DNA of 64,000 nt from Asparagopsis taxiformis (taxonomy: Eukaryota > Rhodophyta > Florideophyceae > Bonnemaisoniales > Bonnemaisoniaceae): NCBI GenBank assembly GCA_030407315.1, contig JALQPE010000232.1:86616-150615 (forward strand), given 5' to 3'. Made by a program: the position numbers and the translations under genes. Below are positions 1 to 64,000 of this stretch, in pieces (position 1 is the stretch's first letter; each line of letters starts with the position of its first letter). The notes beneath the pieces were generated by a model. The model worked only from the letters and a program-made list of their open reading frames with translations. It was not told where the DNA came from and did no database searches.

Positions 1-642
1 CTGTGACGTTCGTGCGTCGGGACGGTTCAGGACCCGCTTAGATCCAAAGGTGGAATCGAGCGGGTGCTGTTTCCCTGTATCGTGATATGGGACGGAAGAG
101 AGGAAGTCCTTGCGACCCTGGTCGAAGTCACGCACCACTTTCTTGAGGTCGGTGTAGTGCGTGGCACCGCGATAGATCGCGAACTGGGCCAGTTCTGGGA
201 AGCGGGAGAGTGCATTCCTCAGAAGGCCAAACTTAGCTTCATCATTGAAAGATGCCTTTTCGAACAGACGATCCATAGTTTTGAGCGAGCCGACAAGATC
301 CTCGGGATCCAGTACCGCGTTGATGGCACTGCGGATATCGTCACTCGGCTCTGTCTTGACTCCGAAACGATCGATGAAGGCCTTCTTGACGAGGGCGTAG
401 TTCATAGCCTCTTCCGTCAGCGCTCCATCCTTGGCGAACGTTTCGTAGTAGAAGTCGAATGCCTCGCCCTCGAGGTGGGCGAGGAGTTCGAGAGCTTTCT
501 CCTCGTCGGACTTGCCGCGCATAGCGACGTTCTCGAAGAAGAAGAAGAACTTCTTGACGTCGGAAGAGAGAGAGCCGTCCATCTTAGCAGTGGATGGACC
601 CGCCTGCTGGTTCGGGTCGTCGGCCCTCCACAAGAGTACCAT
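1..642 (-). CDS. Ty3/gypsy-type retrotransposon gag, 3'-truncated by the window edge
   Basis: The minus strand is open for 214 codons from an ATG at 642 to the first base of the window. The translation has a typical retrotransposon capsid look: KKFFFFFENVAMRG, then ELLAHLEGEAFDFYYETF, then an FIDRFG segment, all helical and without a zinc knuckle before the edge. This pattern (a set of helices ending in F..RFG) is that of the retrotransposon gag family, which forms the virus-like particle in the cytoplasm. The plus-strand frame over the same bases is acidic and biased and is an antisense shadow. Nothing else of the element is visible; protease and pol would lie left of base 1. The element type is inferred from gag only. 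Confidence 0.7.
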   Translation of the reverse strand, partial: MVLLWRADDPNQQAGPSTAKMDGSLSSDVKKFFFFFENVAMRGKSDEEKALELLAHLEGEAFDFYYETFAKDGALTEEAMNYALVKKAFIDRFGVKTEPSDDIRSAINAVLDPEDLVGSLKTMDRLFEKASFNDEAKFGLLRNALSRFPELAQFAIYRGATHYTDLKKVVRDFDQGRKDFLSSVPYHDTGKQHPLDSTFGSKRVLNRPDARTSQ

Positions 643-1630
643 GTTGTACGCGGCCACGGGACGGGGAGTGAAACGGTGTAAAATGTAGAAACGTAGATAG
701 ATCGATTTTTACTAAGTCTAGCTTATCTCCCTCTAGGTTATTCCGACCGCTGGGAGCTGTATTTAGCTTCCTACGGTTGGACGACTGGAAACTTCCAGAC
801 GTCTACCTAACCCTAAATTAAAATTCTGGTAGAAATTACCTGTAGAATTTTTCTTGTAAAAGTCATTTCCACAGCATTGTTGCCGGAAAAGTATGTTGAT
901 TTTTTTCATTCAACGATGGCGCGTCTTTCCTTTCGCAAAGGGAATATTGAATAATCCTTGGATATACTACGAGTAGGAATGAAGGGTATGAGGGCAGTTC
1001 ACCTTGTTGTGGAGTGGTACAACTCCCCAATGGAAGATGCGCAGAGGTGCAAAAGAAGGATGGCAGCAATGAACAGGTGCATGGTTATCATCAATACGCG
1101 AACAATGAACGCATGTGGGTGGTTGAAATTTCAAAAACTTTCAAAAGTCATCTTCCTAACAATAAAGCTCCATCAGAGAGACTGGGGCTGTTCCATGCAC
1201 AATCTCGAGCATGAAAAAATCGTGAGCGTAGATACTTTTGATTTGTAGATCTGGTATTGGGTGTGTGTACAATCCATCAGGTGGCATACTACTGTGAGTC
1301 AGCGACCAGATATGGGTCATCATTTTCATTAAAATTTGAGTTCTATGCGCAAAACTCCCGCGAAATACGGAAACTAGAATGGGTGCCTTCAGAAATCCAC
1401 CACTTGACTACTTCACCACTTTTGAGCCAATAATTGTACAAGGAAAGTAATTGGATGTTTACCACTTTGAACGCGGAGAAGTTGTCTACCCTCTACCCGA
1501 GGGTACTCCGCTTTACACTCCAGTGCTCGGTATAAAATGAAGTCATACATTGGAAAACAGACTGTCCTTCGCGGTATGAGGGCCATAGTCGGAACAAAAA
1601 GGGACCGTTGGACTATTAATCGAACATTTC
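643..1630. other. No gene recognised; probable 5' leader/LTR side of the gag element and unassigned DNA
   Basis: Upstream of the minus-strand gag. A minus-strand stop lies in the gag frame shortly before its ATG. I see no conserved protein, no clear LTR ends and no tandem repeat. Short ORFs here have no domain-like features. Confidence 0.4.
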
Positions 1631-3806
1631 TGTAGGACCAGCCGGGGTGGCGATCGCTAAGGGAGTTCTAGAATTGCAGTCGTATCAGGTCGAGGTGAAC
1701 CGGATCGCGCTGGTTGAACTTGCGTTTCGCGCGTCGCTCGTGTAGTGCAATGCCACTTGGCGAAGCGCTTACAGCTAGGTGTTTCACCTCCAATTTTGGG
1801 CACTTTACCCAATTCTTTTAATTCTCAACTATTTTGGACTATCTATTCTAACAGCAGTGCAATCACTGAACACGTGGCACGTGACACCAGTGATACACTG
1901 AATTGTACACTACACCTAACGGTTTACACTGTATTTACAGTGTGCCAGCGCCGCCGGCGCACCCGTCACTTAGGGTTTTTCGACCACCCCACTGTATCAG
2001 TATTTAGCCTAGCTATTGGACACCAACCACAAGGACATTTAGGGTTACAAGCCACATGTAATTTATTATTTAACTAGAGGCGAATCGCCATGTCCTTTGA
2101 TTGTAAAAGCCAGCCGGAAGCTCGGTGTCCAATCTACCCCCAGGGTGCGTTTTGCCTACTGATTCAGTGTGCTTCTCCCTTGGCTATGGTGCTTGGCACT
2201 CTTCCGGTGTCCCTTTTCGCTGATTCAGCTTCTCAATGTCGGGACGCTGTATCAGCATTGCCCCTACCACGCGTCACCGGTGGTGCGCGTGCCCCTCAAT
2301 CAGGTGTCTTCGGCCGCCTGGTGCCCACCCGGAGGTATGGTTGCGAGCCACTCCCAACTTGCGTTTCGCAGTCTCATTACAGCCTGCTTCGACTTTGGCT
2401 ATAGTGTCTGGCCTGCTTCTGGAACCCATTCCCCGCTGTATCAGCTTTCTGTCCTGGCCGTCGTGCTGGTTCAGCAAACCCCCCGCCGACCAATCGGACT
2501 TGGTTATTGATGTGCTCCCAAATATCGTTTTGCAGTCTCATAGAAGCCTGCTTCGTCTTTGGCTATAGCGCGGACCGCGCCGACCCTGGTCACTCTCTGA
2601 TTCAGTCTTTGACTGGTTATTCTGTTGGATCAGCTTCCCTTTCCCTGATACCACGCGTCACCGGTGGTGCGCGTGCCCTTCGATCAGGTATCTTCGGGTG
2701 CCTGGTGCCCGGCTCTTGAGCCATTGCCCCTCTCCCGCTGTACCAGCGTATCGCTGTATGCATCGCTGTACCAACGTCCGCCCTATCCTATAGGGCTCCC
2801 CCTTCTTCTTCTCTTTTGCTTCTTATACAGGGCACTCACCCCTTTTGTGCCTGGTGTCCTCCCTTCTTCCCTATTAGGGTTGGTGAACCACCATCCTTTC
2901 GGTGCACCACCATGACTCACCATGTGACCACAGGATTCTAGACGGATCGTCTGTGTGGCCTTACAACCCACACTAAGGCAGGCGATTCGCCTTTGCTCTA
3001 CCACACTCGACCCGAGCCTGACTACCGAGACAGGAAGGCTCGAACACCTCGCGGTGGCTCGCCGATTCGGCTTACAGCCAAGGCTGGCCGTTGTCGAATC
3101 GACCAAGCCATTGCACTACAGCTCGGTCGCGGTGGCGATCGGCTGGTACAACGGCGGAACGCGTAGGGATCGATCGCAACACGGGATTCGCGGGCCGGCG
3201 CAAGCCGTGATCTCAGGGTGAGATCACCGAGTAAACCCGAGCACAACGCGATCCACACAGGGGTCGTAAATCCCTGGCCTAGTGGCGTGCGACGCAACGC
3301 GCGCTATCGCGGTGCGACGCAGTTCGACGATCGGTTTATGCGCAGCGCGCACGCGAACATCGGCGATCGTGAGCAACCCGCACGCAGTGTCGTAACGCAA
3401 TCGGTCCTCGTGACGCGCTAGACGCTTAAATCGTAGCTGCGAAGATGCTGGCAGTTTATTGGTAAGGTGCGAAGCAGAACGACCATTAATAGCTAACTAC
3501 TAAGGACAGGTTGTCCTTGCGTGGCTGGCCGGCGGCCGCTCGCTCGCACGCAAAAAGGGAAATATTTGGGAAAAAGACTTTCGTCATAAAAAACCCAAAA
3601 AGGGGAAATAAAGGGAAATTCGTAGAAATCGCTTCGCGTGGCGCCGGGCTCGCAATCGCACGCGTTCGCACAGGCACGCCGTGACACGTAATTGTATCGC
3701 CACGCGTACGCTCGCTTACTAACTAACTAAACGCGGATGCACGCAGACTCAACTCGATGCCATCGCTCCGACCCGCGTTCGCGCTCGCAACATAAATTGC
3801 ATCACA
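1631..3806 (+). mobile_element. LTR family A, copy 1 (split by a nested solo LTR)
   Basis: Starts TGTAGGACCAGCC and ends AAATTGCATCACA, matching the other copies at 7786-9260 and, inverted, at 11716-12515. Removing the nested insert at 1741-3120 and its duplicated GCTCG leaves about 790 bp, the same size as the 800-bp complete copy. The flanks ATTTC and TGGTC do not match, so this is not a simple solo LTR. TGGTCCACCTG follows the 3' end directly, where a tRNA primer-binding site would lie, so it may be a 5' LTR with a truncated interior. The family is named only from these three copies. Confidence 0.75.
1741..3120 (+). mobile_element. Solo LTR (~1.38 kb) nested in LTR family A copy 1
   Basis: Begins TGTAGTGCAATG and ends CATTGCACTACA, a 12-bp perfect terminal inversion with TG..CA ends. 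It is flanked on both sides by GCTCG (1736-1740 and 3121-3125), a 5-bp target duplication. Joining the flanks restores the sequence seen in the other family A copies. It contains internal duplications: bases 2267-2330 recur at about 2651-2714, and 2370-2404 recurs at about 2534-2569. ORFs in it look non-coding. The size is large for an LTR, so a non-autonomous element with 5-bp duplication is the alternative. Confidence 0.8.
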
Positions 3807-4426
3807 TGGTCCACCTGCCCGCTTCTTTTAACGCCGCCAGGGGACCGGGAGTGGCCTTCCGCCCACCGGGACAAGGCTACCGGCTGGGAGCGCTGTCGGT
3901 TCGGCATCCCCAGCCGGTCAACCGAGCCAACGCCCGTGGGATTCTCAATCGGTTTCGACCGCAGCAGCCGGCGGTATCACAGTTGCAGAACCCGCTGTGT
4001 GGGCACCCACGCGTGGAGGCGACCACAATTCCCCGCGGGGATCCATCGCGTTAAGCGCGTAGTTAACCCTTGAGTGGGTTGAGGACGGCCACGGCCGATA
4101 GATCCCTCCGGCAGGATAGATCCAGCCGTCCCGGACCCCGCTCTACCACCCGTTACCGGGTTGGGGGACAGGTGTCCGGGCTCCGAGGGATAGATCCACC
4201 CGACACAGCCCTCCGGTGACGAGGATCGCACGAGACATCCGCCTCGTGGAATCGGCGCTCTCACTCGTGAGTTCGAAGCCTTATCCTTATCTACTAATCC
4301 TCCTTGGAGGTACAATCTATCTTACAGGGCTAAGGTCCTACAATTCTCCAATGCCCGTTGCATTTATACTTCTGTCCCAGAAACACTCGAAATTCGTAAC
4401 ATGGCCGGCCACGAGCATTCCACCCA
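3807..4426. other. Probable interior remnant of LTR family A element; no gene recognised
   Basis: GC-rich sequence between LTR family A copy 1 and the next LTR. Reading frames on both strands are proline/arginine rich with no domain. It may be leader sequence of the family A element. Confidence 0.35.
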
Positions 4427-5123
4427 TGTTGTCGTACCGCCTGGCGGTCTTCTCATACTGAGCCGTGTCGCCTCCCTATTGGGTACCCACTTAAGGGACA
4501 TGCCAATCAGAAGGCACCAGCCAACTGGGCGTGTTTCCTGTAATTGGGACACCCTCAAGGCTGTAAGTACCCCACTCGGGCCCATCAGCCCCGGCCAAGA
4601 CCCCACAAGGGGCAAATTCTAACTTCAAGCTGATCAGCTGAACATTACAATGTAAGCCTAACTGGCAATGACCTCGCGGGTAGGCGAGCGCCGTTAACTG
4701 GATTCGGATTGGTCAACTAACTGGATATTTATTCCTAACCACTAACCCTATCTTACAGCAGACTTAGTATAAATATGCCACTGGATTGGCCAGTAGGCTC
4801 GAGCCTATCGGTGTCCAGAGTAACGTAAACTCAAGTGGAATTACAACCCATTGGAACAGTGTTCGCATACCTAACGTTTAACCCTCTCAGGGAAGACCTT
4901 AGGGTTAGCCAACAGCTCGACGGATTACGTCACTCGCTCCATTCATACGCATCTCGCGTGAGCGCAATAATCGCACAACCCCCTCCGGGTAGCGATGCTT
5001 TCTCTCATACGAGATTACCCGCTGGGTACACTAAAGGTTCATCTGCTCTACCACTTCCTCTACCGAGGTTCGCGACACCTGTCGGGTGGTTTTGCCGCAC
5101 CAGCGGATTTTCTACCTGCTACA
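4427..5123 (+). mobile_element. LTR of copia family B, likely 5' LTR of the decayed copia that follows
   Basis: Starts TGTTGTCGTACCGCC and ends CTACCTGCTACA. It is almost the same as the inverted unit at 6584-7277. The flanks ACCCA and TCTGC differ, as expected if this is the left LTR of a longer element rather than a solo LTR. Copia gag, protease and integrase fragments follow on the same strand. The joining of LTR and interior is inferred from order and orientation. Confidence 0.65.
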
Positions 5124-5141
5124 TCTGCCAGATGTAGCAGG
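5115..5141. repeat. 27-bp hairpin at LTR/interior junction
   Basis: CCTGCTACATCT, then GCC, then AGATGTAGCAGG: two perfect 12-base arms with a 3-base loop straddling the end of the LTR at 5123. Confidence 0.85.
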
Positions 5142-7785
5142 AACAGTGTTCCGCCAATCCCACATATCCAACACCAACTGGAAATACCGGAACTCAAGAT
5201 TGGGAGTTACATAGCATGGAAAATAACTGTGGAACATTTTGCCCGCGCTCAAGGTGTCTACGAACACTTGACCAATAACAAACCTGTTCCTTCAGACCTT
5301 ATTATGGTGACTTGACACCTCACCAAAAATACACAAGCCCAACTGCTTGTCTTCTCAAATTTATCTTAAGATGTCATAAATCATTACACCGACACCGAGC
5401 TCCACTGAGCTATCACAGTTTTTTACAATAAAATTACTCATAGAATGACAAAATAACTCCGGAAAACTCCCCAGAGAATCTACCTCGAAAAGCCCGTTCC
5501 ATGCATTGGTCATATTCTGCCCCCAGTTCTGATTTCATCAATCAGAACCAAGAACTTCGGACGATTATGATGAGATCCAACTACCCAGACATTACCAACG
5601 AGCAGACTGCCTTTTGGTTCATGCTTGAAGGCCTAGAGAATCATTTCGAATGGACAACATTCCTGCATACTGTGTCGGCACACATCGGTTTGAACCCCAA
5701 CCGACCACTCTCTCTTCATCACATCACTGCCATGATGCTCAATCACGACTAACTCTAATCCTGCACATCTACGCCTGCATCACCCATCAACAATTTTCTT
5801 TCCCCTTCATTCATTCAAAACCCTCAACGATACTACCAACGCCGCAATTTTACACGCCGCACGTCCAACCCTCATCCCTTTCTCCCAGAAAGCAACATAC
5901 CAAGACCACATGGCCACTCTGCCAGATGGTGCACAATGCATGGTACAAGCTCCCATGATACCTCCCACTGCAAAATGCGCATAATGCTCGAACTATTTCC
6001 ATATGCTACAGACCGCAAACCAATCCGCCGCACGCGACCACATAACATTGGTCACAAAGCGGTTACACCCTCAGAAGGATATGATTCACCTGCTCCACTC
6101 TCTGAATCCGACGATGTGAGTTCTAGTCGACATACAACCTACATTCTCGACTCAGGAGCGAATCGTACTCACCTCACTTCTCCCTCCTCAGACATCCCCG
6201 TGAAATCGTCTTCCACAATACGTGCAGATGGCAGGCATGCATAAGTGACACATGATGGACGAGCATCGATTCCTGCGCTACAGCACAAGTCCCTCCCTCC
6301 ACGCGACGTAGTCGTTTCTCCCTCTCTGCAGAGCAATATGCTATCTGTGGGCCAAATATCCATAACATACAACATCAGATTCCAACAGAAAACAGCTTTC
6401 ATCAAAACACCATCCCCTCCCCAACCCAAAGACCAGATTGTGGCCACTGCTTGAGAAACCCACAAAGGGCTTTAACTTCTACAATATTCCAAACAACACA
6501 AGTCGCGTATACGTCGCTTAACAATGAAAAGCAAGCGCAAAAGATTTGCGAACAGCACACGAGCTATCCCTGCCCGACGCAGGTGTAGCAGGTAGAAAAT
6601 CCGCTGGTGCGGCAAAACCACCCGACAGGTGTCGCGAACCTCGGTAGAGGAAGTGGTAGAGCAGATGAACCTTTAGTGTACCCAGCGGGTAATCTCGTAT
6701 GAGAGAAAGCATCGCTACCCGGAGGGGGTTGTGCGATTATTGCGCTCACGCGAGATGCGTATGAATGGAGCGAGTGACGTAATCCGTCGAGCTGTTGGCT
6801 AACCCTAAGGTCTTCCCTGAGAGGGTTAAACGTTAGGTATGCGAACACTGTTCCAATGGGTTGTAATTCCACTTGAGTTTACGTTACTCTGGAAACCGAT
6901 AGGCTCGAGCCTACTGGCCAATCCAGTGGCATATTTATACTAAGTCTGCTGTAAGATAGGGTTAGTGGTTAGGAATAAATATCCAGTTAGTTGACCAATC
7001 CGAATCCAGTTAACGGCGCTCGCCTACCCGCGAGGTCATTGCCAGTTAGGCTTACATTGTAATGTTCAGCTGATCAGCTTGAAGTTAGAATTTGCCCCTT
7101 GTGGGGTCTTGGCCGGGGCTGATGGGCCCGAGTGGGGTACTTACAGCCTTGAGGGTGTCCCAATTACAGGAAACACGCCCAGTTGGCTGGTGCCTTCTGA
7201 TTGGCATGTCCCTTAAGTGGGTACCCAATAGGGAGGCGACACGGCTCAGTATGAGAAGACCGCCAGGCGGTACAACAGCAAGTCAAAACAAATCCACTTA
7301 TCCTCCACAAAAAACACCTGCTCAAACGCCACATATTATTCTAAAGCACCTTCGCAAACAGCACTCACAGAAACGTTTTCAACCCCTGACCTACCTCAAA
7401 AAGGCGATTTCCAAGAAGCATCATTCTCAATAAACCTCGTATCTCCTCGTGCACGTGTGCACGAATCAAGGCGGACCTACAGTCCATTATCAGAGACTAC
7501 CACAAGTGGCATCTCAAATTGAACCACATTGACCCTAAAAAGATTCACTACATGGCCAAGAATGTCCTTGCTCCCTACATGCTTTCAACACTGCCTCACA
7601 CAACCCCTCACGATTTTCTCTGCTCTTGTTGTGCATACGGAAAAATGCACGCTGCTCCATTCTGCCGCAAAATACGCACTACCCTTATCGATTCTCACTT
7701 ACACACCCCACGTCTGCGGTCTCATTTCCCATCATTCCATCTCCCGCAATCGTTTCTTCATTACTCCATTACGAATGAAGCAGAT
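5124..7785 (+). pseudogene. Decayed Ty1/copia interior (gag, protease, integrase N-terminus fragments)
   Basis: Three short coding fragments lie in pol order on the plus strand. Bases 5501-5752 hold a gag-like piece (TAFWFMLEGLENHFEW). Around 6130-6240 is an aspartic protease signature, ILDSGANRTHLT, with the catalytic D-S-G. Around 7530-7780 is the integrase zinc region and core start, with CSCCAYGKMH and then VCGLISHHSISRNRFFIT. Frames shift repeatedly and stops are frequent, so it cannot make protein. A solo LTR (6584-7277) is inserted in inverse orientation between protease and integrase, and LTR family A copy 2 cuts the integrase at 7785. The rest of pol is not seen. Confidence 0.65.
6584..7277 (-). 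mobile_element. Solo LTR of copia family B, inserted in reverse
   Basis: Inverted, nearly identical copy of 4427-5123 with TG..CA ends. The flanks GCAGG (6579-6583) and GCAAG (7278-7282) match at 4 of 5 bases, consistent with a slightly decayed target duplication. It interrupts the decayed copia interior. An inverted pair this close could also cause local rearrangement. Confidence 0.75.
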
Positions 7786-9260
7786 TGTAGGACCAGCCGG
7801 GATTGCGGTTGCTAGGGGAGTTCAAGAATTGTTTGCCGGGTCAGGGCGAGGTGAACCGGATGGCGCTGTTGAACTTGCGTTTCGCACGTCTCTCGGTCGC
7901 GATGGCGGCTGTGGAACGATAGTTCGGTAGACGTAGTAGCTGGTACGAGCTACGGACACGCTGTCCTTACGAAACGAAGCAACGAACAGTGCCACCTGCT
8001 GGTGTTTGACTGTATGTTAGGTAGAAAGGTAGAAGGTAGAGATATGTTAGCGAGTAGACACGAGCGTCACGACGCAACAATCCACGCGAGGATTACGTTC
8101 AATAAACGAGGTGGCACGTCACCGGAGGCGCTCTCAACCAAGCCCGTAAGCACTACACGCAATCAGCCTCACGTGCGGCGATGGGTAGGGAGTACGCAGC
8201 TCGACGGAGACGAAGCATCGCTAGGCAAAACGTAAACGTAACGTAGAAGTCAGTCGTAGACTAGAGCCCTTGCTCGTTCGATAATTGTCCCCTTTCCCTC
8301 CCGGCACGATGCCAATACCTATATAGCCACGATGGCATCGCTTTACAGTGTAAACACTGCTCGTAACGTCCCCGAATGGGAAAGGACCTTATGGGTCGCA
8401 CGTAAGGACCCGTTGGTCCGTTGGCCGTTGCCAGTACGTTCGTTGCACACGTGTGCCGGTTGCGCGCGCGCATGCGCCAGCAATGTTGGTGCATTGCTGT
8501 CGCCGGTCGTGTCCGCCGAAATTCGAATTCCGCGGAAATCGTAAATATTTGCAATTTCGGAATTGCCACGTATGCTACAGCGGCCGGGTGGTACAACAGC
8601 GGAACACGCAGGGTTCGATCGCAACACGGGTTTCGCGGGCCGGTGCAAGCCTTGATCTCAGGGGTGAGGTCACCGAGTAAACTCGAGCACAACGCGATCC
8701 ACGCAGGGATCGGAAAACCCTGGCCTAGTGGTTTGCGACGCAACGCGCGATATCGCGGTGTGACGCAGTTCGACAGTCGGTATAAGTGGCGCGCGCACAC
8801 GTACGTCGGCGATCATGAGCATTCCGCACTCGATATCTCAACGCAATCGGTCCTTGCGACGCGCTAGACGCTTAACTCGTAGCTGCGAAAGTGCTGACTG
8901 TTTATTGGTAGGGTGCGAAGCAGTGCGACCATTAATAGCTAACTACTGATGACAGGCGTTCCTCGCGCAGCCGGGTGGCGGCGGCTGCACGCTCACACGC
9001 CAAAGGGGAATATTTTTGGAAAAAGACTTTCGCCATTAAAAACCCGAAAGGGGAAATAAAGGTAAATTCGTAGAAATTGCTACACGTGGTGCCGAGCTCG
9101 CGGTTTCGTGGAAACTGTCGCGCGCTCGCGTTCGTGCAGAAGCTCTGTGACGTAATCAAAACGCCACGCGTACGCTCGCTTACTAAGGTGGATTCACGCG
9201 TATTTAACTAGACACAATCGCTGCGAACGGGCGCGCGTCGACGAGACAAATTGCGCCACA
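7786..9260 (+). mobile_element. LTR family A, copy 2 (split by a nested solo LTR)
   Basis: Starts TGTAGGACCAGCC and ends TTGCGCCACA. Without the insert at 7910-8579 it is about 800 bp and aligns along its length with copy 3. The left flank is copia integrase and the right flank is gypsy RNase H, with no matching target duplication (CAGAT and TAGGT). So this LTR sits at a junction between two unrelated elements, probably made by recombination or deletion rather than by plain insertion. Confidence 0.75.
7910..8579 (+). mobile_element. Solo LTR (family C, 670 bp) nested in LTR family A copy 2
   Basis: Begins TGTGGAACGATAG, ends GTATGCTACA and is flanked by GCGGC on both sides (7905-7909 and 8580-8584). 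A second copy with a different duplication, GTGTA, is at 56813-57475. Two independent insertions with exact flanking duplications make the ends secure. Confidence 0.9.
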
Positions 9261-10940
9261 TAGGTAACTTTGATATATTCCCCATAACTTTCAAACCTGG
9301 CAAGATTCATGTATTGGATGATTTATTATCAAGGGCTCCTCACGATATAAATGGGTGGAATACTTTACTTGGCAATATTGAAGCACCTGAAATCAATTTT
9401 AGGATATTTTAACCCGATATGATGATAGCCAGTTCTTCGGACCAGTGGTATGAGCCGTGGAAGGAGATTTTCCTGAAGATGATATTCAGAAACGAAAGCA
9501 GGAAAATATAATACCATTGTTTTGTCGTGAACGTGAGAGGCTATTTTACAATGGAAAGTTTATGTACCGAGGAGGTCTGTGTCCAGTATTTTGCAAATGG
9601 CTCATGACTCTAGTATATGCGGCAATTTCAAGTTCTTGAAGACGCTAGCAAGGCTTGAAAAATTCCATTGGAGATTCTAAGACCGAGACGTCCGGAAGTA
9701 TGTGGAGCGATGCATGAAGTGTCAGCAATACAAAGACTCTAATCAGAAGAAGTTGATGGATCCAACATCTTTAGAGGTTCCTGAGAGAAGATGGGGATCT
9801 CTAGCAACTGACTTTATCGTAAGTCTACCCAAGAAAAAAGTCGGTTATGATGCCATAATTATCTGGGTAGACCAGTTGATGAGAAAGGTTCATTTTATCA
9901 AGTTACGAGGTACAGACACTGCCGAGGATATTGCCAGTGCATTCTTCTCCAGCATATTCAAGCTTCATGTACTTCCCGAAAATATGGTATCGGATCAAGA
10001 TAGAAAGTTGACATCCAAGTTTTGGGATTCTTTGATGGAACTCTGTGGCGTTAAGCTCAAGATATCAATGGGCAGGCACCCACAGACGGATGGTACGTCC
10101 GAAATCATGAATCAGATGAATGAGAGCCATCATCGGTGCTATTTTTCCTGTAACCAAGACAATTGGGATAAAATTCTACCAGCTGCAAAGTATTCCTACA
10201 ATTCTTCTGTTTCTGAAGATCTGCTTATGTCACCTTTTGAGCTAGACCTGGTATGGATTCCAAAGTCTCCTTTGGACTTGGTTTCTGGAAGCGAGATACC
10301 TATGAAAAGTTTTGAGGACTTCAGGAAACGGCTTAAAGATTCTCTTGAAGATGATAAGTGCTCTTACAACATTACGAAAGAAGCACAGAGTGCGTATGCC
10401 TCCAGAAAGTTAACAGATCCAGAATATAATGTGGGATACAAGTTATGGATTAACAAGTCTTTGTTCAGGGATTCATAATATCAGTCTCAGGAAAAGGAGA
10501 AGTTGACAGCAAAACGTTTTGGCCTGTTTGTTGTGAAGTAATTAATTGGAAAAAATGCAGTTAGGTTGTATTTTCTTGATCGTATCAAGATTCATCCTGT
10601 TGTTAATGTCAGCCACACAATTCCTCATGTAGAACAACCGGATAATATTTCTGCTCCAATAACTCCTGTACCGGCCCCTGTCTATTCTATTTAAGGTGAT
10701 GAAAGCGAGGTTAAAGCGAACTTGAATCATGGAAAAAAGGACGAGGATATAAGTTCTTACCCTTAATGAACGGTAGTCCTGCGCATGATGCTTCATGGCA
10801 GCCTATGAGGGATTTCATGGATATGGATGGCATTAAGACTGGAATATGGTTAGAATACATCCGGAAGAAGAATATTCTACCGGAATATCATGATGAATAA
10901 CTAAGTTGATGAGTACATCAAAAGTGTGAGGGGGTAATGG
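9261..10940 (+). pseudogene. Decayed Ty3/gypsy (chromovirus-like) pol: RNase H end, integrase, chromodomain-like tail
   Basis: Just after the family A LTR the translation reads like the RNase H C-terminus (KPGKIHVLDDLLSRAP). It continues into the integrase zinc-binding end (ERCMKCQQYK) and the integrase core ORF. After that ORF, fragments resemble the end of a chromovirus integrase: a HPVVNVSHTIPH segment, then DASWQPMRDFMD, which looks like the last strand and helix of a chromodomain. Frames are broken by stops between these parts. The 5' half (gag, protease, reverse transcriptase) is missing, replaced by the LTR to the left. A plausible 3' LTR follows. Confidence 0.65.
9702..10478 (+). CDS. 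Ty3/gypsy integrase fragment (258 aa)
   Basis: Longest intact piece of the decayed gypsy element. The start shows the second half of the zinc-binding domain (C-x2-C in ERCMKCQQY). The core follows with three acidic positions in family context: D in ATDFIVSLPKK, D in ENMVSDQDRKLTSKFW, and E in PQTDGTSEIMNQ, where the family usually has GQTER. It then has YSYNSSVSEDLLMSPFEL, matching the conserved end of the core. Integrase joins element cDNA to host DNA in the nucleus. The first ATG is internal to the ancestral polyprotein, so this is not a true gene start. It is almost certainly not functional alone. Confidence 0.8.
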   Translation: MERCMKCQQYKDSNQKKLMDPTSLEVPERRWGSLATDFIVSLPKKKVGYDAIIIWVDQLMRKVHFIKLRGTDTAEDIASAFFSSIFKLHVLPENMVSDQDRKLTSKFWDSLMELCGVKLKISMGRHPQTDGTSEIMNQMNESHHRCYFSCNQDNWDKILPAAKYSYNSSVSEDLLMSPFELDLVWIPKSPLDLVSGSEIPMKSFEDFRKRLKDSLEDDKCSYNITKEAQSAYASRKLTDPEYNVGYKLWINKSLFRDS

Positions 10941-11345
10941 TGTAAAGAACTCATGCTGATGCCAGTAATGGCCAGCATAAACTAGTGTATTCTAGACACT
11001 AAAGTTTACACTAAGTTCACTCATATACTATATGCTGCTAGAAAGTAACTTGCTGTTAGACCTAGAAGTATCTAGTTGGCTATCTCATCGAGTGATGTCA
11101 TGATGGCATCATGTTAGATTTGTATTGATGGCATAATTTTATTTGATAAGTACTTTCTAGAATTAGTTCGACCTCGAACTACAATTTATCTGTGGTTATA
11201 AAAAGGCATGGTCAACTCCGGTCTAGGGGTATCGAAAGCATCATCGATCATTCCACAAAAACTACTACTCAGCTATCCCGTATACACATTCATTTCAGAA
11301 AGACTCCGTTATCAGATGATCATACTAATTTTACACACAGTTACA
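10941..11345 (+). mobile_element. Probable 3' LTR of the gypsy remnant
   Basis: Preceded by a purine run (AAGTGTGAGGGGGTAA) that fits a polypurine tract. Starts TGTAAAGAACTC and the proposed end is CACACAGTTACA, giving short TGTAA/TTACA inverted ends. A TATA-like TATAAAAAGG is at 11197. There is no second copy in the window to confirm the ends, so the right boundary is approximate. Confidence 0.5.
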
Positions 11346-11715
11346 GTAAACTAATCCACTGTGTAACGCCTTGCTAGAGCTGGATAATCCAGACTAGGAT
11401 ATTGGATCAGGTGTCCGTCTTCTATTGGCTGACATTGCGCTACCCAGGTAATATTGATACCAGCGCTGTAGCAGTCCATACGTTGCCAGCCTACAATGAT
11501 GAAGGACAAGTAATAATGGGCCCATGCCGAATGAAAGATACACACCATAGACAAATATTATCTTCTGGGTTGCACTACCCATAAGACAGTCTAACAGCAA
11601 CGGTAGCTTACCTGCAAAGTTGCCTAGTGGTCTCGACTCTATAATGGCATCCTCTCCTTGTCCATTAGGAAAAAAAGGCTGAGCGACATCGCCATTACCA
11701 ATCTCGTGTACTTTC
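11346..11715. other. No feature recognised
   Basis: AT-rich unassigned sequence between the gypsy LTR and the target duplication CTTTC of the next solo LTR. No ORF with domain-like character and no repeat seen. Confidence 0.4.
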
Positions 11716-12515
11716 TGTGGTACAATTTATTCGGTCGACGCGTGCGCGCTCGTAACGACTGCGTCTGGCTGAGTCCGCATGCATCCGCGAATTAGTTAGT
11801 TAGTAAGCGAGCGTACGCGTAGCGATCCGATTACGTGTCACGGCGCGCCTGAGCGAGCGCGTGCGCGCGAACGAACCTGCGAGCTGGGCGCCACGTGTAG
11901 CGCCTTTTGCGAATTTCCCTTTATTTCCCCTTTTTGGGTTTTTTATGACGAAAGTCTTTTTCCCAAATATTTCCCTTTTTGCGTGCGAGCGAGCGGCCGC
12001 CGGCCGGCCGCGCAAGGACAACCTGTCCTAGGTAGTTAGTTACTAATGGTTGTCCAGCTTCGCACCTTACCAATAAACAGCCAGCACCTTCGCAGCTACG
12101 AGTTTTGCGTTTAGCGAATCGCGAGGACCGATTGCGTTACAACGTTGCGTGCGGGTTGCTCACGATCGCCGACGTTCGCGTGCGCGCTGCGCATAAACCG
12201 ATCGTCGAACTGCGTCGCACCGCGATAGCGCGCGTTGCGTCGCACGCCACTAGGCCAGGGATTTACGACCCCTGTGTGGATCACGTTGTGCTCGAGTTTA
12301 CTCGGTGATCTCGCCCTGAGATCACGGCTTGCGCCAGCCCGCGAATCCCGTGTTGCGATCGTTCCCTACGCGTTCCGCCGTTGTACCACCCGTTCGCCAG
12401 CGCGACCGAGCGACGCGCGAACGCAAGTTCAACCAGCGCGTTACGGTTCACCTCGCCCTGACACGGCTGCAATTCTAGAACTCCCTTAGCGATCGCCACC
12501 CCGGCTGGTCCTACA
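11716..12515 (-). mobile_element. LTR family A, copy 3: complete solo LTR (800 bp)
   Basis: Reverse-strand copy, uninterrupted, reading TGTGGTACAATTT at its plus-strand left end and GGTCCTACA at the right. It is flanked by CTTTC on both sides (11711-11715 and 12516-12520). This is the reference copy that shows copies 1 and 2 to be split by other insertions. An exact duplication with no interior means LTR-LTR recombination removed the rest. Confidence 0.9.
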
Positions 12516-12869
12516 CTTTCCATCTCCCCTTCCTCACACTTCACCAGATACCGCCACAGATCCGACTCGGCCATCACGAGCTGTCACAACTGGAATTTAA
12601 GCCGGCGTCTGACAACAGCGCCGTCATAGTAAATGGCATCTAGGTAGAACCCTTCTCATTTACATTAAATTCCCCTCGAGATGGGAGGAGTGCTGAGTCC
12701 TGCGGGCACCTGCAATTTCTCCTACAGTGACGCTAGTGTCTATCGGACAAGTGGCCTCATATGAGGTCAAATGACCTCATATGAGGCCACTTTTTACCAC
12801 TGTAGTTTAAATTGAAAAAATAAACGAATAGCTCCAATTTCACCACTAGAAGACTCGCCGGCGAGATTA

Positions 12870-13490
12870 ATGATATGGCAGGGCAGAGTGAATGCTGAAA
12901 TTTTAATCCTTCCATCAGCAAACTACGTCAACTCAATCTCGATCCTGAAATCACAAAAAATGGTGAAACCAGTTGATTGTCGCCAAGTTGTCGGAAACAG
13001 GGTTCTCACCCCTGCCAGACAACTGACATCTATCTCCAAATGTCGCAGGATGTATGGCGCCGGATGGAAGACAAAGATGATATCCGGAACTGTCATTCGA
13101 GTCATTAAGGAGAGAGGCAACAAGCGAATGATGACATCTATCGAGGCTGAGTGGGAGCTGGCCGATGGTAACAAGGTGACATCCCTGCGTCTCTGCAGTG
13201 TGAAGGCACCTGCAGGTGATGAAGAAGACCGTGTGACCGAAGGAGGAGATCAAGCTCAAGACACCGGGAGTGACGGGAATGAGGCCGAAAAATCAGATGC
13301 AGTCACGCCTCAAGAGCGTGACTTGAGTACGAGTGTTAATACTCAGCCATGTGACACTGGGTCAACTGATGAGCCGGTTGTCATATGCAATGACGTGGAA
13401 TGGATTGTATCTGATGTATCTATGCAAATGAATGGTTGGCGCCCCAATCGGTCGTGGAGGGTGATTCAATCAAGTTGGGCCATTGGATGA
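12870..13490 (+). CDS. piggyBac element N-terminal ORF (206 aa)
   Basis: Sits directly upstream of the transposase core ORF, overlaps it by 8 bases and lies one frame off, so it is probably the N-terminal part of the same protein, separated by an intron or a one-base change. Residues about 65-115 (WKTKMISGTVIRVI and then SLRLCSVKAP) have the strand-rich pattern of a small Tudor/SH3-like fold; this is a weak resemblance. The second half is acidic and low in complexity. PiggyBac N-termini are usually acidic and poorly conserved, which fits. No function is assigned beyond being part of the transposase. Confidence 0.55.
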   Translation: MIWQGRVNAEILILPSANYVNSISILKSQKMVKPVDCRQVVGNRVLTPARQLTSISKCRRMYGAGWKTKMISGTVIRVIKERGNKRMMTSIEAEWELADGNKVTSLRLCSVKAPAGDEEDRVTEGGDQAQDTGSDGNEAEKSDAVTPQERDLSTSVNTQPCDTGSTDEPVVICNDVEWIVSDVSMQMNGWRPNRSWRVIQSSWAIG

Positions 13491-15066
13491 GATAATATCT
13501 GAGGGGCACGGTCCATCAGGTATGACACCATATGACTATTTCCAGTGGATGTTTCCGATGGGATTTTTAAGTACTATCGTGTCATACTCCAATTACGAGC
13601 TGGAAAAGCGGAATCTCAAATCGACCTCGCTGGGAGAGATTTTGAAGTATTTTGGAGTCATTGTACTCATGTCACGATTTGAGTTCAGTGGTAGGCGCTC
13701 TCTCTGGAGTAGTCAATCCGGGACTAAATACATCCCCAAACCAATGCTCGGGCACATCATGTCACGCAAACGGTTTGAAGAGCTGAGGCAATACGTGACA
13801 TACTCCAAGGTTCGTGACGAACCTGACCGGTGGGGTGTCATATCTGAATTTATCACCGCCATCAATGACCACAGAAGCTCTCAGGTATTCCCTTCAGATT
13901 CTATATGTGTGGATGAGAGTATGTCAAGGTGGTATGGTCTGGGAGGTGACTGGATCGACATCGGACTCCCACATTACGTCGCGATGGACCGTAAGCCTGA
14001 GAATGGATGTGAGCTGAAAACTTCATCATGTGGCAATAGTGGCATCATTCTCAGGATGGATGTTGTGATGTCAGCTGAGGAGACACGTGGAAAAGCATTC
14101 GAGTCCGAAACGACGCATGGTGCTGCCGTCACATTAAGGCTCGTCGAACCATGGTTTTATACTCATCGCCTCGTGTGTGCCGATTCATACTTTTCCTCTG
14201 TTGAAACGGCAGAAATACTCTTCAAGCATGGGCTACGTTTCAATGGTGTCGTCAAGAATGCTACAAAGGGATACCCGCTCCAGCATTTGTCCCACTTGGA
14301 AGTCACTGGAAAGGGTGAACACGTGTCTATGGTTGCTAAAGATAGAGATGGTCCGGATCTGATGGCAGTGATGTGGATCGACCGTGACAGAAGGTACTTT
14401 ATTAGTACAGCCGGTACTACTCAGCCTGGGACGCCAATATTCCGAGAGCGTTATCGAAGCAGGAATGGCAGGACATGGAAGGAGGAAATTGACATTCAGA
14501 TCCCGCAAGTATGTGAAACATATTATGCGACGTGTTCGCAGGTGGACCGTCACAACCGATGTCGCCAGGATGATCTTATGCTGGAGAAGAAATTTGAGGT
14601 CAAAGAATGGTCGGCACGTTTCAACACGTCACTTCTGGCCATATGCGTCGTGGATGCATGGAAGCTGTACTGTGGAGCCATGCATAACAGGGGTAGGATG
14701 ACACCTCATCAGTTCTATACCCAATTGGCTGAAGGATTGATTGACAACTCCATGGATGCAATTGGATTACGTCAGCGACAATCAGATGCACCTGATGTGG
14801 AAGAGATGGAGAGCGGTAGTGGCATTGGAACTCATTTGACGCCGACTACTCGCACTCGTAGAACTTCCAATGGTAGGGATAGCAATGCTATCTATCAAGG
14901 TCGTTGCGATATTTGCAAGGGAACGAAGAAGTCGAAGTTCGTATGCTACACTTGCAAACGACTATACCGAAAGGATGTCTTTATCTGTCACCATCAGACA
15001 GGTCGTGATTGCTTCAAAAAGCATGTCGAGATGTGTCACGATCTTTCCTACGAAGGTCCTTTTTAG
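13483..15066 (+). CDS. piggyBac-family transposase (DDE_Tnp_1_7), 527 aa
   Basis: Cut-and-paste transposase acting on its own element ends in the nucleus. Family landmarks appear in order. ICVDESMSRWYG holds the first catalytic Asp (about residue 145). LVCADSYFSSVETAEIL holds the second (about 229). CSQVDRHNRCRQDD holds the third (about 357), followed by WSARFNTSLLAICVVDAW. The C-terminus has a cysteine/histidine cluster (CDICKGTKKSKFVCYTCKR, then CHHQTGRDCF and a final CHD), typical of the piggyBac zinc-binding tail. There are no internal stops across 527 codons, so the catalytic part looks intact. Its start is inside the overlap with the upstream ORF, so the true protein probably includes that ORF. 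Activity is not shown. Confidence 0.85.
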   Translation: MDEIISEGHGPSGMTPYDYFQWMFPMGFLSTIVSYSNYELEKRNLKSTSLGEILKYFGVIVLMSRFEFSGRRSLWSSQSGTKYIPKPMLGHIMSRKRFEELRQYVTYSKVRDEPDRWGVISEFITAINDHRSSQVFPSDSICVDESMSRWYGLGGDWIDIGLPHYVAMDRKPENGCELKTSSCGNSGIILRMDVVMSAEETRGKAFESETTHGAAVTLRLVEPWFYTHRLVCADSYFSSVETAEILFKHGLRFNGVVKNATKGYPLQHLSHLEVTGKGEHVSMVAKDRDGPDLMAVMWIDRDRRYFISTAGTTQPGTPIFRERYRSRNGRTWKEEIDIQIPQVCETYYATCSQVDRHNRCRQDDLMLEKKFEVKEWSARFNTSLLAICVVDAWKLYCGAMHNRGRMTPHQFYTQLAEGLIDNSMDAIGLRQRQSDAPDVEEMESGSGIGTHLTPTTRTRRTSNGRDSNAIYQGRCDICKGTKKSKFVCYTCKRLYRKDVFICHHQTGRDCFKKHVEMCHDLSYEGPF

Positions 15067-15339
15067 TAAGTATTCTCTCTCTATGGGTGCTTCAAACGCC
15101 CTTTAGTCACGCATTGATATCCAAAATAGAAAAATGAGATACTCCTTTAGCCCCCTCCGATTCTGACTGGCGTTCTCGACTTGCTCAGTAAACTTCTGCT
15201 TATGGCGGAATTCCCCTTTATGAAATGTCACCTTATACTGTCTCATGTTCAAGTGGGCGCGTAAGCATCCTAAAGCAGAAGTTGCAACTAAGAATCGGCG
15301 AGTTCTCCGAAGAGAATTTTCGAGCTGCCCAAGCAACTC

Positions 15340-15400
15340 AGCGAGGAGTCGAACCTCCGCCCTCTGGCTTCCCGAGATGTGCCAACCACTCAGCCATGTG
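15340..15400 (-). repeat. tRNA-derived (Pol III A/B box) remnant in the piggyBac 3' region
   Basis: On the minus strand TGGCTGAGTGG (A box, 15386-15396) and GGTTCGACTCC (B box, 15345-15355) have Leu/Ser-tRNA-like spacing. The T loop TTCGACT closes with GAGG/CCTC, but no acceptor stem can be paired. It is a SINE head or tRNA pseudogene rather than a working tRNA. Confidence 0.5.
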
Positions 15401-15583
15401 AGGACATGTGTCTGAAAGGCAAGCAATGCTTTATACAATGCAATGCTTGCGTTAGAAGTTTTATAAAAGCGATATAAAGAGGGAATGCTAAATTCTAATA
15501 ATTTCTAGTAGATTTTTTTTCTGCCTCATATGAGGCCAGGGTTGACCTCATATGAGGAAATTTTAATGTCCGATAGACACTAG

Positions 15584-16333
15584 GGTTGGAGGTACCCTTC
15601 CCAAGTGTATCCCGACCAACTGATCTGGGACACACATCAATTCCGCCAAAAATAGCATCCAAAGAATACTGTAATGCAAAATAGATTAGAGAACTAATTT
15701 AGTTGTCATCCCGACGAAGCTGTGACTAACCGTCAAGTTGCCGGCGAGCGATGAATGCCTTGCGAAATCGCTTCGTTCTCGTGTGCAAGACTGTTGTGGC
15801 CCAGCCTGCATCAATGAATCATACCTATCGTTCTTGTAAGATTGAGAAGTGGTCATTCGAGTGCATGATCAGTGTTGAGATGGATGTGGAAGAACCACTC
15901 GGACAGTTGTAGTGCATTTCTCGTCTAGGACGCATCATATACTGCGAAATGCCATGGAGAATTCATGTGGCGTTGGGTATACACTTCCAAACTGTGAAGA
16001 TGTCCTCACGAGGAGCTATAATCTTATCCCTAAATACTACAAGGTTGCAGCCATGGATTTGGAAGCAACTATAATAGGATTCCATGGCGATGTGCCTCAT
16101 AGTGCATGATGAATGAGGGCAGTTGATTTGAAATCACATGTGCACCTATATACCAGCTGAGTGTCTCGCCATAGCTATCTTCAATTCTACTACTTTCGTC
16201 TGGTGAAGAATGACGGTGAGGAATAGCCACATCGGTTGTAGCATATAGATATATATATATTTACATCAGTACGTTTCAGCCTTTCAATAAAATACTTCAA
16301 GTCCGCGTCCTTGCTATTCACGATCATCAACTC
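15584..16333. other. Intergenic; no feature recognised
   Basis: Between the piggyBac right end and the 3' end of the membrane-protein gene. It contains an AT dinucleotide run near 16245-16260. The minus strand stays open for ~90 codons past the gene's TGA, which may be chance or a further exon. Confidence 0.35.
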
Positions 16334-18352
16334 TCAGATATCCGTCAAAAAACTATCCCCTGCTTCATCCACATCATAGAATTCACTAAATCTCTTCTGT
16401 GCAGGAGGCTCTTGCTTGGTGTTGTTTTCGTTCTCCCTACTTGTGACGTTCGGTTTTCGGAGGCTCTTCTTCCAGAAAATGAGAACTAGCACAGAAAACA
16501 GCAGCGGTGGTAACACGAAAATTCCAACTGGAACCAAGATAATCAAAGGGTCAATGCTACTCGACTGGTTTTCACAGTTGAGCTGGACTTCAGCGTCTAC
16601 CAGCTCCCCAATCTGTATCAAAAGTTTCACGCACAAATCTATGCTGTCAGTTTCATATCCAGTTCAGAATGTCAGTATATCGGAGAAAGATTACATACTG
16701 TTCCTTGAGTACGAAGGAATAGGATTTCCCGGTCCACTTCTCTTCGAATGTCGTCGTCGCATGCGTCATTGTACAACCATCCGCCATTGAATGCATACAA
16801 TACATCATGTGTATCATAAATAGCCAACCGACCTGTTATGTACGTTGGAACGATAAGGAGTAAAGTTAGTATGGCCGCCCATAGCTGCTCGTACTGTTCC
16901 CAGGTTTGCACACGAAAAGCCTCAACGTACTGCAATTGGATTCCCTGTCAATTAGATATTTCCCAGTAACTTCAAAAGTTACTGTGAACAAAACCTTACT
17001 ATTCAGGTCGGCAGTTTCTCGGATACAGCCTGCGCCGGTATCACATTGGTGCCATGTAGGATCCTCAGATATATTCTTGGCCCCGTCCGGATCAACTGGA
17101 GAAAGGGGATTGGCAAATAGTTTAGAACATGTGTTAGAATCGAGGAGAGCATGCGACCAAAAAGAAAAGAAGCTTGACACCTACCTATATTGATGAAGAT
17201 GTCTTCCAGAGCAGAATCTTTCAAAATCGAGTAAGATTTCAGTTCTTCTCGACTTAAAACACGGACATCTCTTGCTAGGGTAAGCGATTGTTGTTGGAAC
17301 AGAAAGTTAACGACAGCCACCTCATAGAACAGAGCGAATATTGCAAAAAACGAGAATAATCCGACACGGAAGAACGTCAACGCCAAACCATACTTCGTAG
17401 TGAATGATCGGCGTTCTTGGGGTGAAAGAGAAGAAGAATTGCTGTCCCTACGTTCATTTTGAGGTGCGAGATACGACACGAGATACGGTCGTTGCAGAGA
17501 AACGAGAGAACTAAAGCTGGCATTGTTAGAGGTAGGTAGCTGTTGGCTAGAAAACGACATTTGCTTTTCCCCTTGAATTCGATTCTCATGGGCAAGAGCC
17601 TCATCACTGTCACCAAACAATATGAAGAAAGCAGTCACAAGAGATCTGCCGCGAAAGACATGAAACCGGAGAGCAATACCAAAGGCAACAAAGGCGAAAA
17701 GCAACAGGGTTGCACCAATAATCGCCCATGTTTCCCATTCGAATGGGCGGGTTAATTGATGAAATGGTCCAGTACCTTCCGCTTCTCGTAAATTGTTCTC
17801 TCCAACTATGATCATTCGGTTGTCTATAAGTGGGGCACTTGGAGTGTGGTGACAGCGACGTCGTTCTGTTTCCAGTAGTATGCCAGTTATGGCAAACATA
17901 TATCCCTCCTCTGCCATGATTTCTGTGAAGTCAACGAGGGCGTTGAATGTGCATTTACTTGTTGGACCAATCCATGCACATAACTGGTCCTTGGCGGGTG
18001 TGCGGTCGATGACTTCAAAGGCAATGCCATGAAGAGATGAATGGTTTGCTTTTCGATTCTCACTGCCGCATATAAACGGCCTTTGCCATTTCTCTGCATC
18101 CTGTTCTTCAGAATATTGGGATGTGTTCAATTTGATGAATGGCTCTTCTTGCATGAAGAGATAGCATATTTTGCTTTTGCATTCCTGAAACGATTCAGGC
18201 TCTTTTCTCAGAAGGGAGAGACAATCGCCGCCCTTTTCCAGACCGTCGTATTCCTGTTGAGCATTGTGAGTGGAGCAATCGAATGGTTCTGGGGCAGCAG
18301 AGAATGCAAAACTTGTAAGGGAAATGAGAATAAGAGTATGGAGAAAGTACAT
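16334..18352 (-). CDS. Multi-exon membrane protein, secreted N-terminus, about four TM helices; family not recognised
   Basis: Exon 1 (18352 to 17185) starts at an ATG giving a signal peptide (MYFLHTLILISLTSFAFSA). I prefer it to the ORF's first ATG at 18526, 58 codons upstream, which adds a basic stretch. A Cys-rich outer domain follows, then a TM helix (AIIGATLLLFAFVAFGIAL), a Ser-rich inner loop and a second TM helix (FFAIFALFYEVAVVNFLF). A GT-AG intron (17184-17096, 89 bp, phase 1) joins to VDPDGAKNISEDPTWHQC. Further exons carry a third TM helix (WAAILTLLLIVPTYI) and a fourth (LIILVPVGIFVLPPLLFSV), then a charged tail ending DSFLTDI-stop. The last two introns are short and their exact sites are uncertain. 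Its intron-rich structure and lack of TE signatures suggest a host gene, possibly a receptor or channel-like protein. Confidence 0.65.
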
Positions 18353-20884
18353 TTTGAGGGCCAAGATGATGCCAAAGGGATGTATCCGAGAGAGTGAAAA
18401 TATAGATGAGAAACTCTTTAAAGGGAGAACGAAAACAGCCAGGGGAGCTGGATGTTTGAAAACGTAAGAAAGTTCACTCAGAGCAGGGAATATTTTTCGA
18501 CGGTGTAGGCGTAAACAGGCGCGCATGCAGGAAAGCGTTCAGTTGTACGGTTTGAGGCGATGTATTGTTGCTCAAATGATGGCTAGAAACAATTCCTCCT
18601 GGACAAGTAGGAAAAGCGACTACAGCACGGATTCCTTTTTGCAAAGGAGGCCTGAGTAATTGTTTGATATATCAGGCTGGAATACAGCGAATCGGAAAGC
18701 AGTTGAGCATGTTTAGAGAAGCAAGACATCTACCGAATGGAAGATGCGCCATGACACAAATAATTGAGGGGCAACAATGAAAATGTACAACAGTGCCGTT
18801 AACGCGTGAACAATATACGCATACAGTTGAAATTGAAAGTTGCAGAGAATCATCTCTCTAACGATACGTTTTTCGATGAAAAATGGATGGTCCCCGTTGT
18901 AGAACATTGCAGCAGTGTCGAGCACAAAAAAATGTTTGACATACTACCCGGGGGTTTGAGGAGCTGCTATTGACTAGCCAGTCTGCAAGGCACTGTATGT
19001 ATATGTGTGATACCCAATTACATTGTGTGGCTCGCAGAACTTGATCGCTTGCTGCAGGCTCAGAAATCGCATTTCGGCTCGCCGAGGAAAATCAGTATTT
19101 GTCGCTGACAGGAGGGTCGCGCAACTCTGCAATTGCGTATTGGGGGGCATGGATCCCCGTACTATATATAGAAACATTCGTGCAGGCAAGCTGTACTCAG
19201 CAATTTACGTCAACTAATTTTAGTGCTCCACCAATGTTCGATTACTAGCGCGACAAAGAATCTCGAGACATCCTCTTCGTGCTGTAGTATGACGCATCTA
19301 GTTGGTGATGTTTCGCGATCCTCATTCAAACAATGCTGGGCGAGAACGTAAGCAATGTTGTCAGAGATGAGGAAACTGTGGAGGTTTCACTATGCACGCA
19401 ATGAATTCGCTTCATTACAAAATACGATGGCTGCTGTCACCTGTTGACTGTGTACCTGCTCCCCCTCCAATTCTGAGAGCGCAAATGATGGTTCTCCCAA
19501 AGATAGCGTCATCGTTATTGCAGGATTCGTGAGGACAGCAATAGCTGCTACATGAAACGTGCAATTTATTGGACAGAGGGAAAAATATTACTGAGGAATC
19601 TTCGATAATCCTATGGTCGAAATCCATAGCCGTCGACCAAACTAGATTGACATTTTCTTCCTGCGATTGATCGCGGCCAACCAGACCAATTAAGCAGTTA
19701 GCAGATGTATATGCGTAAAAGACGTGCCTCTTACAAAACTAGCAAGCCTCGCGGCTCACGGTTGCAGTAATAGGTGACGTGTTGAATTCACAGAGGAAGC
19801 AGTGTCTAACTGTCTCACCGCTCAGTGTTAACCGTATTGTGCATGGGACATGCAAGATTGTATACCACGCATGCCAAATCGTGATTTCGGTCCGATCGTA
19901 TGCTATGCGAACAATGCCACACGACAATGCATTTCTGTCCAGCAGATCCTCGCATTGCTACGAGTTTGACAGCGATGGTGGTTTGGATCAATTTGCCAGC
20001 GTCTAGTACAACCATCAAAGCTGGTGATGCAACTGTAATCTATAATTCACGCATTCAGAGATGGGGGTTGTACATCCCCGCGATGAGTAATGCTAACCGA
20101 ACATAAGTTGGGTGGGAATTGTTTGCCTTCAGACTGAACGAATCGTAAGCAATCCTACATCGCAACATCATGTTTCGCAGGGGGATGAGGAACTGGCGGC
20201 GTGTGACTTGGCGCTTTGTCTGAAGAGAAGGGGAGGTGCAGCCTCCTGCATCATTTTTCTTCGTCCTTGATGTTGGTGACGACAAGGATGCGATGTCATA
20301 CTTTAATTACTTGGGGTTCTGAAGGCGTGACTAGACCAACGCAGACCTAGGTCTTGTTGGGCAAGCAATCACAAAGTGTAATACGTCCCAAGGTGGAGGT
20401 TGTTGCTGGATGAACATGGGGGGCTCATGTTCTAGAACTAGGAGGCTGACGTTGCGTCAGGCGGGTGTCGTTTCTGCGGTGATTTACAGATGTATGTGCG
20501 GTCCAGGATTGCGCACTGATCTGGTAATTTCTTTCAATTTCTCACAATTCTACGAAGATTTTCGGAGCGGCGCTGAAAAATATCCCCCGTATGACTATAA
20601 GTCCCTGCTTCCAGACTCCAGCACGTCGGCGTCGCTCCCCTTCGCGAGCGACCCAACCGTCGAGGGTTCGAAGTCACTGTGCGCGTGCACACACTTCAAC
20701 CCAAGTTCGCTTCTCACCTCCAGCTTCCCTTTGGACGATCAATGCAGCGACGTCTTCCACACGTCGCAATCCTTTCAGCGTTTCCGCTGTCAACGTAGAT
20801 CCCTGCCATTGTAGAGTCGTGTCCGTCTAGTACACATCGCCCCTCGCCGTTATTGTATCCGGTTCGCCAACCTCTCCTCCAAGG
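18353..20884. other. No gene recognised
   Basis: Upstream of the membrane-protein gene. Several ORFs of 60-130 codons on both strands lack domains and overlap each other. A promoter for the minus-strand gene must lie just right of 18352, but I see no clear TATA motif. No inverted-repeat ends or tandem repeats seen. Confidence 0.35.
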
Positions 20885-22330
20885 CTAGCAAACTCTGCGT
20901 TGCTCAATGCCCGACATCACTCGTCGGGTGACACTGCAGTCGCTTTGCACAGAAGCAAGCCCCCCAAACAGTTGGAACGAACACTCTCCGCGACTGCTCA
21001 TTGAGAAAGGGGCGACGCACTTGTTCATCTTCTCTATCACAGTCTTGATGTCGTCGACAATTATGTTTTGGTTGTCGTCGTTCTCACTGCCCTCAATGTA
21101 GTCGCCCAACAATGCAAGGTCTGACATGATCTTGCGCTACAGCAAACCTTTCTCATCCTTTTTCAAACGCTGCATCCAGCAATATTCAGTGATTATCCGC
21201 AATGCATCTGCGCCTCATCCTGCGCCGAACATATGGTAGGCAATGTTTTCAATCATATCTCGAATGACGAAGACTATCAAGTTGGTGATTGAAACTTGTT
21301 GACAAGGCTGGCATGGTACTTTCGCACTTCATGGTCTTTTGTCAACTTAACCGCAAAGTCATGAACCAAGTTATGGATAGCCAATACGGCATTCTTACTT
21401 TCGTCACCGGTTGCTGCAGACCCCACATTGATTTCGATGACCAGATCTATGCCGTGTTTAATATCCTTTCGAGACAGGCCCTACAGATGCGGGAGTTTGG
21501 TCAGCAATATGAAGAACACGTAGCAATTGGAACATATTAGTTACCGAAGTGTTCTCAGAGGACCATCTATTCTCTACTACCTTCAGGCTGGATCTTAAGG
21601 AGGTTTACAAGCACAAGTGTTGAGGAATCCCACTTTTGGCCTACAGTTTCGTGTAATGCTGCAATTTTTCCCAACACAATCCAAGCTTCTTACCTTTGAT
21701 ACTCGCCGAATCTCTCTATTTCACAAAGTACAGATGTACCTGCAACACTGAGTGCCAGTTGAAGGCCGGCGCACGTCTTCGTAATATTTCCATGGCCCTT
21801 TTGTTTTCTACCCAGAGAAATTGTTGGTGCTCTGACAGTTCTATATTGTCATAGTGACATATGCGCTGTGAAGTTCATACGTTAGTCATCCCCGACCACA
21901 TCTATCTGCACATCGTGTCGCGAATTATGCGCCACGCCATGATCTTTTTCCAAACCTACAGCTTGATAGAGCTAAAAGGAAGAAGACAAACAGCAGCGAA
22001 AAATTTCTCGGGCAGCCCATACGACTGCACCAAACATCCCACGCATCATCAAAAATGAACAAGCTTTGGCCTTGCAAATGTTTGAAATGCGCTTCGGGCC
22101 GCACATTGTGCAGCCTCTTGGCTGCCAAGCGCAAAAAGTCTTCCGCGTATTGTGGACACCCCTCTCGGACAAATTCTTCTAGCTGTGCCGTGAAGGTTGA
22201 CACAGTGGCATCCCGACCGAGCCTGTGACCCATATTTCATCGGGGTATCTTGCCTATACGTCTACCTTCTAGTTGATTTCTGGGGTTTTCTGACGCTGCC
22301 CCCCATACCACCGACGGTAAATGGGCTATG
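20885..22330 (-). pseudogene. Multi-exon gene resembling an NB-ARC/STAND NTPase, probably broken
   Basis: Coding-like minus-strand segments separated by short GT-AG gaps. Near 22285 a GGMGGS stretch resembles a degenerate P-loop. About 80 codons later (22040-22080) LQGQSLFIFDDAWDVW resembles the Walker B (kinase 2) motif of NB-ARC proteins, and the spacing fits. Downstream exon-like blocks follow: HQQFLWVENKRAMEILRRR (about 21740-21845), TLVLVNLLKIQPE, then KNAVLAIHNLVHDFAVKL (about 21289-21489), and finally EYCWMQRLKKDEKGLL, a TAG, and RKIMSDLALLGDYIEG. The in-frame TAG, uncertain splice phases and a missing Lys in the P-loop suggest a pseudogene. NB-ARC proteins are ATP-driven switches often used in defence; the assignment rests on two motifs only. 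Confidence 0.35.
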
Positions 22331-23231
22331 TCCCCTCTCGAGAGTAGTTAATGTTCGACTTCACTCCATGGTGTCGCAGATTGCTCATGGAAGTCGGGGA
22401 CAGCGAAGAAATTAGGGAGGGCATGGAGTCTATTTTGCTTTTGAACAAGACTGTCTCGACTGGCTCTGGAATTGACTGCGAAGCCGATTCTGGAAATTGT
22501 CTTCGGACCAGCTCTGGAGTTGGCCGTGTGACCGAGGGCCTCTGAGAACTTTGTGGAGCTTGTGGAACTGCCATATGTGAGCTAGAAGACAGGAGCCCAA
22601 CACGGGATTAAGTATTGTGATGACTAGAACTCGTGCTATCCAGTTGAGGGTACCTGCGGTGGCATCTCACATCGCACAGGAAGAGCGGAAAATGTGTCAA
22701 GGAATATACTGCTCTGGGAGTGATATGTTCTTGATTTTGAAAGCAACAACCGGATAAGCTGTCGTGGCAGTTGGTGAGAAGGAAATGGGATAGCGAAGAC
22801 TCACTGTGCCTGCAGAGAACGGTGCTGTCCGGACGTATGAACAGTATGTCATGAACTTGTTTCTGGAGAAGTTCTGGACTATTGCGGAGAGCTCTGTCGG
22901 GATAAGATCGGCAACATTAACTCGGTAGCCCGGGCAACGAAGCAACCAGGCGTGCCGGAAATGGCTCGTATTGTTGTAAGCGTTCCGCGTCCCAAAGAAG
23001 AAAACGATGGAGCATCATAGCCAGATGAAGTCCAGCAGTGATATATTTCTCGATGCTGATTTGCACTGACGGGGCATAGCTTGGACCAGATATCACCTCC
23101 GAATATTATAGACTATCGAGGATACTCATTGATCGATGGCAGTGTGGATGGCGCAGGTTGCATCGCAGCCAACAAGCGGGTGTACATCCAGGTCTCACCA
23201 CTTCTTTTCTGTACACATCTTGCCTGACCGC
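22331..23231. other. Unassigned; possible 5' exons of the minus-strand gene
   Basis: Minus-strand frames such as 22697-22945 look moderately coding but have no motif. No repeats or element ends seen. Confidence 0.3.
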
Positions 23232-23600
23232 TCATCTGCGTGAACGAGTGTCGTTCCTGCAAGTATCTTCCGTGCAACCTTCAATGGCATATTGAGATGA
23301 GCTCTCCTGATAAGCAAGCCATGGACCCAGGATCATTCCATGCACGACCAAATCCACCGCTGTCCTCGCCTGTACTAATCTCGCACCCGTGCACACAACT
23401 CCGTCACACTTACTGACATGCGCGATGCCGAGGAAAGCACAGTTCTCAATGAAATTGGCCACGGTAATGGGATATGGTCGATGTTGTCTGTTGGATATAG
23501 TTGCTTTCGCTGGTTCCAGACGCAATCTCATACTGTGTCTCTTGGTATACTTCACGAACAGCTCAAGGACGACAACTTCTTGCTCTACAAGGCATTCTCG
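23232..23600 (-). other. Coding-like minus-strand segment, no family
   Basis: A minus frame (FIENCAFLGIAHVSKCDG and then MILGPWLAYQ) has protein-like composition. The opposite plus frame over 23418-23612 is also open, so strand choice is uncertain. It may be an exon of a gene whose other parts I could not place. Confidence 0.25.
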
Positions 23601-24191
23601 CTGAATGTATAAACTCAGATGTGCTTACCCCAGGCGCCCACGTCGAACAGGTATCATGGTGTGGCGTGCAGTCCAGTTCCTAATGTGCAAATCGATGCAA
23701 TTCCCCGAAACTCCAGAATTGCAACAGGTAAGCGTATTCGTTCTATTTGATTGGTATACACACGTCAACTCTGCAGAAATGCAAGTGTCGGAAACATGGC
23801 TATGGAAATATTTTAGAGGCGCAGGCCTTTCCCAAGCTCTCAGTGTTTCAGTTACATCTGTGGCAGATGTAATTCACTGAATGCTTAACTACAATTGTGG
23901 AACGTTTCTCAGAAAAGACTCGAGCCAGGTATGGATTTGCTCATCGAAGCAACATCACATCTGCAGGACCTGATAATGAGTGTAAGACTGCAGACTTACG
24001 CATCTATGATTTAGTTTATGACTGCCGTAAACTGGATCGAAGATGAAGAAGTGCGATCGTACGGCGCAAGCCTAGTTGGCAAGTACTATCCGAAAGTGAA
24101 ACCGTCAATGTTTGAAGCTTCATGGCATAAAACGTCAGAAGAGCTGGAGCTGAAAGAAAACATTGCAGGATACACCCTCGATGCCGAATGA
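23601..24191 (+). other. Exon fragments of a plus-strand gene, not recognised
   Basis: Three plus-strand blocks look coding. About 23630-23728 has MVWRAVQFLMCKSMQFPE, ending at a clean CAG/GTAAGC donor. About 23778-23875 starts after CTCTGCAG. The block at 24018-24191 is a 57-codon frame from ATG to TGA with NWIEDEEVRSYGASLVGKYY, rich in acidic and aromatic residues. Splice phases were not fully resolved and no domain was found. It may be a remnant host gene next to the MULE insertion. Confidence 0.35.
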
Positions 24192-24829
24192 AACGTAGAT
24201 TCATTTCGAATATCACTGGATATGATTAGATTCAGTATGTGGAGAAATGATGGACTCCGTTATCTGTGCTTCTATATGGACAGTAATGAGAGCGGTGACA
24301 ACCCAAGGTTGATGATGAGCGACAATAGGACAGTGATAGAGGGGATGGAAAAGTGACTTGTTCCATTCTACATAAACAACTGTCGAAAGTGTTTGTTTCG
24401 AGTGTACGGGAGGCAGGCTTTCGCTGTGCAGCGATTCAGATATTCTGGGACGAATGAAGTATCGAAAAGCCAACGCCTTTGGAGACTGTTTATGGGGAGG
24501 AGTATTGTAATAGTTGGTGGTGAAGTTGGCGATGTCGTATGCAATGACAGAGGAGCGATATATTCTAGACAGACACGAAACTATAGTATCAGAGACTATT
24601 GACCGTGGGGCCGTTAAAATTATTCTTGTTTAGCAAGTGGTCGAATTTAGTTGAACATAATGTTGATGCTGGAGGAAGATGAGCAGACGCGGGTAGTTGG
24701 AATGAACACGAAATAGCTCGTATCTACAGATCTGGATCTCAATTCTTCACGACTGGGACGTGTGCTCCGATTTGAAACACACTGAAAGGATACACCAACT
24801 CTGTTCTCTTTGTTGCAGTAGTGTTTTAT
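24192..24829. other. Unassigned flank of the MULE
   Basis: No recognised gene. The last nine bases (24821-24829, GTGTTTTAT) form the left target duplication of the large element. Confidence 0.4.
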
Positions 24830-25205
24830 GGGGAGTGATTTTCCTACCGCCGGTAGAGAGGGTAGCCAATCAGAGCAACTGGTCCGCCGATTTCGACCAA
24901 TCACAGCAACTCGTCCACCGTTGGCATCTCAACCAATCAGATCATCCAGTCCTCCATTTTGACGGCTTCTTATTGGCTGTTCCATAAATAGCCCAAAAAA
25001 TAACCGTAGAGCCTTACCTCCCAAAACAACCCCTCTGAGGGGGATCCGCGACTCGGCTACTTTGCGTGACGGCACCGGGCGTGACCAAGCTCTTCCTCAT
25101 TTTCAAAATTGAAATTGCAAAATCGAAATCTGGTCCCAACTTTCGTCGTCCATGTTTTCAAATCGGGAAAACTAATTCGAAACTCCCAGCTTTCACCGCT
25201 GTCGC

Positions 25206-25794
25206 TGTGGATTATGCTCGAGTACAGTATACAGTGAAGCTTTATACAATTATGCAGCATATGACTTACGTCATAATAGGTAGTATATGGTCTGCGTACA
25301 GAGTACAACTGTACGCCCTGCGATAACTAATCAAACTGATTAGCTGTACATTCACTACCGGCGGCCGCCGCCGCTTCTATGTTACTAATAAAGCTATCTG
25401 TTCGCGTTGCGTCTCTGAGACGAGGCAACAACGATTAAGGAATTACCAACCAAGACCCAAGTTCAACAACCATTCTAGCATTTACTTGTTAGTCCAGCAT
25501 TTGCTGATGTCCGGAGACGGAAGTAATCGCTGATTACTAGCTCGAGACCTTCGTGCGTTAAGACACACACAGCGTATTATCATACGCATACGGATGCATC
25601 AACGTTTTGAAGGAGAAGAGAACAAGTCTGACCAACACCGCGCCAGCCAGACCTTTGGACCGCAACGTGTTGCTCACACTAATATTGCTACAGGACGACC
25701 ACTCCACGGCGTTTACTCGTCGAGATTGTAACGGAGAGCAATAATTGTACACCTGTGCTAAGGTTGTACTCAGACTTTGTGTGATTTTTCGACA
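25206..25794 (+). repeat. 5' LTR of copia 1
   Basis: 589 bp, near-identical to the 3' LTR. It contains an AATAAA near 25386 and the GGCGGCCGCC stretch. The element leader follows before the gag ATG at 25851. Confidence 0.9.
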
Positions 25795-25850
25795 GTTATA
25801 ACTGTCCCACCGCAGCTGCACAGTCAGGGACAATTTAAATCACAAGAAGT

Positions 25851-28800
25851 ATGGCAGAAGACTCCGAGTCAAACCACGGTATGACTATCGGACAAGCTGC
25901 TGCCGCTCAGTATGCAGAAGAAATTGCTAATGCTGCGATCAAAGAGCCCGATGACCTAGGCGACCCACACCATCCAGGAAAGAATGCATCCGATGCAGAT
26001 ATCAAAGCGTAAATTAATTCGATCACAGCCTACTCCGATGAAATGCTAAATTGTCTTGCTCATCATGGATTCTACGGAGAAGAATTATGGATCCAATTCA
26101 CTTGCACGTTCAGATCAATCACGATCAATTTCCTTCCGAATCTTCAAGCTGTTTCTTGGACCAAACACCTCCGCGCGAACGGCGTATTTGTAGAGCAGAA
26201 GCGTGGTTTATCCCGCAACAAGGCTCTAGTCGATTGCCTGTTTGTACCTGACTTCATCCCCTTCACTCAAGAGAACGAAAATGTTGTCGCAGAGTTGCAA
26301 GAGGAAATTACAAGCAGAAAGGAATCTGAGGACCCAGTGTCATATGATCCGACATACACCAAGGATCCCGGTATGACCCCCGAGATCAGATCAGTGGTCA
26401 CTGCTCCTCTTACCAATACCAAGACGTTACCCCCACCGACCGAAACTGGAAGGCCGAACACCAGAAGTAGTTCAGTCAACTCTCTCATGAGAGCATACGC
26501 CAATCAACCAAAGTTCTCAGGTTTATTTACCGACGATTTTGAAGCGTCAATTGAACAGTACGAGACACTGTGCTCACTTTGCGAGGTTAGAGGCGATCAA
26601 AGGGCGAAAGCATTCCCAGTGATGTTAACTGGATCGGCATTCTCGCATTATAACCGTTCGTATGGAAAGAGTAACCTTTCATACCAAGAGCTCGTGGAAG
26701 CGTTCCGTTCGTGGTACACCAGCGAAGAACAACGTTATAGGCTGTTGCAAGATTGGCAAAGGCCATCACTAATACGAGAAATGGAACAACAGCAGGACAA
26801 GAGCGAGCTGCACGTATTCCAAGAACTGGCAGACAAGCTGACAAAGATCCAACACCAGTTGCATAGATCATATCACGATCCACGATTCTTGCGTGATCAA
26901 CTTCTTGTAGCTGCCGATGTGCCACACATACGCAGATCATTAATAGATAAGATCCCGAGTACGCCACAGGAGGCCATGCAAAGGATTGCTACACTATTAT
27001 CTTCCGAACCACGGTCAGCAGGTGCGTATCATACAGACGGATACCCGGACGAGGCAATGTACGGTATAGGAAGACGTTTTGGCGGGAAAGCCAAAAATGG
27101 GATTAGAGGCGGATCGCGAAAGAAGAAAACGTTGCGACAGGCACTGGCATCCGTCGACGGCTGTTGGGTGTGCAAAGGAAAGCACCGCGCACGCGATCAT
27201 CACACTTCCGCAGAGATTATTTCGGCGCTGAACAAGCTGAAGGAAAAAGGTGACAGTGTCATGCTTACTGTGGAGAATTTGGAGGACATACAAGACGCGT
27301 ACGTCATGCAGAATGGCTCGGAAAGCGAGGATAAATCGCAAGATGACAACGCCAGCATTAATCTACTCTCGCTTGGCAGAAATTCTATGTCCACGCATGA
27401 CCACTCATGCACACACGAAGCATACTTGTCTAACGAAACTTTTCTGCACGGCAGATCTTTTGTCTCAGACAGAGAGCGGAGCATACGGAAAATCGACGCC
27501 GAACTCAAGACCGGCGAGATCAGTCGATTCAATGGCATTATAATCGATACCGATGCGAATCGGAGATCCGCGATGTGTATTCAGCAGTATCGAGTTTACT
27601 GTGATGAGTTCATGGCTCCAATGAAAATTAACTTCAAGGAGAACTCAGGACTAAAGGGGATCGGTGGGAAGAGCGACGCAATTGGCACAGCAATTATTCC
27701 AATACCATTCCACCACCTTGATCTCGTGATTGATGTGAAGTTCAAAATAATGAGAAACCACTGTCCAACCCTTCTGTGTCTCCGCGACATGATACAAAAT
27801 GGATTAGATCTCAGCATCCAGGAAAGGTGCATATCGTACAAGCACAAGACTCAGAGCCTTGTACTGGACAATTATTTCCTCAAGCACATATGGAAACCCG
27901 GCGACATCGCATACGCGTTGTACACAGATCGCGAGCTGCGCCGCCTACACCGCGTATTTGGACATCCAACGGTTTCGGCATTCGCGAAATTGCTGAAGAC
28001 AGCGAACCCCAATGAGTTTAATTGAGACGTTAAGCAAGCGATACAGGCTATCACACGAGGATGTGAAACATGCGGTAAGCTTTCGGCGAAGCCACGTCGC
28101 TTCAAAGTATCCATCGGTAGTGACAACTTGCGCTTCAATCACGTCGTCGCAATAGATCTCGTCATGCTCGCAGGAAAGTCCGTCCTACATGCGGTTTGCG
28201 AAGCAACGCACTACAATGCTGCAACATTTCTGCGAAACAACACGGCAGAGGAAACATGGAAGGCGCTATTACGATGTTGGACGAGAGTGTACCTTGGACC
28301 GCCCGATTTCCTGCGAATTGATCAAGGATCAAACTTTGTCGCCAAGCATTTTCGCGACTGTGTGGATGCAGACGGTATCACATTGTTAGAAGCACCGATC
28401 GAGTCACCAAACACAATGTCGCACGTAGAGCGTTATCATGCGCCATTGAGAGCCGCATTCCAAAAGATCCGCGACTCAATGCCACGAGCAGAAAGTGACG
28501 CCGATTGTCTCCAGCTCGCAGTGAAAGCTGTCAACGACACTATCGGACCAGAGGGACTATGTCCGACGATCCTAGTCTATGGTACAATCCCCCGCCCACC
28601 CCGCCGCACCCCCGCAAAAACACAATTAGAAAGAGGAAGAGCACTTGACTGTGCAATGGACGCAGTGAGAAAAGAACAGGCCAAACGCCGCGTGGCTTTT
28701 GCGTTGAGACACCCAGGAAGTCCTAAAGCGAACGAGCAGGAGATCGAGCTACACAGACTCCCTTCAGGTTCCCCTGTACGCGTGTATCGGGACAAATCAA

Positions 28801-30612
28801 AGCAGTGGGAGGGTCCGTTTCCGCTTGTTTAGTGTGGAGGGACGCACCGCAGTCGTGCAGTTACCGCACGGAAGGAAGATCTTCCGCTCTACAGTCGTGA
28901 AGAGCGCCGGAAGCAGTCCTCCGAAAGAAATTTGGTGTGAGGGGAGAGACGAATGCGGAGATGATGGACAGAAAACTCGTTCCACTTCTGAACAATCCAC
29001 AATAGATACTGGGCTGGCTAATTCCATATTGAAAATTACTCCAAAACATTTAATCAATGGGATATTCGAAACGCCAGACCATATTTTCAGTACCGACGAC
29101 GCCGACGGACACACATTTAGCCACAGCCGCCAACAAGAACTAAATGGACTACGAGAGAGAGGTACCTTCGACATCGTAGACAGCTGCAGTATCCCTAAGG
29201 GCATACGTATCTATGGTTCAAGATGGATTGATACACTCAAGAATGTGAATGGAACAACTGTGCACAAGTCGCGACTCGTCGCTCAGAACTACCGCGACAA
29301 AGGCGCTGCGACAATCGCTACTAAATCACCAACTGTGAGTCGTATGGGACAGCGAGTTGCCGTCTGCACCGCCGTACTTTTTCCCGATCATCGCTGCTAT
29401 GTCCGAGATGTATCCCAAGCGTACATCCAGAGCACATCCCCCCTCGAGCGATCCGTGTATCTTCGCGCCCCACCCGAAATGGAACTACAAGATGATCAAG
29501 TACTGCTCGTCAAGAAGCCGCTTTATGGCATCCCCGAAAGTGGATTACATTGGTTCATGACATATCACTCTCATCACCTTGAAAACTTAGGTATGGAAGC
29601 CGCGAGGAGCGATATATGCCTTCTATACAAATTTCATAGCAACTCTCTACATGGTATGACTGTTCTACAGGTTGATGACTCATTTGGCCATGGGGACGAA
29701 AACTTTCTCAAGGAAGAAGAAGCGTTATCATCCCGTTTCAAGGGCAAGCCGCGTCAGATAATAAGCAAGGGCGAATCAGCAGACTTCAATGGATCTAATA
29801 TTTCCATTACCAGCAATGGCATACACATGATCTCACAGAGTGACAAGCTCCGTGTTTTGTCTATCCCACAGTGTACTGACGATCTCGTAAGTACAAGAGC
29901 CAAGATACAGTACATCGGTTCATGTACCCGTCCAGACCTCTGTGCACCTGTGCAACTATTGGCATCCTCCGTTAACTGCCCGTCCAAAGCGACATACAAG
30001 AAGATGGAAGACATTGTCAAATGGTGTCACGACACATGCGACATTGGTTTGCGATATGTCCCACTGGACAGTAGTGAACTGAGACTCGTGCTCTTTACTG
30101 ACTCTTCGTTTGCTAACACAGACACTCTGAAATCCCAGATGGGCTTTGTACTTGCCATTGTAGACCATCTGAACAATGCCAACATTTTACACTACGGTAG
30201 TAAGACATGCAAACGCGTTGCACGATCCGTAATGGCTGCCGAGCTCCATGCACTAGTATATGGTTTTGATCAAGCCTACGTTGTACGCGATATACTAAGC
30301 GCAGTACTAGGGAAAAAGATACACATCGATGGATACATCGATTCTCGTACAGTGTTTAATGTTGTTGCAAAGCATAGTGCAACAATGGAGAAGCGCCTCC
30401 AGATTGACGTTAACGCGCTGCGACAGAGTCACTTCTCAGGAGAGCTGCGATACCTTGCGTGGATACCCGGATCCCAAAACGTCGCAGACGGACTCACCAA
30501 GGGTCTAGTTAACTCCGATCATGCTCTGTGGAAAATGATGACCACTAACCGACTACAAGTCGATCCAGAAGGTTGGGTTAAGAGCTCTACTTCTCAAAAA
30601 GAAAACCCTTGA
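25851..30612 (+). CDS. Copia 1 gag-pol polyprotein (three lesions)
   Basis: ATG at 25851 opens a frame of about 1,590 codons. Order: gag (QPKFSGLFTDDFEASIEQYE), zinc knuckle variant (CWVCKGKHRARDHH), aspartic protease (IIDTDANRRSAM, with D-T-D where D-T/S-G is usual), integrase zinc region (LHRVFGHPTV and then CETCGK) and integrase core with D (AIDLVMLA), D (FLRIDQGSNF) and E (SHVERYHAPL). Reverse transcriptase follows (QVDDSFGHGD in place of YVDD), then RNase H (FTDSSFANTDTLKSQMGF and SVMAAELHAL). Lesions are TAA at 26010, TGA at 28023 and a one-base shift near 28828 at the integrase/RT border. All else is open, which fits the near-identical LTRs. The copia lineage with KRVARSV/AAELHAL is known from fungi and red algae. 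Confidence 0.85.
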
Positions 30613-30613
30613 G

Positions 30614-31202
30614 TGTGGATTATGCTCGAGTACAGTATACAGTGAAGCTTTATACAATTATGCAGCATATGACTTACGTCATAATAGGTAGTATATGGTC
30701 TGCGTACAGAGTACAACTGTACGCCCTGCGATAACTAATCAAACTGATTAGCTGTACATTCACTACCGGCGGCCGCCCCCGCTTCTATGTTACTAATAAA
30801 GCTATCTGTTCGCGTTGCGTCTCTGAGACGAGGCAACAACGATTAAGGAATTACCAACCAAGACCCAAGTTCAACAACCATTCTAGCATTTACTTGTTAG
30901 TCCAGCATTTGCTGATGTCCGGAGACGGAAGTAATCGCTGATTACTAGCTCGAGACCTTCGTGCGTTAAGACACACACAGCGTATTATCATACGCATACG
31001 GATGCATCAACGTTTTGAAGGAGAAGAGAACAAGTCTGACCAACACCGCGCCAGCCAGACCTTTGGACCGCAACGTGTTGCTCACACTAATATTGCTACA
31101 GGACGACCACTCCACGGCGTTTACTCGTCGAGATTGTAACGGAGAGCAATAATTGTACACCTGTGCTAAGGTTGTACTCAGACTTTGTGTGATTTTTCGA
31201 CA
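30614..31202 (+). repeat. 3' LTR of copia 1
   Basis: 589 bp, directly after the end of the pol frame. The purine-rich CAAAAAGAAAACCC just before it may be the polypurine tract. Confidence 0.9.
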
Positions 31203-31770
31203 GTCGCCCGTCCGCAAATTGGCGCCAGTTTCACCCGCCCAATTCAAACGCGACGGCCCGCTAAGAGCGGACCTCCGTACCAACCCCATATCGGTCCACA
31301 GAGGCACGACAGATATTCACTCTTACCACATCCCACTCCGCACTGACATCTCGAGCCGCGGCAGTGCGCATCGCTGCAACAAACATTTCACTCTGCGACA
31401 TATCTCTTCCGCCTGTCTCTTTGACAGTACGCACCGCTGACACAACTGCAAGCAAACATTGTTGCTCCTCGCACCACCTCTCTCGCGCCTGCCCTTTTGC
31501 TTCAATAGTTTTGCACATCTTCCAAGAAGACAGTGATCAAACTGTAGCGTGCTTCTTCTTCATTCACGAGCGATTTGTTTCTATCCCCATTTTCAGGAAG
31601 CGAAACACGAAAGTTTCCGTAGCTGACCCTTCTCACATCCTGCATCGCACCTGAGAATTGAAAATAGCCGCCGTTGCTTTTGATGTGCATCAATCATCTG
31701 TTTTGGAAACAAAAACAGTGTATAACATTTCTTCGGCAAAGAAGATACACACGCCCAGTATTTCAAAAGA

Positions 31771-32748
31771 ATGGAAAAAGGCAGTTTCAAGGTAAAGAAG
31801 TTCTTTCACGTTCTGTCCAGGCTTAAAAACATGAGTAAATCTGAGAGTAAGAAAATGAAGGAATATATGGAAGCTTTGGATCTAGTTTTTCAGGCTTCCG
31901 ATGCTGCTCGGCCATGGTTTGAGCACTCAATTCCCAAGACGATGCTTGAAGACCATCTACTTCTAGCCGGTCTTGCCGAGTATGAATTCAAAGAAAACAC
32001 AATTGTTTTCGGAAGCAATACTGCGCAGTTCTTCGTGAGGGGCGCTTCCAAATATGTATCAGCAGATGTAGAATTTGATGAAACCGATGAACTATATTGC
32101 AATATCCGAGAAAGCATGGTTGATGCTTGGGTAAATAGAAATGCCGCATTTTCTTTTGCAATTCCTGTGAACATCGACCAAAGACATTGGGGTGCGGTTT
32201 TCGGTATTCAGAGCGAAGATGATTTGGAGTTCGGAACATTGTATTGGGGGGACAGTTTGCGTTATGCAGAGCCTCTGCATACTTTAGATTTCGTAGAGAG
32301 CTTCCTCAACGAACTACCTGGAGAAGTGTACTGGGAGAAAAGCAAAGAGAACTACATTTTGGATGTGCTGTCATATGAACGGCAATCAGACACGTACAGC
32401 TGCGGATTTTATGTTCTATCTGCAGTCTCATCTCTCTCGAAGTCACACAGACGGATGCCCAAAGATAATTTCAGCTCGGGATACAGTGCAGAACTCACAG
32501 AAAAAATTCGGGACTGCTGCACCGTTCGTTATGTTGAGGCCTTATTTGAAGCAGAACAGAAGGGATGGACCAATTCAAACGAGTTGGTAGCAGATGTAGA
32601 CGTATATCGCCACCTTTGTTCATTGCTCCCCGGAAATCAAGTTACAAAGGTATATCATGGTGATTCATTCTGGAAAATACGTATTACACACATATGGACA
32701 ATCTTTTCTTTGATATGTCTCGGGTCAAGACTACAAGTCTACGTCTAG
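31771..32748 (+). CDS. Ulp1/C48-type SUMO-protease homologue, left-TIR copy (truncated at the TIR edge)
   Basis: ATG at 31771 opens 325 codons. The first ~298 match the right-arm copy; then the TIR ends at 32666 and the frame runs into unrelated sequence. The cysteine-protease tetrad is in place: His139 (NIDQRHWGAVF), Asp161 (LYWGDSLRY), Gln205 (SYERQSDTY) and Cys211 (YSCGFYVLSA). Ulp1 enzymes cleave SUMO or related tags, and homologues are known in Kaonashi-type plant MULEs. Here the full catalytic domain survives with no stop, so this arm could still encode a short active protease lacking the C-terminal extension. Activity is not shown. Confidence 0.75.
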   Translation: MEKGSFKVKKFFHVLSRLKNMSKSESKKMKEYMEALDLVFQASDAARPWFEHSIPKTMLEDHLLLAGLAEYEFKENTIVFGSNTAQFFVRGASKYVSADVEFDETDELYCNIRESMVDAWVNRNAAFSFAIPVNIDQRHWGAVFGIQSEDDLEFGTLYWGDSLRYAEPLHTLDFVESFLNELPGEVYWEKSKENYILDVLSYERQSDTYSCGFYVLSAVSSLSKSHRRMPKDNFSSGYSAELTEKIRDCCTVRYVEALFEAEQKGWTNSNELVADVDVYRHLCSLLPGNQVTKVYHGDSFWKIRITHIWTIFSLICLGSRLQVYV

Positions 32749-32938
32749 AGGAAATGAATTGGTTTGAATATCTACTCTCGTAAATGGTTCAGTGCTGTCT
32801 TCAAACTGATGAACAGACTTTGTTTTAAGTTTATCGTTGCATGATTTCAGAGACATGTGAAATTTATCTGTGAACGCTGAATAGTATTTCGAGGAGATAT
32901 TTTCGAAGGGGAACATCTACTCAATGGTTTACGGGATA

Positions 32939-35125
32939 CTAATCATTCGTAGACAGAACGTTGATTGCGCGATTGAGCGCTTCAGAAGCTTCTAGACGGT
33001 TTCGTCCAACATCTCGGTTCTGCGATGAACTACGATTGTTACGACGTCCGCTGCGCTCATGGAATGCTCTCTTACGCTTATAAGAACCTCTGTTATTGCG
33101 TCTAACGGCAGGGTTCCGTATTGGAAAAGCTCCTGTAGTACCGTTTTCGCTGCTGCGAAGAGTATGAAGAGCCGTATCTCATGCACCAATGACCAAAGGC
33201 CTTTCCAGCGATATTGCCCTACCGGGAATTTCTCCTTGGGAAATTTGTGACTGAGCGTATACCAACAATGTGCGGTAGGCATCAATCACATCCACTCCGA
33301 GACCTTCTGCCTGTCGGAATGTTTGGTCGAAAATGGCTTTCAAATTTCCATATTTGGTGTCATAGTCCACTACCCGACGATGAGAATCGTTTTGAACAGT
33401 TGTAATTCCTTGCCCAAATGGATTGATGGAGTCAGTCACATCATTAACCGTTTTAGTAAACCGCAGTTTCACAACCTGTTCCCTCCATTCAAGACGGTCA
33501 CGCTTCCAGTACGAGTGGAAGAATATTTTAAGGTCCAGTAGATCTTCTGTGCCGAGAAATGACGTTACCGATGGGTTTGTTTTGACGAAATCGGAGTACG
33601 TCAATGTCAATTTTGTTAGGTGACTACAAGGAAGTCCAGCTGAACGCTGGAAAAGGCAAGAGCATGCAGCGCGCAGTACACCTGAGTGGTACCGAATTAA
33701 GACTTCCGCTTTGCTGCCTTCATCACACTCCATTTTCAGCTTGACATGTTTGAAGTACGCCACGCTGTTTTGGAGTAATCCTTCATCGCTGGAACTTCGA
33801 GCGAGCGGGTGGACAAGAGAGAAACATGAAATGTGCGAGTATGTTGAATTCTTGTAGCTTTTGTGGAAGAAAAGAGATACTCCATGGTTCGTAAACTCCT
33901 GCATAAATCGGTCCAAACTGCCATGTGAGTTGAAGTAGTTCATGGCTCCTACCTCTGCCCTGAGCGTGCGCGCAACCTTGTTGATGTCCCTAATCCTTTT
34001 ATATTCTTTTCGATCCGTATACTTATTCATTTCTATGGGAACCTGGCCAAGTGGAACTCTCCGCTCCATGATAGTATTCCGGTAAATTGAGTTGAACGAC
34101 TCAGTATAACCAGTTCCCTGGAACATAAATCGAAGCCCGCAAACGGATCGATTGAAGCAATGGACGACCATCGTTTTCAACTTGTAATATAATGATATGT
34201 ACCATCTTGGATAATCCTGAATAGACAAACCTCCGAAATATATCTTCTCAAAAGCATCCCTCCGCTTCAAGAATACTGTCTCAGTATAGCTCACACGCAA
34301 ACTATGAAGATCAGATATCATGTACTGATGTAACGTCGAGTCATTTTCAAAAGAGCGTGCTTTCCGTCTTGGCAGCATAACATCCCCTGACAATATACGA
34401 TTAGACAGCTGTTGGCTACGGTTCTTGATGAGAAACGAAACAACGTTCTTGAGTTAGTTGGCATTCAAATGCCAGTCATCAAGTAAATGGTATGATTCCG
34501 GCCATACTTTTCGAGCTGCGCTAATACCAGCGGCATCTTGGTCAAGAGCCACTACGTTCGGTGGTGCTGGAGCTATTTTGTTAAATTCTTCCATTGCCCA
34601 ACAAATGCTTTCCTCCGTTTGGTCTCCAAGAACACCCATCATGAATATGCACACTTTCCCCTCATTTGTTCTTCCTGCAAATCCGATTAGCGGCAATCCG
34701 TACACGTTGGAAACAGATTTTCAATCTATAGAAATACCTGGTAGTATCCCATTCATTTCATACATGTCACGCCATTGTGGCAGTGCCCATACAATGCTGT
34801 GGAGGTATCGTTCTGAGGTTACACGAATGGAGTAGTGCGTTCTCTGGTTCGCATGTTGAAGCTGCACTAGATTGCATAAAATGTTTGTGCTGTCTTCTTC
34901 AAACGGGAATTTTCTTCAAATAGTCCGGGTGAGAAAATTACGGATTCTGGTATGGTCAACAGCAATGTTATACTTGTCTTCGAGATACCTCGTTATGTCT
35001 CGGCAACGAATATGAGAGTTTTCCCTCATCAACAGCGCTGTTTCTAGAGCAGCAGGAGGAACAGACCTTCTCGTAATTTCGGCAGAAGGGTTGTGGTTGT
35101 GCAGGAACTCAATGAAATTTAAGAC
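32939..35125 (-). pseudogene. MULE transposase (four internal stops)
   Basis: One continuous minus-strand frame from about 35125 to a TAG at 32939-32941. It is interrupted by TGA at 34916-34918, TGA at 34721-34723, TAA at 34454-34456 and TGA at 33179-33181. MULE domain landmarks: first catalytic Asp in GISID just before the second stop, then YGLPLIGFAGRTNEGKV, second Asp in VALDQDAAG, then LLDDWHLNAN (the family's C/D-x-W-H) and the Glu in GYTESFNSIYRN. A SWIM zinc finger follows (ACSCLF and then PCSHLTKL). The basic Asn-rich tail continues past the last TGA. All four stops can arise by single C-to-T changes from Gln or Arg codons. It would cut and paste the element if intact. Confidence 0.75.
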
Positions 35126-37095
35126 ATGAACAACACGTTTCGTTGCACCTTTTTCCGAGTTTTCAATTCAATTCCATCTTGTCTACCTGTGGATAAATTC
35201 GTTTCCACTTTGACTGGTTGAGGATTATGGGTCTCATTTTGATCCGCATTTATGTCAGTAGATGTGTACCCAAACAGGCCGAACTTCCGTACTTCAGTAT
35301 CAACAGTGCGGTGAACAGTAGAGCTCTTTTCCCGCTCGAGCTTAGCAAGATGGTTGACATACGTATCGGTAGAGAAGGGATCGTAAGGTTCAACTCGAGG
35401 AAGTTTTCGTGCGCTGCCATGAGAATTATGAGAGGCCCCCAACGATTCTACTTTTCTCCTTTGGGAAGTGACACCTTTGTCGGAGAAGTGATCTTTCTGG
35501 GTAGAGGAGTACTGTTCATGACAGTTAAGTCGAACGGATGTTTGTCGTTCTAGGCGGACAGAACTCAAACCCCGAATCTGAAGCTGATGTTCTAGATTTT
35601 CCAGAGTTCGACGAAGCGAATCTTGGCGCTGCGAAGGTGGGGGTGCTACACTTGTATCGTGTGTGTGGTTCAGAACAGGTTTCTTGAGGTACCATTGGTT
35701 ACAGTTCCTCTTCTTCCAAGCGTATAATTCCACAGGGCACCGGCTTGAACGACGATTTTCAATACATCTGAAACGTACAAGAGCGACAAACGCCGAGTCC
35801 TTTCGTTTCAATATCCGAGTGGTGGCAGCACCATAACGTATGCCGTTCCGAATGCATTTATCCAAGTAGCTTTGGAGATCCCCATCAATAGTCATATATC
35901 CATTTGTTTGATCCTGCGGGGTATCATCCACGGGAACCATGCCCGTGACAATAGTTGGATCGGTACAAGAGGGATTTTTGTCATCTGTTCGATTTGCTCC
36001 CTCACTGTTTGCAGTCTCAACCTGTTCTGGTAAGATGTTATCTGGTGATTTCCCGGGAGGATCCTTATTTTCATTTGCTGCTGGCTCACACTCCGCTATA
36101 TATTGGAGGGAGGGAGCATTTCCAGTATCTTGATATAATTCTTTGGTGTTCAAAGAGCTCTTCGTCGTACTTTGTTGCTCAGGAAGATTGGTAAAAGAGA
36201 AATTATCTTTCATGGCTGTGGAGACAGGTTCAGTCACCAACTTATTGTCTAAGCCTTTTTCTTGTTTTGGAAAACATCCAATACGCCAGTTATAAATTGT
36301 TTGATCTTGGTGTGGTGACCTTGTTGCTACCCCTCCATACCTCTGAACATCAGCAAAGCATGGACTGAGTGGGAAGATCTCATCACAGTTCGATGAAAGC
36401 TCAACCTGATTCTGACCCGGTATATCTGTCACCTCAACCACTATTTTTTGTGGTCCGAACGTATTTTCCGATTCATCTTCTCCACTATTCGTTTTAAACG
36501 GATCCGAAGCGCATTGGTCAGCTTCAATTTCTGATTGGCCGCATGTATCGTTTTGGAGGCTGATTAAATCTACCTGCAAATTATCTTCCAAACAATTATC
36601 GCTGATGGGTAAGTCGTCACATATTTCCTTTGTAGGGGTCGTGTCCAAATCTATGACGGTGGAATCACCATGATATACCTTTGTAACTTGATTTCCGGGG
36701 AGCAATGAACAAAGGTGGCGATATACGTCTACATCTGCTACCAACTCGTTTGAATTGGTCCATCCCTTCTGTTCTGCTTCAAATAAGGCCTCAACATAAC
36801 GAACGGTGCAGCAGTCCCGAATTTTTTCTGTGAGTTCTGCACTGTATCCCGAGCTGAAATTATCTTTGGGCATCCGTCTGTGTGACTTCGAGAGAGATGA
36901 GACTGCAGATAGAACATAAAATCCGCAGCTGTACGTGTCTGATTGCCGTTCATATGACAGCACATCCAAAATGTAGTTCTCTTTGCTTTTCTCCCAGTAC
37001 ACTTCTCCAGGTAGTTCGTTGAGGAAGCTCTCTACGAAATCTAAAGTATGCAGAGGCTCTGCATAACGCAAACTGTCCCCCCAATACAATGTTCC

Positions 37096-37583
37096 TGTTG
37101 ATAAAGTTTGGTCGCTTACCGAGCGTTTACTGAATCTGCGAGCTCACTACATAATTTGTATTCTCGCCGAGGTGCGCCGGCGGTGCTAAGGACAGCCTGT
37201 TCAAGGCTGCTCCAGACAGACTGTCACTGACAGTCTGTCCTAGCAAGCACCCGCTGCCAATCTGGTACACGTGGGCTTCTCTATCATATCATCCACACGT
37301 GTACACTTATCATAACATTTTCCCTCTGCCATGATGGCAACCCATCTTGGCATTTCTAATTACTAATTGAAACTATGACAAACAAATTGAAACTTCAGAG
37401 GCCAGTTACTCCGTAATGGAGTGTCGTAGGAGCCCCGGAGAAGTTGCTACCCGACTAATTCGGGCACGCTGAATACGATGAGATAGGTTTCAGAGCGCTC
37501 AGACCACTCCTTCATAGAGAAATCGAGGGTCAAAGTTTTCTCACGGAATTAGGCCTACCAGGCCCATTCTCAGTGAGTCAACA
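37096..37583 (-). repeat. 3' LTR of copia 2
   Basis: 488 bp. It contains the hairpin GACAGACTGTCA-C-TGACAGTCTGTC. The run GAGGGGGAG just upstream (minus strand) is a good polypurine tract. Confidence 0.9.
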
Positions 37584-40500
37584 CTCCCCCTCTTTGACCT
37601 GCTCGATGGATGAAATATCTGACACGCCGATCATTTCCCGGAGCTTGATAAATTGAACTCGTTGCAGAGGCTTGGTTAACAGATCTGCCGCCATATCTGA
37701 TGTGGGACAGTAGTCAATGCCGAACAACGTCTTGAGTAAGCTGTCTCGGACGAAGTGGTACCGAATGTCGATGTGTTTGGTACGAGTTCCTGAGGCATCG
37801 TTCCTAGCCATCTTGATGGAACCTTGGTTGTCGACATTGATTAGGATCGGATCCGCCGAGCTGCTTCCACAGCCAAACCCAACAATATTACTCAACCAAA
37901 TAGCTTCCTTCACCGCAGCGCTGAGAGCCATATATTCAGCTTCGGAGGAGGATTGCGCTACACAACTCTGTTTGTGAGATTTCCAGCTCACCGCTGCTCC
38001 AGCCATCATGAACACGTATCCGCTGGTGGATTTCCGATTGATCGTACAACCACCCCAATCTGAGTCACTATATCCGACAGGTGAAAGAGGCTTCGATGCC
38101 CTGTACAGCACACCAAGGCTTCGAGTACCAGAAATGTATCTTAGAACACGCTTGACAGCAACCCAGAGAGATTTGGTTGGAGTCTCCACGAATTGGGCAA
38201 GTCTTCCAACAGCAAATGCGATGTCGGGGCGAGTTCCCACTGCGAGATACATCAAGCTTCCAATGGCTTTGCGGTATAATGTAGAGTCGATGGCCTCTGT
38301 TTCAGTATCACTGATGGAAATCTGAGCCTGCATAGGGGTTGCAGCAGGGCTTGAGTTCTCCATGCCGAATCGTTCCAATACCTTTTCAGCGTACCGAGTT
38401 TGATTCAAATGAAGTGGTCCTCTAGGTGAGTCCCTTACGATTTCCAGCCCGAGGCACACTCTAGCTTTCCCACAATCTTTCATTTCGAAGCGTCTACTGA
38501 ACTCAGCCTTCAGCTCGTTCAACATGTCTCTGCTGCTTGAAGCGATAAGGAGGTCATCAACGTAGAGGGCAATGACTATCATCGAATCTTTACGGTACCT
38601 CACGTAGAAACATGGGTCGTACGGAGAACTCTGGAATTCTAGTTCTGAAATGAGAAACTCGTCAATCTTTGCGTGCCATTGCCTCGGAGCCTGTTTTAGT
38701 CCATACAAAGCTTTCTGCAGTTTGCAAACATGATTAGGATACTTCGGGTCGACAAAGCCCTCCGGTTGTTCCATGTATATGTCTTGTTCGAGGTCTCCGT
38801 AGAGGAAAGCTGTCTTAACGTCCATTTGATCGCAATGGAGGTCGTGATGGACAGTGAGAGCGAAGAACATGCGAATAGTGCAGAACTTGACAACCGGTGC
38901 ATATGTTTCAGCATAGTCAACACCGTACTTCTGTTGGAATCCCCGAGTTACCAGGCGAGCTTTATGTTTGACCGAGTGCTCACCAGTTTCACTGACAACA
39001 TCTTTGCGTTTGAACACCCATTTGGATGAAAGTAGGTTGACAGCTTCACTGCGAGGGACCAAAATCCAGGTGCGGTTTGTATAAAGGGAATTCATTTCAG
39101 ACTGAATGGCACCGATCCAAAGTTCTTTCTCCTCCCCCTTGGTCACCTCAGTGAAGGTGAGGAGGTGTTCTGGAGTAGGATCGGGCGCGGTAGTGACGAG
39201 TGCAGTGGTTTTCCACCACTCACTCGGAGGTTTGCGGGTGCGAGACGATTTACGGGGAGCATTGAGTAACGAGGCATCTTGACTGTAGGATGGCGTTGGC
39301 GGAGGTGATTGAGGTGAAATATGGTCCGAATCTGAACCTGAATGGGAGGAAGAAGATTCATTTCTGGGAGTTCCTCCATAAGGTTTTTCCCTCATTGGGT
39401 CTTGTGAGGTATCTTCTAGACTGACATCAGCTCCAGTAATGTCTAGATGTGACGGTAGTTTCCTCGACCTCGTCTCCTCGAAAACGACATCGCGAGAGAC
39501 AACTATTTTCTCATTCGTTAGATCCCACAGTTTATATGCCTTCTGTGATGTTGCATACCCTAGCATGATAGCCTGAACAGCACGAGAATCGAGCGCTTGG
39601 AGATGTGTGTTCGGCAGTTTGTACCAACAAATGCTTCCAAATGTTCGCAGGTGTGCAATGTTTGGCTTCCGCCCATACCATAGCTCATATGGAGTGGTTC
39701 CAGCGGGAGAGCACGGCTGGTGAGACGATTGCGAATGTAGGCAGCACAAGAAAGTGCTTCCGCCCAGAACTCCAATGGAGTGGAATTGTGGAGAAGCATG
39801 GCCCGCATATGTTCCTTAAGGGTGCGATTCATGCGTTCCGCAACTCCGTTTTGTTGGGGAGTGTAGGCACAGGTAGTTTGACGTTGGATACCCCTGTCTT
39901 CAAGGAAAGAGCTGAATTCGTTTGAGAAGTACTCTCCCCCTCCGTCTGAGCGTAGTTGACGAAGTTTGCATCCTGTTTGAGTTTCAGTGAGGCGCAGAAA
40001 TCGTTGGAATGCATCGAAACAATCCGACTTACGGTGGAGCGGATACACAGTTAGCCAGCGAGACTTATCATCGATGAAGGTCACGAAGTATCGAGCTCCC
40101 CCTTTCGAACGTATTTCCATTGGCCCTGCCAGATCTGTGTGGATCAGTTGGAGAAGCTCGGAGGCTCTTGTCTCGGAGAATTTTGGGATAGCAGCACGAG
40201 GCATTTTACCAGTAACACACCCTTCACATAGATTTTCAGGTGGGGACTGCTCAGGTTTGATTCGGAGTCCTTTGACCGCTGATGTCTTTGCCATACGAGA
40301 GATTCCGTTTTTGTGAACATGCCCAAGTCGCTCATGCCACAGCTGCAGTGACGCGATGCAAGCTAACTCGAAGGGCTGTTGTTTATTTCTGGAGGGCATG
40401 TAGAGGTCAATTGCATAGAGCCCGTGGCGTCTATGGCCAGTAGCTATTGATTCCCCGTTTTGGGTTAAGAGGACTGCATTGTTCGTGAACTGAACTCCAA

Positions 40501-41662
40501 TTCCTCGAGCCGTGAGAGTACTTACGGATATGAGTGAGAATACGAAGGAGGGGACGTGGAGAACGTCCTGGAGTATGCAGATTCTTGCCTTCCCATTCAC
40601 AAGGAGTGACAGTTTGACATCGCCACATCCTACTGCTACAGAAGTGGATTTGTCTCCGAGAATCACTTGGAACGGAGTCACGGAACGGTACGAGACAAAC
40701 ATTGAGCGATCGAAGGTCATGTGTGAGGTAGCAGCGGAGTCGATATACCATGTAGATGTGATTTGTACCGACTTAGCTGAATCCGAACAGGCTGACAAAA
40801 GGCAGACGTACTCCTTTTCTTCATCATTGCTCTGTTCAGTCTCAGTGGCTACGGCTGCCATAGAGCCAATATTCCCCTGCGCCAGAGACAAGTTCGGAGA
40901 ACTGCGTGGTTTATTATTCGAGCGGGAGCGAGATGGTCTTCCATACTTCTGCCAGCAATATGGCTCGGTGTGATTTGTTCGACCGCAATGGGTACACTTC
41001 TTCCGGTTGTTCCCAAACTGTTTTCCAGACTTGGAAAGTAGAGCGGCTGTGTCTGTTGAGGAACTTCCCGGTTTTAAAATAGCTGCCCTGCGTTCTTCCT
41101 GAAGGAGGAGACTGCGAACTTTGTCGAAGGTGAAGGTAGGATCTTCATCTCCAATTGCATCAAGAGCGGTTATCAGCGTCTGGAAGGAAGATGGGAGGCC
41201 ATTGAGAACAGCCATAGCCATTTCTTTATCATCAATGTCGACGCCCATTGCTGATAGTACCGTTGCCATTTGTCGAACACGGTTGATGTATACGAGCATC
41301 TGTTCACCTGGCTTCATAGTCGCTGTGTAAAAGTCGCGCCTTGCAGCGAGTTTGTTTAGGAGAGTGTGCCTTTGATGCACGTTGCAGATCTCTTGCCACA
41401 TTTCTAAGGCAGTCGTGGTGTGTGCAACATTTTTGAGCATTTCATCCGACAAGGTAATTCCGATGGCCATTCGAGCTGACTTGTCTTTGCGGAGCCATTT
41501 TAAGAGCTCTTCTTGGTCTGTCGGACGTCTAGGGCGAAGATTAGGATCAATCATGTCGTCCACCTCGCGGTGGCCAAGGATGAGTTCCATCTTCTGCTTC
41601 CATGAGTGGAAGTTTGAATAATCCAGCTTCTCGATGCGGATGCCGGAAGTATTACTCTCCAT
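37578..41662 (-). CDS. Copia 2 gag-pol polyprotein (one frameshift)
   Basis: ATG at 41662. Order: gag of the UBN2 type (KLDYSNFHSWKQKMELIL), CCHC knuckle (CTHCGRTNHTEPYC), protease (WYIDSAATSHMTFD), GAG-pre-integrase (LWHERLGHVHKNG and CEGCVTGKM), integrase core with D (LIHTDLAGPM), D (LRSDGGGEYF) and E (NGVAERMNRTL). Reverse transcriptase (YVDDLLIASS) and RNase H (YSDSDWGGC, SSSEAEYMAL and VDNQGSI) follow, ending in LLTKPL. A one-base loss near 39710, in a short C run at GCTCTCCCGCTGG, splits it into frames 41662-39560 and 39749-37578. No stop codons otherwise over ~1,360 codons. It is close to intact and lies inside the MULE protease gene. Confidence 0.9.
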
Positions 41663-41847
41663 GGCTCTGCAGTAAGTCTTATCTGTTCGACCCTTCCCAA
41701 GTGGACAACCGATAGTCGTCGAGGACCAAGCTGGGATCTATAGGATAGAGACTGTCTAGCTAAGAGCGAAGTGGATGGAGAACAAGAAAGCAAGGTTTAA
41801 CGATACGAAATCAGCTAGATTTCTAGTGTCTAGAGGAGAGAGAGAAA

Positions 41848-42267
41848 CTACTTATCGGAGGAAGAAGAAGCTTTGGAAGCTTTGGTGATTTCCAGGGCCT
41901 TCGCAATACTGCGATGGCGGTTGCCGCGAAGATGGTTGTCGAACTCACTCTGAGTCCGGACGATGACACCACAGGGCCTGCAAACTTTTAGAGGACCCTC
42001 CTTGAGGCGCTCGATGGTTTTCTTGTGTCTGGATCCGTTGAGATGAGCAGCTCTGGACTCAGCGGAATTGAGATATACGTTGCAGTGAGAGCACCTGGAA
42101 CGGTTTGCAGCCTTGTGAGCGGCGTATTTCTTCTTATTGTCCCTTCTTTCGGCGATGCTATACGCCTTTCGGAAAACACGGTCGCGAAGAGACTCACCGT
42201 CGCGTCGAAGCCTCGGAGCTGGCTGCTCGTTATTCGGCTCGATGCGATCCTCGTCACTACTAGACAC
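41848..42267 (-). CDS. Small two-finger U1/matrin-type zinc-finger protein in the copia 2 leader
   Basis: 139 codons on the same strand as gag, between the 5' LTR and gag. It has two C-x2-C-x12-H-x5-H fingers: CSHCNVYLNSAESRAAHLNG with SRH, and CRPCGVIVRTQSEFDNHLRG with NRH. The spacing and long H-x5-H are typical of RNA/DNA-binding U1C/matrin-like fingers. Flanks are basic and the tail is Ser/Lys-rich. A donor-like AAGTAAGTT lies upstream near 42360. Extra ORFs between LTR and gag are not standard for copia, so this is either a captured host exon set or an element-encoded nucleic-acid-binding accessory protein. Confidence 0.65.
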   Translation of the reverse strand: MSSSDEDRIEPNNEQPAPRLRRDGESLRDRVFRKAYSIAERRDNKKKYAAHKAANRSRCSHCNVYLNSAESRAAHLNGSRHKKTIERLKEGPLKVCRPCGVIVRTQSEFDNHLRGNRHRSIAKALEITKASKASSSSDK

Positions 42268-42534
42268 TATGGAGATAAAGAGAGAGAAGAGGTTAGCAGT
42301 TATACCGATCAGTACTAAGGTCTAAACCTTGAAATTGACCGAAAGATGAAAGGTATAACTTACTTTTGAAGATGAACGAGTAGGTTAACCAATGCAGAAG
42401 TTTATTGTTGTGTGACTTATTAATGCTATACCGATCAGGACAAGGTTGCTGACTTACAAGAGCAGAACCGAGTTGAGAAAGGTATAGACAAGTCTTTTAT
42501 TAGGAGCAGTCGGTTCCAGTATGTTGGCCTTAAG

Positions 42535-42615
42535 TGGGCCAGTAGCTCAGCGGTTAAGGCGTGCTGTGCAGCGTGGAATCTCGCGGTCGTGCGTTCGAGT
42601 CCCAGCGAGAGCGGG
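42535..42615 (+). repeat. tRNA-derived SINE head in the copia 2 leader (antisense to the element)
   Basis: A box TAGCTCAGCGG (42541-42551) and B box GTTCGAGTCC (about 42593-42602), preceded by GGGCCAG. No matching acceptor stem (CTGGCCC) follows, so it is not a working tRNA. The GC-rich, purine-rich tail reaches about 43029. A SINE inserted in the leader is the simplest reading. Confidence 0.55.
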
Positions 42616-43031
42616 AAGAAATTTTTGTATTTGGCGCGAGATAGCTCCAGCAAATGATCCGATGTGTTCCAAGAGATGTCACTTGATGACGGAATTTTTG
42701 TGTCACGATGGCAGTAGATGTTGTCACTGTGACAGTCAGATGACACGATGGTACGCCGAGCGTCAGCGAGGCGTAGCCGAGGGGAGGCGAGACGGACGCC
42801 GGGTGGCGAGGCGAGACCGCGGCGCCGCAGGAGGGAGCGCGACGAACGCGACGCGCAGGCGAGCGAAAGCGCACGGAGGCGCAGAACGGGAGCAGGAGGA
42901 CGCGCAGCAAAGAAGACAAAACGAGAAGAAACAAGGCGAGAAAGGTAAGAGACACGCCAACGGGAAAGAGAGACTCACCGCAGCGCTAGAGAATAAGAAA
43001 CGACCCGAGCGAGCGCACTGGGCCCATAACC

Positions 43032-43519
43032 TGTTGATAAAGTTTGGTCGCTTACCGAGCGTTTACTGAATCTGCGAGCTCACTACATAATTTGTATTCT
43101 CGCCGAGGTGCGCCGGCGGTGCTAAGGACAGCCTGTTCAAGGCTGCTCCAGACAGACTGTCACTGACAGTCTGTCCTAGCAAGCACCCGCTGCCAATCTG
43201 GTACACGTGGGCTTCTCTATCATATCATCCACACGTGTACACTTATCATAACATTTTCCCTCTGCCATGATGGCAACCCATCTTGGCATTTCTAATTACT
43301 AATTGAAACTATGACAAACAAATTGAAACTTCAGAGGCCAGTTACTCCGTAATGGAGTGTCGTAGGAGCCCCGGAGAAGTTGCTACCCGACTAATTCGGG
43401 CACGCTGAATACGATGAGATAGGTTTCAGAGCGCTCAGACCACTCCTTCATAGAGAAATCGAGGGTCAAAGTTTTCTCACGGAATTAGGCCTACCAGGCC
43501 CATTCTCAGTGAGCCAACA
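43032..43519 (-). repeat. 5' LTR of copia 2
   Basis: 488 bp. GGTTATGGGCCCAGTGCG follows it on the element strand; TGGGCCCAGTG could be a primer-binding site but I do not recognise the tRNA. Confidence 0.9.
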
Positions 43520-44935
43520 GTTCCGAACTCCAAATCATCTTCGCTCTGAATACCGAAAACCGCACCCCAATGTCTTTGGTCGATGTTCACAGGAATTGCA
43601 AAAGAAAATGCGGCATTTCTATTTACCCAAGCATCAACCATGCTTTCTCGGATATTGCAATATAGTTCATCGGTTTCATCAAATTCTACATCTGCTGATA
43701 CATATTTGGAAGCGCCCCTCACGAAGAACTGCGCAGTATTGCTTCCGAAAACAATTGTGTTTTCTTTGAATTCATACTCGGCAAGACCGGCTAGAAGTAG
43801 ATGGTCTTCAAGCATCGTCTTGGGAATTGAGTGCTCAAACCATGGCCGAGCAGCATCGGAAGCCTGAAAAACTAGATCCAAAGCTTCCATATATTCCTTC
43901 ATTTTCTTACTCTCAGATTTACTCATGTTTTTAAGCCTGGACAGAACGTGAAAGAACTTCTTTACCTTGAAACTGCCTTTTTCCATTCTTTTGAAATACT
44001 GGGCGTGTGTATCTTCTTTGCCGAAGAAATGTTATACACTGTTTTTGTTTCCAAAACAGATGATTGATGCACATCAAAAGCAACGGCGGCTATTTTCAAT
44101 TCTCAGGTGCGATGCAGGATGTGAGAAGGGTCAGCTACGGAAACTTTCGTGTTTCGCTTCCTGAAAATGGGGATAGAAACAAATCGCTCGTGAATGAAGA
44201 AGAAGAACGCTACAGTTTGATCACTGTCTTCTTGGAAGATGTGCAAAACTATTGAAGCAAAAGGGCAGGCGCGAGAGAGGTGGTGCGAGGAGCAACAATG
44301 TTTGCTTGCAGTTGTGTCAGCGGTGCGTACTGTCAAAGAGACAGGCGGAAGAGATATGTCGCAGAGTGAAATGTTTGTTGGCAGCGATGCGCACTGCCGC
44401 GGCTCGAGATGTCAGTGCGGAGTGGGATGTGGTAAGGGTGAATATCTGTCGTGCCTCTGTGGACCGATATGGGGTTGGTACGGAGGTCCGCTCTTAGCGG
44501 GCCGTCGCGTTTGAATTGGGCGGGTGAAACTGGCGCCAATTTGCGGACGGGCGACAGCGGTGAAAGCTGGGAGTTTCGAATTAGTTTTCCCGATTTGAAA
44601 ACATGGACGACGAAAGTTGGGACCAGATTTCGATTTTGCAATTTCAATTTTGAAAATGAGGAAGAGCTTGGTCACGCCCGGTGCCGTCACGCAAAGTAGC
44701 CGAGTCGCGGATCCCCCTCAGAGGGGTTGTTTTGGGAGGTAAGGCTCTACGGTTATTTTTTGGGCTTTTTATGGAACAGCCAATAAGAAGCCGTCAAAAT
44801 GGAGGACGGGATGATCTGATTGGTTGAGATGCCAACGGTGGACGAGTTGCTGTGATTGGTCGAAATCGGCGGACCAGTTGCTCTGATTGGCTACCCTCTC
44901 TACCGGCGGTAGGAAAATCACTCCCCGTGTTTTAC

Positions 44936-45879
44936 CAGTATCTGGTGACAAAATACAGCGACTATCAAGCGAAGAAAGACATGAACAAGTTCATCAACCG
45001 CTGATGCCGCACAATTTCTGGGAGGTGTCGCTTGAATTCAGTAGTGGGGGACATGAGTTGGACTTGGTAACGGTCTCACCAGGGGTTTCTGCAGCGAGCC
45101 ATCGTGCACCACAAATTTTCTATGCACCTTCTATGGGTCGTACCGACGGGTCGTTTTTCGACGCCGGATATGAAACACGCTTCCTTTCCAGCAGCAGGCC
45201 TACAGTGTAACGAGTCAATATCGCAAGCCATTTCATAATGTAGAGGTACTGTCTGGGGATTTGAACGCAGTGTTGTTGGGTATGTAACCGATTGCACTCA
45301 GTGCTTTCGTTACAACTACGAAATATCAGGCTTCAAGATGTTGTAAGTGGTGGTCATGTAATCTTAGCACACATCACACCTGATCTGGTGTGCAGCGGGT
45401 TTACCGGGAGTTTGATCTCTACGGACCAGCTAGGATAGATCCGGGGGCGGGAGAACGAAGTCTATCTGAGGTTGCCATTAAAAAGTTCTGAGTCGGATGA
45501 AGAGATTCTCATGGTAAAAAAACCATGTAATTGTTAATGTCAACATTGGTGTGGCTACTCCAATTGTTGAACTGGCACTGTTTTGATGATTCTGTTTTTT
45601 ACATCTGCAATCGAGTATCGATATTGACATCGATATTCTTCCTGCATTTGGATATATTTGTTGTATTGTTCTATGACGTGTCCTCAGTGTGTACATTATA
45701 CGATTGATTGCTTTGGCTGGAAGGCAACAGTGCATGTCGTAGTATAGGTTGCAGAGATAGATGGTGTAGCTTGATTGACGATGACGAAGAAGATCGGACG
45801 ACACAACAAACGAAGAAGATAAACTATTCATTATTCTTTCCACTTGGTACCACCAAATTACAATCATACCTTTATTGTT
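44936..45879. other. Unassigned; likely leader/5' LTR region of the next copia
   Basis: Between the MULE right end and the gag start at 45880. A plus ORF at 44887-45210 starts inside the MULE and has no domain. I could not find LTR ends because the 3' LTR of the following element is missing. Confidence 0.35.
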
Positions 45880-47270
45880 ATGGGCTCCAACGCTACCCTT
45901 CCGTCCCGCCCGAAGTTTTCGTGGGATGTTCGGTCTGTCCCATGGACTGATGGAAAAGGTGATCAATCACAGTATGCAGGTGCTGTTGCACTATGGCAAC
46001 TTTTTCACAATGGCCTGCCGAAGAATAACTCCAATAAGATTCCGTTGAACTTACAAGGAATCATGCTGAAGTCTCAGCTTTTTGGTAGGGCGTTTGATTT
46101 TTGTCGACATGTATCGGATGATGTTATCCAGTCTGATGATGGTGTGGATGCTATCGTTGATGCAATCCACAAAAGAGATCCATTGGCTGTTATTGGTGAT
46201 GTTTATCAAGATTTCTTGGATGTTTTGAATGTTAAACGTGGTGAAAAGGAAAGCTTCAAGAATTATGAAGCACGTTTTGATGCTCATGTGAAGAAGTTTA
46301 ATTCTCATGCGGACTCTGCGCGACCTCCTGATGCGTTAGTTGCGTTTATTATGCTTGCTAATGATAAAGTGGATAGCGCTGAGCGATCGCTCAACTCGAG
46401 TTTCTGTGCTTGCTTCTGCTTCTCGCACAGAAGGCCTTACTTCCAAGTCTTCAACAGCAGACTTTTTGCAAGCTGTGTCTTACAGTTCGGTTGCGTCTGT
46501 AATCAGGCAATGTGATAAACCGGCTGGCTCTTCTTCTAGTGACAATGGAACACTTGTTGCTAATTATGTTTCTGTTGACTCACTGAGAATGGGCCTGGTA
46601 GGCCTAATTCCGTGAGAAAACTTTGACCCTCGATTTCTCTATGAAGGAGTGGTCTGAGCGCTCTGAAACCTATCTCATCGTATTCAGCGTGCCCGAATTA
46701 GTCGGGTAGCAACTTCTCCGGGGCTCCTACGACACTCCATTACGGAGTAACTGGCCTCTGAAGTTTCAATTTGTTTGTCATAGTTTCAATTAGTAATTAG
46801 AAATGCCAAGATGGGTTGCCATCATGGCAGAGGGAAAATGTTATGATAAGTGTACACGTGTGGATGATATGATAGAGAAGCCCACGTGTACCAGATTGGC
46901 AGCGGGTGCTTGCTAGGACAGACTGTCAGTGACAGTCTGTCTGGAGCAGCCTTGAACAGGCTGTCCTTAGCACCGCCGGCGCACCTCGGCGAGAATACAA
47001 ATTATGTAGTGAGCTCGCAGATTCAGTAAACGCTCGGTAAGCGACCAAACTTTATCAACAGTTTCTACATCGCGGCGCAAACAGCCTAAGTACAGAAAAT
47101 CTAAGCTTAGCCCGGAAGATTTTGCAGCTCTTAAAGCTAGAAGTAGGTGCCGCAAATGCCATATGATTGGTCATGGGGATTCTGACCATAACGCGGACGG
47201 CACTTACACACCGAGAAAAAACAATGAACGGTCTCCTACTTCTCATGGTGGTTTATAGAAGTCTGTCACA
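45880..47270 (+). pseudogene. Copia 3 gag, split by a solo LTR
   Basis: ATG at 45880 (MGSNATLPSRPKFSWDVRSV). Gag helices follow (DVYQDFLDVLNVKRGEKESF). A frame change near 46390 is followed by ASRTEGLTSKSSTADFLQAV. A solo LTR at 46573-47060 then interrupts, and the frame resumes with basic residues and a zinc knuckle variant (CRKCHMIGHGDSDH), the same C-x2-C-x4-H-x4-H type as in copia 1. Broken by the frameshift and insertion, so not functional. Confidence 0.7.
46573..47060 (+). mobile_element. Solo LTR of the copia 2 family inside copia 3 gag
   Basis: 488 bp, inverted relative to the copia 2 LTRs as drawn, starting TGTTGACTCACTG and ending TTTATCAACA. It is flanked by GTTTC on both sides (46568-46572 and 47061-47065). 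Confidence 0.95.
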
Positions 47271-47276
47271 TTTAAT

Positions 47277-48728
47277 ATGGTACAGTTGGGCAAAACGGAG
47301 ATGCTATCTGGTGGATACATTGGTCCTCTTGTGGATGATGGAGCACGCTACAGTGGTATTGGTGAGGATGAGTTCAAGATGCTCCAGCCACTAATCCTCC
47401 CTGAATGGTCTGGGAAGTATGACCCATTACCAGATAAGATTAGTGATCGACCCTATTGGCAATATGGCACTGGCCAACATTCAAGCCAGTTGCGTCGTAT
47501 TATTGGATCGGTATCACTGACGGCAAAGTCTGATAATGGTAACGCAGTAATCATACGACATATGGTCATCTAAGGTTCCTCTCAGTGGATCATAGGCAGA
47601 AATGTTACTCGCAATTGCAACATTGTTCACCCTGGAACTAATGTATTACAGCTTCCAGTTGAAGATGGATGCCTTACACCTGACTCAATTACTATGATTG
47701 ACCATGATTTTCACAGCTATTTGTCTTATGAAATGTTCCTTGATAACGATGTATACTGATCTAAGGATGTTGAAAGAGCTATTTTTTGTGCTACTGCACA
47801 GATTAATGGTTGTGATTCAAGCCTGATGTGGCCTGATAAGAAGAAGATTATTGATAAGGTCCACCATCATATTTGTGGGCACTCTTCCTACACTGATATT
47901 AAGATATTACTTCAACTTAATAATATATGGGATTCCGATGTACAGAAATATCTGAGCTCTGTTCTTTAGACGTGCTCCAGTTGTAACACTACAAGCACAC
48001 CTGATCGGACTAGGAAAGTGTCTTTAAGTTCTCTATCCCGAGAGTTTAATCAAGTTGTGTGTATTGACCACTTCTTTGTGGATGAGCTCAAAATATTTCA
48101 TGTCATGGATTCAGTAACCCGGTATTCTGTTGGTACAGTTGTGTCTGATACCTCGATGATGGCAGCCATTACGGCTTTTCAGATGCTTTGGATTACTCCT
48201 TTTTGGACGCTGGATACTATTGTATGTGATGCTGCATTCAAGAATAAGACATTCACGGACTATCTTCATCGGAATGGTATCACGTCGCGTATATTCCCGC
48301 CTCGCCGTCACAATAAGAATGTGATTGAATCTAAACATCGCTTTATTCGGGATTTGTATTTGCGACTTAAATCTGATGTAGATACTTCTAATAACCTCAC
48401 GATCATGCTGCTTATTCAAAGAGCTATTCGAATCTCCAATGATTTATATGGTAATGGTTTCATGTCTGCCAATGAAATGGCAAAAGGTTTTACACGACCT
48501 GTGTGTGATGGAAAATTTCCTTCAGAAATCCCTGATGATTTCACTGACGCACACAATGCATTGTTGGCAAAGCGAAAGCTTACACTAATACTACGTTCGA
48601 AGGCCATCAGTGAAGTACCTATTAGTGTTAGTGATCTTGTTGAAATACGCATCAAGCGTAATAATGAGAAGAGAGGCAAATGGACAGCTGCAAAAACTGT
48701 TCTTACGATCATGCCTCCAGAACAGTGA
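47277..48728 (+). pseudogene. Copia 3 protease and integrase
   Basis: One frame with stops at 47571 (TAA), 47757 (TGA) and 47967 (TAG). The start has an aspartic protease signature (LVDDGARYSGIG). The integrase zinc region has H residues in KVHHHICGH and C residues in CSSCNTT. The core (from 48018) shows D in VVCIDHFFVDELK, D in DTIVCDAAFKN and E in NKNVIESKHRFIRD. The frame then shifts near 48705 into the next ORF, which carries the integrase C-terminus. Dead by stops but all catalytic residues are still visible. Confidence 0.75.
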
Positions 48729-49288
48729 CTGTTCCTGGTAAAAGTGGTCGGACAATTTCAGCTTCTACTGAGGATGTTAGACCTGCACTGTCTGAAAGCT
48801 CTCTGGCTACTGCTATTCAAGAATCAATTGATTATATGGATTCTGCGCTCAGCGAAGCTATTTCTGACATGACAGATGGTGACTCAAATCATGATTTGCA
48901 GATCGATTCAGTCAGCAATGATGGAATTGATGTAAACTGCAACCCAGTTGACATTGGTCATGATTTCGATAGTGAACATATTAATTCTACATATGAAGTA
49001 CCTCATGTAGGTCAGGTCATCGAGGTTTATTTGCCAGATGACAACCAATACTATCGTGGTACAATATCAGAGTATTCTCCTGATACACTGAAGTATACAG
49101 TTCTTTATGATGATGGTGATGTTGAAAAGCTAAAACTACAATGTGAGACATGGCGTACTGTATCTGTCTCTGATGATACACCACATCATTCTACAGCACA
49201 AATTAATTTGAAGTGCAATGGAATTGAGCTGCAACCTGGTACTGAGTTGTGCAGTACTAAGAAAGAGGATATATATTTATACCTATGA
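48680..49288 (+). CDS. Copia 3 integrase C-terminus plus Tudor-like domain
   Basis: From residue 9 the frame continues the integrase C-terminal strand pattern (SRTVTVPGKSGRTISAS, then EDVRPALSE). An acidic linker follows. Residues about 109-160 (49004-49160) read VGQVIEVYLPDDNQYYRGTI, then YTVLYDDGDVEKLKL, then ETWR. This is the signature of plant PTM/DIR17-type Tudor folds, which bind methylated histone tails. Its place between integrase and reverse transcriptase is where chromoviruses carry a chromodomain in a different superfamily. Inference: a chromatin-targeting module of the polyprotein. The frame ends at a stop before RT; a frame change links them. Confidence 0.6.
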   Translation: MDSCKNCSYDHASRTVTVPGKSGRTISASTEDVRPALSESSLATAIQESIDYMDSALSEAISDMTDGDSNHDLQIDSVSNDGIDVNCNPVDIGHDFDSEHINSTYEVPHVGQVIEVYLPDDNQYYRGTISEYSPDTLKYTVLYDDGDVEKLKLQCETWRTVSVSDDTPHHSTAQINLKCNGIELQPGTELCSTKKEDIYLYL

Positions 49289-49310
49289 ATAATTTCGCAG
49301 TAAGGAATTC

Positions 49311-50027
49311 ATGTTTCATCAAGCTCAATCGCTTCCGTCATATGTTCTTCAGAATGCTTACATGAAGGAGGAAAAGTCATTCAAGGAAACCGTACAGGTT
49401 ATTCATGTATCTAAGGTTCCTAAGCATGCAAACATTATTGCAAGTCATGTTCTATATAAGGTCAAAGTGCTAGACGATGGTGGAATGCTTGTGAAAGCAC
49501 GCATCGCTCCACACGGCAACAAAGATGCTGAGAAGTCTATGCTCAAGACTGATTCACAGACATGTCCGCCGGTTGGAATACGAATTTTACTCTCTATCTG
49601 TGTTTTACAAAAGTGGACACTTGCTAGGATTGATGTCAAGTCTGCTTTCCTTTAAACAGGTTCTTCACTAAGGGATGTATATGTGATCCCGCCACGCGAA
49701 TGTTCAAATCGTTCATTTTATTGGCTGTTATTAACCGCAGCTTATGGATTGGTTAACTCTAATGCCAAATGGCAGTACCATAGTGACTCTTTTATGAAAT
49801 CACTTGGCTTCTATCAACTAATCTATGTGCCTCAAATATTTTATATATCGGAGGATGGGAGTTTACAGATACTTGCTGTCAAGATTGTGGATGATATATT
49901 GCTGGCCGGACCGTTACCGCGCCTGCGTTCATTTGTTGATCGAATTGGAAACAAATACAAACTTGGAACTACGTCTGTGTTTTCGGAAGTGGACGCGGAC
50001 GTCCAGTCTCTCCAGTACGGGTCCTAG
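49311..50027 (+). pseudogene. Copia 3 reverse transcriptase, 3'-truncated
   Basis: Starts with the RT fingers (HVLYKVKVLDDGGMLVKARI) and DVKSAFL. A TAA replaces the expected Gln of SAFLQ, and the frame then continues with VIPPRECSNRSF and the catalytic IVDDILLAG (YVDD variant). It stops near 49985, where a GC-rich GGACGTCC palindrome region and tandem repeats begin. RNase H and the 3' LTR are missing. Confidence 0.7.
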
Positions 50028-50100
50028 TCGGCCCCGAGATTTACTAGAACAAATGAACGTCCGCGTCCAAAAAAAATAAAATTTTTTGGATGCGGACGTC

Positions 50101-50272
50101 CACTTTCTCTAGTACATATGGCGGAATACTAGGGCCCGACATCCACTTTCTCTAGTACGTTTGGCGGAATACTAGGACCCGACATCCACTTTCTCTAGTA
50201 CATATGGCGGAATACTAGGACCCGACATCCACTTTCTCTAGTACATATGGCGGAATACTAGGACCCGACATC
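50101..50272. repeat. 43-bp tandem repeat, four units
   Basis: Units start with CCACTTTCTCTAG at 50101, 50144, 50187 and 50230 (exact 43-base steps), with a few substitutions (GTACATATGG against GTACGTTTGG). They replace the end of copia 3. Confidence 0.95.
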
Positions 50273-50398
50273 CAGTATACAATATATCAGCGAAAACCGG
50301 GAGGGAAGAAATTATAGCGGATGGTAAATTCAGGGCCCATATCGGACCGTATTTTATTCTCTCATTTAGGAAACTGCTCGTATACAATACGTCTCTCT

Positions 50399-50540
50399 AG
50401 AATAGGGAATACATATCTGGTCAGAATAGGAAATAAATACCCGGTTAGAATAGGAAATACGTATCCAGCCAGAATACGGAATATGTATCCAGCCAGAATA
50501 CGAAATACGTATCCAGCCAGAATACAAAATATCTGTCAGC
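50399..50540. repeat. 24-bp tandem repeat, about six units
   Basis: Unit AGAATAGGAAATACGTATCC plus AGCC with variation. As 24 is divisible by 3 it stays open and would encode an 8-residue repeat (RIGNTYPA-like), but I see no gene context. Confidence 0.9.
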
Positions 50541-50889
50541 ATATCGTCGATCACCCATCTCCCTCACTATCGCGTTCTCCCTACCATCCGAACGCCATGC
50601 ACCACCATCCGCACATACTTCAAGAACCCTCACGACCTAGATTACAAAAAATCCGCTCCTTCCCAATTCCATCCCCGCTTTCCTCGACACCATCCCAGCC
50701 CATTAAATCATCAAGACATCAAACACGAACATGGTCAGCAAAATCTTACACGACTTGAAACCCACTCTCACTTCTATCGTATGCCCGAAAATATACACAT
50801 ACCAGAAACACCTCACAGCTTCATTCCCCATCTTCCTAGATCCCTTCTTCACTCTCCTTCAGTCCTGCCGTTCCTGCTTCACCACTCCT
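50541..50889. other. Low-complexity pyrimidine/CA-rich sequence, no gene
   Basis: Plus strand rich in C and A with many CCATC/CATC motifs; no domain-bearing ORF. Confidence 0.4.
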
Positions 50890-51920
50890 GCATCACATAC
50901 AAAACATCAACCCCAACAGTCAGATTCTAAAGCAACGCTTACCACGACAGATATCCTAGAAACTCCCTTACTTACCTCTCTGAGAGGATGAGTGAATCAT
51001 CCATCCTACACAAAATACAAACCATGATCCAAAAACCTTGCAATGAATAATCAAAGTCAGCAGTCCATATCTCCGCAAAACAAGTCTTGGTGCTCAGTGA
51101 AACTTACCTTCTGTCATCAACATTCCTGCATCATCTACACAACATCGGAATCAACCACAACAGTCAGACTCAAAACCAACCTTCCCTCACAGCATACTTT
51201 CAAAACTCGCACACTTACCTTCGCTCCACACAATACACACCATGACTCAATAGGCTTCCAATGAAAAATATCGCATCAACGGAAATAGTCAGACTCAAAA
51301 CCAAGCTTCCCTCGCTGCTTACTTTCAAAACTCGCACACTTACCTTACCTGTTCCATCCTGCACACAATAAAAACCATAAATCACGTAATCGTGTAGCCA
51401 AGAAAAGTAGTCAGCATTCCGCATCTTCGCACAACCGGTCTGGGCGCCCAATGTGACTTACCTTCCGTCATCACTATTCCTCCATCACCTACGCAACATC
51501 GGAATCAATCGCAACAGTCAGATTGAAAACCAACGTTTCCCTCGCTACATACCCTGAGAACTCGCAAATGTACCTCTCATCCATCCTACACACAATACAA
51601 ACCATGATCCAAAAACTTGCAATGAATAATAATCATAGTCAGCAGTCCGTCTCTTCGCAAAGCACATCTTGGCTCTCAATGAAACTTACCTTCCGTCATC
51701 AACATTCCTGCATCATCTATACAACATCAGAATCAACCACAACAGTCAGACTCAAAACCAACCTTCCCTCACAGCATACTTTCAAAACTTCACGTACCTC
51801 TCTTCCATCCTCCGCTCAATACACACCATCAGTCAACAGGCTTCCCATGAAAAATATCGCATCAACGGAAATAGTCAGACTCAAAACCCACGCTTCCCTC
51901 AACGCATACCCTCGAGGGTA
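50890..51920 (-). repeat. Degenerate ~115-bp tandem array carrying a regularly spaced splice-donor-like motif on the minus strand
   Basis: Related blocks recur, e.g. TCAACATTCCTGCATCATCT at about 51118 and 51702, and CAGTCAGACTCAAAACCAA repeatedly. CTTACC or GTACC motifs (minus strand GGTAAG/GGTAC donors) sit near 51102, 51206, 51337, 51456, 51568, 51684 and 51790, spaced 104-131 bp. Several lie just after a TAG/CAG-ended stretch, so each unit looks like a tiny exon (about 12-27 bases) plus an intron. No protein recognised. Confidence 0.5.
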
Positions 51921-51935
51921 GAGGATGGAACGAAG

Positions 51936-51973
51936 GTACGTGCGCGAATCTTGATCAAGATTCGCGCACGTAC
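51936..51973. repeat. 38-bp perfect palindrome
   Basis: GTACGTGCGCGAATCTTGA followed at once by its exact reverse complement, no loop. It lies between the tandem array and the small minus ORF. Confidence 0.95.
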
Positions 51974-51996
51974 AAAGCAAAGTCGGTCAAAGAAGA

Positions 51997-52122
51997 TCAG
52001 TCGGTGATGAGGGCGGAGTGGAGCCTGCGGCGTCGACCGGACAGCTTTCTGCGTCCGCTTAAGTCTTGCTGTGCATACTCGAAATCATCGCCGGCAGTGA
52101 GATTGAGTATGGCCCAAGCCAT
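51997..52122 (-). CDS. Small ORF (41 aa) or terminal exon, divergent from the Plavaka transposase
   Basis: ATG at 52122 to TGA at 51997: an acidic first half (NLTAGDDFEYAQQDL) and a basic tail (SGRRKLSGRRRRLHSALI). The same frame is open further upstream, so it could be the last exon of a longer minus-strand gene. The 38-bp palindrome lies just past its stop. No family recognised. Confidence 0.3.
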   Translation of the reverse strand: MAWAILNLTAGDDFEYAQQDLSGRRKLSGRRRRLHSALITD

Positions 52123-52574
52123 GGTCTCTGATTCCCCGAACAATGAGATCCGGATCGAGAACAACGAATATAAACATATAATCATATATATGAGAATCCA
52201 TTTGCTTTCCTTACATGATCCGTGGCATATCCGCTGTAAAGCACATTCAGATTCCACGAAGTTTGGAAATAAAAAAGTTTATTATTACAAATGAATTAAT
52301 TGAAAATTCATGTCCCAGGGCAGTCCTTCGTCCTTCCATGCACACGTTGCCAGCACGCAATGTGATGTAACAGTTGGAAATGATTGAACTCTCGGTTAAA
52401 TTCCACCGTTGGGATGTCAGCTGGAGTGAGCACAAAACTACTACCCACAAAACTACGAACGAACACGTTACATTCCAAGTCTCGAAAGCACCACAAAAAT
52501 AAAATTGGTCGCATCTGGACGGCACAGTCTCCCCTGTTCAGCTCGCAATCCTCCCTTTTGCGTCAAAACTCGAC
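52123..52574. other. Divergent upstream region of the Plavaka transposase
   Basis: No ORF with domain. It should hold the transposase promoter and possibly an element end, but I found no convincing terminal inverted repeat with the 56-59 kb side. Confidence 0.35.
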
Positions 52575-55500
52575 ATGGAATGCAAGTATGAAGGATGCTT
52601 CTACTACTGCGTAGATTCTTATGCGCTCGCGCTGCATGAGCGAACGTGTCGCTACCGTTTCAACCCCTCTCCCCAACATTTCAACAACGCTCGTGTCCCT
52701 GCCGTCACCCATGAGCCTGCTCGAAACGGCGACCATGATTCCCCGCAACCCAGCTCCCCAGACCCAGAATCTGGTCGTGCTTCCTCCAGCGACTCACCCT
52801 GTGACGCTCCATTGCCACCAACCTCAACCCCCTCCCGCGCAGACCTCCTCGTGCAATCCCTCGCCGCCAGTCTCACAACCCTCGAGTACAAGGCCGGCGC
52901 TGGCCGCGTGAGCGAAGTCATCACCATCCTACAAGACCCCGCATTCTCCCTAGAAAAGTTCAACAGCGCCGTTCGCACCGTAGAAGAATGTCGCCACGAT
53001 ACCGCTTCCATGGTCGAAACACATTTCCGCACCGAAGGTTACAAGAGCCACATCATTCCAGACAAAACTGGTAAGTACTCGGCACAGCTGTACCTCCGTG
53101 ACCCAGTCGACATGCTCCGCAGGCAGTTAGCACTGGCTAACGACCAAAATACTCTCTTCCACCCCTCCCCACAGACCGCCCCAGACGGCACCGCAATATT
53201 TTCTCATCCCCTACACACAGAATTCGCGAAAACGCTGCACCAGGTTTCTAGACAGCGCGTGCAGCTCTCGGAAGATCCACAGGTCGTATGGGCAGAGGAA
53301 AATGATCCCACCGCTTCCTCCTTTGCCGGCCTCCTCCAAGTGTACACCGACAAGAGCAGCACAAGCCTCAAGAGCTCCGCAATCGTCGCATACCCCATAC
53401 ACGTCACACTGCTCAACTTCTCCGCCCCCCTCCGTCGCCACTGCATCCGTACCGGCCTCACCATCGTCGGGTATCTTCCGTACATTGTGAACCCTTCGTC
53501 CAACGCCTTGTTCGGTGATGAAATGCCGACAACCTCTAGTTCTGCTAGTCGCGCTCGCAAAATTGATATTCTTCATAAAGCACTCGAAAAAGTGTTTTCG
53601 TCCCTATCCACCGCGTTCTCTTCCGGGTTCCCCTGCACAGACTCCACTGCAACTGCCCGCCAATGCTTTCCCATCCTAGCCAATTATTGCTGCGACTTTC
53701 CAGAGGCCAAAGAGCTGTCATGCACTCGCAACAGCACTACCACCACACATCCCTGCCACCGCTGCTACATCCCCGCCACTCAACTTGAATCCAGCGCGCC
53801 ACACCAGCCCCGCTCCCTCGATGATACACGCTCTGCACGCCAAGAGAGCGCTCAGGAGCATACAACTGCTCCGCTCGAAGCTCTCTCCCTCCTCGAACAA
53901 CACTCTGTCCTCGAATCGACCGCTCTTTTACCCACCAACAGTCCCCTAGACCCCTACAACATTTTCTCCTTCGAGCCTCTGCACAATCTCCACCTCGGCA
54001 TCTCAAAGCTCATCAAACAGTGCATTGTCCACCGCCTCAGCTCCCCAGACCTCACCACCACCACTGCCTCCCATTCCGGGACACCTCGCACCTTCAAGAA
54101 GGTGAAAAAATCCATCCTCGCCGGCTCAAACAGCATTCTGTCCGCTATCGAACGCGACTACTACATCACCGGTCTTCATGTCGACTTCTCCAAGGGTGAG
54201 AAGGGCACCAATTTGAACGGCCTCTTCACGGAGGACGGCATACGCGGCATGCTCGCAGCCAAAGACTATCACCATGTCGACATGGTGTTCCCTTTCATCG
54301 CAGCATTCATTGACACATGCTGTGACGAAGTAGAGACAGCCCCCCTCACTTCCATCTGAACGCAATACTCTGACCTCGTCGCATGGGTCATGAAACGCGG
54401 TCGCATCAAGCACTGGACTGCCGCCGAACTAGAAAGCCTCCAGAACTCCATTTCCTATTTCAAACAATCAATGCTCTCCACCCTCGGCCCATTCCACACC
54501 ACAGGTCTCAAAACTTTCAAGTTCCATCTTCTAGACCATCTTCCCGGTGACTTGCAGAGATATGGCGCCCTGGAACACATCGATGCAGGCCCCTACGAAC
54601 ACTCCCATCTTCTGTTCAAACAGAGTTATAGGAAAACCTCTCGAAGGCGCTCCACAGCCATGGAAGAGACTATTCGCCACATGGAATTCTCCTTGGCCAC
54701 TCCAACTGGTCACACCCCATCCAACACATTGGGAAACCCACGCATGATATCGCCCACAGACGGTGCAGTACTCGTTCGCGACGGATTCACCGTTGCACTG
54801 CACGACTTTGCCTCCCTGCTGCCCGATGCAACCCTCCTCGTTGCAGATATCGACGGACAGCCCGATCCTGCCACTCTTTTGCCTCTGCACAACTCCTCGT
54901 TCCCGTCTGCCACCATAACGCTATTCCAGCAACTCGGTGACACAGCTGCACAAGCGTTCCTCACCCTCGCTAGACTGCGCGCCACGGCAGAAGGCCCTCC
55001 AATACATGACATGGACATTTCCGTCACCGTGGTAAAGTCCGCCTACGTCATGGGAGGGTACGTCCCAGATGCCGACGACTTTGACCCGCACAGTGGCATG
55101 CTTCGCCCCACAAACGTGTCGAGGCACAAGCAGCAGCGCGTCTTTGCAACTTCATCGTTCGGCCCCGCAAAGAGATCGCAGTACTCCTTTGTCGTCATCT
55201 CCGGAACTGCCGATGACTACAGAACCATATGGGTAGGGCGCGTCCTGGCACTGGTACGCCTGCAGTCTCCAAACCTGTTTCAACCTGTAGAACTCGCTTT
55301 CGTTCAGTATATGACCTGCTTTGCCCCAAAAACCGCTGTGGAAAAATCACTTGGGTGCATTTGTTTAAAGTGGTCCACATGGGACCCGGACAACGGATCC
55401 GTTGACAGCAATGACACTGCATCCCACAGTGCAGGTGGTCCTTGGTTTGACCTCATTCCTGCATCTACTATATCTGGCACCGTGCACATCGTACGAAGTA

Positions 55501-55616
55501 ACTTTCCAGTCAAGCCATTTACGAAACAAATGCACTGGTCGGACCACCGTTTCTATCTCAACCGCTTCTACACCAACACTGATTACCAGTTCACAGATGA
55601 TAATGAAGAAGAATAA
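52575..55616 (+). CDS. Plavaka-type (CACTA-related) transposase with one internal TGA
   Basis: ATG at 52575 starts with a C2HC-like finger (CKYEGCFYYC and then HERTC). A Pro/Ser-rich linker follows, then the Plavaka-like core: LLQVYTDKSSTSLKSSAI with AYPIHVTLLNF, the counterpart of the family's YSDKT..GYPV segment. Later come FSFEPLHNLHLGISKLIK (the D-x-LH-x-L-x-G region), FKFHLLDHLPGDLQRYGA and then an EHIDAGPYEHSHLLFKQSY block. A TGA at 54357-54359 cuts codons 1-594 from the remaining ~419, but the frame is the same before and after it. A CGA-to-TGA change at a CpG would explain it. Length (~1,013 codons) is normal for the family. A convergent gene follows. Confidence 0.7.
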
Positions 55617-55693
55617 ATCTAAATCGCAGCACTCTATTGATAATGTACTACATGATAAACCTTCTAGTCAACGTCACATTTACTGCACTAATT

Positions 55694-58645
55694 TCAACCA
55701 TCCTCCATTACGCCAAAACCGTTATCAGCAGTGGCTGCATGGCGCCGCTCCATGCCCCCATACTGTGGGGCATTGATTTCGACATTCAGGTTTGCACTCA
55801 GGTGTCCAGCATATGGGTCAACGACGAAAAGTTCTGCGCCAATTAGTCCTTGCGCAATCACACAATCCATTACAGCACCGAGGTTTGACGTAATATGCGA
55901 TTGAATCCTATCCTCGGACACTAGAACAAGTGATGAGCAGCGGTTTACATCATCAACGACATGAACAATTCCAGACCCCTCTCCGCTTTGCCACACTTCA
56001 ACAGCCTCTCTCGTCACAGTACGGCTTGCAAACACATGCCGTGACTGTGCACTAGTCCGCTGTTCGCTCTCGACAACGTCCGTTTCTTCCCTTGCTTGCG
56101 AGCCTTGGAGACAAGACATGCAGTACACCACCATACCAACTAATTGCTGAAAAGCTACCCCCACATATTGACTGTACCGCCTTGTAAACTCCTTCTGCCG
56201 TGCACCTCCTTTCCCCTTCGGTTCATCCAAACACTCCACAGTAGTCACTAGCCAAGCATCCAGGCGCGCCAGCGTTAGTATGCTCGTCTCTATGTCCATT
56301 ACTTGTTCTGGTCGTATCGAATAACCCCTGAAGATGTCCAGCACATTCACAGCTACTCGGTTGTTAAACCATGCATCACCATTCACTTCCATTTCGAAGC
56401 TGTCAGGAACCATGCCTTTGCTGTATCGCAGCTCTGAGAACGGTGCCGTTCGCCACCTCCCCATATCCAAATCACCGTTGCTTTCCCGTTTCAAAAGCTT
56501 CTCAGACGCTTCGCGCTTTTGATCCTCTCGCTCGTCCATCTCAGCTCGCGTCGTCAGCATCGTGCATCTAGACATTAATTTCGTGTACCCCAGCGAACCG
56601 AACAATCTGTCCCTCGCATTACGCTTCCGTGCACTCATCACGTCGGACAGTTTCTGCGTCACCTTCACTTTCAATCCTTGCTCCCCGCCACAGCCTCTTG
56701 ACAGCACACACGCTGCTCCTCATCGGAAAACACATCACACCACGGACTTTGACGCAGTACGTGTCGCACCAAGTCATTCAGCAGATCACTCTCGTCCCTG
56801 TACGAAGGTGTATGTGGAACGATAGTTCGGTGACGAAGTAGCTGGTACGAGCTAGGGGACACGCTGTCCTTACGACGAAACGAACGAACAGTCCACCCGC
56901 TGGTGTTTTGACTGTATGTTAGGTAGAACGGTAGAGATAGGTTAGCGAGTAGACACGAGCGTCACGACGCAACAATCCACGCGAGGATTACGTTAGCAAA
57001 CGAGGTGGTACGTCACCGGAGGCGCTCTCAACCAAGTCCGGAGGCACTACACGCAATCAGCCTTACGTGCGGCGATGGGTAGGGAGTACGCAGCTCGACG
57101 GAGAGGAAGCCTCGCTAGGCAAAACGTAAACGTAAACGTAGAAGTCAGTCGTAGACTAGAGCCGTTGCTCGTTCCATGAATTGTCCCCTTTCCCTCCCGG
57201 CACGATGCCAATACCTATATGGCCACGATGGCATCGCTTTACAGTGTAAACACTGCTCGTAACGTCCCCGAATGGGAAAGGACCTTGTGGGTCGCACGTA
57301 GGGACCCGTTGGTCCGTTGGCCGTTGCCAATACGTTCGTTGCACTCGTGTGCCGGTTGCGTGCGCGCATGCGCCAGCAATGTTCGTGCATTGCTGTCGCC
57401 GGTCGTATCCGCCGAAATTCGAATTCCGCGGAAAACGTAAATATTTGCAATTTCGGACTTGCCACGTATACTACAGTGTATACCACTGCAGATTCTTGAT
57501 GATATAGCCCGGAGGGGTAGCAATATATCCTACACCGTTTTCGCTCCAAAGTGTCCCTTCTACCGGCTCTACCTCGATGGTACGTCCAGTCCAACGTCTC
57601 TGCGTTTGTTCCGCTATAGGGTCCAGCTCCATAGTCTCGTTCTTGCACCACTTTGTCAGGTTTTCCTCGACCGCCCTAAGAACTCCAAGGTATTTCACAG
57701 GAATGGCTTTCTGTATTTTCGACTTACCGCCACCGTGATCACTGATTCTACCTGTTCTCGCAATTGCAGTAAGGCTGGCATTTTCCGCCTGCAGAGTCTT
57801 CACCTTAGCCTCCAACGCAACTATCTCCGTGGTGAGCGCCTTGTTTGCTATGTCCTGGCTAAACACTTTTTTTTCCAGCTCCGCGATCTTCTTCTTCTGC
57901 GCATTGATGCGACTCGCCATTAAATCGATGGATTCCGGCGGATGCAACCTCTCTGCCCTCACCGTCCCCCATCTCGCACGCTATCGGGATTATGATGTCC
58001 TCCATCGGCAATAGCCTGACGTCGCGGGGGCGTTACGCGCATATTTGGCACCAATGACAGTCTGTTGTGACGAGGCCCGCACTCCGGCTGCTCTCTCCCC
58101 TCAGTACCACCTGACCGCCGATGATAGTTGGCATCCTGTGAACGTTGCTCAGAAACAACATCCCTTGCCGCTATCCTCGGGTCCCTGACTGCATTACCTG
58201 CTGGGGCTGATGTACTCGGCATAGTTGGCGCAGTGGGGGTCACAGCCTCCAGTGTCTCGGGAACCCCCGGCTGGGACTCCGTCTGCAGCACCTCGGCATC
58301 TGCCAACCCGGGAGGAACTACCTTTGCCATAGCACTCTGCCGCAATTCCAACATGTTTTGAGCCACTATCATGTCATCATCATGATGTTCACTGTCCCTG
58401 CGAGCACGCTTGCCTCGGTCAAGCCCCATCTCTCTCCGCGCCGTTCCTCCTTCCTCACTTTCTCGCTGCGGATCCCCAGTTCTGCGCCGGTCCGTCTTGC
58501 GACTACCGGACCGCGGTTCAATGCTGCCGGTAGGCCCAGACCGCTTCTTCGCACGGGATTGTCGGGCACTCGATACAGCAGCTGCTGACCGGTTTTTCTG
58601 GAGGCCCGGAGGCTTTGGAGCTTTCTTCGCAATACGCGGCGGCAT
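55694..58645 (-). pseudogene. Coiled-coil protein gene facing the Plavaka transposase, split by a solo LTR and two frame shifts; family unknown
   Basis: Four minus-strand pieces join in order. 58645-57959 is a basic disordered N-terminus (MPPRIAKKAPKPPG) with an acidic middle. 57962-57481 has a heptad coiled coil (RINAQKKKIAELEKKV and KALTTEIVALEAKVKTLQAE) and then a PPGYIIKNLQWYT segment. Across the LTR comes 56812-56671 (PSYRDESDLLNDLVRHVLRQ). Then 56707-55694 (RKRNARDRLFGSLGYTKLM, DAWFNNRVAVNVLDIFRGY, EFTRRYSQYVGVAFQQLVG) is helical with a few Cys. Pieces 1 and 2 overlap at GTGA by a one-base shift at a G5 run; pieces 3 and 4 shift near GGATTGAAAG. It may be the second gene of the Plavaka element or a host gene. 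Confidence 0.5.
56813..57475 (+). mobile_element. Solo LTR (family C, 663 bp) inside the coiled-coil gene
   Basis: Starts TGTGGAACGATAG, ends CGTATACTACA and is flanked by GTGTA on both sides (56808-56812 and 57476-57480). Second copy of the family seen at 7910-8579. Removing it joins the coding frame at LQWYT-PSYRDES. Confidence 0.95.
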
Positions 58646-58877
58646 AATGAAGCCTTCCCGGAAGCGATGGAACGATTGAGTTGCACGAGATACAAAAAAG
58701 ATTGCTGTATAGTGTCGGTAACCACAACGGTCTGCGATGAACGTTCAGGTCAGGTCAAGTACCGGAGAATACGCCAACAGCCCAGATTGTATACGGTAGG
58801 CAGTCATCAACAGTATTTAATGAGGTACAATTACAGCTGTCGAGCTAGGCCGCGAGCACCCCTATGTCCGGAAGACG
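58646..58877. other. Promoter region between the coiled-coil gene and the methyltransferase element
   Basis: 232 bases without ORF; no clear motif. Confidence 0.35.
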
Positions 58878-59059
58878 TCCTGATTTGAATTAAAATTTGG
58901 GCTATTCTCAAAAACATGCACATGTGAACATGTTTTTGAGATGGGGTGTGCCGTACGGCACAATCGACCCGCTGAAATCGATGTTTTTTGCAATATTTTT
59001 TTCTGCCCTGAATTGTAGAATTTCTGGGCTGGACAGCAATGCAACTGAGCTGGACATCC
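58878..59059 (+). repeat. Left TIR of the methyltransferase-SET element
   Basis: Begins TCCTGATTTGAATTAAAATT. It contains CATGCACATGTGAACATG and the 16-base perfect palindrome TGTGCCGTACGGCACA (58947-58962), then GCAATATTTTTTTCTGCCC, and ends GAGCTGGACATCC. About 90% or more identical to the right TIR. Confidence 0.9.
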
Positions 59060-59304
59060 ACCGGGCGTCCATTTCAACTTGGTCTTGTATTTTGCATCTG
59101 CACGCATAACAGCAACCAAGCAGTCAGGTTCACTGCTCGGACGAAGTGCACCTAGAGTGTGAACGATTGGTTTTTGACAGGCGAGTACTGCTCAATAGGT
59201 TTCACCCTGGACTAATGGTGGCTGGACATGCTGCATTATATGATATACTTCAACTCTGGAACGTAGCTTTATTTGTAGTCGAAATGAAAACATCTTTCGT
59301 GACC

Positions 59305-59832
59305 CTAATTCCATGCTCTAAACGCTGTCCCATAATGAACGTAGAGCTCCTGCCCTGGACGGATATCGCGGATTGCACGTACTACAATGATCTTCGGATT
59401 TTCTAGGTCCTTCGCCTTGAGCTTCTTCCCCGTCGAACCGCTGCTGTAGTTCTCGACAAACTCGACGTTGGCCATCCGCCTGGTGTCTTCCGCCGGAGTG
59501 TCCTCACCTCGCAAATACCGCGGGTCGTTGATGAACTGCGCCGAACAGAACGGAGCCGGAACAATCCAAATTGGATGCTCGATGTTTTCGTCGTCCTCCG
59601 CTGTTGCATACAGCTTGATGGCATACATCAAGAATGTTTCCTTCGTTATCGCCATGTGACCCTCTCCGTACGCGAACCTCATCGACTCCTTGCTCATATC
59701 AGAGTACACAACAGTTCCGTAGTATGCACATACTTCGTCGCCAACATTAAATGTCTGTTCAGCGAAGAGCCCTCTTCCTGCATTTGGATGCTTAATCAGC
59801 GATGGTCGAACGCTCAATTTTTCGCGCAACAC
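59305..59832 (-). CDS. SET-domain protein, frame-shifted extension of the methyltransferase
   Basis: 176 codons ending in TAG. SET-domain landmarks are in order: HPNAGRGLFAEQTFNVGDEV (the G-x-G-L-F-A entry), VCAYYGTVVYSD, APFCSAQFINDPRYL (in place of R-x-x-N-H-S) and RDIRPGQELYVHYGTAF (the E-L-x-x-x-Y-G end). There are no pre-SET or post-SET cysteines. SET proteins methylate lysines, mostly on histones, in the nucleus. No ATG begins the domain: the first codon is a TTG inside the methyltransferase end, so translation most likely comes as a fusion by frame change, or the genome carries a one-base insertion. Skipping one A gives a single ~1,065-residue protein. Confidence 0.8.
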   Translation of the reverse strand: MLREKLSVRPSLIKHPNAGRGLFAEQTFNVGDEVCAYYGTVVYSDMSKESMRFAYGEGHMAITKETFLMYAIKLYATAEDDENIEHPIWIVPAPFCSAQFINDPRYLRGEDTPAEDTRRMANVEFVENYSSGSTGKKLKAKDLENPKIIVVRAIRDIRPGQELYVHYGTAFRAWN

Positions 59833-62503
59833 AATCGTGTGCCCGCATCACGCGAGGGTTTTCAGTTTGCAACCAGCGGCGCAGGGAAGGTGGCCAATAA
59901 TGTACCGGTTTTTCCATGTGCTCGTGCGACGCAATCGACTCTGGGCACAGCTGCCAGAGGTACTGCCGAATATATTTCGGGAACCTCTGGTACAGGGGAA
60001 GGCCAGGTGGGGGTTCGATGATCCTGCGTTCCCTCTGCGTACGCATCGTGACAGAGGGGGACGCCAAGAACTTCTCAGCACTCTGTTTCGCTTCTGTCGT
60101 GACCCTCATGTCAGTGTTGTTTGAAAGAATTACACGTGACATGACTGCACACAGCTTTGGAAGCGATCGTGCCACACACAATTTGTCCATGTCACTGCCG
60201 ACGAAAACACGGTGCTCAGGCAAGCTCATAGCTGCTTTTCCCGTTGCGAAAGTGCCAGAGAATGGATCGACAACAATATCACCAGGCTGTGAATGCTGGC
60301 TGATCAACTCCATCATGAGAGCGACGCTCTTCTGCTCTGCACGAACTCTGACCGTAGCACCGGTTGTGCTCCTTGTTCGCCACACCATCTCATTCGAATC
60401 GATGGCGGGCATATTGATGGTGACGTTGCACCACGCCGGGTACGTGCCGTCCATGTATCCGTGGTTCCTATAGGCCACCATCTCGCTTCCAGTCTTGAAC
60501 GGAACACCTCGCTTCCAGAAGTGGATAGCGACCTCTGCCATGTTCATGCGTTGGTACCTCTTCCGCCCCGGCATTTGATAGAGGTGCCCAGGTAGTCGGA
60601 CAAACAACAGAGGTACCTCGTCAACGAAGAAAACTGAATTCCGAACGACGTCCTCCTCGTCCTCGTCCTCCTCCTCATCCGCACTTTCTTCGCCACTGTG
60701 CTGCGATGCTTCGGAGTCCGAATTCATGGACGTAACCTCTTCTTCATCCGACCCGTCATCACTGGCAGCAGCATCGGTTGGGCCTTCTGACTGCGGTCCT
60801 TTGTACGTTTCCAAGTAATGGAACCATTCGTAGAACTGCAAAACGGAGCAGAACACGATGCCGTGGCCACCGGGGCGCAACAGCTCGTCAAACACTTCGA
60901 TGCTAGCCTGCATATCTTCTGCAGTTAGCCTGTCGTACGAAGAGTTGGAATCGTTCCTCTTACGACGAACATTGTAGGGCGGATCAGTCAGAATGAGCTG
61001 AACGTTGCCCGTGATGGGCACGTGTTCTCGGCTCTCGTCGGCACTGACCAAATCTTCGAAAGGGACGTCGTACACCCGGCAATACTGACTCATTTTCGAA
61101 AGAAAGTCCTTTGCGAGAGCCTGCCCTTCACTTTCCTGCTCTTCTGTCGCATGGGGTGACGGTGACGGGGGAGACGGCCCTTGGGCAGTAAGACTGGTCC
61201 TCCCAGGTCCAAGTTGAAGCCTGGTTGTGTGTCTTGTCGACGGAACCAAACCTCTCCCTCCTGTGTTGCGACGAGTGGGAGTGTCATCAACCGGCTTGGG
61301 GACCTTTTCTGCGTCCGCGGCTTGTGGTGCCGGGCGGAGGACAGCCATAACGTCTTCGTCGAGGGTGTCAAAGTACGCTGGCAGCTTGTCCGGATTTCCG
61401 CTTGACAAGTATATTTCCAGCGCCCCCCAGCGGTCGGACTCCGGCCAGGTGTACAGGTCCGGGTTGACGATAAGAAACTGCAACCGGTCGAAGAACTTCC
61501 TCACAAGGTCCCTAAATGCACTGTGCTGCGCACTGGTTCTTGTCTCTACTTTTCCACCATATCCATCAGGATGAGATAGGGGAGCTTTGTCGTGGTAGAG
61601 ATCTAGCTTCTGCTCCATCGGTGCGAATAGACCTTCATCGAGCACGTCAAACCAATGCTCACTGCTGTCGAAAATGATGTACGGCGCCATCAACTCTTCG
61701 AAGCTGGAAAACTTTGCGGCGAAGGCCACATCGGTCCAAGCATGGTATAAAACTTGAACCACGTAACAAGCTCGATTAGTGCTTTTCCGATGGGCTGGGA
61801 CGCGTGCGGCTTCGTTCCCCTCTTCGGCCGCGTCGCCTATTCGGCGACGCGGCAGGTTCTTGTTGTGATTTCGGATGATAGACAACGCTTGGAAATACAT
61901 CAATACCTCGAACGTTTCCGGTGGAGCAAGAACGAAGGCGCTTGGTTCCCCGCGCTGCGGCGCCTGTAGTGGCGAAGGAAGCATGTTACATCCAATAAGG
62001 AAGGTCTGCGGCACGATCCCAGAAAGGATGCAGTGCTCAACCCATTGCCCGATACGCTCATCCTGTCTTGAAAACTCGGCAATCGGTAATGCCAGACGAA
62101 CAATCTGCTTGGCTCGCTCAACGTTCATCTCTGCCATGACGATTTCGGCAACATCCGCCTCGACTCCAGCATTCTTCGAACGACCGCTGAAGGCCATGCT
62201 GAGTCGACCTTGCAGCGCCAGAAATTGTTCTTCTGTGCCCTGCGCAACCCAAGCGCCAAGGTCCGCGTATGTGAAACCTCCCGGCTTGTCCGTCAAGTCT
62301 GCGAAACTTGAGTGGGCGAACAAATCCAGCAAGAGGCGGAGGAAGTCTTTGCCAGCGAGAGTAGTTTCGCGGGCGGCGCGACCTACGTTTCGACGTGTAC
62401 CCATGTCACTAGAATCCTCCCAAGGGCTAGCGGGTTCGCGCAGAATTGGCACGGTTGCGTCGTCAACGATCGGATTGCTGTTGCGCCTGCGCTTATTCGT
62501 CAT
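59792..62503 (-). CDS. Beta-class N6-adenine/N4-cytosine DNA methyltransferase with large N-terminal region (903 aa)
   Basis: ATG at 62503. Residues 1-450: mostly helical region of unknown fold, basic start (MTNKRRRNSN). The methyltransferase shows motif IV VQLILTDPPYNV (DPPY at 507-510) before motif I IVVDPFSGTFATGKAAM (746-750), the permuted order of beta-class amino-methyltransferases (N6_N4_Mtase). Between them lies a target-recognition region with an acidic run (582-619). DPPY enzymes methylate the exocyclic amino group of A or C using S-adenosylmethionine. This family is rooted in bacteria and phages, so the gene probably reached eukaryotes by transfer. There are no introns and no internal stops. 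It ends in TAA, overlapping the SET ORF by 41 bases. A single extra A in an A5 run (59818-59822) separates the frames. Confidence 0.85.
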   Translation of the reverse strand: MTNKRRRNSNPIVDDATVPILREPASPWEDSSDMGTRRNVGRAARETTLAGKDFLRLLLDLFAHSSFADLTDKPGGFTYADLGAWVAQGTEEQFLALQGRLSMAFSGRSKNAGVEADVAEIVMAEMNVERAKQIVRLALPIAEFSRQDERIGQWVEHCILSGIVPQTFLIGCNMLPSPLQAPQRGEPSAFVLAPPETFEVLMYFQALSIIRNHNKNLPRRRIGDAAEEGNEAARVPAHRKSTNRACYVVQVLYHAWTDVAFAAKFSSFEELMAPYIIFDSSEHWFDVLDEGLFAPMEQKLDLYHDKAPLSHPDGYGGKVETRTSAQHSAFRDLVRKFFDRLQFLIVNPDLYTWPESDRWGALEIYLSSGNPDKLPAYFDTLDEDVMAVLRPAPQAADAEKVPKPVDDTPTRRNTGGRGLVPSTRHTTRLQLGPGRTSLTAQGPSPPSPSPHATEEQESEGQALAKDFLSKMSQYCRVYDVPFEDLVSADESREHVPITGNVQLILTDPPYNVRRKRNDSNSSYDRLTAEDMQASIEVFDELLRPGGHGIVFCSVLQFYEWFHYLETYKGPQSEGPTDAAASDDGSDEEEVTSMNSDSEASQHSGEESADEEEDEDEEDVVRNSVFFVDEVPLLFVRLPGHLYQMPGRKRYQRMNMAEVAIHFWKRGVPFKTGSEMVAYRNHGYMDGTYPAWCNVTINMPAIDSNEMVWRTRSTTGATVRVRAEQKSVALMMELISQHSQPGDIVVDPFSGTFATGKAAMSLPEHRVFVGSDMDKLCVARSLPKLCAVMSRVILSNNTDMRVTTEAKQSAEKFLASPSVTMRTQRERRIIEPPPGLPLYQRFPKYIRQYLWQLCPESIASHEHMEKPVHYWPPSLRRWLQTENPRVMRAHDCVARKIERSTIAD

Positions 62504-62852
62504 AATGGAATGAGTGGAAATTCGGTACAGGATGGCGACCGCTCGGCGAGACAGTCAAATTTGACGACGTATCTCGTGACGTTTGCACTCTTTCGTGAGG
62601 AACACTGGTTGATATCGAACGGAACAGAGTATACGGGTACACAGCACTGAAAGGTCTTGAAACCCGTAACCGGTGTAGGTAATAAGTTGTGACGGATACG
62701 TGGTAGAGAAAAATTTTAAAAAGATTGTGATTCCCTGTCTTTGAGGGTTGTACTGCACGGCCGCCATGGCGGCTGTGACTGCAGTCACATAGGTTGTCAC
62801 AGGTGCATCACGCTTACCAGGTGAGCGACATCCGGACGGCCACTGGACATGG

Positions 62853-63033
62853 GGATGTCCAGCTCAGATGCATTGCTGGCCAGACCAGAAATTCTACAAT
62901 TTCGGGCAGAAAAAAATATTGCAAAAAACATCGATTTGGGCGGTCGATTGTGCCGTACGGCACATCCCCATCTCAAAACATGTTCACATGTGCATGTTTT
63001 TGAGAATAGCCCAAATTTTAATTCAAATCAGGA
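62853..63033 (-). repeat. Right TIR of the methyltransferase-SET element
   Basis: Inverted partner of the left TIR, with the same palindrome at 62949-62964. Differences are single bases and one- to three-base indels. Confidence 0.9.
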
Positions 63034-63319
63034 TGCAGATATTCGTCTTCTAGCATTGTCAGAACACATTCGTATAACCACATTTGGAGAACCTGAGCCC
63101 AGAGCTATCGGTTTTGGCGGGAGCTAAGCCATATCTCATATAATCAGTAACTACTTCCCGCCAGCTGAGTGGTGGAACCCCTGCTATTTCTACCAACGAG
63201 ACATACGGGGTGTCAACTCGGCAATCGTATATGATTTGGGTGCTAAATTTATTCAAGAGACGAATGGGCTTCGAAAAGGAGCCCAACAACGTCTTCTTGT
63301 GATCCATGGGTATAGGACT
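63034..63319. other. Unassigned flank of the methyltransferase element
   Basis: No coding domain; the minus frame here continues from the glycine-rich repeats. Confidence 0.3.
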
Positions 63320-63600
63320 ACTCTATTCTTCTCCAGGCTTCCACCATAGCCTCCTCCACCACCTCCGTTAATGGATCGAATATCCGAACCGCATCTCACA
63401 TGTTCTCCACAGGCTTCCACCATAGCCTCCTCCACCTCCGTTAATGGAAAGAATATCCGAACCGGACCTGAACATGTGTTTCTTCTCATCCATGGGTACT
63501 GACATCTCACATGTTCTCAACATGTGAGATGTCAGTACCGGAGAAGTTCTCCAGGCTTCCTCCGTAGCCACCTCCTCCACCTCCGTCTGTGGGAATCAAC
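63320..63600 (-). repeat. Glycine-rich coding-like duplicated module with hairpin
   Basis: On the minus strand each unit reads SINGGGGGGYGGSLE-like, repeated about three times with the block CTTCCACCATAGCCTCCTCC on the plus strand. Either exons of a Gly-rich (cell-wall-like or RNA-binding) protein or a simple duplication. No full ORF found. Confidence 0.45.
63495..63539. repeat. 45-bp hairpin with perfect 21-base arms
   Basis: GGTACTGACATCTCACATGT plus T, loop CTC, then the exact reverse complement. It falls within the glycine-rich repeats. Confidence 0.95.
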
Positions 63601-63618
63601 ACACATCACCACTGCGTC

Positions 63619-63876
63619 TTACCTCACATCCACATCTCTCCGGGATGAAAACGGACGGACGACATAGGGTTTGTAGACGTTTAGAATCTTGTTAGAAAAA
63701 AGTAAACGAAAGAGAACTTCTCCTTTCATTGAATGATATCTCGTCCCTGTCGCAATATGTTCCATTTTCATTTTCTCGGGTTGCACACCCATCATGGTGA
63801 TCAAGGCCTGGATCGAACCCTCCGAGGGTCTTCGATGGATAGGACAGATAGTGGAAGGCTTTAAGCCTGTGACCAA
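63619..63876 (-). other. Coding-like minus-strand ORF, not recognised
   Basis: 85 codons (GSIQALITMMGVQPEKMKME, then a basic tail ending RPFSSRRDVDVR). Possibly an exon upstream of the glycine-rich modules. No family found. 63877-64000 shows nothing. Confidence 0.25.
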
Positions 63877-64000
63877 GCGGCTATTGATTGGTTGGAGGAA
63901 GGAAATTACAGAGGAAATATAGCTGAGTACGGTGCTCGCGATAGCTGTTAGGTTAAAGTCAAATATGTGTTTCGATATTTTTCGTACGGAAATGCCTTGG

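What the first reader, a model, noticed from the sequence alone, without database searches (positions are those of the whole stretch)
58878..63033. TIR-bounded element encoding a DNA amino-methyltransferase plus SET domain and no recognisable transposase
Seen: 182-bp inverted repeats enclose only two ORFs, a beta-class DPPY methyltransferase (DPPY before DPFSG) and a SET protein. Known: these two enzyme types write DNA 6mA/4mC marks and histone-lysine marks. Inference: a mobile unit that marks its own chromatin on both DNA and histones, for silencing escape, replication timing or target choice. I do not recall a described TIR element with this pair, though I could not search.
Basis: partly seen in the sequence, partly recalled or inferred. 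Interest (0 to 1): 0.93.

Follow-up and report, generated by a model that had tools for sequence, protein, structure and literature searches.

The report
Giant transposon carrying dual DNA-histone methyltransferase
The two enzymes are really one gene, a fused DNA methyltransferase and histone-type methyltransferase, carried in at least dozens of near-identical copies by a 20-kb jumping element that does have its own transposase, so the element may write its own chromatin marks.

Summary
The inverted repeats and both ORFs are real, but the unit was misread. The 182-bp repeats are not ends: 20 of 20 fetched loci share the left flank, and six repeat copies lie inside one ~20.4-kb element. That element has 33-bp terminal repeats (CGTCTG..CAGACG), a 2-bp target duplication (2 of 2 copies with both ends read) and a Plavaka transposase (PF18759, E 3.9e-24). 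In the window it starts at 49972 and runs off the contig end. The DPPY methyltransferase and SET ORFs are one ~1065-aa gene: frameshifted in the window copy, open in 49 of 49 other best-scoring copies, intact in 8 of 16 copies read directly. The fusion is old: 11 relatives at 27-37% identity. A second transposon family (CACTAC end, at least 40 identical copies) has a ParB-like-MTase-SET fusion and a separate HxD..H protein homologous to part of ORF4 of the first element. Likely function, inferred only: accessory self-marking of element chromatin. ParB-MTase accessory proteins of algal transposons are in print; I found the SET fusion in no paper I could search, but a key paper was not held. Verdict: new variant of a known kind.

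The parts
49972..64000 (+). Giant Plavaka-type transposon, left ~14 kb; the right end is missing because the window ends where contig C232 ends (150615)
   Evidence: (window = C232:86616-150615, contig length 150615)
49972..50004 (+). Left terminal inverted repeat CGTCTGTGTTTTCGGAAGTGGACGCGGACGTCC
   Evidence: 9 left ends seen in 8 different flanks
52575..55613 (+). Plavaka transposase gene, one in-frame stop (54357-54359) in this copy; 1037-aa open frame (counted stop to stop) in 44 of 44 best-scoring copies
   Evidence: (PF18759 on the homologous L030:3293-6403)
55697..58645 (-). Accessory ORF2, unknown function, coiled-coil-like (sub-threshold Pfam hits only); interrupted in the window by an about 663-bp insertion near 56814-57475
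58878..59059 (.).
58948..58961 (.). Perfect 14-bp palindrome GTGCCGTACGGCAC inside the repeat, invariant in the six copies of the complete element
59305..62503 (-). MTase-SET fusion gene, frameshifted in the window copy at about 59827
59329..59778 (-). SET domain
   Evidence: (PF00856), alignment
60182..61003 (-). Beta-class DNA amino-methyltransferase domain (DPPY before DPFSGT)
62853..63033 (.).
62950..62963 (.). Second copy of the palindrome GTGCCGTACGGCAC

Best explanation
This is one gene of a giant (about 20.4-20.9 kb) Plavaka-type cut-and-paste DNA transposon. Shown: own TIRs, 2-bp target duplication, intact transposase frames, near-identical copies, conserved fused MTase-SET protein. 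Inferred: the transposase moves the element; the MTase-SET protein is a trans-acting accessory factor that binds element DNA and writes N6-methyladenine (less likely N4-methylcytosine) on the DNA and methyl-lysine on nearby histones, keeping copies transcribable or transposable despite host silencing. Inferred with less support: it acts with the ORF4-type partner (ParB-like plus HxD..H oxygenase-like), perhaps loaded at the palindromic repeats between the genes.
For: Left flank of the 182-bp repeats shared by 20 of 20 loci; nine true left ends in 8 different flanks, TSD GA/GA and AT/AT in the 2 copies with both ends in hand. Plavaka Pfam E 3.9e-24; PF18759 scored at 123 places in the genome, 0 of 14 control genomes. 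Transposase and MTase hits share a contig in 9 pairings; 8 of 9 lie 3531-3534 bp apart on opposite strands. Fusion frame open in 49 of 49 other scored copies. P0002-P0012 are 27-37% identical over the MTase-SET part, 8 of 11 with both Pfam domains; N992/D993 and Y1057/G1058 of SET invariant in 12 of 12, DPPY in 10 of 12. Fold matches M1.HpyAVI, CcrM and rotifer N4CMT, and SUV4-20/MLL1 for SET. Amino-acid changes below neutral expectation: 79 N and 47 S against 92 and 34, ratio 0.62, one-sided binomial p 0.007.
Against: No methylation, expression or binding data. Only 8 of 16 full copies read directly have an intact MTase-SET frame; the 49 of 49 and the 44 of 44 transposase frames are best-scoring places, so biased to intact ones (in the family search frames range from 328 to 1089 aa). 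The N/S test is modest and pools broken copies. One relative (P0006) has SPPR and one (P0009) DPPF for DPPY. Termini CGTCTG..CAGACG match neither published Plavaka type. The oxygenase-like reading has no Pfam, PHROG, NCBIfam or PDB match and an unusable model. ParB-like in ORF4 rests on a pairwise E of 0.03. The right end was found in only 1 of 4 further right-end windows.
Confidence: 0.6

Rival explanations
1. One reading: a 4.2-kb element bounded by the 182-bp repeats, holding only MTase and SET, without transposase.
For: The repeats are real and inverted around the gene. In 4 of 16 copies the right flank differs at the repeat.
Against: 20 of 20 loci share the left flank and 12 of 16 copies the right junction; six repeat copies lie within the larger element; transposase and true ends found.
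Confidence: 0.02
2. The MTase-SET protein restrains rather than protects: it silences the element's own copies (copy-number control) or rival elements that insert into it.
For: SET and DNA methylation can both silence; rotifer N4CMT with SETDB1 silences transposons (PMC8885841, abstract and passages). CACTAC-ended elements interrupt copies of the first element.
Against: Both families show many near-identical, apparently recent copies, which argues against strong self-restraint.
Confidence: 0.2
3. Passive cargo: the gene was captured and rides along without benefiting the element.
For: Half of the 16 copies read directly are broken; most accessory genes of giant Ectocarpus transposons are of unknown function (PMC12477816, passages).
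Against: Catalytic residues largely conserved across 12 divergent proteins; N/S below expectation; a homologous gene in a second transposon family.
Confidence: 0.12
4. A fossil or derivative of a DNA virus that modified its own DNA.
For: Amoebidium adintovirus insertions carry Dam methyltransferase (PMC11244446, passages).
Confidence: 0.04

Closest known systems
Sola1-1_Ec32 of Ectocarpus (PMC12477816, passages), ParB-like + N4/N6 MTase accessory protein
   Same: Giant (21.5 kb) DNA transposon; 1104-aa MTase gene on the strand opposite the transposase; authors propose that such proteins bind and modify their own element; [quoted passage not shown]
   Different: Sola-1, not Plavaka; the passages I read name no SET domain and no oxygenase-like partner
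Giant EnSpm elements of red algae (Petroll 2025, as cited in PMC12477816; paper not held)
   Same: Giant EnSpm elements with multiple accessory genes (cited passage); that they are Plavaka is recalled
   Different: Could not read it; whether SET fusions are described there is unknown to me
Giant Plavaka repeats of Amoebidium (PMC11244446, passages)
   Different: Many of the genes are tyrosine recombinases; 'SET domain' does not occur in the main text
TET/JBP-carrying DNA transposons of fungi, including Plavaka (PMC12730594)
   Same: DNA transposons, some Plavaka, carrying a DNA-mark enzyme
   Different: TET/JBP dioxygenase instead of amino-methyltransferase plus SET; PlavakaB ends CATCA..TGATG
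SET-carrying HarbingerS and MuDR of Phytophthora (as cited in PMC12730594)
   Same: DNA transposons carrying a SET histone methyltransferase
   Different: Other superfamilies; no DNA methyltransferase fusion mentioned in that passage
Rotifer N4CMT (PMC8885841; PDB 8s9m-8s9o)
   Same: Beta-class (permuted) bacterial-type amino-MTase in a eukaryote, tied to histone methylation
   Different: Host gene, SPPY, chromodomain instead of SET, silences transposons
DNMTs in retrotransposons of dinoflagellates and charophytes (PMC5890265, abstract and outline)
   Same: Transposable elements that encode DNA methyltransferases
   Different: C5-cytosine enzymes in retrotransposons

Membership tests
Plavaka DNA transposon | Plavaka transposase domain PF18759 | tested here: met
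   E 3.9e-24, 85.9 bits, cut-off 26.3
Plavaka DNA transposon | 2-bp (or 2-3 bp) target-site duplication | tested here: met
   GA and AT, 2 of 2 copies with both ends in hand
Plavaka DNA transposon | Termini TGT..ACA (PlavakaA) or CATCA..TGATG (PlavakaB) | tested here: not met
   CGTCTG..CAGACG against PMC12730594 section 3.2.2; those types come from fungi, so I call this Plavaka-type, neither A nor B
Plavaka DNA transposon | DDE catalytic triad in the transposase | not tested
   residues not mapped
Beta-class DNA amino-methyltransferase (N6_N4_Mtase) | PF01555 with DPPY preceding the AdoMet motif | tested here: met
   fold to M1.HpyAVI and CcrM
Beta-class DNA amino-methyltransferase (N6_N4_Mtase) | Methylates DNA (6mA or 4mC) | not testable with these tools
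   needs an enzyme assay
SET lysine methyltransferase | PF00856 with the Asn and Tyr motifs | tested here: met
   N992, Y1057 in 12 of 12; SUV4-20, MLL1; the roles of these residues are recalled
SET lysine methyltransferase | Histone substrate | not testable with these tools
   needs an enzyme assay
2OG-Fe(II) dioxygenase (ORF4 C-part) | Recognisable fold or family match plus HxD..H | tested here: inconclusive
   HxD and H shared by two divergent homologues, pairwise E 2e-17; no library match, model unusable; motif name recalled
ParB-like domain (family 2 N-terminus) | Match to a ParB family | tested here: inconclusive
   PHROG ParB-like partition protein E 0.003; phrog_4272 (unknown function) E 1.7e-5; no Pfam hit in that part

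The most novel reading that the evidence does not exclude
Two transposon families with different ends share a three-part marking system whose parts are reshuffled between them: a ParB-like module (fused to an oxygenase-like domain in the Plavaka element, to MTase-SET in the CACTAC-ended element), a single-chain writer of DNA and histone methyl marks, and an oxygenase-like enzyme that alters or removes a mark. The palindromic repeats between the genes would be loading sites, so the element paints its own chromatin from fixed entry points.
Probability: 0.27. Interest if true: 0.88.

Novelty: new variant of a known kind. Interest (0 to 1): 0.62.

Why it matters
It would be a natural single-chain coupler of DNA amino-methylation and histone methylation, amplified by a transposon to at least dozens of near-identical copies, and so a direct test bed for whether 6mA/4mC can act in eukaryotic chromatin. 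It also shows how a wrongly bounded repeat hides a giant transposon, and suggests that the same accessory genes pass between transposon families.

Tried and rejected
Rejected: the repeats as element ends; two separate genes; a transposase fold in residues 1-450: the N-terminal part is predicted mostly helical, and the 50 PDB matches shown, of 706, are described as DNA or RNA methyltransferases or SET proteins, none as a transposase. I did not search that part alone.

A first estimate of 15.8 kb for the element (notes) was corrected to about 20.4 kb once further right flanks were fetched.

Right-end windows of four further copies: end found in 1 of 4. Petroll 2025 (two look-ups) and Iyer 2014 are not held; Iyer 2011 was not tried by id. 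PMC6431247 (one passage) has no occurrence of Plavaka, ParB or SET domain in its main text.
Full report
What the window holds. The window is the last 64 kb of contig C232 of an unnamed 141.5-Mb, 3156-contig assembly. The reported 182-bp inverted repeats exist (173 of 183 columns identical) and enclose ORFs with N6_N4_Mtase and SET domains.

One gene, not two. P0001 (source ENA) is a 1065-aa protein, 98% identical to the window ORF, carrying both Pfam domains. In the own genome, 50 places were scored of 3803 first-look candidates; one is the window itself, and the other 49 all match query residues 1-897 in an open frame of 1082-1100 aa. These are the best-scoring copies, so they favour intact ones. 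Among the 16 repeat-to-repeat copies read directly (15 loci plus window), 8 are intact, 7 have one or more frameshifts (the window has one, at the MTase/SET junction) and 1 has only an in-frame stop. The three copies with ten or more frameshifts (L009, L017, L020) may partly reflect alignment or assembly error.

The repeats are internal. I fetched 20 of the 39 other places that one search lists as near-full-length matches of the left repeat; one search scored only 40 of 1778 candidates. All 20 share the left flank. At the right, 12 of 16 full copies have the same junction; L014, L020, L026 and L028 start in other sequence. L014, L026 and L028 rejoin element sequence further on, as expected if recombination between repeat copies removed the piece between; L020 reaches the end of its contig. 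The complete copy c559 has six repeat copies, one in one orientation and five in the other, all outside the main ORFs, with an invariant palindrome GTGCCGTACGGCAC.

The real element. Joining adjacent stretches of contig C559 gives both ends at 802 and 21174 (20.4 kb), with 33-bp TIRs differing at 2 positions (read off). In contig C1833 the ends lie about 20.9 kb apart (from the coordinates). Nine left ends lie in 8 different flanks (C559 and C2665 share one). Both copies with both ends in hand show a 2-bp duplication, GA and AT. Right ends were sought in four further windows and found in one. The window copy starts at 49972.

Genes of the complete copy: (1) transposase, 1037 aa stop to stop, Plavaka PF18759 E 3.9e-24; 44 of 44 best-scoring copies open at 1037 aa; PF18759 at 123 scored places with frames of 328 to 1089 aa, 0 of 14 control genomes. 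(2) ORF2, function unknown, coiled-coil-like by sub-threshold Pfam hits. (3) MTase-SET. (4) ORF4, broken in c559; its C-part is found at 91 scored places at 98% identity or more, in frames from 477 to 1450 aa, the commonest 1364, one with an in-frame stop. Transposase and MTase hits occur together on a contig in 9 pairings, 8 at 3531-3534 bp on opposite strands; the ninth pairs a different copy on the same contig.

The MTase-SET protein. Eleven relatives at 27-37% identity over residues 480-1065; 8 of 11 have both Pfam domains precomputed, and the other three align over the SET region too. The search scored 7992 candidates sharing most words. DPPY in 10 of 12, DPPF and SPPR in one each; the SET Asn-Asp and Tyr-Gly pairs are invariant in 12 of 12. 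PMC8885841 (passages) gives DPPY for bacterial N6-adenine and SPPY for most bacterial N4-cytosine enzymes, so 6mA is the better guess. The AlphaFold model (mean pLDDT 71, pTM 0.40, 12-sequence alignment) matches M1.HpyAVI, CcrM, rotifer N4CMT and, for SET, SUV4-20 and MLL1. Pooled single-codon differences of the fetched copies from c559 give 79 non-synonymous and 47 synonymous against 92 and 34 expected, one-sided p 0.007: modest support for selection on the protein.

A second family. At C421 another element, starting CACTACGGTGTTGA, interrupts a copy of the first (one side of the insertion was read). It encodes 1155 aa with a weakly ParB-like N-terminus (PHROG E 0.003), MTase (E 2.3e-16) and SET (E 4.2e-6), 23% identical to P0001 over 947 columns. 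40 of 40 scored copies are 100% identical with an open frame. A neighbouring 403-aa ORF is homologous to the ORF4 C-part (pairwise E 2e-17) with shared HxD and H. So the ParB-like part seems joined to the oxygenase-like part in one family and to MTase-SET in the other, which suggests joint action; both labels stay weak. The far end, target duplication and transposase of this second family were not obtained.

Prior knowledge. [quoted passage not shown] PMC12730594 (outline, passages, two sections) describes TET/JBP on DNA transposons and cites SET on HarbingerS and MuDR. PMC11244446 (passages) describes giant Plavaka repeats. PMC8885841 was seen as outline, abstract and passages, PMC5890265 as outline and abstract, PMC6431247 as one passage. 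My ten literature searches listed no paper that I could identify as describing the MTase-SET fusion on a transposon; two of the lists were cut (15 of 83, 15 of 5534). Petroll 2025 and Iyer 2011 could well describe it, and I could not read them. That Petroll 2025 concerns giant Plavaka elements is recalled. A red-algal host is a guess from that recollection, not tested.

Conclusion. The self-marking mechanism is inference.

Noticed in passing
L023/L048/L049/L050 (C421:2800-18278): CACTAC-ended second transposon family with ParB-like-MTase-SET fusion, at least 40 identical copies, interrupting the Plavaka element; transposase and far end not found.
   Followed up: partly
L024+L034 (C406), join 10759-17273: Another CACTAC-ended insertion with an unnamed 1288-aa ORF (33% identical over 468 columns to a 479-aa ORF in the C603 insertion); no Pfam match; 35-bp tandem repeats next to it.
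   Followed up: partly
own genome, PF01555 search: 150 scored N6_N4_Mtase places of 2605 candidates, apparently several groups (recurring open frames of 943, 1106, 1161 and 1186 aa), so more MTase-carrying families probably exist.
   Followed up: no
window 37095-37583, 43031-43519, 46573-47061: About 490-bp repeats 97% identical to a piece of L031, which look like LTRs of a young retroelement.
   Followed up: no
window 37581-41737 and 13465-15063: ORFs that by eye resemble Copia polyprotein and PiggyBac transposase; not tested.
   Followed up: no
window 31726-32745, 35122-37143, 43480-44031: ORFs sharing identical stretches of sequence with each other (by eye), protease-like by eye.
   Followed up: no
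window 56814-57475: About 663-bp insertion in ORF2 absent from the four other copies compared, similar by eye to window 8264-8812.
   Followed up: no
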